Shown here piece by piece: positions 1 to 25,610 of a stretch of 25,610 bases of DNA (positions are counted from its first letter, which is position 1; every line of letters starts with the position of its first letter). This stretch comes from a virus. The stretch spans positions 1 through 25,610 of the IMG/VR virus record IMGVR_UViG_3300022413_000036; one strand, 5' to 3'. Made by a program: the position numbers and the translations under genes. The notes below the pieces were generated by a model. It did not search any database. It was given only the letters and a program-made list of their open reading frames with translations, and was not told the DNA's origin.

Positions 1-278
1 GACCAATCAACCACGGTGTTGCGGCCCACAAGGTCGGTACCGTCCCAAAATAGATCCGGGAGCGCTGGATCTGTCGTCTTGTCGGGATCATCCACCGGCA
101 GATCTGCGAGGGGCTGGCGGAAGTCAAGCAGATCTTGCAAACGATCACGCGCCCGGTTCAGTCGTTGCTGGGGCCAGCCATTACCAGGGATGTCAGCGTA
201 TAGCAGCCGCTGCACCCCATCACCCTTGTCATAGTCGAGGTAGGTGTCTGTGATCTCGACTATGCGGATAGCGACCAT
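1..278 (-). CDS. Unknown protein, paralogue of its upstream neighbour; C-terminus runs off the window
   Basis: Starts at ATG 278-276, which overlaps the TAA stop of the upstream gene as TAATG, so the two are translationally coupled. The 92 visible residues begin MVAIRIVEITDTYLDYDKGD and are open to the window edge. Residues about 44-75 contain RLQ, LDFRQPL, LPVDDPD and a DLFW motif. These match the C-terminal half of the neighbouring protein (RLQ, IDFKQAL, LPLDDPD, EIFW) at roughly half of the positions, so the two genes look like a tandem duplication that has diverged. Unlike its neighbour it has no signal peptide. I do not recognise the family. Its place after the tail-adaptor-like gene suggests a virion or tail-associated protein, which is inference only. 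Confidence 0.75.
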   Translation of the reverse strand, partial: MVAIRIVEITDTYLDYDKGDGVQRLLYADIPGNGWPQQRLNRARDRLQDLLDFRQPLADLPVDDPDKTTDPALPDLFWDGTDLVGRNTVVDW

Positions 279-697
279 TAGGGGTCGGAAATCCTCACCT
301 GAAACCCGCCCAAGCTCAAGTCGTCGGGGGTCACGGTCACCACCGCGCAGCGCGAAATCAGGAAGGTTTGCGAGAGAGGTAGAAGCGCGGTCTTTTTGCC
401 GTCAAGGTCGCCCCAAAAGATCTCTGCCGCGCTTGGGTCGCTCGCCCTGTCGGGATCATCCAAGGGGAGCCCACTTAGAGCCTGCTTGAAGTCGATCCGG
501 GCTTGTAGGCGCTCCTCCAGTTCCGCCGCCTTCTTCGCAACGGAGCCATTGGCGAGGTTGGCGAAGACTTCACAGCCCGGCCCGCCGCCAAGATCAATGC
601 AAAACTCATCCGGGGTTTGCATGGTCTGACTGACACAAAGCGCCCACGCGGGGATGGGCAAAAGGCAAAGAACAAAGGCCGCCAAGAGCTTTTTCAT
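278..697 (-). CDS. Exported protein of unknown function with Sec signal peptide
   Basis: The 139-aa product begins MKKLLAAFVLCLLPIPAWA, a textbook Sec signal peptide with a basic start, a hydrophobic core and a likely signal peptidase I site after AWA. Three cysteines follow at about residues 21, 32 and 42 of the precursor and could form disulfides in the periplasm. No lipobox precedes a cysteine, so a lipoprotein is unlikely. There are two adjacent ATGs: GGAGG at 707-703 lies 2 nt from the first (700) and 5 nt from the second (697), so I chose 697. The TGA stop of the adaptor gene overlaps this ribosome binding site. The C-terminal half is paralogous to the next gene downstream. The role is unknown. 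A periplasmic lysis accessory (spanin-like) role is possible from the signal peptide, but nothing else supports it. Confidence 0.8.
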   Translation of the reverse strand: MKKLLAAFVLCLLPIPAWALCVSQTMQTPDEFCIDLGGGPGCEVFANLANGSVAKKAAELEERLQARIDFKQALSGLPLDDPDRASDPSAAEIFWGDLDGKKTALLPLSQTFLISRCAVVTVTPDDLSLGGFQVRISDP

Positions 698-707
698 CAT
701 TTCCTCC

Positions 708-1337
708 TCACAAATATTGACCCATCACACGACCGGACATGGCCCGGCTCGTCTCTATGCCGCGCAGGACCCGCTCGGCCTCCAGCTCCTGCACCTTCAT
801 CCGGTCCCCCTTGTCACTCTGGTGGATGATGTTGTTGTAAAGATCCCACTTGGCCCTCGCCCGGATCATCCGTTCACCCCGCGTGGTCCAGAAATTGCTG
901 TCGGTGTCCGCCGTGATCACGGGCAAGGTTTTGCGGTAGTACAGGCACAGGCCGTAGGCTGCCTGGGGCTGCGGGTAGAGCCGGATTTGGCCATCGCCAT
1001 AGGTCCAGTCGAAGGGGATCCCCTTGCCCACCACGGCGTTCAAATCGATCACCTGGAGGTAATCCCAGGATCGACGGTTCAGAGGGTAGGTGGACTGATT
1101 GACCGTGATCTGGAGCGGATACTCCCCGATAAAGTCAAGGAAGTCGTCCGGCACCGGATAGTAGGTCTGGCCATCGATGGTCGCGCTTTCCGCGCGCTCG
1201 GTGGTGACATGGAAGGGGGGCTCGGTGTCCTCATAGTGCTCGATGGCCGAGAGGATTGCCGAGCGGACTGCGGCGTTGATATTTGTCCGGTGGATCTCAG
1301 CCTCGACACGAGAGACCATGGTGGCGAAATCTGTCAT
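708..1337 (-). CDS. Phage head-tail adaptor / tail accessory-like protein
   Basis: 209 aa. The start MTDFATMVSRVEAEIHRTN, followed by a helical N-terminus, a central beta-rich part (DGQTYYPVPDDFLDFIGEYP, TYPLNRRSWDYLQ, DGQIRLYPQP) and a C-terminal helix rich in charged residues, is the pattern of podoviral adaptor proteins such as those of SU10/phiEco32-like phages and, more distantly, P22 gp4. These bind below the portal and connect it to the tail. The ribosome binding site GGAGG lies 10 nt before the ATG. The family assignment is from motif memory, and the gene's location in the structural module downstream of portal and capsid supports it. Length is normal for the family. Alternative: another small tail or connector protein. 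Confidence 0.65.
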   Translation of the reverse strand: MTDFATMVSRVEAEIHRTNINAAVRSAILSAIEHYEDTEPPFHVTTERAESATIDGQTYYPVPDDFLDFIGEYPLQITVNQSTYPLNRRSWDYLQVIDLNAVVGKGIPFDWTYGDGQIRLYPQPQAAYGLCLYYRKTLPVITADTDSNFWTTRGERMIRARAKWDLYNNIIHQSDKGDRMKVQELEAERVLRGIETSRAMSGRVMGQYL

Positions 1338-1394
1338 TGGCCGGTGGCCTCCAATTAAGCCCCCGGCTCCTGGGGCAATAAGTTCAGCAGCATC

Positions 1395-1670
1395 TTACCC
1401 GTTGCATTTGCTTTCGTGAAGCCCCCGACCGCGACCGATGTGGCGGTAGCACTTGGTGCAGAACCCGTTTTTGCTCAGCTCCTCGACATAATCGGGCCAG
1501 AACTGATCGATGATGGCCTCCAGGGTCGTTTTCCGGCTCTCCCAGGTGAGGGAGGCCCGTCGCCGCTCCGGTCGTGGCCCCAGATCGCTATAGCCCTTGA
1601 GAGCGGCTCTCAGGATCTCTGGCGGGGCGAAGTCGATCGGCAGGTCACTGGGGTGCGGCAGAGCCATCAT
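1395..1670 (-). CDS. Small zinc-finger-like protein, unknown function
   Basis: 91 aa. The C-terminal end carries Cys71-x2-Cys74, His85 and Cys89, a plausible zinc-binding set in a basic segment (IGRGRGLHESKC). The middle is predicted helical and basic (RPERRRASLTWESRKTTL). GAGGTG lies upstream of two adjacent ATGs at 1670 and 1667. The gene overlaps the glycosyltransferase gene by 26 nt, so it is part of the same transcript. It sits between the glycosyltransferase and the adaptor gene. I do not recognise the family. A nucleic-acid- or protein-binding accessory role fits the composition but is inference. Confidence 0.65.
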   Translation of the reverse strand: MMALPHPSDLPIDFAPPEILRAALKGYSDLGPRPERRRASLTWESRKTTLEAIIDQFWPDYVEELSKNGFCTKCYRHIGRGRGLHESKCNG

Positions 1671-2424
1671 CGCGCACCTCCGGTCGCAGCTTGCCCATGG
1701 CGATCATGTGCTGCTTGACCCGGTCGTTATGGACCGAGCGCCCCATGACCTGCTCGTAGGGTGCCAGGATCACCGCCTCCTGCATCTCCTTCACCCAGGT
1801 CTCATGATGTTCGCAGCCGGCGAGCTGCTCCCATACCGGGGCCCCTGCGGTGAAATGGATCAGCTTGGCATCGGGCCTGGGCTCGTCGTAGAGCACCAGA
1901 TGGTTCCACTCGGGTGGCAGTTCGCCGATGAGGTCGCTGTCCCTGTTGCCCTCCAGCCAAGTGAAGCCGGCAAGGGTTTTGTGGTTCGCGCGGACATGGT
2001 CCGGGGTCAGCACCTTGTTCGCCGGGTGCCCGGCATTGAACACCATCAGCGACGGCCACTCGAACTTGGCCTTGTGCTTGACCACCCAGACCGCCCGCTC
2101 AGTGTTGTCAAAATCAACCGCCGTCTCGTTGTCCTCCATGCAGTGGGCCACCAGCTCGACAATGTTGCCGGTCATCACCATGTCCGCGTCCATGAACACC
2201 GCCAGCCCATCGAAGCCGGCGAGCCATGGGGTCAAGTAACGGGTGTAGGTGAAGGGGGTCAGCCCAACCATGTCGCGAGGCACCGGGAGCTGGTCGATCA
2301 CCAGGGGCGTGATCGAGACCGGCAAGGTCGAGTGCCGCAGGATGGAGTGCGCCAAGCAGGTGAAACTCACGGATTGGCGCGGGTCATATCCGATGTAGGC
2401 CCGGATGGGGATTTTAGCTGTCAT
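1645..2424 (-). CDS. Glycosyltransferase, DXD type (GT8-like)
   Basis: 259 aa. The N-terminus (IRAYIGYDPRQSVSFTCLAH) and the DXD motif FMDADMVMTGNI (D79, D81) match retaining-type, GT-A fold glycosyltransferases of the GT8 and related groups. The DXD aspartates bind the metal and the nucleotide-sugar phosphates. Further down, FNAGH (about residue 150) and LIHFTAG (about 208-214) resemble the later conserved GT8 elements that complete the active site. The sugar and acceptor cannot be read from the sequence. A strong ribosome binding site (AAGGAG) precedes the ATG, and the gene overlaps the methyltransferase stop by 11 nt. It belongs to the run TPR-glycosyltransferase, methyltransferase, glycosyltransferase that sits between capsid and adaptor genes, so it probably acts on a virion protein or a host surface glycan. 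Confidence 0.8.
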   Translation of the reverse strand: MTAKIPIRAYIGYDPRQSVSFTCLAHSILRHSTLPVSITPLVIDQLPVPRDMVGLTPFTYTRYLTPWLAGFDGLAVFMDADMVMTGNIVELVAHCMEDNETAVDFDNTERAVWVVKHKAKFEWPSLMVFNAGHPANKVLTPDHVRANHKTLAGFTWLEGNRDSDLIGELPPEWNHLVLYDEPRPDAKLIHFTAGAPVWEQLAGCEHHETWVKEMQEAVILAPYEQVMGRSVHNDRVKQHMIAMGKLRPEVRDDGSAAPQ

Positions 2425-2989
2425 TGGCCTCGGCTCCTTCGTCTCTCGCCCCCAAGAACAGGAGCGTGTTGGGGATGTAGTTGAGGTTCATGATGGTGAA
2501 CCAGTCGCCCAGGGTGTTGAGCCACCAGCGCGGCCCCTCCTGGATCAGGTGGGCATTGCGCCCATCGGGCAGCACCTTCACCGCCGGGCCAGTGTGGATG
2601 GCCAGAAAGACACCCACGCGGGCGAGGCGCTCGATGTCCTTGATGACGAACTGCAGCTTGTCGGGCTCGACGTGCTCCAGGACATCGGTGCAGACGACGA
2701 GGTCGGCGATGTCCGGTCGCCCGTCCTTGCCGGGGACAGCCGGGTCATACTCGCGGACGTCGGTGTAGGGAGAGAGGATCGCCAGTCGGCGCTTGAGAGA
2801 ACCCTTGCCGCAGCCGTAATCCAGCACCGTCTGGATGTTGGCGTTCTGGATGACGACGGTGATGTCCTCGGCGTGGCGTTCACCACGGGCGCCGTAATCA
2901 CTCCGCCGCTCGTGGAACTCGGTCTGCATCGCCCGATAGTCCGGGGATATGCAGTCGTCCTGGCTGATGGGGGCTGTTTTTTCTGTCAC
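2414..2989 (-). CDS. Class I SAM-dependent methyltransferase
   Basis: 191 aa from a GTG start. The glycine-rich SAM-binding loop is VLDYGCGKGSL (D57 to G63) and the motif after strand 4 is LVVCTDVLEHVEP (D102 to H106). Both are hallmarks of the Rossmann-fold methyltransferases that often modify sugars or small molecules. I chose the GTG at 2989 because GGAGCCGACC directly precedes it, the same leader seen at several other starts here. The frame stays open to 3097, but that stretch lies inside the upstream gene and has no comparable ribosome binding site. The gene still overlaps the TPR-glycosyltransferase by 92 nt, which is unusually long. With a glycosyltransferase on either side, a sugar methyltransferase is the likeliest role. 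The substrate is unknown. Confidence 0.8.
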   Translation of the reverse strand: MTEKTAPISQDDCISPDYRAMQTEFHERRSDYGARGERHAEDITVVIQNANIQTVLDYGCGKGSLKRRLAILSPYTDVREYDPAVPGKDGRPDIADLVVCTDVLEHVEPDKLQFVIKDIERLARVGVFLAIHTGPAVKVLPDGRNAHLIQEGPRWWLNTLGDWFTIMNLNYIPNTLLFLGARDEGAEANDS

Positions 2990-4436
2990 GGTCGGCTCCG
3001 TTGCTGATTGTTTCGGTAAGCGCCTTGTGGATCCGCTCGAAAACCGGCTCCCAGGCACAATCGGGATCCTGACGGAAAAGGCGGACGTTGTCACCATACC
3101 AAAGCATGTGGTCCGCCATGGGGTTCCCGTCGACCTCCTTCATGTAGCGCCAGCTGCAGCGATGGGGCAGCGGGATCCAGCACGCCTGACCGATCGATCC
3201 ACACTGGTGAACCATGGTTTGATCGACGGTGATGACCAGATCCATCTGCGCGGCAAGCGATGTCAGGGCGTCGAAGTTGTCGACCACCTCCTGCCAGTGA
3301 TGGACGCCCTTGATGCCGGCATCGGCCAGCTGCTCGGCGGCATCTCCCCGATAGTGGACCGAGAAGAACTCGACCTCGGGGAAGGCCTCGACCAGGGCCT
3401 TGAAGTGGTCCATGTCAGGGGTCCTGTAGTGGCTGTGGGTCGAAACGATCCCGCCCTCCCAGGCAATGCCGACGCGGAACTTGCCCTCGGCAGCGTGTGC
3501 CACACGGCGCGCCAGGGCGGTGTCGGTGGCCGGGTTGGTCTTCAGGTAGGGCTTGAACCCACCATCGCGGTGGCGCGGGAAGTCTTCCCATCGGGTGCGA
3601 AAGAGGAGCTGCAGATCGCCGATGGAGATCTTGGCATCGATCTTGCCGTGGTCGTAGATCCACTTGCTCTCCTTGAACTTCCTGGTGCCGTAGCAGGCCT
3701 CCAGATCGAACGACCGCGAAAAGAGGCCCTGCAGTCGCGGGTGACAGTCGAGGATCAAATTGTCGCAATGGCTGCGGGCTTCGTTGATAGCCTCGGCGAA
3801 GAGCAGCTCATCGCCTTGGCCTTGCTCGCCGTAGACCACCAGCCGGTGGACGTGGCTGCCATCCCAGGGCGGCGCATCGAACTGCTTGTTGGGGCGCACG
3901 CCCGACCTGAACCCTACCTTATGCTCGGTCCAGCCCTCCAGCAGCCGCCCCTGCTCCAGGAGACAGAGGCAAAGGTTCCAGCCGCCTTGCGGATGGTCGG
4001 GCTTGGCCTTAAGGCACTTTCGCGCCCAGGCCTCACCCTCCTCCGGGCGCGCGGCGTTGATGCAGGCACTGGCAAGGTTGTTGTAGACATCCGCGTCGAT
4101 GCGGCCATGGGCCTCCATCAGCTCCGCCGCCTTCAGCCATATCTCCTCTGCCCTTTCGTCCATGCCGATGCCACGGAAGCAGTTGCCCATGTTGTTCAGC
4201 GGCTCGTGGGCCTCGGGCTGCAGGTCGGCGGCCTGTGCCAGGATGGGCAGGGCCGCGCCGAAGTGGCGCTCACCGAACAGCAGGGTGCCGTACAGGAAGG
4301 ACGCCTGGGCATTTCCGGGGTCCTGGTTCAAGGCCTCGCCCCACCTGCTGTGGGCCAAGGTGCGATCATCGGCTTGCCACGCGGCTTGGCCATCGGCCAA
4401 CAGGCGGTTGATACGCTTCTTTTTGCGGGGGTTCAT
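2898..4436 (-). CDS. TPR-repeat glycosyltransferase (GT9/SPINDLY-like)
   Basis: 512 aa. The N-terminal third (about residues 10-180) is made of tetratricopeptide-like helical repeats: QAAWQADDRTLAHSRWGEAL, then PGNAQASFLYGTLLF, EAHEPLNNMGNCFRGIGM, and VYNNLASACINAARPEEGEA. The C-terminal part has the GT-B features seen in TPR-glycosyltransferases: VVYGEQGQGDELLFA (about 200), RVGIAWEGG (about 320), and DLVITVDQTMVHQCGSIGQ with a following SWRY (about 415-450). The TPRs probably hold a protein acceptor. ATG 4436 is preceded by GAGGAGCC; an upstream in-frame ATG at 4460 lacks this. The C-terminal 30 residues overlap the methyltransferase in another frame and look unlike the family, so a read-through or frameshift is possible. 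It lies just after the capsid and minor structural genes. Confidence 0.8.
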   Translation of the reverse strand: MNPRKKKRINRLLADGQAAWQADDRTLAHSRWGEALNQDPGNAQASFLYGTLLFGERHFGAALPILAQAADLQPEAHEPLNNMGNCFRGIGMDERAEEIWLKAAELMEAHGRIDADVYNNLASACINAARPEEGEAWARKCLKAKPDHPQGGWNLCLCLLEQGRLLEGWTEHKVGFRSGVRPNKQFDAPPWDGSHVHRLVVYGEQGQGDELLFAEAINEARSHCDNLILDCHPRLQGLFSRSFDLEACYGTRKFKESKWIYDHGKIDAKISIGDLQLLFRTRWEDFPRHRDGGFKPYLKTNPATDTALARRVAHAAEGKFRVGIAWEGGIVSTHSHYRTPDMDHFKALVEAFPEVEFFSVHYRGDAAEQLADAGIKGVHHWQEVVDNFDALTSLAAQMDLVITVDQTMVHQCGSIGQACWIPLPHRCSWRYMKEVDGNPMADHMLWYGDNVRLFRQDPDCAWEPVFERIHKALTETISNGADRDRKNSPHQPGRLHIPGLSGDADRVPRAAE

Positions 4437-4467
4437 AGCGGCTCCTCTATGCGGCTCCAAGGAGAGC

Positions 4468-4501
4468 GGGGCGGTGGCGCCTTAAACAGTACCACCGCCC
4501 C
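4468..4501 (-). other. GC-rich stem-loop after the 143-aa structural gene, no U tract
   Basis: A perfect 10-bp inverted repeat: GGGGCGGTGG at 4468-4477 pairs with CCACCGCCCC at 4492-4501, with a 14-nt loop. It lies 34 nt past the stop of the 4535-4966 gene and before the TPR-glycosyltransferase. There is no T run on the minus strand after it, so it is more likely a partial terminator or a 3' mRNA-stabilising structure than a classic intrinsic terminator. Confidence 0.55.
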
Positions 4502-4534
4502 TAGCCCAGATGGGGAGCCGACACCGATCTGGGA

Positions 4535-4966
4535 TTAGGCGTCTCGCGTCAGGTACATCGTCCGCGAGAGAACACCCGTGCCGGAGCCTGACGTCACCGC
4601 CGGGATCACCGACTTCACCATTGCGCTGAGGTTGGAAGACCCCAGGGCATCGTCGGACAGCGACACCGTGAAGGGCAGCGCTGCGTTGTCGTAGAGGCCA
4701 ATCGCCGCCGACGTGCTCGACCCGGTGAGGGTCGTGGCGCCGACGATGAAGGTCTCGGTGGTGTTGATGCCGGTTGCCCCGCCACCGCGTTGGATACCCA
4801 ACAAGGTCGACCCGTTGGGCACCTTGCCCCACAGGATGACGTCGCCGGCAGACAGGGACACGACTTCCGTCCCGAAGGTGATGGTGGAGCGGACAGCGTC
4901 GACCCCGTTGTGGTTGCCCTTGGGCTGGACGCCCGAGATGGCCTGGGTTGCAGTAATGGTAGCCAT
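4535..4966 (-). CDS. Small virion-like protein (possible capsid decoration protein)
   Basis: 143 aa, rich in Thr, Ser, Gly and Ala with many alternating hydrophobic residues, typical of a beta-rich virion protein. It opens MATITATQAISGVQPKGNHN and has a central GDVILWGKVPNGSTLLGIQ and TSAAIGLYDNAALPFTVSL. It has no signal peptide and few charges. It follows the major capsid gene directly, with only a GC-rich stem-loop between them. Small Ser/Thr/Gly-rich genes in this place often encode capsid decoration or head-fibre proteins. That role is inferred from place and composition, not from a recognised family. The many surface Ser/Thr residues would also suit glycosylation by the enzymes encoded next door. 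AGGAAAG lies before the ATG. Confidence 0.75.
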   Translation of the reverse strand: MATITATQAISGVQPKGNHNGVDAVRSTITFGTEVVSLSAGDVILWGKVPNGSTLLGIQRGGGATGINTTETFIVGATTLTGSSTSAAIGLYDNAALPFTVSLSDDALGSSNLSAMVKSVIPAVTSGSGTGVLSRTMYLTRDA

Positions 4967-4993
4967 GGTTCTTTCCTTTTCTCCTCCCTCGCC

Positions 4994-5019
4994 CTCCCCC
5001 GCCAGGATCGGCAGGGGAG
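4994..5019 (-). other. GC-rich stem-loop just after the major capsid gene
   Basis: On the minus strand, CTCCCCTGCC (5019-5010) pairs with GGCGGGGGAG (5003-4994) around a 6-nt loop: ten pairs including one G-U. It lies 17 nt after the capsid stop. It is not followed by a T run but by the purine-rich leader of the next gene. It could slow 3' exonucleases, so that capsid mRNA is kept, or cause partial termination that lowers the next gene. Confidence 0.55.
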
Positions 5020-5035
5020 CGGTCAGGAGACTAGG

Positions 5036-6109
5036 TTACAGGGTTGACGGGTCAGGCGCGTAGGTCGCCATCACCAGGGTCGAGAAGTCCTCGCTGTTGA
5101 ACACGGTCTTTTTCAGACCGCAGATCATGCCCGAACTCACGCCCAGCTGATTGCCGTAGTCGAAGGTGTCCTCGACCCAGGACATCTTGCCCGGCCCCGA
5201 GTTTCGACCGAAGGCCAGGGCTGCGGCTTGAGCGCCGCAGAACACCGGACGGCGATAGTCGGCGATGGCACCCGCTGCCGGCGTATCCGTGATGTTGGGG
5301 ATACGGGTGGCTTCGTGCAGGATCACACCGTTCCACATGCCGATGGCACCGGAGAAGATCGGGTTCTTGGTGATCTGTCCCCCTTCCATGGCAGCCCGCT
5401 GGATGTCCGCCCAGGAGCCGGCAGTCGATGCCTGCTGGCGCAGCTGGTAGACGTCGAAGGGGTGCAGGAACGCGACGTAGTAGTTGCCGCCATCGATGCG
5501 GATAGGCCGGATCATCGGGGCCAAGGTCTTGGCCTGGGCCACCGCCTTGTCGATCAGAGCCATCGACATGATGTTGGCCGCGACCAGGGATCCCTCTGTG
5601 GATTGCCCGTCGTGCCAAACGCGGTGGTCGGCGTCAGGGGCGATGGTCGCTTGGTTGCCGGTGTAGAGGGTCCGGGTCTCTGCCGTATTGCCGGCGATCT
5701 GGTTGAAGAACCAAGTATCCATGCGATCAGAGAACCAGTCCTGGAGACCCATGCGGCTCTCCTCGCGAACTGAGAACGGCACCCGCTGCTCGGACATCTT
5801 GCCTTCCGACCGAACCGCGTGGCGGATCTGGTCGATGAAGATGTCGTCGTTGTAGGTGACGAGGCTCTCTTCGTTCCCCTCAAGGGTGGCATCGCCTTGA
5901 ACGCCTTCGCCCTCAAGCAGGACACGCAGGCCGCAGCGGATACGGTCGCCCGCGTCCTTGCTGAGGTCGTTCTTGATCTGCACGACAGAGTTGCTGTCGG
6001 TGCCGAGGAAGCGGTAGATCCAGGTCGTTTTCAGCGCTTCGTGGAAGAGCTTTTTCGACCATAGCTTGACCGCTAAGGGATGGTTAATCCCATAATTTGT
6101 ATTGGCCAT
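5036..6109 (-). CDS. Major capsid protein, N4 gp56 family
   Basis: 357 aa. The sequence opens MANTNYGINHPLAVKLWSKK and continues with VQGDATLEGNEESLVTYND, the block IDQIRHAVRSEGKMSEQRVP and FSVREESRMGLQDWFSDRMD. This is the characteristic signature of the N4 gp56-family (HK97-fold) major capsid proteins of podoviruses. The C-terminal part (YYVAFLHPFDVYQLRQ, FGRNSGPGKMSWVEDTFDYG) is also typical, and the length fits. About 420 copies would build an N4-like head. The gene directly follows the scaffold gene but is separated from it by an intrinsic terminator and a fresh promoter, so it has its own transcription unit suited to high expression. Its ribosome binding site is GAGG, 10 nt before the ATG. 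Confidence 0.95.
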   Translation of the reverse strand: MANTNYGINHPLAVKLWSKKLFHEALKTTWIYRFLGTDSNSVVQIKNDLSKDAGDRIRCGLRVLLEGEGVQGDATLEGNEESLVTYNDDIFIDQIRHAVRSEGKMSEQRVPFSVREESRMGLQDWFSDRMDTWFFNQIAGNTAETRTLYTGNQATIAPDADHRVWHDGQSTEGSLVAANIMSMALIDKAVAQAKTLAPMIRPIRIDGGNYYVAFLHPFDVYQLRQQASTAGSWADIQRAAMEGGQITKNPIFSGAIGMWNGVILHEATRIPNITDTPAAGAIADYRRPVFCGAQAAALAFGRNSGPGKMSWVEDTFDYGNQLGVSSGMICGLKKTVFNSEDFSTLVMATYAPDPSTL

Positions 6110-6184
6110 CGGTTTCGTCCTCGCGGATTAGTGGTGATCATGATGTCTGTGATCCCCATTTAACGCCTACGGGACGGGCGACAG

Positions 6185-6195
6185 CCGATTATCGG
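6185..6195. promoter_or_regulatory. Short palindrome in the capsid 5' leader
   Basis: CCGAT-T-ATCGG, an 11-bp perfect palindrome in the roughly 115-nt stretch between the putative capsid transcription start and the ATG. It could be a protein-binding site or a weak RNA hairpin. It is too short to be convincing alone and is noted because two more palindromes lie close by. Confidence 0.3.
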
Positions 6196-6209
6196 ATCGA
6201 CTAGACCGA

Positions 6210-6224
6210 CAGCTCTAAGAGCTG
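6210..6224. promoter_or_regulatory. Operator-like 15-bp palindrome at the capsid transcription start
   Basis: CAGCTCT-A-AGAGCTG is a perfect palindrome with a single central base. It lies immediately downstream of the candidate -10 box (6235-6230), so it would cover about +1 to +14. That is the classic place for a repressor operator. No repressor that would use it is identified. Confidence 0.45.
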
Positions 6225-6229
6225 CAGGG

Positions 6230-6259
6230 AGGATAGGACAGTGCGCGCTCAGAAGTCAA
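6230..6259 (-). promoter_or_regulatory. Candidate sigma70-type promoter for the capsid gene
   Basis: On the minus strand, TTGACT (6259-6254) and TATCCT (6235-6230) are separated by 18 nt. The -35 box matches the consensus at five of six bases and the -10 at four of six. It lies between an intrinsic terminator and the capsid ATG, where a new promoter is expected. The predicted leader is about 115 nt long. Confidence 0.55.
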
Positions 6260-6262
6260 CCT

Positions 6263-6290
6263 CACTACTGCAAACGCATTTGCAGCAGTG
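6263..6290. promoter_or_regulatory. 28-bp inverted repeat upstream of the capsid promoter
   Basis: CTGCAAA at 6268-6274 and TTTGCAG at 6279-6285 are perfect mirror complements around CGCA. Beyond one mismatch the symmetry continues with CACT/AGTG, giving 11 of 12 paired bases per arm. It abuts the candidate -35 box on its upstream side, the usual place for an activator site. As RNA it would be downstream of the scaffold terminator, so a DNA-binding role is more likely. Confidence 0.5.
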
Positions 6291-6313
6291 GGGCGGGCAT
6301 AATTGTGATGAGG

Positions 6314-6340
6314 CAAAAAGCCCCCGACCGAAGCCGGGGG
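6314..6340 (-). terminator. Intrinsic terminator after the scaffold gene
   Basis: On the minus strand CCCCCGGC-TTCG-GTCGGGGG forms an eight-pair stem (one G-T pair) with a stable TTCG tetraloop, followed at once by a run of five T after one C. It lies about 40 nt past the scaffold stop. This is the clearest Rho-independent terminator in the window and ends the long leftward transcript before the capsid promoter. Confidence 0.9.
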
Positions 6341-6380
6341 ACAGTTGGGCTTTGAAAGTGCTAGGCGATGCACCAGACGG

Positions 6381-7343
6381 TTATGGCATGTCGAAGCGGT
6401 TCATGGAAGCCCCAACGATGCGATCCCAGTTCTTGGGATCGAGCATTTCCTTGTCCGACAGGTTAGCGAGATCCTCCAGGGTCATGGGTTGGCCTGCCGC
6501 CTGACCACCGCCGTCAGACAGCGACTTGTTGGCCTGCTGCCCCTGCTGGACCGCCTTGAGCTGCTGCGCGGCCTGCTGGGTCGCCGTGGTCGCGGCTGGG
6601 GCCGCGCCGCCCTGGAACCCAACCAGCTTGGCCTGCTCGTAGACCATCTTGGCCGGGTCCTGCCCGTTGTTCATCGCCTGCACCGCCGCGTAGAACAGCC
6701 GCTGCTCGGCATCGGCCGCAGCCGCTGTTGGGTCCATGCCAGCCAGGACATTGGACTGCGTGGTCAGCTTGCGGACGTGGTCGAGCGCCTGGGGGTAATC
6801 TGGGTGGGTTTCCATGTAGGCCTGCTGGCGGGCAACCAGGGCCATCTGGGCGTGGCTCTGAGCCTGCTGGACCTGTCCCTGCTGCGACATCTCCGCCACC
6901 TGCCGATCAAGCATCTCTTGGCGCACCCGTAGGTGCTCAGCAGGGTCGTCATCGTAGGACGGGATCTCGGGCTGCTGTGGCTGCTGCGGTTGCTGGGCCT
7001 GCCCCTGCCCCTGCGCCATCGCGACAACAGCCTCGTAGGCCTTCTCCATCCGCGCCTTGGATGCCCGCTCCTCTTCGAGCTGGGCCTTGAGGTCGGCGGT
7101 CTGGCCACGCGCCTCATCGAGGGCCTGGATGGGGACCGAGCGCGGCGGGCGCTCGTCCTGAGAGGGGGGTTGGGCAGGATCCTCCGGCAAGGATGTAGGA
7201 TCCTGCCCAGTGTCAGCAGGATCCGATCCCGTTGGCTCCGCTGCAGGTACGGGTGCGGGATCGGCCTGCTGATCTGGTGGCGTGTCCGGCTCGACCGAAA
7301 CAGTGTCCAGGAAAGCGTCGGCTGAAGGGTTGGACTGCGGCAT
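6381..7343 (-). CDS. Scaffolding-like protein
   Basis: 320 aa, very rich in Gln, Ala, Pro and acidic residues. The first 70 residues are Pro/Asp-rich and probably disordered. About residues 75-110 form a charged coiled coil (LDEARGQTADLKAQLEEERA). A Gln/Pro-rich linker (about 112-127) leads to a long helical region, and the C-terminus (LEDLANLSDKEMLDPKNWDR) is acidic-helical and then basic at the end. This composition, and a position immediately before the major capsid gene, is typical of phage scaffolding proteins that guide capsid assembly through a helical C-terminus and are then released. AAGGAG precedes the ATG. The call is from composition and gene order, not from a sequence motif. Confidence 0.75.
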   Translation of the reverse strand: MPQSNPSADAFLDTVSVEPDTPPDQQADPAPVPAAEPTGSDPADTGQDPTSLPEDPAQPPSQDERPPRSVPIQALDEARGQTADLKAQLEEERASKARMEKAYEAVVAMAQGQGQAQQPQQPQQPEIPSYDDDPAEHLRVRQEMLDRQVAEMSQQGQVQQAQSHAQMALVARQQAYMETHPDYPQALDHVRKLTTQSNVLAGMDPTAAAADAEQRLFYAAVQAMNNGQDPAKMVYEQAKLVGFQGGAAPAATTATQQAAQQLKAVQQGQQANKSLSDGGGQAAGQPMTLEDLANLSDKEMLDPKNWDRIVGASMNRFDMP

Positions 7344-7535
7344 TTACGTTGGCTCCTTTGGGGTGTTGGGCGTGCGGGAGTGCCCGTGGACCAGGAAGGT
7401 CTCGGCAGCGCCACCGGATCCCTGCTGCGCAGAGATGATCTGGGCGTCGAGGTCCTTGAGGATGGCTGCATTGGGACCATGGCGCCTCACGGCACGGGCA
7501 CGCAGGTCTTGCAGGCGGTCTAGCGTGGTGGGCAT
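7344..7535 (-). CDS. Small protein upstream of the scaffold gene, unknown
   Basis: 63 aa, helical in the first half (TLDRLQDLRARAVRRHGPNA, then ILKDLDAQIISAQQ) and Gly/Pro-rich at the end. The ribosome binding site AAGGAG sits 8 nt before the ATG, and the TAA stop is directly followed by the scaffold ATG, so the two are coupled. I do not recognise it. Its place suggests an assembly or virion accessory protein. Confidence 0.7.
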   Translation of the reverse strand: MPTTLDRLQDLRARAVRRHGPNAAILKDLDAQIISAQQGSGGAAETFLVHGHSRTPNTPKEPT

Positions 7536-7547
7536 GATCCTGGCTCC

Positions 7548-9908
7548 TTATTGCCGCAAGGCGGCGGCTCTTTCAACACTCTCCTGGACGGTCTGCACCG
7601 GCCACTCTCTACTGTTCGACTGCAAGATCCCTTCGTACTCGCCTCGGCCCATGACGTAAGTGTCATACATTGGGTTCAGTGTCGTCGACACCTCGGGCAG
7701 CTGCTTGATCTCTTCCAGGGCGTCAAGGATAACATCTTCCTGCTCGGCAAGATAGTCCCCCACGCCGGCAGGGTTGGCGATCATGTCATCGTTGAACTCG
7801 GGCACGATCTGGAACCGCAGGCCGGTGAACTGCTCGGCCTTGGCGCCGCTGGTGCCGCGACCGACCCTGGTGTCCGTGATCATGGTGTAGCCGTGGATAT
7901 TGTGCTTGGCCAGGATGTCGGTGATCGCCTTCATGCCCTCGCGGTCCATCTTCTGGCGCAGGTAGATCTCGCCACCGGGTCGAGCGTTCGCCGGCAGCTC
8001 GGTCCCAGGCCTGATCACCCTGGAGATGAAGGAGGCATCCTGGTTCGAGGCCTGGGCTTGGCGGGCGATCTCTCCGATCAGGTTGCCAGGGTCATAGCCT
8101 GGGTTCACGACCACCTCGCCATCGAAGGAGTTCTCGACATAGTCCATGAACTCGCCCTGTGAGGTCTGCACGTTGCTGGCCACGACGTTGGGGTCATTGT
8201 CCCAAATCTGCTTGATGTCAGCCGCGCCCCGCGCCATGACATCATCCGGCAAGGGAGCATCGCGCTGCTGGGTGTGGCCAAGCAGCATGCGCTCGACCTC
8301 TTGAACCCGGCCAGGATCAGCCCTGGTCTGCTCGCCGGTCAGGGTGCCGCGACGGGCCATTTCGAACATGTCTCCGCCTTCCTTGAAGCCCCAGCGGTTT
8401 TCGACCCAGTGGCGCTTCTCGCCGAACCACGCAACCGCCTGCAGGTCGTCCGGGGCCATGCCCAGCTCGTCGGCGGCCTTCTTGAACACCTCCTGGCCAA
8501 AACCATAATCTCCCTTGGCCACGCCATCTTTGTTGAACTTGCCACTGACCGCGCCCTCAGCCCTCGGGGGGATGCGCTTCTTGTTGCCCATGCGGTCGAG
8601 CCACCGGGCCGCCCACACATCGACAGTGGCACCTTCGTCATAACCGATCAGGTTGCCGGCGAAGGTCTCGGCCTTGGGAGAGCCAGAGCGCTGGCGCCAC
8701 ATGTCAACCAAGGCCTTCATGATATTGCCGCTGTTCGCGCCGTAGAGCGTGCCGTTGGGCTTGCGGATCATCGGCAGCAGCTCGTCCTGCTCGGCCTCCG
8801 TCATCTCGCCGGCCTTGACCTTCTTCCTCAGCTCGTTCCATGCCCCGGTATAGTTCGATGGGGTCCAGTTGTTCGTCTCCATGATCTGCTGGTATTTGGT
8901 CAGGACATCATCGAACTCGCCCCTGGTGAACTGCCCCAGAGCGGTGATGGCGTTGCGCCAATTGTCCTCGACGTTGGTTTGTGGGCTGCTGGCACCGATC
9001 ATGTCAGCAAACACGTCCCCCATGCCGCCGTAGTCCTCTCTCAGCCGGGTTCGCATGCTGGAGTACCAAGTGGACTGCTCAAGGATAGCCTGCGCCGCAG
9101 GATCGCCGCGCTCGGCAGCTGTGCGGATTGCCCGCACCTGCTCTGCGGTCCTCTTGGCCAAGCGGTTGACTATGGTCTCCCTCTTCTTGCCGGTTGCGAC
9201 CTTGCCGGTGGCTGGGTCTTGGGCGAAGCGATATTTCTGCTGTTTCCACAGGGCGACGGGCTTACCTCCCTCCCACTTGAAGCCGTTGCTCTCCAGCGGG
9301 GACCAGCCATCGAGCACGGGATGCTCCTGCTTGGCCGCTCGGACCTGTCCCTGGAGCTTTTCCTGCATCGACTTGTTGCCGGGGATGGTAAGCCGGAACT
9401 TCTCGTCCGTGCTCAGAGAAGCACGGGAAGCGACTTTCCGCTGGCCGCTCTTGAGACCCCCGGCCACAAGCTGATCATGTCTCTTGGCGCCCTTGGTGGC
9501 CGCGTCGGCGATGCCCTGGGTGGCCTCTTTCATGCCGGTATAGGAAGGCCCTGGTATGGCCATCGCCAGACCACCGCCAAGCAGCTGGGTTCCGGCCTCG
9601 ACCGGCCCCATGTCGCCAGTAGCAAAGCCCAGGAGCCCCTGCCCCATGTCCCGCAGGTCCGCCGCCGGGTTCATCTCGCCGAGTGCCAGGGCGGTGTTGG
9701 TGACGCCCCGGCCCAGGTTGGGTCCAAGAAACTGCTCCACGACGTTTCTGGCCGGCTGGTTGTACTCCTGGGTCTTCTGATTGGCGCGGGCGAAGTCGTT
9801 CGCCTGGACGTCGGCCCAGTAGCGCGCCAGGGCGTCCTGGCCCTGCTGCAGGAGGTTTGAAAAGCTAGGTGCTGGCTGCTGCCTCTGGGGGAAGTACTGC
9901 TCTGGCAT
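7548..9908 (-). CDS. Large putative virion protein with HhH-GPD-like central region
   Basis: 786 aa, the longest gene here. The first 40 residues are Gln-rich, and about residues 70-125 are Gly/Ala-rich and moderately hydrophobic (LLGGGLAMAIPGPSYTGM). The middle has WYSSMRTRLREDYGG (281-295), ADMIGASSPQTNVEDNW (301-317), AETFAGNLIGYDEGATVDVW (413-432) and then DLQAVAWFGEKRHW. This order (small helical WY segment, a SPQT/V..N segment, TVD-x-x-A, QA-x-W) resembles a phage domain distantly like helix-hairpin-helix DNA glycosylases. I recall it from uncharacterised phage proteins and cannot confirm it. The C-terminal 250 residues are not recognised. It lies between portal and scaffold, so it is probably a packaged or ejected protein. 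It overlaps the oxygenase by 44 nt, and its ribosome binding site is weak. Confidence 0.75.
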   Translation of the reverse strand: MPEQYFPQRQQPAPSFSNLLQQGQDALARYWADVQANDFARANQKTQEYNQPARNVVEQFLGPNLGRGVTNTALALGEMNPAADLRDMGQGLLGFATGDMGPVEAGTQLLGGGLAMAIPGPSYTGMKEATQGIADAATKGAKRHDQLVAGGLKSGQRKVASRASLSTDEKFRLTIPGNKSMQEKLQGQVRAAKQEHPVLDGWSPLESNGFKWEGGKPVALWKQQKYRFAQDPATGKVATGKKRETIVNRLAKRTAEQVRAIRTAAERGDPAAQAILEQSTWYSSMRTRLREDYGGMGDVFADMIGASSPQTNVEDNWRNAITALGQFTRGEFDDVLTKYQQIMETNNWTPSNYTGAWNELRKKVKAGEMTEAEQDELLPMIRKPNGTLYGANSGNIMKALVDMWRQRSGSPKAETFAGNLIGYDEGATVDVWAARWLDRMGNKKRIPPRAEGAVSGKFNKDGVAKGDYGFGQEVFKKAADELGMAPDDLQAVAWFGEKRHWVENRWGFKEGGDMFEMARRGTLTGEQTRADPGRVQEVERMLLGHTQQRDAPLPDDVMARGAADIKQIWDNDPNVVASNVQTSQGEFMDYVENSFDGEVVVNPGYDPGNLIGEIARQAQASNQDASFISRVIRPGTELPANARPGGEIYLRQKMDREGMKAITDILAKHNIHGYTMITDTRVGRGTSGAKAEQFTGLRFQIVPEFNDDMIANPAGVGDYLAEQEDVILDALEEIKQLPEVSTTLNPMYDTYVMGRGEYEGILQSNSREWPVQTVQESVERAAALRQ

Positions 9909-10602
9909 CTTTTGGTCGCTTTCTCAGGTTCCACAAGAAAACACGGCGATTGGCTCCCTCCGGCACCGGCTCCACACCGTGGAACGAGTTGTCCGTCTTC
10001 AGGAAACATACCATGGTGTTTGGCTCATATGGAACCCTGTAGACCTCCTGGAAGTCCCAAGCCGGGTCGTCGCGGTTATGGTGAGGCCCGCCAACGCAGG
10101 TGCGCCCGGTCGGTGTCCAGTAGATCGAGGTGCCGAGGGTGTCGTTCCTGGGTTTCCTGTTTTCCCACGGGTCCTGGAAGTAGGCCAGCATCGAGAGGAT
10201 CTTCGCCGGACTGTCGGTGTGCGGGCCGATGGCATAGCCGGGGCCGTCCTCGATCAGCAGGGTGTCACTGTGGACATGCGGCATGGCGCTCGCCGGGATC
10301 GTGAACTTGTCCATCATCGCCTCAGCGAAATATGCCGACATCACAGCCTGGGTCAAAGCGTCCCAATGGTCGCCCAGGTCGACCTGATCACGCGAGCAGC
10401 GTCTGTTTTTGTAGCTGGTGAGGTTCCGCACCTCGGCGATCGGCGCCATCTTCTCCTCGGGCCACGTCGAGGCCAGATCTAGCCACAAATCCAATGGCAA
10501 CCAGTCCTCGACCACGATGTGGGGATAGGGCCACTTGCGCAGCTCGCTGTTCATCACCTTGTAGACCAGCCCGCTGACCAATTGGTTGACAAGATAGCTC
10601 AT
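9865..10602 (-). CDS. 2-oxoglutarate/Fe(II)-dependent oxygenase
   Basis: 245 aa. The metal-binding triad is visible: H128-x-D130 in GYAIGPHTDSPAKILSMLAY and the distal H208 in TDNSFHGVEPV. R219/R220, eleven to twelve residues later, would bind 2-oxoglutarate. This is the layout of the prolyl-hydroxylase-like 2OG-Fe(II) dioxygenases, which hydroxylate proteins, nucleic acids or small molecules. The N-terminus (MNSELRKWPYPHIVVEDWLP) resembles versions found near glycosyltransferases and FkbM methyltransferases. ATG 10602 overlaps the methyltransferase stop as ATGA and has GGAGG upstream, so I rejected the longer in-frame ATG at 10749. The substrate is unknown. It is coupled to the FkbM gene and likely acts on the same molecule. 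Confidence 0.85.
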   Translation of the reverse strand: MSYLVNQLVSGLVYKVMNSELRKWPYPHIVVEDWLPLDLWLDLASTWPEEKMAPIAEVRNLTSYKNRRCSRDQVDLGDHWDALTQAVMSAYFAEAMMDKFTIPASAMPHVHSDTLLIEDGPGYAIGPHTDSPAKILSMLAYFQDPWENRKPRNDTLGTSIYWTPTGRTCVGGPHHNRDDPAWDFQEVYRVPYEPNTMVCFLKTDNSFHGVEPVPEGANRRVFLWNLRKRPKDARAVLPPEAAAST

Positions 10603-11342
10603 GGCTGGACCTCCAGGGTGAAGACTGTCTCGCCGACGTTGGTGAAAGGCCCCGAGGTGCGCTTGGCCGCGTCCGCCTGCTCCTGGCTCCAGGTGTAGCC
10701 CTGCGCTTCCAGCAGGTCGACCATCATCAGGTGATCGCCCCGGTTCCAATTGACCTCGATGATCCAGGTTCGCGGCCTCTGGTCCAGGTGCCAGGGATAA
10801 CCCTGCACCACGTCGTGCTCGTGTCCATCGACATCCACCTTGATCGCGGTTGGGGAGCCCTTCACCGTCATGACGCTGGCCAGCGACACGCCGAAAGAGC
10901 CCTGGCGATAGGCCGGCTTGAAGAACTTCTCGCCGCCGAAGTGCCTGCTATCGCCCTGCTGGTGGCAGGACCCGCCGATGTCAAACTTCGTCAGGTTCAG
11001 GAAGCCCATGTCGACGCCGTCATGGTCCCCGATTGCGCAGCAGAAGGCCTGCACCGAGGGCACCGGATTGTTCAGGTGGATGTTGGCGTTCAGCGCCGCA
11101 TAGTTCTGGCTCTCGGGCTCGAAGGCGACCACCGGGCAGTGCCGGATCATGCTGGCGTAGAGCGTGTAGACACCGATGTTGGCGCCGACGTCGTAGAGCA
11201 GGTCCTTGGGACCCAGCGCGTTGAGCCACTCGATGGTGATGGGCTCTTTCGTCAGCAGCGTCTTGGCCCGCCACATGCACATGTCGTTATGGTGGATGAT
11301 TTTCATCGACCGCCCGTCGACGGTGATCTCACTGGCTTGCAT
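10599..11342 (-). CDS. FkbM-family SAM-dependent methyltransferase
   Basis: 247 aa. The SAM site is LLYDVGANIGVYTLYAS (D51 to G57), followed by VVAFEPESQNYAALNANI (E75) and later AIKVDVDGHEHDVVQG. These three blocks define the FkbM (Methyltransf_21) family. Its members are O-methyltransferases of sugars and antibiotics and are common beside glycosyltransferases. The leader GGAGCCGACC precedes the ATG directly. The stop overlaps the oxygenase start. The gene lies downstream of the portal and a small basic protein. A sugar or polyketide-like hydroxyl is the usual acceptor of the family. The acceptor here is unknown. Confidence 0.88.
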   Translation of the reverse strand: MQASEITVDGRSMKIIHHNDMCMWRAKTLLTKEPITIEWLNALGPKDLLYDVGANIGVYTLYASMIRHCPVVAFEPESQNYAALNANIHLNNPVPSVQAFCCAIGDHDGVDMGFLNLTKFDIGGSCHQQGDSRHFGGEKFFKPAYRQGSFGVSLASVMTVKGSPTAIKVDVDGHEHDVVQGYPWHLDQRPRTWIIEVNWNRGDHLMMVDLLEAQGYTWSQEQADAAKRTSGPFTNVGETVFTLEVQP

Positions 11343-11379
11343 GGTCGGCTCCCATGGTTAATTGCGCAAATCTGCGCAT

Positions 11380-11676
11380 TTATTGGACGTGGGGGATCCT
11401 CACGACGACCACCCCGGTCTCGACGTTGTAGGTGTGGCTGCCATAGCCCTGGCCGAGCTGCTCACGCAGGATCTTGACCACCTTGCCGGCAGGCAGGCCC
11501 TTGCCAATGTTGAAGTAGTGCTCGCCCTGGCCCAGGCGCCCCTCGGGGGGCAGCGGGGGGATGTAATCGCTTTCGATGGGGTTGCGCTCAAGGAACTTCT
11601 CGACCCAATTGGGGTCTTTCTCGGCGGTCTTTTGGGCGGCCTTCTTCGCGGTCTTTCTAGCGGTCTTGCGTGCCAT
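11380..11676 (-). CDS. Small basic protein with Lys/Ala-rich N-terminus, unknown
   Basis: 98 aa. The first 20 residues (MARKTARKTAKKAAQKTAEK) are histone-H1-like, with lysine and alanine repeats that would bind DNA or RNA. The remainder (EHYFNIGKGLPAGKVVKILR, then a valine-rich end) looks like a compact small domain. GAGGAG with an 8-nt spacer precedes the ATG, which lies inside the end of the portal gene (20-nt overlap). I do not recognise the family. A DNA-binding packaged protein is possible from composition and from being next to the portal. Confidence 0.7.
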   Translation of the reverse strand: MARKTARKTAKKAAQKTAEKDPNWVEKFLERNPIESDYIPPLPPEGRLGQGEHYFNIGKGLPAGKVVKILREQLGQGYGSHTYNVETGVVVVRIPHVQ

Positions 11677-13840
11677 CTGGTCGGCTCCTCAGTGCTTGTT
11701 GGCGGGCTTCCTCGGTGTCCATCTTTTCCTCTAGCAGATCTCGACCCGCCAGTCCATCTGCCACCATCTGGTTTTGCCTCACGCGCTCGGTCTCGGCCCG
11801 CTCCTGATCGAGCCGCGCGGCAGCGGCGAACTTCTCGGCCTGGGCAGCGTCGACCGGGGTCAGCTCGGCGATCCGCGCCATCTGCGCCTGGGCTTGGGCC
11901 TGGACCGCCTGCGCCTTGGCAGCCTCGGTCTGCACCGCAGCGGCCTCCTTCTGGGCCTTCGCTTGGTTCAGCTGCACGACGCTGGCGTCTTTCTGCGCCG
12001 CCGCCTGGGCCTTCATCTCCTCGGGGCTGGGCTTCTCCTGGCCGGGCTCCTTGGGCTGCATCATCTCCTTCCACTTGGAGACCAGCCCGGTCGGCAGCGG
12101 CGCGTAGTCGAGCACGTCCGGCGGGATCGGGATGCCCGCCTGCAGCAGCGCCGGCAGGAGCTGCGTCAGCACGCTGAAAACCTTGTCCTTCTGGTTGGGG
12201 CTGCTCGGCGCCTCGTCCACGATCACGTCGTAGGTGATGGCCTCCTCGTTGCGCACCAGCTCGACATACTGCTCGGTGCCGTCGCCGGCCACGATGCGGA
12301 CCAGCCGGCCATCGCTCATGTAGAGCTGGATGAACTCCAGCATGATGCGGCCCTGGTTCTTGCGGTAGCGCCGCAGCGCATCGAACATCGGCGCCAGGAT
12401 GGTCACCGCGCTCTCTTTCCGCTGGTACTCCAGGATGCCGGATCTGTTCTGGGCATCGGCCTGCCCGAGCAGCTCCATATTGACGCCTGTGACCTCCTGG
12501 AAGGCCCCCAGTGACATCTGCATCAGCCGATCGGTGCCCTGCGGATAGGGCGCCCCAGGCTTGGGCATGACCTTGGGACTGCCGCCGCTCAGAGCGCCAT
12601 CCTGCATCAGCGCGATGTTGTCGCTCGCCGCCCAGGTCGTCTCCGCCTTGTTGGGATCCAGGAACGCGGACTTCTCCGCCATGATCCCGCCCTTCGCGTT
12701 GGTGTTCAGGACGTGCAGGATCTGGCTGAAGAACTTGTTCGCCCAGCGGGCCGGGTCCTTGAGGTTCCGCACCACGCCGTACCATGTGCGCTTGTTGCGG
12801 TCGCGCTTGCCGGTCATGCACTGATAGGTGAACCCGGTCTGGACCGCGTTGTCGATCACCTCGATGATCTGATTGTCGGTCAGGAAGGCCTTGTAGTAGT
12901 GGCGGCGCTTCTGCTTCACCGATGGCAGGCCAGCAGCCTCCAGGACATCGCGCAGCTTGGCCATGGCCTGGGCGCTGACCTCCTCAATCTCGCCGGTCTC
13001 AGGGTTGACCGTGCGGTAGTAGGTCTCCAGCTCATACCATTGGTACTCGATGACGCGGTAGACCTTCTTCTCGGCATCAAACTGCTGGTCCTGCTCGCCG
13101 CCGACATAGCCGATCTCGTCGTTGAAGTGGCCCTCGCCCTCGTCATCCGCCCAGCCCTCGTCGCCGCCACCGCCTCGGGGGCTCACCTTGCCGGCCATCT
13201 CCGGCCACGTCTCCAGGAACTCGATCTGGTCGTAGTCCTTGATGCGGGCGATGTGACGGGCGTCGACAAGGTTGCGCTTCTTGGCAGCCGTGTCCCAGTA
13301 CATCTCCATCGGGTCGACGCGGTCGATGCAGATCTTGCCGTCCGGGTCCTCGTCGTAGACGATCCGCGTCTCGGTCCAGCCCATGCCGCAGATCAGGTTG
13401 TCCAGGAAGGCATCGCTCTCCTCGTCCTCGGCATCGCAGTTGTCCCTGGCCCAGTCGACGGCGCCGGTCAGCACCTCGTTGATGCCGACGTCACCCACCT
13501 GCCGAGGCACAAACCGGGTCTCCTGCCGGTTATTGACCTCCAGGCCAGCGATGGCATCGATCATGGGCTGCACGCGGTTGTAGGTGATAACGGGCCGAAG
13601 AGCCTCTTTCAGCTGCGCGATGTCGTCGTCCGACCACTGATCGCCAGCGTAGAAGGCAAAGTCCTCCTTGGCGTCCCTACGCCACTGGCCGGTGTGGTTG
13701 CGCATGCGCGACAGGTCGGACTTGATCTTGTTAACCAGCTCTTCCTTGGGCAGCTTGTGCGGGGTGATGGTCTCAGCTGCTGGCCGCTGGTTGCCCGAGG
13801 CGCTGGGAGCGGGGTAGGGATCGTTCATCGGCATGGACAT
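11657..13840 (-). CDS. Portal protein, P22 gp1-like
   Basis: 727 aa, the usual size of P22-type portals. Family features include EDFAFYAGDQWSDDDIAQLK near residue 60, ITYNRVQPMIDAIAGLEVNN (about 85-105), FLDNLICGMGWTETRIVYDE (about 145-165) and IDRVDPMEMYWDTAAKKRN. The last 130 residues are Ala/Gln/Lys-rich helices (AQAAAQKDASVVQLNQAKAQ), as in the C-terminal barrel of these portals. Twelve copies form the DNA entry ring at one head vertex and bind the terminase and the tail adaptor. GGAG lies 3 nt before the ATG at 13840, and in-frame ATGs follow at codons 3 and 5. It directly follows the large terminase. Confidence 0.9.
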   Translation of the reverse strand: MSMPMNDPYPAPSASGNQRPAAETITPHKLPKEELVNKIKSDLSRMRNHTGQWRRDAKEDFAFYAGDQWSDDDIAQLKEALRPVITYNRVQPMIDAIAGLEVNNRQETRFVPRQVGDVGINEVLTGAVDWARDNCDAEDEESDAFLDNLICGMGWTETRIVYDEDPDGKICIDRVDPMEMYWDTAAKKRNLVDARHIARIKDYDQIEFLETWPEMAGKVSPRGGGGDEGWADDEGEGHFNDEIGYVGGEQDQQFDAEKKVYRVIEYQWYELETYYRTVNPETGEIEEVSAQAMAKLRDVLEAAGLPSVKQKRRHYYKAFLTDNQIIEVIDNAVQTGFTYQCMTGKRDRNKRTWYGVVRNLKDPARWANKFFSQILHVLNTNAKGGIMAEKSAFLDPNKAETTWAASDNIALMQDGALSGGSPKVMPKPGAPYPQGTDRLMQMSLGAFQEVTGVNMELLGQADAQNRSGILEYQRKESAVTILAPMFDALRRYRKNQGRIMLEFIQLYMSDGRLVRIVAGDGTEQYVELVRNEEAITYDVIVDEAPSSPNQKDKVFSVLTQLLPALLQAGIPIPPDVLDYAPLPTGLVSKWKEMMQPKEPGQEKPSPEEMKAQAAAQKDASVVQLNQAKAQKEAAAVQTEAAKAQAVQAQAQAQMARIAELTPVDAAQAEKFAAAARLDQERAETERVRQNQMVADGLAGRDLLEEKMDTEEARQQALRSRPDGTQDR

Positions 13841-13903
13841 GGTCTCCGGGCTGCGGCTCCCAGGTCAGACCCTACACGAGGGCCGCCGGGTTGAGAAGAG
13901 CAA

Positions 13904-15433
13904 TCAGGCGGACATCCAGGAGCGGGTCTGCCGGTTGGTTTGGTAACGCCTGCGCCGGCCCTCGCGGTCATGGTCGCTGGCCTGAACCGGGTAGGTGAAG
14001 GTGAAGGCGAGGGCATCCCCTCGATCGGGGCTCTTTAAGCCACGCTTTTTCATGTCCATCTTCTTTTCGAGCTGCAACTGCCGCTCGCTGGCGAACTTGT
14101 ACTCGGGCGCGCAGAGGTCCGCATGCAGGCCATCGTCGTCCGGGATCTGGCAGGGCTCGTCCTCCAGCCAGTCGCGCATCTTGCCCCAGATCTCGGCCCG
14201 CAGATTGTAGTAGCGCTCGACCTGCATCGGCTTGGCGCCCGACACCACGCCGACCACCTGATTGTAGCCCATCTCGAGCAGCCGGTCGTAGATGCCGGTG
14301 CCTATCCCGATCTTGTCGATGAACACGCGGTCGGGCCGCTCGGTGTCGATGGCAACGGCTATGTGGCCGGCCAGGGCCATGGTGTCAGGCTCGTGGAAGA
14401 CCTCCAGCCCGAAGGCCTTGCGCCCTCGCCGCCTGATGATCGCGGTCGCGTCGTCTCCGCCGGCTGCAGGGTCGACGCCCATGATCAGCGGACCCACCGG
14501 GTCCTTGACCTCACAGCGGCGCGCTCGCATCACCGGGATCGACTTGATCAGGCTGTCGCCGCCCGAGACCTGGAAGGCCTCCTCGGCGCTCGCCGGGTAC
14601 TCCTGGCGGAACTTCCAGTCGCTGCGCAGCTCCTTGATCTTCATGGCCCGCCACGCCATCTGGGCATCGCTCAGATCGTACAGCTCCTGGTACTCCAGGT
14701 CGTCGCGGTCAGGCACGTAGTCGAAGAGCAGATCGTCCCGATCGACCTGATAGCTGGGGTCAGTGAACCAAGGCAGAAAGATCAGCTCGTAGTCACTCTC
14801 CCCCCTCATCGCATCCTGACACATCTCGTGGAAGTACCCGCCGAGGCCATTGGCCGTGCTCTCCAGCCAGACCTCGGTGCCGGGCTCGCGGGGTATGGCC
14901 TGGATGACGCCCGAGGCGTGGCTGTCGCCACCGGGCCAGAAAGCAACCTCAGAGCCATGGAAGTACTGGATCGTGTCCGATCGACCGATGCCCTCGGTGC
15001 CCGCCGTGCCGACCTTGTAGCCGCTGTCCAGGCCAGGGAAGGCAAGCTCGCGCTGGCTCGATGCGCCTGCGGTGGGCACCAGGAAGGCCGGCGCCTGCTC
15101 CTGATAGCGCTTGGCCATGCTGAACAGGTTGGCGGTGGCGTCAGCGTGGTGGGTGAGGATGAACGCCCGGGCGCCGAAGCGGTGCGTCACCTTCCAGAAC
15201 AGGCGACCCTCGATGTAGGTCGACATGCCGAGCTGTCGCGCCTTGAGGATGATCAGCCGCACAAAGCCGCGCTCCTTCATTTGGCGCTCGGCTGCCTCGT
15301 GAACGACCATCTGGGCCGGGTTGATCTTGAACGGCACGATCGCCCCGTCCTTGGGCCGGATCCGCAGCACCTCCGGCGCATAGCGTAAGAAGTCGTTGGC
15401 CAGGGCCTTTCGCGCTTTAATCTCGTCCGCCAC
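13904..15433 (-). CDS. Terminase large subunit
   Basis: 509 aa from GTG 15433. The N-terminal ATPase has a Walker A-like KARQLGMST (64-72), as in many large terminases, and TIQYFHGSEVAFW as the probable Walker B with catalytic Glu. The C-terminal RNase H-like nuclease shows GVDPAAGGDDATAI (first metal-binding Asp), VFIDKIGIGTGIYDRL (second) and SPDRGDALAF (third). This is the motor that cuts concatemers and pumps DNA through the portal. GGAG lies about 10 nt before the GTG. The gene overlaps the holin-like gene by 17 nt. It is separated from the small-subunit candidate by the lysis genes. Confidence 0.92.
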   Translation of the reverse strand: MADEIKARKALANDFLRYAPEVLRIRPKDGAIVPFKINPAQMVVHEAAERQMKERGFVRLIILKARQLGMSTYIEGRLFWKVTHRFGARAFILTHHADATANLFSMAKRYQEQAPAFLVPTAGASSQRELAFPGLDSGYKVGTAGTEGIGRSDTIQYFHGSEVAFWPGGDSHASGVIQAIPREPGTEVWLESTANGLGGYFHEMCQDAMRGESDYELIFLPWFTDPSYQVDRDDLLFDYVPDRDDLEYQELYDLSDAQMAWRAMKIKELRSDWKFRQEYPASAEEAFQVSGGDSLIKSIPVMRARRCEVKDPVGPLIMGVDPAAGGDDATAIIRRRGRKAFGLEVFHEPDTMALAGHIAVAIDTERPDRVFIDKIGIGTGIYDRLLEMGYNQVVGVVSGAKPMQVERYYNLRAEIWGKMRDWLEDEPCQIPDDDGLHADLCAPEYKFASERQLQLEKKMDMKKRGLKSPDRGDALAFTFTYPVQASDHDREGRRRRYQTNRQTRSWMSA

Positions 15434-15575
15434 CGAACACCATCTCCAGGGCTATGCCGCCCACGATCAAGCAAACGCCCAGCACCGTCAGGCTGGGGGT
15501 GCCTGAGAACAGGCCGACGAGTGTGCAGACCGTGCCTGCCACCGTCGCAGCTGCGCGTGTTGGTCGGTCTAACAT
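15417..15575 (-). CDS. Small two-helix membrane protein, holin candidate
   Basis: 52 aa. After MLDRPTRAA there are two hydrophobic spans, about residues 8-24 (ATVAGTVCTLVGLF) and 29-47 (LTVLGVCLIVGGIALEMVF), joined by a short SGTPS turn. It has a charged start and a GGGRD tail. This is the layout of small class II-type holins. GAGG lies 7 nt before ATG 15575. The frame extends upstream to 15704, but that part overlaps another real small gene and has no ribosome binding site. It lies two genes after the SleB lysin, which is good context for a holin. It has no family signature, so another small membrane protein is possible. Confidence 0.65.
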   Translation of the reverse strand: MLDRPTRAAATVAGTVCTLVGLFSGTPSLTVLGVCLIVGGIALEMVFGGGRD

Positions 15576-15742
15576 GTGCCAGCCTCGATAATTTCCTTGC
15601 GCCCGACGAGCCCGCGATCCAGGCAGGTGCGGCAGTACATCGTGTAGATGATCGGTGACATCCAGTCGCTGGCCCGCTGGGTGGGGAAAAAATAAGCATC
15701 GCACCGCATGCAGCGGTCGAGGGCTTGGTTTTCCTCCGTCAT
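15569..15742 (-). CDS. Small zinc-ribbon protein in the lysis cassette
   Basis: 57 aa, beginning MTEENQALDRCMRCDAYFF. It has C11-x2-C14 and C37-x2-C40 (YCRTC), a four-cysteine zinc ribbon. GAGG sits 7 nt before the ATG, overlapping the end of the SleB gene. Its TAG stop overlaps the ATG of the holin-like gene, so the lysis genes are coupled through it. Function unknown. The compact zinc ribbon could bind nucleic acid or protein. Confidence 0.75.
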   Translation of the reverse strand: MTEENQALDRCMRCDAYFFPTQRASDWMSPIIYTMYCRTCLDRGLVGRKEIIEAGTC

Positions 15743-15746
15743 CAAA

Positions 15747-16166
15747 TTACCTCACGTCGTTGTAGAACTCGTGTGCCCCGTCCCGGTAGCAAGCGCTCTT
15801 GCCATCGGCCCAGGCGGGGCTGACGGCGTAGGTTTTGTAGTGGGTGGCACCCTTTGTCGGGTCATCGTCTCCGCCCATCAGGAGGGCCTCACAGACCGCC
15901 TTGAGAGCCCGCACCATCGATGGGCTCGACCAGTCCTGGGCCATGGCCTTCTCGCGGTTGGGATCGCCGGGGTTCCAGCCCGAGAACTGCATCCAGCGCA
16001 GGCAGGTGGCCGCGAGCGTGTGGTCCTTCTTGAACTGCCCATCGGGCCGCTCATAGCGGTTGACCATCACCCTAGCGCAGCTGACCTGGGAGGTGTAGCC
16101 CTCGCCCCTGGCCTCCATCCAGACGGTCCTGGCGGCGATCTCCAGGTCTGCCAGCATCACGCCCAT
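15747..16166 (-). CDS. SleB-type cell wall hydrolase (endolysin)
   Basis: 139 aa. The N-terminal TVWMEARGEGYTSQVSCARV and MVNRYE, with E18 as the likely catalytic residue, match the SleB (Hydrolase_2) fold. The later FSGWNPGDPNRE and ATHYKT..AVSPAW blocks are also typical. SleB enzymes cut the glycan backbone of peptidoglycan as lytic transglycosylases. There is no signal peptide, so a holin is probably needed for release, and a holin-like gene lies two genes downstream. AAGGAGG with 5-nt spacing supports ATG 16166. SleB lysins are frequent in phages of Alphaproteobacteria. The gene lies between small and large terminase genes, an unusual place for lysis. Confidence 0.9.
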   Translation of the reverse strand: MGVMLADLEIAARTVWMEARGEGYTSQVSCARVMVNRYERPDGQFKKDHTLAATCLRWMQFSGWNPGDPNREKAMAQDWSSPSMVRALKAVCEALLMGGDDDPTKGATHYKTYAVSPAWADGKSACYRDGAHEFYNDVR

Positions 16167-16444
16167 GGGGTCCTCCTTGCGAACTTACCTTGGTGATCCA
16201 AGGGCTCTCCACCATAGAGCGCCGCCTCCAAGCACCCGAGGATAACCGCAACCTCATCACATACGCCACCCTCTTGGTTCAACAAGTTCTTGGCTATGTT
16301 TATGTGCTTCTGTGCCGCCCTGGCGTCTGTGCTCTCCTTGGCTTTATCAAGATGATGCAACGCGAGTTTCACTGTGCCGCCGGGGTACAGCCATGCGTCA
16401 ATAGCCACTTTTGCGGCCTTCACGTGATCGTTGATCGTTTCCAT
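16157..16444 (-). CDS. Small helical protein, unknown
   Basis: 95 aa from ATG 16444 (METINDHVKAAKVAIDAWLY). It is all-helical in appearance with DKAKESTDARAAQKHINIAK in the middle and an end rich in hydrophobics. A TTG at 16453, 5 nt after GGAGG, is in frame and could be the true start, since the ATG is 14 nt from that site. The gene overlaps the lysin start by 10 nt. I do not recognise the family. The in-frame region upstream to 16549 lies inside another gene and looks non-coding in this frame. Confidence 0.65.
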   Translation of the reverse strand: METINDHVKAAKVAIDAWLYPGGTVKLALHHLDKAKESTDARAAQKHINIAKNLLNQEGGVCDEVAVILGCLEAALYGGEPLDHQGKFARRTPWA

Positions 16445-16463
16445 ATTGAGCAAGGCGCCCTCC

Positions 16464-16652
16464 CTACCAAGGCCGCCACCATGGCCCTGACCGCTGTACC
16501 GCCCGCTGGGTGTCATCGACAACAATCTCGTTGGGGCTGTCGGTGCCACGCCAGTACCTGTCTCTGGGGTCCTCCTCGACCACCTCCATCTTCTGGCTGG
16601 CTGCTATCGAGGCTGAGCGGGTGATTGCCCAGTAATCGTCTTCGATGGTCAT
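16464..16652 (-). CDS. Small acidic protein, unknown
   Basis: 62 aa, MTIEDDYWAITRSASIAASQ at the start and an Arg/Trp-rich end (RSGPWWRPW). Its ATG overlaps the stop of the upstream gene (ATGA), and GAGGAG lies 9-10 nt upstream. There is no recognisable domain. It is probably a real coupled gene because of the overlap. Confidence 0.55.
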   Translation of the reverse strand: MTIEDDYWAITRSASIAASQKMEVVEEDPRDRYWRGTDSPNEIVVDDTQRAVQRSGPWWRPW

Positions 16653-16972
16653 CCTTCAGGCTCCTCCTGCATGCGCCGCAGCCACTGCTCGTGGGTGAGC
16701 CCCTCGTTGCTGGTCTGCTGGAACGTCGACTGGAGCTTGGCGTGGACGTAGGGGGCTGCGTTTCTGGCCGCCTCCATCTTGTCCTGGTGGGTGTACTTGG
16801 TGCTCTTGGACCGCAGCACCTGCAGCATAAACTCCAGCGGTGTGATGCCCTTCTTGGCGGCGTGGGCCTTGATCACAGGGCCGGAGAGGGTGCGCTTGTT
16901 TGGCACCCCCTTCTTGCGCCCCGATCCAGGTCGTTTGCCCCCATTGGGGCCGCGTTCTTTCTTGATCGGCAT
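16649..16972 (-). CDS. Terminase small subunit-like DNA-binding protein
   Basis: 107 aa. It opens with GGKRPGSGRKKGVPNKRT (11-28), an AT-hook-like basic segment, followed by ITPLEFMLQVLRS (about 43-55) and RNAAPYVHAKLQS (about 70-82). The order of basic tail, TPLE-FMLQVLR and A-x-AAPYVHAKL is one I associate with small phage proteins often annotated as terminase small subunits. The small subunit would recognise the packaging site and recruit the large subunit. Position upstream of the large terminase supports it, although the lysis genes lie between. The ribosome binding site is weak (AAGGGC). It could be another DNA-binding protein. Confidence 0.6.
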   Translation of the reverse strand: MPIKKERGPNGGKRPGSGRKKGVPNKRTLSGPVIKAHAAKKGITPLEFMLQVLRSKSTKYTHQDKMEAARNAAPYVHAKLQSTFQQTSNEGLTHEQWLRRMQEEPEG

Positions 16973-17027
16973 GGGTCTGCCCTTGGTTGTCTATTTTTTC
17001 AGATTACCACAGGGCTGTGGCCGGGGT

Positions 17028-17459
17028 CTAGTCAGCTTGCTCCAGCGCCCGATCGAGCTCGTAGCAACCGGCGCACAGTAACTGCCCAGTGTCGAGGGGG
17101 AACCACGCGGACGCCACACCCACACCACAGGCGGTACACTTGCGTGTGTCGGCACTTGCAACCAGGCCGTGCTTCTCTAGCATCTCCAAGACCACGGGCT
17201 TCCCAAGTTCCCGCTCCATCTGGACAGCGAGCATGCCCAAGTCCACGGTCTTCTCAAGGTACCGCTCCGTCTGGATAGCAGGATCCGGCAGTTGTGAGAG
17301 CGCAGTGAGCCCTGGCCCGAGGTCATGGTCATCGAGGTGGAAGTGCATAGCCGCCCGGTGGCACTGGAGCCACGCCTCGCGCTTGGCCTGGGTCCAGCTG
17401 GGCTGTGGCTGGATGGCGTTGACGGCGTCGAGGATGGCGTAGACTTTTTTGCGTGGCAT
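17028..17459 (-). CDS. Zinc-ribbon protein, unknown
   Basis: 143 aa. The N-terminal two thirds are helical (AKREAWLQCHRAAMHFHLDD and QMERELGKPVVLEMLEKHG). The C-terminus holds C108-x2-C111 and C129-x2-C132 around a short sheet, a treble-clef or zinc-ribbon layout. Its ATG overlaps the upstream stop (ATGA). It lies in the run of small unknown genes between replication and packaging. No family is recognised. Confidence 0.7.
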   Translation of the reverse strand: MPRKKVYAILDAVNAIQPQPSWTQAKREAWLQCHRAAMHFHLDDHDLGPGLTALSQLPDPAIQTERYLEKTVDLGMLAVQMERELGKPVVLEMLEKHGLVASADTRKCTACGVGVASAWFPLDTGQLLCAGCYELDRALEQAD

Positions 17460-17917
17460 CAGAACAGCTCCCCTTTGGAGGTGTCCTCACCGTTCTCGGT
17501 CTTCTCGTCAGACTGCAGCAGATCCTTGTAGTTTGGATCCAGCAGGCGGAAGAGATTTTCGATGGTTTCCACCCGTTTGTACAAATCCTTGCTGTCCTTT
17601 CTGAACTCATGGCGGGTGGCATGGACCTGCTGGCGGACAGACTTGATTTTGACCTCCAGCTCCTTGATGGACCGGGCCATCACCGTCTCGACGGTGTTGG
17701 TGGTCTCGGGGCTGCCCACCTCCTGAGCATTGTACAGGTCCATGATGGACCGTTTGAAAGTCGATTTTCGTCCATGCTTCGTGAAGGCCATCAGTTTGCC
17801 GCCAACATATGCGGCGATAGGGTAGGCACCTGGGCCATCGGTGGCGATGATATTTGCCAGCTCGCCCGTGGACGTATAGCAGGGGCGGGTGGTGTCGAGG
17901 ATAGGTTCTTTTGGCAT
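17459..17917 (-). CDS. Coiled-coil protein, unknown
   Basis: 152 aa. The first 60 residues look globular (TSTGELANIIATDGPGAYPI, then a basic KHGRKSTFKRSI). Residues about 75-125 form a long charged coiled coil (SIKELEVKIKSVRQQVHATR), and the tail is acidic. AAGGAGCCGACC directly precedes the ATG, the leader shared by many leftward genes. It is separated from the next gene upstream by about 100 nt holding a perfect stem-loop. Function unknown. Confidence 0.75.
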   Translation of the reverse strand: MPKEPILDTTRPCYTSTGELANIIATDGPGAYPIAAYVGGKLMAFTKHGRKSTFKRSIMDLYNAQEVGSPETTNTVETVMARSIKELEVKIKSVRQQVHATRHEFRKDSKDLYKRVETIENLFRLLDPNYKDLLQSDEKTENGEDTSKGELF

Positions 17918-17947
17918 GGTCGGCTCCTTGCCAGTTTGGGTGGGGGA

Positions 17948-17983
17948 GGCGGGATCCAGCTCGAAAGGGGACCGGATCCCGCC
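17948..17983 (-). other. Perfect 10-bp stem-loop between small genes
   Basis: GGCGGGATCC (17948-17957) pairs perfectly with GGATCCCGCC (17974-17983) around 16 nt. It lies in the roughly 100-nt gap after the Gly-rich small gene. There is no T run after it on the minus strand, so it resembles the stem-loops near the capsid gene rather than a classic terminator. Confidence 0.5.
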
Positions 17984-18018
17984 GGGGCTGTCGACCTTGG
18001 GGAGGTCGGACAGGGAGG

Positions 18019-18177
18019 CTAGTAGCTTGCGCCGCTTTTCTTGTCGACGCCGCTCATCTTCGAGGTGGAACTGTTGGCCGAGGGTTTGGGATGCGAGGCC
18101 ATGCCTCCGCCCCCTTTGCCGCCCCGACCGCCAAATGCGGCGCTTTTGCTGTCAACGCCGGACTGGGTATCTTTCAT
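18019..18177 (-). CDS. Small Gly/Ser/Lys-rich protein, unknown
   Basis: 52 aa with a strong ribosome binding site (GGAGG, 5 nt before the ATG). It is low in complexity: a glycine run at about 16-25 and Ser/Lys elsewhere. The motif SGVDSKSAA near the start (6-14) recurs as SGVDKKSGA near the end (42-50). It is probably disordered. I do not recognise it. The good ribosome binding site, the clean fit between neighbours and a conserved-looking repeat support its being real. Confidence 0.6.
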   Translation of the reverse strand: MKDTQSGVDSKSAAFGGRGGKGGGGMASHPKPSANSSTSKMSGVDKKSGASY

Positions 18178-18208
18178 GAGGTCCTCCTAGAGTTCGAACA
18201 GGGAGAGT

Positions 18209-18589
18209 TTACGCCCCTTTGGGGTGTTGATGCAAGATGTGATCGAGCTGTTCCTGGGCACGCCATGCCGCTTCATCCTTGCGCCGCTGGACCGCCTCGT
18301 CGCCAAAGATCGAGTTGGCTACACCTATTACCGCGAAAGAGCCCATGAGGTTGACCTTGTCCTTTGACCCGAGTGACACGATGTACTCGCTCAAGGCCAC
18401 GACCAGGATGGACTGGATGCCGGCGGCGCTGTTTAGGTGGCTGCGCAGGATCATTTCACGGATCGCCATCACCATCTCCATCACCTCGTCGGCATGCTCC
18501 TCATAGAACTCGTTGAGACTTTTCGAGGCCTCACACAGGGCTTCGTGGTTCAGTTCAGGGAGGTGGATAACGGGTTTGACTGTGGGCAT
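18209..18589 (-). CDS. Helical protein, unknown
   Basis: 126 aa from ATG 18589, preceded by AAAGGAAAGACG. An in-frame ATG at 18604 lies inside the upstream gene and has no ribosome binding site. The middle (MEMVMAIREMILRSHLNSAA, then IQSILVVALSEYIVSLG) is hydrophobic and helical, possibly membrane-associated, and the end is a charged helix (QRRKDEAAWRAQEQ). No domain recognised. Confidence 0.7.
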   Translation of the reverse strand: MPTVKPVIHLPELNHEALCEASKSLNEFYEEHADEVMEMVMAIREMILRSHLNSAAGIQSILVVALSEYIVSLGSKDKVNLMGSFAVIGVANSIFGDEAVQRRKDEAAWRAQEQLDHILHQHPKGA

Positions 18590-18600
18590 CGTCTTTCCTT

Positions 18601-19332
18601 TCAAATTGCCATGCCGGCGGAGCTGGATTGCTCGCCGTGGAACTTCACTTCATTGCGTGTCCAGGTTCGCCACGCTGCGTCCCAGTCCTTGTATTTTTTG
18701 CCGGTCTTGAGGTGGTAGTCCTGGAAGTCCTCGAACCCATCGGCTGCTGTCTTCCAGGCGACGTGGTCTGACCAGTATTTGGCACGGTCGTCGGTGAGGC
18801 CAAAATCGAGAGAGAGGGGGGCGGCCCGTTTTTCTTTTGGCCCCTCTTTTTTTAGGTTAAACTCTATAGAGCGATGGGGTACCCGATCGGGTAGGGGATC
18901 GGGTACCTGATCGGGTACCTGATCGGGGGGGCGATCATCTTCCTTTAGATCCAATGGTTTGACCGCTGTCGGTTTTTTGCCCTTTTTCTTCTTTTCTCGC
19001 AGCTCTTTCCAGCGGGTGTCATTGCCCCGCGCGCCGTCCTCGGAGCGGTTTTGCCGGTAGATAAAGTGCTTCATCAGGTACCGATCGGCGTGCTTCTGCA
19101 GGTAGCCCTTGGGGGTCTTTTTGAAGGCTGGCTCCAGGTCTTCCCAGACACCAAACCAGTCCTCTGGATCGACCCTGGCGAGCCTCCTGATGGCATCGAG
19201 AGACAGAGGCAGGAGGGCGTTCTCGACGTCGTAGATATGCACCAGCAGGGTGATGTAGGCGCCGAGCGCCAAGGGGCTCATGTGCGCCGTGTCCCGCTCC
19301 CAGCTGGTGATAGAAAAAGGGAAGGTTTTCAT
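18601..19332 (-). CDS. DUF1376-type replication organiser-like protein
   Basis: 243 aa. The N-terminal 90 residues (SITSWERDTAHMSPLALGAY, then LLVHIYDVENALLPLSLDAI) match DUF1376, a winged-helix-like domain found in phage and prophage proteins near replication genes that are thought to recognise the origin or load helicase. A linker contains a tandem four-residue repeat (PDQV, PDQV, PDPL, PDRV), and the C-terminus has WDAAWRTWTRNEV, seen in primosome-type DnaT/replication proteins. It overlaps its neighbour as ATGA and lies two genes after the primase-helicase. The origin-binding role is inference from family context. Confidence 0.75.
   Translation of the reverse strand: MKTFPFSITSWERDTAHMSPLALGAYITLLVHIYDVENALLPLSLDAIRRLARVDPEDWFGVWEDLEPAFKKTPKGYLQKHADRYLMKHFIYRQNRSEDGARGNDTRWKELREKKKKGKKPTAVKPLDLKEDDRPPDQVPDQVPDPLPDRVPHRSIEFNLKKEGPKEKRAAPLSLDFGLTDDRAKYWSDHVAWKTAADGFEDFQDYHLKTGKKYKDWDAAWRTWTRNEVKFHGEQSSSAGMAI
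18873..18932. repeat. Five tandem 12-bp units inside the DUF1376 gene
   Basis: Unit GATCGGGTACCT occurs exactly twice (18897-18908, 18909-18920). Degenerate copies precede at 18873 and 18885 and follow at 18921. They encode the Pro-Asp-rich linker repeat. Because phage origins often lie inside the initiator gene as iterons, the array is also a candidate origin-binding site. Confidence 0.75.
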
Positions 19333-19718
19333 TGCGCCGCCTCCGCCGCCCTAGCCGCCAGCCGCGCACGCTCCTTGTCATCGTCCTCGCGCAGGCGGAC
19401 CAGGAAATCGTGCTCCTGCTTGGCTATCTTTTTGCAGTCAGGGCAGCCCGGCACGCGGCGCACGCCCCCGCCGAGCCCTGTGTCACGGTGGATCTGCAGA
19501 TGGTGCTGTTCCCAGAGGGTGTAGGGGGTCTTATCACAATAAATCGCCCCGGTCTTGTCACCCACCGGACAGCCCCGGCAGATGTCCTCGATGTAGACTT
19601 GGCACAGGGCGCAGTTGGCCTGCCCCTTGTCTACACCATCTCTCTTCCAAATCCGGTGCCACTTTCTGATTGATTTGTCCAAGGCCGCGAGGGCCTCGTC
19701 GTTCATGAGCTTGGTCAT
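19329..19718 (-). CDS. Cys-rich zinc-binding protein, unknown
   Basis: 129 aa. Cysteine pairs C36-x2-C39 (CALC), C47-x2-C50 (CRGC, followed by PVG), and C92-x2-C95 (CPDC), plus C61, could bind two zinc ions. The ends are helical and the C-terminus is highly charged. Both ends overlap neighbours as ATGA, so it is in the replication operon. The CxxC-PVG segment is one I have seen in uncharacterised phage proteins. Function unknown. Confidence 0.75.
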   Translation of the reverse strand: MTKLMNDEALAALDKSIRKWHRIWKRDGVDKGQANCALCQVYIEDICRGCPVGDKTGAIYCDKTPYTLWEQHHLQIHRDTGLGGGVRRVPGCPDCKKIAKQEHDFLVRLREDDDKERARLAARAAEAAQ

Positions 19719-21109
19719 ATCATTGGCTCCATATCATCGGGTTCACGGTAACGGTGGGCGGCGCTGTCGTAGTAGATCGAAACCTCACCCGGCACACCTA
19801 TCTGGTCGTGGTACCGGGTCTTTTTGACCGCGATCTTGTTCATCTCGGTGTTGGGTTCCCTCGACACCACAATGCCGACATCCGCCTTGTTCGCCCATGC
19901 CGCGCTGTCGCTTATGTGATACAGGCCCAGGTGCTTGGCGTCATCCTTTCCGAGCTTGGTCGGGTGTGCCACGACGATCAAGGCCACGTTGAGCCGGCGG
20001 GCCGCGAGACGCAGCTCCTTGATCGCGATGTTGACGTACTCCGTCATGGGCATGCCCTGGGGCTTGTCGTGGTCGAGTTCGTTCCAGGGATCGATCACCA
20101 CCAGCTGGCAGCCGTTGCGGGCCACAGCCACGCCCATCATCTCGATCACCCAGCGCAGATCGGTCAGATCCTCGACGCCAGGGTAGAGGAAAGTGAAGTG
20201 GTCATCGATCCAAGCCAGACCCTCACGCTGGTCGTGGACCCGCCATGCCGGCTGTCCGTAAAAGTGGGACAGCAGGAAACGCTTGTGCTCGGTCTGCGGC
20301 GGCTGTTCGAAGCTCCCCATGGCGATCCGCCAGCCGTGGGTCTTGGCCAGCCGGCAGCACAGTTCATTGACGAACGTAGTCTTGCCCTGGCCGGGGATGC
20401 CGGTGACGACCACGAAGTCGCCGCGCCGGACCTTGAAGTGGGGATCGAGGCAGCGCAGGCCTGTCGTCAGTGCCTTGGGCGAGGGCAGGGGTGGCAGGTC
20501 CGACATCTTGTAGACGCCCTTGACCTCGACCCACTGTGCCCCTGTCAGGGCCTCCGTGACGCCACCCTGACCATACCACTGCAGCACGTCGTTCAAGTCC
20601 TTGGTGCCGTCCGGGTATCGCACCCACTTCACCCTGGCCCGCCCGAGGATCCTCAGCAGGTCGTTGTGCAGCATCCTGCCGGGCTCGTCGTCGTCGGTGG
20701 CCAGGATGATGGTGCGATCGGCCAGCAGGGGTCTGACCGCCTGGATGTAGTGGTAGTGGTCCTCTCCCTGGGGTGTCAGGCTGGCGCCGCCGGGGACCGA
20801 CACCGCGCAGGGCCAGCCGGCCTGGATCGCGGTGATGGCATCGACCTCGCCCTCGGTGATCACGACCGGGTGGCCGGTCAGGCTCTGGTCGAGCAGCACA
20901 TCCTGGTTCCAGAGGCACTGCTCGCCGCCCTTGTCCTGCCGAAAATCCTTGGTCGCGATCTTGCGATACTTGTGATTGACCACCTGCCCGTCTCGCAGGA
21001 ACGGGAAGACAATCTCACCATCTGAGGCCGCGACGCCAAGCCGCGATGCTATTTCCGGGTCGACCCCGCGCTGCTCCATCCATGCCAGTCCTTGGTCGCT
21101 GATCGCCAT
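19715..21109 (-). CDS. Toprim primase-helicase, T7 gp4-like, without its zinc domain
   Basis: 464 aa from ATG 21109. It has a short N-terminal domain, then Toprim motifs VVITEGEVD (E86, E88) and ILATDDDEPG (D139, D141), then a DnaB/T7-type helicase with Walker A GIPGQGKT (237-244), Walker B LVVID (336-340) and a later AHPTKLG (H382) that contacts DNA or phosphate. This enzyme unwinds DNA and makes primers at the fork. ATG 21109 has GGGAGGAG upstream. The frame remains open to 21811, but that stretch lies in other real genes. The zinc-ribbon needed for template recognition is encoded just upstream in a different frame, overlapping by 95 nt. Length without it is normal for the Toprim plus helicase part. 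Confidence 0.9.
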   Translation of the reverse strand: MAISDQGLAWMEQRGVDPEIASRLGVAASDGEIVFPFLRDGQVVNHKYRKIATKDFRQDKGGEQCLWNQDVLLDQSLTGHPVVITEGEVDAITAIQAGWPCAVSVPGGASLTPQGEDHYHYIQAVRPLLADRTIILATDDDEPGRMLHNDLLRILGRARVKWVRYPDGTKDLNDVLQWYGQGGVTEALTGAQWVEVKGVYKMSDLPPLPSPKALTTGLRCLDPHFKVRRGDFVVVTGIPGQGKTTFVNELCCRLAKTHGWRIAMGSFEQPPQTEHKRFLLSHFYGQPAWRVHDQREGLAWIDDHFTFLYPGVEDLTDLRWVIEMMGVAVARNGCQLVVIDPWNELDHDKPQGMPMTEYVNIAIKELRLAARRLNVALIVVAHPTKLGKDDAKHLGLYHISDSAAWANKADVGIVVSREPNTEMNKIAVKKTRYHDQIGVPGEVSIYYDSAAHRYREPDDMEPMI

Positions 21110-21299
21110 CACCCGCTCCTCCCTTATCTCCGCAATGCCAACAGTGCCAGACCACGCCGTCGCGGTCGATCTTGACCGACAGGCAGAGGTCTCTCTTCTT
21201 CTTCCGCTTATGGGAACAACTCGGGCAGATAGCCCGCCTTTCCCCCATCGACGTGTCCGACATCCTGATGCCGGCGTCGGCCAAGGCCTTATCCCACAT
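21015..21299 (-). CDS. Primase zinc-binding domain as a separate ORF (or frameshifted N-terminus)
   Basis: 94 aa. MWDKALADAGIRMSDTSMGE is followed by C25-x2-C28 (CPSC), a basic KRKKKRD, and C53-x2-C56 (CWHC) plus GDKGG. This is exactly the zinc ribbon that begins T7 gp4-like primases and picks the priming sequence. After GDKGG (residue about 61) the reading frame continues for some 33 Arg/Gly-rich residues that look random. The Toprim frame would be reached by a +1 shift near there. So either the domain is a separate polypeptide acting in trans, or a programmed frameshift joins the two, or there is a sequence error. Start 21299 overlaps the upstream gene by 11 nt. Confidence 0.7.
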   Translation of the reverse strand: MWDKALADAGIRMSDTSMGERRAICPSCSHKRKKKRDLCLSVKIDRDGVVWHCWHCGDKGGAGDGDQRPRTGMDGAARGRPGNSIAAWRRGLRW

Positions 21300-21462
21300 C
21301 GCGATCGACCACCGGCTGCGGGTGTTTGACGTGGAACCGGACATTGCCCCCGGTCCAGCCACAGATATGACAGCGCCAGCCACAGCGGGAGGGGTTGTCC
21401 AAAACCGTGGTCAAGGCCTCCGGCTGCCTGCACTTTGGACAGGTATATGCGTTCGTAATCAT
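21289..21462 (-). CDS. Small zinc-ribbon protein next to the primase
   Basis: 57 aa starting MITNAYTCPKC. It has C8-x2-C11 and C31-x2-C34 (CHIC, followed by GWTGGN), a compact zinc ribbon similar in style to a primase zinc domain. Its ATG overlaps the nuclease stop (ATGA), and its TAA overlaps the next gene's start region by 11 nt. It may be a second nucleic-acid-recognition module for the primase. This is inference. Confidence 0.7.
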   Translation of the reverse strand: MITNAYTCPKCRQPEALTTVLDNPSRCGWRCHICGWTGGNVRFHVKHPQPVVDRDVG

Positions 21463-21965
21463 CGCGCTCTCCTCTTGTGTAGATCAATTTGCAGGGGGAA
21501 AAACTTGGTTGCCAGGGCTTGGGGGATCCCGTACCCCCGGTCGGTGTGGCTGAGCCATATGAGATCACCGCCAGTCGCAATATGGGCCGCCAACAGTGCG
21601 TCGAGATGAGAGCGCTCGGTGATCCAGATATGGGTGGGCCAGACCTCGCCCTTGGGGGCCAGGACCTGACACCACAGGTCCCAGTGAGGTGAGGCAGCGC
21701 CGGCAGGCTCGCCGCACTCCTCGATAGGGATGCCGACGTTGCCCCACTTGGTCGATGCCTTGTCGCCCTTGACCTCGATATGGCGCTCGTGGCTCGCCGT
21801 CGACATCGCATCGATGTCGTAGGGGGACGTCTCCTTGGTCAGCTCAGCGATCCAGCCCATCTGGCGCAGCTCATGGACCGCGAGGTGCTCGGCATAGTCG
21901 CCGATGGCCAGGGTGCCGGTCCAGACGCCGGGATCGCGCCCCGGCAAAATGACGGGGTCAGTCAT
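21459..21965 (-). CDS. PD-(D/E)XK nuclease-like protein
   Basis: 168 aa. The catalytic pattern is visible: E26 in GDYAEHLAVHEL, D50 in TSPYDID, and E64-V-K66 in HIEVKGD. This E, D, ExK set defines the restriction-endonuclease-like fold. A later THIWITERSHLDALLAA helix is typical of the C-terminal side. It may act in recombination, host DNA breakdown or repair. It begins 8 nt before the end of the BTLCP gene and overlaps the next start (ATGA), so it belongs to the replication operon. The exact substrate cannot be read. Confidence 0.75.
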   Translation of the reverse strand: MTDPVILPGRDPGVWTGTLAIGDYAEHLAVHELRQMGWIAELTKETSPYDIDAMSTASHERHIEVKGDKASTKWGNVGIPIEECGEPAGAASPHWDLWCQVLAPKGEVWPTHIWITERSHLDALLAAHIATGGDLIWLSHTDRGYGIPQALATKFFPLQIDLHKRRAR

Positions 21966-22533
21966 ACATCCTCTCTATGCTGTAGGCCTTGAGCTTGCGC
22001 CATCGCCAGTCGCCGGGCCAGGACATCTTACTCACCGGCCCTGGCAACATCTGGTTCGCGCCGACCGCGTTGTTGTCCATCACCCACCAGCCGCGATGCT
22101 CGTCAGACAGCCTGACCAGCAGCACCATGTGCCGGCGGGTGGGCAGCTGCACGATGGCCAGCCGCATCGCGCCCCAAGGGCAGCCGGCAGCGACCAGGGC
22201 CTCGGCATAGGCCACGCAATAGTCGTCGCAGTCGCCCAGGGAGATCCATCGCCCACGGTCCAGATCCAGGATAGATCGGACCCACTTGCGCCGCAGGACG
22301 CCCCAGCGGTCCTCGCCCGGCTTGTCCGGGGTGTACCTGATCTGGGTGGCCACCCTGCGCTGGATGTCACCGAGCTGCAGGGCCGTGCCGTTATACCATA
22401 CCTCCTCGACGCCCTCGCCGGCCAGGAGCCGGAACAGAGGCTTGCGCCAGATCAGCCCGGTCATCTGGGTGGGGGGACTACACCATGGGCCGGGGATGAG
22501 CCGCCGGCCCCACTTGCTGGCAAGGAAGGCCAT
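21958..22533 (-). CDS. Transglutaminase-like cysteine protease (BTLCP family)
   Basis: 191 aa. The catalytic triad is visible: C102 in ISLGDCDDYCVAYAEAL, H135 in PTRRHMVLLVR, and D153 in GWWVMDNN. This is the papain-like BTLCP fold known from LapG-type periplasmic proteases of Proteobacteria. There is no signal peptide, so the phage version probably acts in the cytoplasm. GAGGAGG at the end of the upstream gene is 7 nt from ATG 22533. It is placed in the early operon between two nuclease-like genes, which is odd. A role in processing a host or phage protein, or as a structural amidase, is possible. Confidence 0.85.
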   Translation of the reverse strand: MAFLASKWGRRLIPGPWCSPPTQMTGLIWRKPLFRLLAGEGVEEVWYNGTALQLGDIQRRVATQIRYTPDKPGEDRWGVLRRKWVRSILDLDRGRWISLGDCDDYCVAYAEALVAAGCPWGAMRLAIVQLPTRRHMVLLVRLSDEHRGWWVMDNNAVGANQMLPGPVSKMSWPGDWRWRKLKAYSIERMYD

Positions 22534-22853
22534 CACAGCACCTCCTCAATCTCGATGCCGTGCAGCGCGAGCATCAGCCTCTTGCGCAGCCGGTAGTCCG
22601 CCCGCTTGGCGGTGGCTGGGCTCTTGACATCCTCGACCACAAGCACATCGGCCCAGGTGTGGTAGACGAAGTCTGCCGTGTACCTGCCGATAAATACCTC
22701 ATTGACGATCAGGTCCCAGCTCGGATGTACCCGCAGGCGGTTGATGCCGCCGGACTTCTCCCAGAGCTTCAGCTCGCCATAGCGTTTGGCCTCTCTCTTG
22801 CTGTCGAACTTGATGCCGTCGACCGTGGTCTTTTTGGCATTATACTTGTTCAT
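22533..22853 (-). CDS. DUF1064 family nuclease-like protein
   Basis: 106 aa. The opening NKYNAKKTTVDGIKFDSKRE and the EAKRYGELKLWEKSG that follows are diagnostic of DUF1064 (PF06356), a phage family with a restriction-endonuclease-like fold. YTADFVYH and VVEDVKSPAT (D and E/K positions) supply the probable D...ExK metal site. Members are often found with recombination and replication genes. ATG 22853 overlaps the regulator's TGA as ATGA, which fixes this start. An in-frame GTG 12 nt upstream has no ribosome binding site. Confidence 0.85.
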   Translation of the reverse strand: MNKYNAKKTTVDGIKFDSKREAKRYGELKLWEKSGGINRLRVHPSWDLIVNEVFIGRYTADFVYHTWADVLVVEDVKSPATAKRADYRLRKRLMLALHGIEIEEVL

Positions 22854-22999
22854 GCCGCGACCCACTCGGCCAGAGCCTCTCGGATCGCCTGGGACTGCGT
22901 GACCCGCTCCTTGCGGCTCTTTTTGTCGAGCGCCGCGACCAGCTCGGGGGGTGCTCGAAAGGTGAGGACCCGGCCCGGTATTTTTCTCTCTTTGTCCAT
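22850..22999 (-). CDS. Ribbon-helix-helix (CopG/Arc-like) regulator
   Basis: 49 aa, the typical size of an Arc or CopG repressor. VLTFRAPPELVAALDKKSRK (11-30) gives the beta strand and first helix, and TQSQAIREAL (34-43) the second helix of a ribbon-helix-helix. Dimers insert the strand into the major groove of palindromic operators. AGGAG lies 7 nt before the ATG. Immediately upstream is an 11-bp perfect inverted repeat overlapping both divergent promoters, the expected site for self-control. As the first gene of the leftward operon it may act as the early-late switch. Confidence 0.85.
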   Translation of the reverse strand: MDKERKIPGRVLTFRAPPELVAALDKKSRKERVTQSQAIREALAEWVAA

Positions 23000-23010
23000 C
23001 GAAAAACTCC

Positions 23011-23039
23011 TTGTATTACATACGGTGGGGGACTATATG
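23011..23039 (+). promoter_or_regulatory. Candidate rightward early promoter
   Basis: TTGTAT at 23011-23016 and TATATG at 23034-23039 are separated by 17 nt. The -10 shares four bases with the consensus and the -35 three. It faces the rightward small genes and overlaps the inverted repeat, so repressor binding would block it. Start would be near 23046. Confidence 0.45.
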
Positions 23040-23046
23040 TAATACA
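23012..23046. promoter_or_regulatory. Operator-like inverted repeat between divergent operons
   Basis: TGTATTACATA (23012-23022) and TATGTAATACA (23036-23046) are perfect 11-bp complements with 13 nt between. Each arm also contains a small palindrome, TGTA-W-TACA. It lies 13 nt before the regulator ATG and overlaps the -10 regions of both promoter candidates. A ribbon-helix-helix repressor could bind here as a pair of dimers. Confidence 0.8.
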
Positions 23047-23064
23047 GACGCACAAAGACGTCAA
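23036..23064 (-). promoter_or_regulatory. Candidate leftward promoter for the regulator operon
   Basis: On the minus strand TTGACG (23064-23059) is followed after 17 nt by TACATA (23041-23036). The -35 matches five of six consensus bases. The -10 lies within the operator. A start near 23029 would give a roughly 30-nt leader before the regulator ATG. Confidence 0.5.
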
Positions 23065-23251
23065 GGCGGACCAACCGCCAGCCGCTGGGAAACCAGGAGA
23101 AGGCAGACCAAAGGGAACCAGCCGAGAGCAGGCCCGCAAGGCGCACAGAGCGCGATAAACAGGGCCAGGGTAGGGTGGGGATGCGATCAGGAGTGGCGGC
23201 CAAGCCGACGCGGTGGATCGACGGTGTCGCCGGGGATCGTACCCCGGTTTT
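23047..23251 (+). ncRNA. Candidate structured small RNA or leader
   Basis: This roughly 200-nt stretch before the first rightward gene has no convincing ORF but several hairpins: GGCGG-ACCAA-CCGCC (23065-23079), CTGG-GAAA-CCAG with a GNRA tetraloop (23085-23096), GCGC-ACAGA-GCGC (23141-23153), and a terminator at the end. It begins where the rightward promoter candidate would start transcription. It does not match any RNA family I recognise. It may be a stand-alone small RNA or an attenuated 5' leader of the early operon. Confidence 0.4.
23230..23251 (+). terminator. Intrinsic terminator or attenuator in the rightward leader
   Basis: CCGGGG-ATCGTA-CCCCGG followed by TTTT: a six-pair GC stem, six-base loop and short U run. 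It lies 38 nt before the first rightward ATG. The four T are few, so termination would be partial and compatible with attenuation. Confidence 0.6.
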
Positions 23252-23270
23252 GAAGAGAAACGTCGAAACG

Positions 23271-23289
23271 CCAACCGAGGAGAGAGACA
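23271..23289 (+). repeat. Rightward leader repeat, copy 1 (partial)
   Basis: CCAACCGAGGAGAGAGACA directly before ATG 23290. It shares the AACCGAGGAGAGAGA core with the other copies but lacks their ACGACCAACC upstream part. It supplies the ribosome binding site GAGGAG. Confidence 0.8.
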
Positions 23290-23622
23290 ATGACCGAGTT
23301 CAAGGATCGCATCGAGAAGCCCGACGGCTATGTTATGCCAGCGGTTAAGCTGACGCACGCCGAGGACCACTTGTATCACGGGTGCGGCTGGTGCGTCGTT
23401 TTCGAGAGCGAGAGCAAAGATGGCCAGATTGACAATCTGGTCTATCTTCACAACACCCCGTTGGGGAAGTTCGAGGATTTGATCGAGCGCGCCTTAGACA
23501 GCAAGGCCTGGGTCTGTTTTGCCAGCTGCTTTGATCTGTGTGACCCCATACAAATGACGCCCACATCCGAGAGTGAGGTGCGGGCGCTGCTGAAGCGTGA
23601 AATCAGCGCCATCTGGAAATGA
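23290..23622 (+). CDS. First rightward early protein, unknown
   Basis: 110 aa, MTEFKDRIEKPDGYVMPAVK. It is acidic with several cysteines (HGCGWCVVFESES, then WVCFASCFDLCDP) that could bind metal. The leader repeat with GAGGAG precedes the ATG. As the first gene after the control region it is likely expressed early. No family recognised. Codon use and clean spacing to the next leader repeat support a real gene. Confidence 0.8.
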   Translation: MTEFKDRIEKPDGYVMPAVKLTHAEDHLYHGCGWCVVFESESKDGQIDNLVYLHNTPLGKFEDLIERALDSKAWVCFASCFDLCDPIQMTPTSESEVRALLKREISAIWK

Positions 23623-23630
23623 TCTCCGCC

Positions 23631-23661
23631 ATGACGACCAACCCAACCGAGGAGAGAGAAA
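23631..23661 (+). repeat. Rightward leader repeat, copy 2
   Basis: A 31-nt element with ATGACGACCAACCCAACC followed by GAGGAGAGAGAAA directly before ATG 23662. It has an ATG at its first base, out of frame with the gene. Confidence 0.85.
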
Positions 23662-23967
23662 ATGTTTTATGCGTTTCAATTCGCCGACGGATACGACACG
23701 ATGACGGGGAACGGCCCGACATACCGCGTCGCCGGACACCCCCTAGTTTTTCGCACTAAATCCGACCGGGCAGCGGCCCTCGCATCGCCAAGCGTCTATT
23801 CTCATCGTGTGCCTCATGACTGGGGCCTCTTTGTCTTGCCCGTCACTCGCAAAGAATTGCGCCGATGGGGTCACGATATTTGGAAGGACGATTACAATCA
23901 CAGCCCCATCGTCGAGGAACTTCTAGCGGAAACTGATTTGCAGTTTGGCCAAGCTTTCCGTGATTGA
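23662..23967 (+). CDS. Small rightward protein, unknown
   Basis: 101 aa, MFYAFQFADGYDTMTGNGPT. The start is like small phage proteins of the form AF-x-F-x-x-G-x-x-T followed by a RVAGHPLVFRTKSDRAAALA segment, where a FxSKxxRDxA helix is common. I recall such proteins from phage genomes without a known role. The ribosome binding site is in leader repeat 2. It is followed by a perfect 8-bp hairpin. Confidence 0.75.
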   Translation: MFYAFQFADGYDTMTGNGPTYRVAGHPLVFRTKSDRAAALASPSVYSHRVPHDWGLFVLPVTRKELRRWGHDIWKDDYNHSPIVEELLAETDLQFGQAFRD

Positions 23968-23975
23968 TCGCCAGC

Positions 23976-23997
23976 CAGCGCCGTTTCGGCGGCGCTG
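23976..23997 (+). other. 8-bp hairpin between rightward genes
   Basis: CAGCGCCG (23976-23983) pairs with CGGCGCTG (23990-23997) around TTTCGG. It lies just after the 101-aa gene and immediately before leader repeat 3. There is no T run, so it is more likely an RNA processing or stability signal than a terminator. Confidence 0.6.
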
Positions 23998-23999
23998 CC

Positions 24000-24030
24000 A
24001 TGACGACCAACCCTAACCGAGGAGAACGCA
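24000..24030 (+). repeat. Rightward leader repeat, copy 3
   Basis: ATGACGACCAACCCTAACC then GAGGAGAACGCA directly before ATG 24031. It is very close to copy 2 with one base added and a changed 3' end. Confidence 0.85.
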
Positions 24031-24195
24031 ATGCAAACCTTCACTTTTCAGAACGCCATCAAGGTGCAGGATCACAATGGCCTGCAGCAGGACATCAAGA
24101 TAGAGGCCGAGACCATCGAGGAGGCCTTCGACATCCTGCGCGGCATGGATGGCGGCGCGGCCTTCAACCGGCTGCGCGACTTTTGGACCGACTGA
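24031..24195 (+). CDS. Small rightward protein, unknown
   Basis: 54 aa, beginning MQTFTFQNAIKVQDHNGLQQ and ending in a helix (IEEAFDILRG, then FNRLRDFWTD). It is acidic and compact, probably a beta-alpha unit. Leader repeat 3 supplies GAGGAG 7 nt before the ATG. No family recognised. The leader shared with its neighbours is good evidence for a real gene. Confidence 0.75.
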   Translation: MQTFTFQNAIKVQDHNGLQQDIKIEAETIEEAFDILRGMDGGAAFNRLRDFWTD

Positions 24196-24203
24196 TCTCC
24201 AGC

Positions 24204-24227
24204 CTGCACCTGCTCACGCGGGTGCAG
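24204..24227 (+). other. 7-bp hairpin between rightward genes
   Basis: CTGCACC (24204-24210) pairs with GGTGCAG (24221-24227) around ten bases. It has the same place as the hairpin before repeat 3: just after a stop codon and just before leader repeat 4. The arm sequences differ, so the structure rather than the sequence is kept. Confidence 0.55.
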
Positions 24228-24229
24228 TC

Positions 24230-24262
24230 ATGGTGGACCAACCCAACCCAAGGAGAGAGGAA
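24230..24262 (+). repeat. Rightward leader repeat, copy 4
   Basis: ATGGTGGACCAACCCAACCC then AAGGAGAGAGGAA directly before ATG 24263. Here the upstream ATG is in frame with the gene, so an 11-residue longer product is possible, though AAGGAG favours 24263. Confidence 0.8.
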
Positions 24263-24646
24263 ATGACCGATAAACGCTACACCTACCAGGGCACATGGGA
24301 GACCGAGGACAGCCTCGGCAATGTGAACTCCTCCACCGAGGTCCGCATCCACTACACCATGTCCTGGGGCATGGCGCCCATCACCAACGCCCTGCCCGAG
24401 AACTGCGACCCAGGCTCCTCCGACCATGTCGAGGTCGAGGCCTACGAGGTCGAGGATCTTGAGCCCGGCGGTTCCCACTTTTGGCGGGAACCGACAAAGG
24501 ACGAAGACTTCTTCCTGGAGATCTGGGTCGATGGTCTCTACGACCAGCTGATCGAGGACGCCAGGGAGACCGAGGAGATCGACCGGGAAGATGCCCTGGC
24601 ATCTGCCGCTGAAGCCCGCGCCGACGCCATGCGCTGGGACGACTAG
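24263..24646 (+). CDS. Very acidic rightward protein, unknown
   Basis: 127 aa, strongly acidic, especially from residue 55 on (HVEVEAYEVEDLEP, then DQLIEDARETEEIDREDALA). The first half is beta-like (KRYTYQGTWETEDSLGNVNS). Such acidity is common in phage DNA mimics that block host DNA-binding enzymes, but there is no family match. AAGGAG precedes the ATG. An 11-residue longer start at 24230 is in frame. Confidence 0.8.
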   Translation: MTDKRYTYQGTWETEDSLGNVNSSTEVRIHYTMSWGMAPITNALPENCDPGSSDHVEVEAYEVEDLEPGGSHFWREPTKDEDFFLEIWVDGLYDQLIEDARETEEIDREDALASAAEARADAMRWDD

Positions 24647-24681
24647 CCTTGGCGTTGTCCCATCCCAACCACTTACAAAAA

Positions 24682-24701
24682 TGCCGCGTTTTTTTGCGGC
24701 A
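24682..24701. other. Hairpin with T-rich loop
   Basis: TGCCGC (24682-24687) pairs with GCGGCA (24696-24701), and the loop between is GTTTTTTT. The T run is in the loop, so this is not a standard terminator. It lies in the 88-nt gap before the next group of coupled small genes, where the leader repeats stop. Confidence 0.4.
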
Positions 24702-24734
24702 ATTGCTGCAAGTGATTTATGGAGGAGGAGGACG

Positions 24735-24893
24735 ATGACCACACTGGAGTATCAGCGGGCCGAGGCCGCGCAGCGCCGCCAGGAGCTTGGGCGGACGTGG
24801 CAGGCCAGCCTCGCGACAATCGAGCTGCGCCCCGTGCTGCTGGCCATTGGTATGGCCCGCACAGTCGAGCGGGCTATCACCGGAGGGCAGTGA
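24735..24893 (+). CDS. Small rightward protein, unknown
   Basis: 52 aa, helical: MTTLEYQRAEAAQRRQELGR, then a hydrophobic helix (IELRPVLLAIGMA). A strong GGAGGAGGAGG precedes the ATG. The next ATG starts one base after the TGA. No family recognised. Confidence 0.65.
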   Translation: MTTLEYQRAEAAQRRQELGRTWQASLATIELRPVLLAIGMARTVERAITGGQ

Positions 24894-24894
24894 A

Positions 24895-25068
24895 ATGGAG
24901 CTGCCAGCCTTCCTGAAGAGAGAGCGAGCCCGCACGCAGACAGCGCAGCGGACCCTGTCCCTCGAGGCGCGCCAGGACCGCGAGGCCCGGCGTATCATCA
25001 AGAGCTGCCGCAAGATGCTGGCGCGTGAGCGCAAGCGGATGGCAGCCCAACGGAGGAAAAAGAAATGA
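24895..25068 (+). CDS. Small, highly basic protein, unknown
   Basis: 57 aa and almost a quarter arginine, with a lysine tail (RKKK). It is probably a single long basic helix that could bind nucleic acid. GGAGG lies 8 nt before the ATG, inside the preceding gene. The stop overlaps the next ATG (ATGA). Confidence 0.65.
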   Translation: MELPAFLKRERARTQTAQRTLSLEARQDREARRIIKSCRKMLARERKRMAAQRRKKK

Positions 25069-25160
25069 ACTGGCTCGACCTGGGCGTGGTCCTGATCGCC
25101 ATCGGCGTGATCTGGACCGTCTGGCCCGAGATCGTCAAAATCTGGAGGATGGTGAAATGA
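25065..25160 (+). CDS. Tiny single-span membrane protein
   Basis: 31 aa, MNWLDLGVVLIAIGVIWTVW then a short basic tail. Residues about 5-20 form a transmembrane helix. Overlaps both neighbours as ATGA, and GGAGG lies upstream, so it is likely translated. A role in membrane targeting or inhibition of a host protein is possible, but nothing proves it. Confidence 0.6.
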   Translation: MNWLDLGVVLIAIGVIWTVWPEIVKIWRMVK

Positions 25161-25390
25161 CCGAGTTCTACAGCCACCTGACCGCCCCGCGTCTCCGCGA
25201 GGAGATCGAGGAGGTCAACGATCAGATCACCCGCGCCGAGGCGCGCGGGGCCAACACCCGGCAGCTGCGGCTCGACCGAGGCCGCATGGAGCAGGAAATG
25301 GCGGGCCGTTTCGAGGCCTTCTGCGAGGAGCATAGCTTCTCCGGGGCCGACGCCTTGATCCCGCCCACGACCAAGTCGTGGCAGGCGTAG
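25157..25390 (+). CDS. Small helical protein, unknown
   Basis: 77 aa, MTEFYSHLTAPRLREEIEEV and a following charged helix (RAEARGANTRQLRLDRGRME) look like a coiled coil. GGAGG before the ATG lies in the tiny membrane gene. No family recognised. Confidence 0.7.
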   Translation: MTEFYSHLTAPRLREEIEEVNDQITRAEARGANTRQLRLDRGRMEQEMAGRFEAFCEEHSFSGADALIPPTTKSWQA

Positions 25391-25399
25391 GAGACAGCG

Positions 25400-25555
25400 A
25401 TGAAACAGAACGATGTTGAAATCCTGCAGAAGCTGCGCGAGCGGCTGCTGCGGAACGCGGGGTATCACGAGGGCCTGGGCAAACACGATATTGCCATCGC
25501 CCTGAAGGGAGAGGCTCTGGCTGTCCGCCGAGCCATCGACGCTCTCAATGGATAG
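25400..25555 (+). CDS. Small helical protein, unknown
   Basis: 51 aa, MKQNDVEILQKLRERLLRNA and a second helix (IAIALKGEALAVRRAIDALN). GGAGA lies 6 nt before the ATG, and the end overlaps the next gene by 8 nt. No family recognised. This looks like a real member of the coupled small-gene string. Confidence 0.6.
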   Translation: MKQNDVEILQKLRERLLRNAGYHEGLGKHDIAIALKGEALAVRRAIDALNG

Positions 25556-25610
25556 GATCGACCAGCCCCAGGTCGGACACTACAAGGGTCGCCTCGCGAG
25601 GGGCGGCCCT
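25548..25610 (+). CDS. Start of the next rightward gene, runs off the window
   Basis: Only 21 residues are visible: MDRIDQPQVGHYKGRLARGG. The segment VGHYKGRLARGGP resembles the start of an uncharacterised phage family with GHYR-x-RL-x-RGGP, often near replication genes, as I recall. The ATG lies 8 nt before the preceding stop. The length and identity cannot be settled here. Confidence 0.5.
   Translation, partial: MDRIDQPQVGHYKGRLARGGP

Follow-up and report, generated by a model that had tools for sequence, protein, structure and literature searches.

A putative virion protein-glycosylation gene set behind the capsid genes of uncultured phages, with counterparts in bacterial chromosomes

In Caulobacter, flagellin is modified by the O-glycosyltransferase FlmG, which combines an N-terminal tetratricopeptide repeat (TPR) domain with a C-terminal GT-B glycosyltransferase (GT) domain and binds its flagellin substrates through the TPR domain (PMC7591256). 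Virion proteins can also be targets, as mycobacteriophage glycosyltransferases reportedly modify proteins of the capsid and the tail tube (Freeman 2023, as cited in PMC12619734). A potential surface for such modification is offered by capsid cement proteins, which in phage GP4 form trimers exposed on the outside of the capsid (PMC9698820). The titles and abstracts retrieved from the literature contained no description of a module such as the one presented here, in which a TPR-containing glycosyltransferase (TPR-GT) and four further enzymes are encoded among phage head genes.

The window, the whole stretch of viral DNA that was analyzed, comprises 25,610 nucleotides of IMG/VR record IMGVR_UViG_3300022413_000036. 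A preliminary description had placed five sugar- and small-molecule-modifying enzymes within its virion module on one strand. This arrangement was confirmed, as the five open reading frames are present at the coordinates given there, all on the minus strand, and lie between the terminase and portal genes on one side and the adaptor gene on the other, with a PF13252-type capsid gene among them (Table 1). The catalytic motifs of the enzymes are conserved.

Table 1. Features of the enzyme and virion genes, with positions as in the window
Feature	Coordinates	Strand	Basis
SU10-type adaptor, far border of the capsid-side cassette	708..1337	-	PF24175, 1.2e-14
DXD glycosyltransferase (DXD-GT), GT8/WbbM-like GT-A	1645..2424	-	phrog_28018, motifs, weak profiles
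Class I methyltransferase (MT)	2414..3043	-	Methyltransf_23, conserved motifs
TPR-GT, N-terminal TPR superhelix and GT-B (GT9-like) domain	2898..4436	-	Pfam, AlphaFold, structure comparison
Capsid cement (decoration) protein, 143 aa, candidate acceptor	4535..4966	-	profiles, fold
Major capsid protein, N4 gp56-type	5036..6109	-	PF13252, 2.6e-77
Scaffold-like protein	6381..7343	-	position, homologues in about 20 relatives
2OG-Fe(II) oxygenase, optional add-on	9865..10602	-	PF13640, invariant metal-site residues, fusions
FkbM O-methyltransferase	10599..11342	-	PF05050, conserved motifs
Portal protein	11657..13840	-	phrog_156, 1e-118
Terminase large subunit	13904..15433	-	phrog_2, 3e-31

The TPR-GT is a protein of 512 amino acids, for which an AlphaFold model was obtained with a pLDDT of 92. 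Its N terminus matches TPR_8/TPR_19 in Pfam and is predicted to form a superhelix over residues 1 to 180, and its C-terminal half is predicted to adopt a GT-B fold that is closest to the GT9 structure 3tov (Z of 19.1, rmsd of 3.2 over 263). The predicted fold also resembles those of WaaF (1psw; Z of 17.8) and of the protein heptosyltransferase TibC (Z of 16.6), as well as OGT/SPY with the TPR part included (Z of 18). A GEQGxGD loop is invariant among the homologues. The protein is best explained as an FlmG-like enzyme, likened to FlmG by domain architecture rather than by direct sequence comparison, and cytoplasmic protein O-glycosylation, as carried out by FlmG, is predicted for it. Unlike FlmG, it is fixed with a capsid gene and not with flagellin, its GT half is closest to GT9, and it is accompanied by the MT, the DXD-GT, and sometimes FkbM and the oxygenase.

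The remaining enzymes are identified by profile matches and conserved motifs. The DXD-GT has no match in Pfam and weak profile matches to WbbM (6e-4) and to a GT8 enzyme (0.008), and its DxD and HxTxGxP motifs are invariant across 14 homologues. The MT matches Methyltransf_23 at 1.2e-5, slightly under the cut-off, and 12 homologues retain its LDYGCGKG and DVLEHIEP motifs; where translation of the MT starts is uncertain, and the gene overlaps the stop of the TPR-GT. FkbM matches PF05050 at 1.1e-12 (48.9 bits against a curated cut-off of 22.7), has conserved DVGANIG and IKVDVDG motifs, and overlaps the start of the oxygenase by 4 bases. The oxygenase matches PF13640 at 9.7e-5, which is under the cut-off of that family, and presents the HxD...H metal site (here HTD) and the distal R, with H128, D130, H208, and R219 invariant in four homologues.

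The order of capsid, cement, TPR-GT, MT/GT, and adaptor genes recurs in dozens of other contigs from uncultured podophages, which rules out a chance clustering of the enzyme genes. Among the matches listed, a major capsid gene precedes the TPR-GT by at most 1.6 kb in 69 of 75 dereplicated loci with at least 1.5 kb of readable upstream DNA. This fraction characterizes the TPR-GT family and cannot serve as independent evidence, since the seeds of the phage survey were drawn from capsid-linked loci. The capsid genes at these 69 loci belong to two families, with 55 of the PF13252 type, near which the preliminary description had suggested looking for the set, and 14 of the SU10_MCP type. In IMG/VR, the TPR-GT profile matches at least 600 stretches. 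Named phages yielded three matches in 50,697 records, only one of them with the capsid-linked set, and no close DNA relatives of the window were found among them. The mycobacteriophage system as reported resembles the present cassette in that the glycosyltransferases are phage encoded and differs in that here a TPR-GT occurs together with methyl and oxygenase tailoring; at the sensitivity used, named mycobacteriophage records contained no similarity to the TPR-GT, DXD-GT, oxygenase, or FkbM.

The coupling of the oxygenase to FkbM proposed earlier is real, but the two genes form a separate, optional pair beside the portal gene, mostly directly before it, and do not belong to the capsid-side trio. 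All seven FkbM-oxygenase-portal records that reach the site contain the TPR-GT. In two loci (L029/L030), relatives of the MT, FkbM, and the oxygenase are fused in one polypeptide that is followed by a GT, and fusion-type linkage of these three was also found in L119, L121, and L134.

The five-gene set also occurs in chromosomes of metagenome-assembled genomes of Betaproteobacteria, in clusters that include a major type IV pilin gene where the contigs reach that far. These oxygenase-FkbM/TPRGT-MT-GT/pilin clusters, for which no experimental characterization was found in the literature, have the five enzyme families in common with the phage set, whereas their oxygenase and FkbM are divergent, the TPR-GT is present in several copies, and the partner gene is type IV pilin. 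A gene with a type IV pilin motif accompanies 14 of 79 bacterial TPR-GT loci and a flagellin gene 7 of the 79; the oxygenase and pilin share a contig in 4 of 10 genomes checked. Homologues that lie apart from structural genes and act on host glycans, which had been named, together with unmodified virion proteins, as evidence against virion decoration, were not seen at the loci examined, and the chromosomal ones are often found at genes for structural proteins. A prophage-like copy in Reyranella (L249) is damaged in part, and bacterial genes interrupt it.

The set probably serves the phage as a module for glycosylating virion proteins in the host cytoplasm. The TPR half would hold a freshly synthesized protein of the capsid surface, with cement as the likeliest candidate and the major capsid or another virion protein as alternatives, and the GT9-like GT-B half would move the first host-made nucleotide sugar onto Ser/Thr. 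The DXD-GT may extend the glycan and the MT cap it, and in the subset of phages that includes this one, FkbM and the 2OG oxygenase could contribute further O-methylation and hydroxylation of the glycan or the acceptor. Of the two outcomes initially considered, virion decoration or remodeling of host glycans, the former is better supported because of the position behind capsid and cement genes in two capsid families, the FlmG-like architecture, and the homologues at pilin and flagellin genes; modification of the host surface keeps a small share of the probability.

Profile and predicted fold assign the 143-amino-acid protein to the Ig-like capsid cement proteins of the GP4/Pam1 type. Its profile matches are to 7eel_H (6e-7), 8h89_J (2e-6), and 7dn2 (3e-4), which places it with the cement proteins of GP4, Pam1, and KHP30/KHP40, and its predicted fold aligns with GP4 cement (Z of 14.0, rmsd of 2.4 over 131) and with Pam1 cement (Z of 10.8, rmsd of 2.4 over 112). 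None of these cement proteins is known to be glycosylated. The earlier proposal of this protein as the acceptor stands in part. It is a putative surface cement, and its serine content is 10.2% in cassette phages versus 5.5% in those without the cassette, with capsid S+T unchanged, in a comparison that includes only nine cassette-free proteins and is confounded with cement subfamily. However, cassette-free relatives also carry a cement-like protein at that site, and three loci (L019, L021, and L026) have the cassette and lack the cement gene there, so that cement as an obligatory partner is ruled out. Co-divergence of the TPR half with cement is unsupported (partial correlation of 0.03, p of 0.34, given the GT half). 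The GT half correlates with cement divergence (0.26 to 0.34), and since adaptor divergence likewise correlates with the TPR-GT, co-divergence does not identify the acceptor.

Pilin glycosylation affects phage adsorption, and in bacterial chromosomes the nearest relatives of the set cluster with pilin genes, so an infected or lysogenic host might instead have its type IV pilin or flagellin modified by the cassette, which could, for instance, exclude competitor phages that use the pilus. This is unlikely, as the enzyme genes follow the capsid and cement genes within the head-gene block, with either of two capsid families, and late expression, which is to be expected there, would come too late to protect the host; furthermore, none of the 248 phage-set loci contains a gene with a pilin or flagellin motif. 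Similarly improbable is a remodeling of host lipopolysaccharide, O-antigen, or capsule, although FkbM and GT-A/GT9 enzymes commonly work on cell-surface glycans, FkbM has a further match to the RfbT family of O-antigen methyltransferases, and the GT-B fold resembles lipopolysaccharide heptosyltransferases. O-antigen serotype conversion (Gtr) cassettes encode a membrane flippase and an integral-membrane transferase. None of the five enzymes here has a transmembrane segment (no 19-residue stretch exceeds a mean Kyte-Doolittle value of 1.4), and thus neither a flippase nor a Gtr-type integral transferase is among them; in addition, protein acceptors agree better with the TPR module and with the linkage to structural genes in phages, pili, and flagella. 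Glycosyltransferases, methyltransferases, and 2OG oxygenases serve small-molecule and nucleotide pathways in phages too, but action on such a substrate (including phage DNA hypermodification), with the head-gene location due to hitch-hiking, is very unlikely given the TPR-GT architecture, the chromosomal linkage to pilin and flagellin, and a position behind the capsid genes that has long been kept even though the TPR-GTs of these phages have diverged to a mean identity of about 35%.

Virion glycosylation thus remains the preferred function, and there appears to be one gene kit common to viruses and bacteria for decorating surface proteins. More tentatively, the TPR-GT, MT, DXD-GT, FkbM, and 2OG oxygenase could constitute a transferable kit shared among type IV pili, flagella, phage capsids, and tail fibers, in which the TPR module is retargeted and a hydroxyl made by the oxygenase is methylated by FkbM, yielding a glycan that carries both modifications and is new to virions; this possibility is speculative. 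The set points to a virion-surface glycosylation that is widespread among environmental phages yet hardly visible in named ones. It makes capsid cement proteins a named, testable class of acceptors and ties phage capsid decoration to uncharacterized bacterial clusters that include a type IV pilin gene. If true, this would bear on the stability and adhesion of phages and on the recognition of their particles by antibodies and hosts.

Five enzyme genes had been placed on one strand of the window in the preliminary description, and an ORF check found all five at those positions, on the minus strand. The record spans 25,610 bases in IMG/VR, and a DNA search found no close relative of it among named phages. 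Pfam scans matched FkbM to PF05050, the oxygenase to the 2OG-Fe(II) family with a score below the curated cut-off, and the methyltransferase (MT) to class I methyltransferases, also below cut-off. Homologues keep the metal- and 2OG-binding residues of the oxygenase and the methyltransferase motifs with little or no variation. The glycosyltransferase (GT) has no Pfam match, its DxD is invariant across the family, and the family profile gives weak matches to WbbM (6e-4) and to a GT8 enzyme (0.008). Pfam and PHROG scans confirmed the TPR protein (TPR-GT), the PF13252 capsid, the SU10-type adaptor, the portal and the terminase; E-values of the genome and locus scans are relative to the candidates or to one genome. 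The genes are closely spaced or overlap by a few bases, like a translationally coupled operon. Two further products are a 786-amino-acid protein with a DUF7178/phrog_3842 stretch at residues 400 to 495, between oxygenase and scaffold, and a 140-amino-acid protein of the virion block with a signal-peptide-like N terminus, directly after the adaptor.

Coordinates of the features discussed
Feature	Sequence	Position	Strand
140-aa protein	window	278-700	-
GT (DXD)	window	1645-2424	-
MT (class I)	window	2414-3043	-
TPR-GT	window	2898-4436	-
143-aa protein	window	4535-4966	
Capsid	window	5036-6109	
786-aa protein	window	7548-9908	-
2OG-Fe(II) oxygenase	window	9865-10602	-
FkbM	window	10599-11342	-
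Four-domain protein	phage locus L029	7892-10606	
Four-domain protein	phage locus L030	7847-10549	
T2SSE secretion ATPase	bacterial locus L265	3281-5671	
Prophage-like region (with locus L249)	Reyranella sp. CPCC 100927, G039:C34	380917-381183	

The predicted model of TPR-GT is very confident (pLDDT of 92), with a TPR half at residues 1 to 180 and a GT-B half that best matches the GT9 structure 3tov (Z of 19.1), followed by WaaF 1psw (17.8), WaaC and the protein heptosyltransferase TibC (16.6). OGT and SPINDLY match both halves together, with high RMSD. This two-part plan of TPR and GT is shared with FlmG of Caulobacter, whose TPR part binds flagellins and which is required and sufficient for flagellin glycosylation (PMC7591256).

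The capsid-gene search returned 26 loci, some of which (e.g., L003, L004, L014, L019, L021, L025, and L026) have capsid and adaptor separated by TPR-GT, MT and GT, whereas in others the capsid and a small protein are followed directly by the adaptor; the trio is thus present or absent at a single site. A single phage-collection record, MW202512 (uncultured podovirus, Manatee Spring), has the complete set; its GT, MT and TPR-GT genes come after those of capsid and cement, and its terminase and portal genes are separated by oxygenase and FkbM. A similar head block that lacks the cassette is found in three isolated phages, KLEP18-1, RHph_Y1_10 and Mae-JY35. IMG/VR profile scans retrieved at least 600 stretches each for TPR-GT and GT, and 55 loci for the oxygenase; the order capsid, cement, TPR-GT, MT, GT, adaptor recurs repeatedly. 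Clustering at 80% identity gave 105 TPR-GT clusters among the matches listed, 75 with enough upstream DNA. Within 1.6 kb upstream lies a PF13252 capsid in 55 of these 75 and an SU10_MCP capsid, from another Pfam and PHROG family, in 14, counts that describe the family and are no independent test, as the survey seeds came from capsid-linked loci. SU10_MCP-type loci have a different small protein in the cement position (phrog_3982 in two of three tested).

FkbM lies within 1.5 kb of the oxygenase in 34 of 53 oxygenase loci, and the portal follows directly in 26. TPR-GT occurs in 7 of 14 records with FkbM-oxygenase-portal, including L127, L143 and L149, each longer than 44 kb; the other seven come from short pieces of 8 to 21 kb, judged to end before the TPR-GT site. 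In the reverse search, only 1 of 25 TPR-GT or GT records had the oxygenase. The pair is therefore an add-on accompanying the trio. In L029 and L030, an MptE-like domain, MT, FkbM and oxygenase are, in this order, domains of a single protein, and a GT gene comes next; the tail protein ahead of it has Ser- and Asn-rich repeats and is of the Mtd_N type in L030. A role of this protein and its GT in tail-fibre glycosylation is possible.

Scanning bacterial genomes for TPR-GT yielded 79 loci. Two of them, L248 and L249, resemble prophages and carry both a capsid gene and the cassette; the Reyranella region (L249) also has cement and a further TPR-GT copy that is broken, and bacterial genes separate its scaffold from its capsid. 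In Betaproteobacteria and relatives, a divergent oxygenase and FkbM adjoin TPR-GT, MT, GT and extra TPR-GTs in L250, L263, L265 and L278, and L258 and L282 have a partial version of this set. Pairwise identities between L265 and the window are 29 to 38% for the four enzymes compared. The five-gene cluster of L265 is preceded by a T2SSE secretion ATPase that contains GAF and MshEN domains. Tandem TPR-GT arrays, some ending at a pilin gene, occur in L250, L251, L259, L268 and L321, perhaps with each enzyme serving one site or one sugar. Of the 79 loci, 14 contain a type IV pilin motif gene, in most cases no more than 600 bases from a TPR-GT, and 7 a flagellin gene; Pfam confirmed both in the bacterial loci tested. 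Ten genomes with such loci, the bacterial counterparts coming mostly from MAGs, were checked for the oxygenase, which shares a contig with the pilin in four; in the rest the two are on different contigs, which says nothing for or against linkage. A host pilin is a rival candidate for the phage acceptor; among the 248 phage-set loci, none has a pilin or flagellin motif gene.

The 143-amino-acid protein beside the capsid had been put forward as candidate acceptor. A profile from 51 relatives matches capsid cement proteins of known structure from Pam1, GP4 and KHP30, and the protein's predicted structure (pLDDT of 81) aligns with GP4 cement (Z of 14.0 over 131 residues) and Pam1 cement (Z of 10.8). 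On the outside of the GP4 head, the cement forms Ig-like trimers (PMC9698820). Cassette-free phages have a small protein that profile comparison makes a probable distant relative (hhalign probability of 84%, E of 8e-6); its profile also matches a phage structural protein of known structure. In cassette loci L019, L021 and L026, no cement gene directly follows the capsid, and TPR-GT begins 53 bases past it. Cement serine is 10.2% in cassette phages versus 5.5% in cassette-free ones (p of 9e-6), only a hint because the nine cassette-free proteins come from few lineages and the subfamily differs; capsid Ser plus Thr is equal in both. A co-divergence test aimed at the acceptor singled out no protein.

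Across these settings (two capsid families, the tail-fibre region, pilin and flagellin), the enzymes adjoin a gene for a structural protein that is abundant and displayed at the surface. Modification of a host surface glycan, which the preliminary description gave as the alternative to virion decoration, is a rival reading. Because of the structural-gene neighborhoods and the TPR-GT architecture, a cytoplasmic protein-glycosylation pathway is the best explanation. In phages, its acceptor would be a virion surface protein, with cement as the leading candidate among other possible ones.

Follow-up and report, generated by a model that had tools for sequence, protein, structure and literature searches.

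The gene 4 protein of bacteriophage T7 is made in one reading frame as a long form with an N-terminal zinc domain and as a short form, the latter starting internally at Met64. The corresponding components of bacteriophage T4, gp61 and gp41, are divided differently, with the helicase as a separate protein. According to PMC10359460, an 18-residue loop connects the zinc and Toprim domains within a single T4 chain, the zinc domain searches for the priming site and keeps hold of the 5' end of the primer, and the segment that follows the zinc-ribbon core is a helicase-interacting motif; the same paper describes a proposal that the linker between the zinc and Toprim domains acts as a measuring tape for primer length. 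Metazoan Twinkle is a Toprim-helicase polypeptide, and the animal protein is reported to have lost its primase activity. Split primases annotated as a pair of overlapping genes are already on record in actinobacteriophages; for example, the zinc and Toprim parts of the Mycobacterium phage Miramae primase (gp54 and gp53) are annotated as two DNA primase genes, and at least 80% of gp53 is present in 1,468 phage records.

The window analyzed here, a virus record of 25,610 bases, contains a primase-helicase that is cut between zinc and Toprim. On the minus strand, a zinc-ribbon ORF of 94 amino acids plus stop (positions 21015 to 21299), with the motifs CPSC (residues 25 to 28) and CWHC (residues 53 to 56), overlaps by 95 nt (21015 to 21109) an ORF of 464 amino acids (19715 to 21109) that encodes a T7 gp4-like Toprim primase domain and RecA-type helicase and lacks a zinc domain. 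The distance from 21299 to 21109 is 190 nt, or 63 codons plus 1, which puts the helicase at +1 when the zinc ORF is taken as frame 0; coordinates and frames agree with those given in the initial annotation. The strong ribosome-binding site that it had placed inside the first ORF, ahead of the ATG at 21109, corresponds to AAGGGAGGAG (21125 to 21116, minus strand), a sequence resembling a ribosome-binding site that lies just 5' of this ATG and encodes Lys-Gly-Gly in the zinc ORF. The context is that of a replication module, with a primosomal-type protein (18601 to 19332, minus strand; phrog_3992/9327 primosomal protein, E values of 6e-10 to 3e-9) and a Holliday-junction-resolvase-like protein (22533 to 22865, minus strand; phrog_190, E value of 1.7e-34). 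Based on sequence comparison, we estimate a probability of about three in four that the zinc ORF encodes a separate zinc-binding primase subunit that acts in trans and whose C-terminal tail is encoded by the same nucleotides as the beginning of the primase-helicase, in an overprinted frame.

The T7 gp4-like identity of the larger protein, originally suggested from the letters of the sequence, was upheld by database and structural comparisons. The Toprim-helicase matched phrog_239 (DNA primase/helicase) with an E value of 2.3e-69 and, by profile, the T7 gp4 chains 5ikn, 6n7i, and 1q57 with E values of 1e-31 to 2e-28; its structural model had a pLDDT of 93.7, and its top Foldseek matches were T7 gp4. 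As in the phrog_239 primase-helicases, and as in T7 gp4, a Toprim primase domain and a RecA-type helicase, hexameric in T7, share one chain. The profile match starts at gp4 residue 78, past the T7 zinc domain, and profile alignment places the start of the helicase-only product at about gp4 residue 71, near the T7 internal start. The initial comparison with the two starts of the T7 gene was apt for the position of the helicase start; it was not apt for the zinc form, which is no same-frame extension. The T7 pattern of two starts sharing one frame was not found, since the frames differ by +1; the zinc part, in contrast to that of T7, has an ORF to itself in a different frame and ends in its own selected tail. 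The Toprim residues E86, D139, and D141 were invariant in 40 helicases, and the primase site therefore looks active. Twinkle was also matched in the PDB profile and fold searches, but it differs from the protein described here, which has invariant catalytic residues in its Toprim domain and a zinc partner encoded by the adjacent gene.

Single-protein scans of viral contigs and genome contigs returned no matches, whereas alignment-based scans did find relatives. The first of these yielded the best 80 of 574 viral relatives and 37 genome loci, and the second yielded a further 80 viral rows, the best 80 of 399, many of them on contigs that had already been found. Each row was assigned to a class according to the frame in which its zinc motif lay with respect to that of the helicase. 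The 204 rows classed in all comprised 162 with the zinc motif at +1, 31 with both in the same frame, 4 at −1, and 7 without a motif; in the 111-row subset with less than 70% identity, the respective numbers were 83, 23, 4, and 1. One +1 row (L214) proved on reading to carry a fused gene whose frame is broken; its removal left 82 split rows, the window included, that are mutually less than 70% identical and come from many data sets. One further row (L082), overlooked by the first motif, was also at +1. In all 82 split rows, the zinc domain is absent from the N terminus of the helicase polypeptide and has its own ORF in a different frame, always with the +1 offset. Between the last zinc Cys and a conserved helicase Arg, the distance spanned 34 to 112 nt across the 82 rows retained and was 1 modulo 3 in 83 of 83 rows before L214 was removed; the median pairwise identity in an earlier set of 60 split rows was 44%. 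Because the frame relation recurs in 82 rows of such divergence, it is not due to chance. Among annotated phages, the best E value was obtained with Bradyrhizobium phage BDU-MI-1, the sole annotated phage record found in the split clade, which has the same split and whose unannotated zinc ORF is 46% identical over 57 amino acids to that of the window. Thus, on the question raised by the initial annotation of whether relatives keep the split, BDU-MI-1 and the nonredundant rows give a positive answer.

In a quick tree with SH-aLRT support only, the split rows were placed apart from the fused rows. Besides L214, the fused group (16 rows) held one further row that departed from the shared frame, L105, which has a −1 offset; the other side held the remaining split rows, together with L037, L189, and the zinc-less, long-branched L008. 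On this evidence, the fused relatives form a group neighboring the split clade, and a single change would explain the pattern of split and fused rows, the root of the tree being arbitrary. L037 and L189 sit at two places inside the split clade, and in neither do the two genes overlap: the zinc ORF of L037 ends in KRGW and a stop, and its helicase starts at TGATG with another offset, while the zinc ORF of L189 ends in VKRSF and an in-frame stop that is followed by a helicase ATG in the same frame. Separately, the Walker A motif of the L189 helicase is interrupted after GIPSHGK, from about position 3266, by an in-frame intein-like insert that ends in IPTHN and is followed by SSF. L008 is Pseudomonas phage vB_Pae_CF34a, whose primase-helicase is annotated as two coding sequences with the break inside the helicase; in the related L009, it is annotated as one.

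In the zinc protein family, Cys25, Pro26, Cys28, Cys53, and Cys56 were invariant (alignment of 55 members), and the four cysteines are the predicted zinc ligands of a primase-like zinc-ribbon fold. Residues 1 to 60 of the modeled protein form a well-predicted folded core (block-mean pLDDT of 89 to 94); the top Foldseek match of the zinc protein, chain 8dvf_H of the T4 primosome, had a probability of 0.95 but a weak E value of 0.15; the likeness to T4 gp61/gp41 lies in this zinc-ribbon fold. The C-terminal tail (approximately residues 65 to 94; 21018 to 21107, minus strand), which ends in SIAAWRRGLRW before the stop and is overprinted on the helicase start, was modeled with low confidence and has a short helix at residues 84 to 90. 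Matches of the zinc ORF of the window to primase families were weak (phrog_239, E value of 0.002; phrog_47, E value of 0.006), and many unrelated zinc-ribbon families match the zinc protein family equally weakly. Such matches would fit a zinc protein that is not a primase subunit at all but, say, a small regulator that binds nucleic acid and belongs to the same operon, beside a helicase that is zinc free like animal Twinkle. We consider this unlikely, since the ORF lies directly 5' of the Toprim-helicase, in the same place where fused relatives carry their zinc domain; of the 55 family members, 16 have a match to the DNA primase family phrog_47 (best E value of 2.7e-8) and 5 to phrog_239; and the Toprim acidic residues are invariant. 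A zinc subunit of the primase is favored over such a regulator.

The further zinc ribbon that the initial annotation had noted immediately before the first is indeed present, as an ORF of 57 amino acids (21462 to 21289, minus strand) that overlaps the start of the first zinc ORF by 11 nt. It weakly resembles the primase zinc domains of relatives (38% identity over 50 amino acids with that of L104; E value of 4e-6). When the 500 nt upstream were searched in 80 split rows, a C..C-C..C motif was found only in the window and in L197, and the L197 motif was dissimilar by eye. As judged by this survey, the second ORF lies outside the conserved arrangement; it may have arisen by tandem duplication of the zinc domain.

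The helicase start itself was less uniform than the frame relation. Ahead of the conserved Arg, the 60-row set offered an ATG in 46 rows, only GTG or TTG in 8, and none of these in 6; in the larger set, 5 of 82 rows had none. In 9 of 60 and in 11 of 82 rows, respectively, the helicase frame contained a stop in the interval from the last zinc Cys to the conserved Arg. An in-frame ATG was mildly enriched (46 of 60 versus 37.6 expected), a weak signal on which we do not rely. The positions of these ATGs peaked at 19 or 22 nt past the last zinc Cys (25 of 46), and the ribosome-binding energy there was −6.85 kcal/mol, compared with −5.90 kcal/mol in recoded controls, being lower in 31 of 46 rows. 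By eye, L014 and L091 have ATC and ATT, respectively, at the site of the helicase ATG of their relatives, 22 nt past the last zinc Cys codon and behind a G-rich stretch; these are candidate rare start codons.

Selection on the zinc frame within the overlap was assessed by recoding the helicases synonymously with their own codon usage and reading the zinc frame (82 rows, 5,000 simulations). No row met a stop in the zinc frame over the 15 codons that follow the conserved Arg (null mean, 34.6 rows with a stop; minimum, 20). The first stop fell at codons 15 to 22 in 58 rows (null, 11.4; maximum, 24) and at codons 18 to 22 in 47 rows (null, 5.8; maximum, 17), both windows having been picked post hoc, the narrower after a first look and the wider later; it fell beyond codon 22 in 24 rows (null, 36.0). 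The last zinc residue was aromatic in 41 rows (null, 5.3; maximum, 15) and was Trp in 33 (null, 1.1; maximum, 6). Aromatic-ending tails used TGA 32 times, TAG 5 times, and TAA 4 times (83-row set), and because all three stop codons occur, the stop and the residue, rather than one DNA motif, are what is kept. Control windows of 15 codons in the same frame, at +60, +100, +150, and +200, were stop free in 42, 43, 61, and 50 of the 82 rows; 43 of the 82 rows met a stop in the third frame before 15 codons had passed; and in 20 fused relatives there was neither stop clustering nor a Trp codon ahead of the zinc-frame stop. Given the helicase amino acids, the zinc frame is therefore open with a nonrandom end, and the fused controls are flat. 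Among the 24 rows that end beyond codon 22, a Novosphingobium-type group of six (L097, L098, L195, L199, L207, and L208) has a zinc frame that stays open for 66 to 142 codons past the Arg and has no fixed end.

Codon usage in the overlap pointed in the same direction when pairs with no row in common were compared: codons for identical residues were themselves identical in 422 of 693 cases (0.609) in the overlap versus 5,145 of 9,574 (0.537) downstream in 32 such pairs, and codon identity was higher in the overlap in 22 of the 32 (Fisher P value of 1.4e-4). Over all pairs, which are nonindependent and mostly distant, synonymous conservation was not raised (0.503 in the overlap and 0.510 downstream). 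When tail length was first compared with that in synonymous recodings, the combined signal was weak (Fisher P value of 0.012; 7 of 60 rows below 0.05), and the signal became strong once it was measured from the conserved Arg with the end position as the statistic. The test of tail composition ends each stretch at its first stop, which makes its stop count circular, and this count was not used. An internal tail Trp at a Leu-Gly pair occurred in 22 of 57 tails versus 12.7 expected, a value within the simulated range (maximum, 25) from which we claim nothing. The tail of the window ends in RW and a stop at +17 from the conserved Arg, and that of BDU-MI-1 ends in RRA and a stop at +29; taken alone, the window is unremarkable, with a P value of 0.83 for tail length against synonymous recoding. 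The case for dual coding rests on the family and not on this stretch, and on the family evidence we conclude that the zinc tail is under selection and that the overlap is a true dual-coding stretch.

Abutting genes would be expected to drift relative to each other; therefore, the constancy of the offset calls for something that maintains it, a frameshift or dual coding. A programmed +1 frameshift, which the initial annotation had listed, would yield a full-length zinc-Toprim-helicase fusion beside or instead of the two short products. It would account for the +1 offset in 82 of 82 split rows and in 10 of 10 actinobacteriophage split primases examined, for the rows without any ATG, GTG, or TTG before the conserved Arg (6 of 60 and 5 of 82), and for the annotated Toprim starts of Legacy, phiScoe54, and Nerujay, which lie inside the conserved region. 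Against this, the selected zinc tail, a product solely of translation that continues to the stop of the zinc ORF, by itself locks the +1 offset and makes a frameshift unneeded. Furthermore, the zinc frame has no stop between the last Cys and the conserved Arg in any of the 82 rows, so that a prfB-type, stop-dependent shift is impossible there; inspection by eye of the codons listed revealed no slippery site in common; and L037 and L189 have other frame relations with complete separate genes. A frameshift at the zinc stop codon was considered and dropped, since these stops are variable and the helicase frame is conserved ahead of them. We therefore regard programmed frameshifting as an improbable general explanation of the split, while a minor frameshifted fusion in some split members is possible.

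The actinobacteriophage split primases (L128 to L137), most of which overlap, differ from the present family in having a DnaG/CHC2-like zinc motif, no fused helicase, and a longer overlap. In the Mycobacterium phages, the end of the zinc tail is, by eye, seemingly dictated by the Toprim motif PLPGHE. A frameshift in actinobacteriophage split primases is possible, as is an unusual start in Legacy, phiScoe54, and Nerujay.

The zinc tail might instead be a meaningless by-product of helicase coding, the zinc ORF being an ordinary neighbor with a drifting end; the window taken alone is compatible with this, but 82 stop-free rows of 82, the fixed end, and the aromatic last residue relative to the nulls, together with the flat fused relatives, make it very improbable. 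The sequencing or assembly error that the initial annotation had allowed for, by which one gp4-like gene would have been broken, is refuted by the same split in BDU-MI-1 and 82 nonredundant rows from many data sets; breaks of that sort occur in only a few rows, namely L214, L073 (split at +1, its helicase being broken further on), and L123 (an apparent break within the helicase).

Among the options first listed, the separate trans-acting zinc protein is thus the best supported, because the zinc frame is conserved beyond the helicase start and because two relatives carry the zinc protein as a nonoverlapping gene. The split, its conservation, and the selection on the zinc frame are established by comparison of sequences across the family. 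We postulate that the T7-type primase-helicase would be made as two proteins, a small zinc-ribbon protein from its own start and a Toprim-helicase translated in the +1 frame from an internal start just past the last Cys codon. The last 30 or so zinc codons would be read again as approximately the first 30 helicase codons, and a tail with a fixed end and an aromatic last residue, kept by selection, would lock the frames at +1 with no frameshift. The zinc protein may then recognize the priming site in trans and serve the Toprim site of the helicase ring, and the short Trp-bearing helix of the tail may dock it on the ring in place of a covalent linker. Such a docking role would parallel the helicase-interacting motif described for T4.

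Among open-licence full-text papers, as judged by titles and the opening lines of abstracts, we found none that describes a phage primase-helicase with a zinc subunit acting in trans and encoded by an overlapping gene. An out-of-frame product of phage Kampy (PMC4626039) maps to genes 65 and 66, at approximately 42 kb, and was judged from that position not to be the primase. A term search of the PRFect paper (PMC10885494) found mention of neither primase nor helicase. The zinc ORF, unannotated in BDU-MI-1, is a well-supported overlapping phage gene that annotation has missed.

What the arrangement may mean for these phages can be put forward tentatively, at somewhat less than even odds: in a large phage clade, the zinc domain would be a freely exchanging trans subunit whose overprinted, Trp-ended tail docks on the helicase ring, so that primer start site and length would be set without a covalent zinc-Toprim linker and the ratio of zinc protein to helicase could be regulated. 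A natural linker-less primase-helicase would make the measuring-tape proposal for T4 (PMC10359460) directly testable. It would also represent a third way of cutting a primase-helicase, into zinc and Toprim-helicase parts, beside T7, where all are fused, and T4 and bacteria, where zinc-Toprim is separated from helicase.
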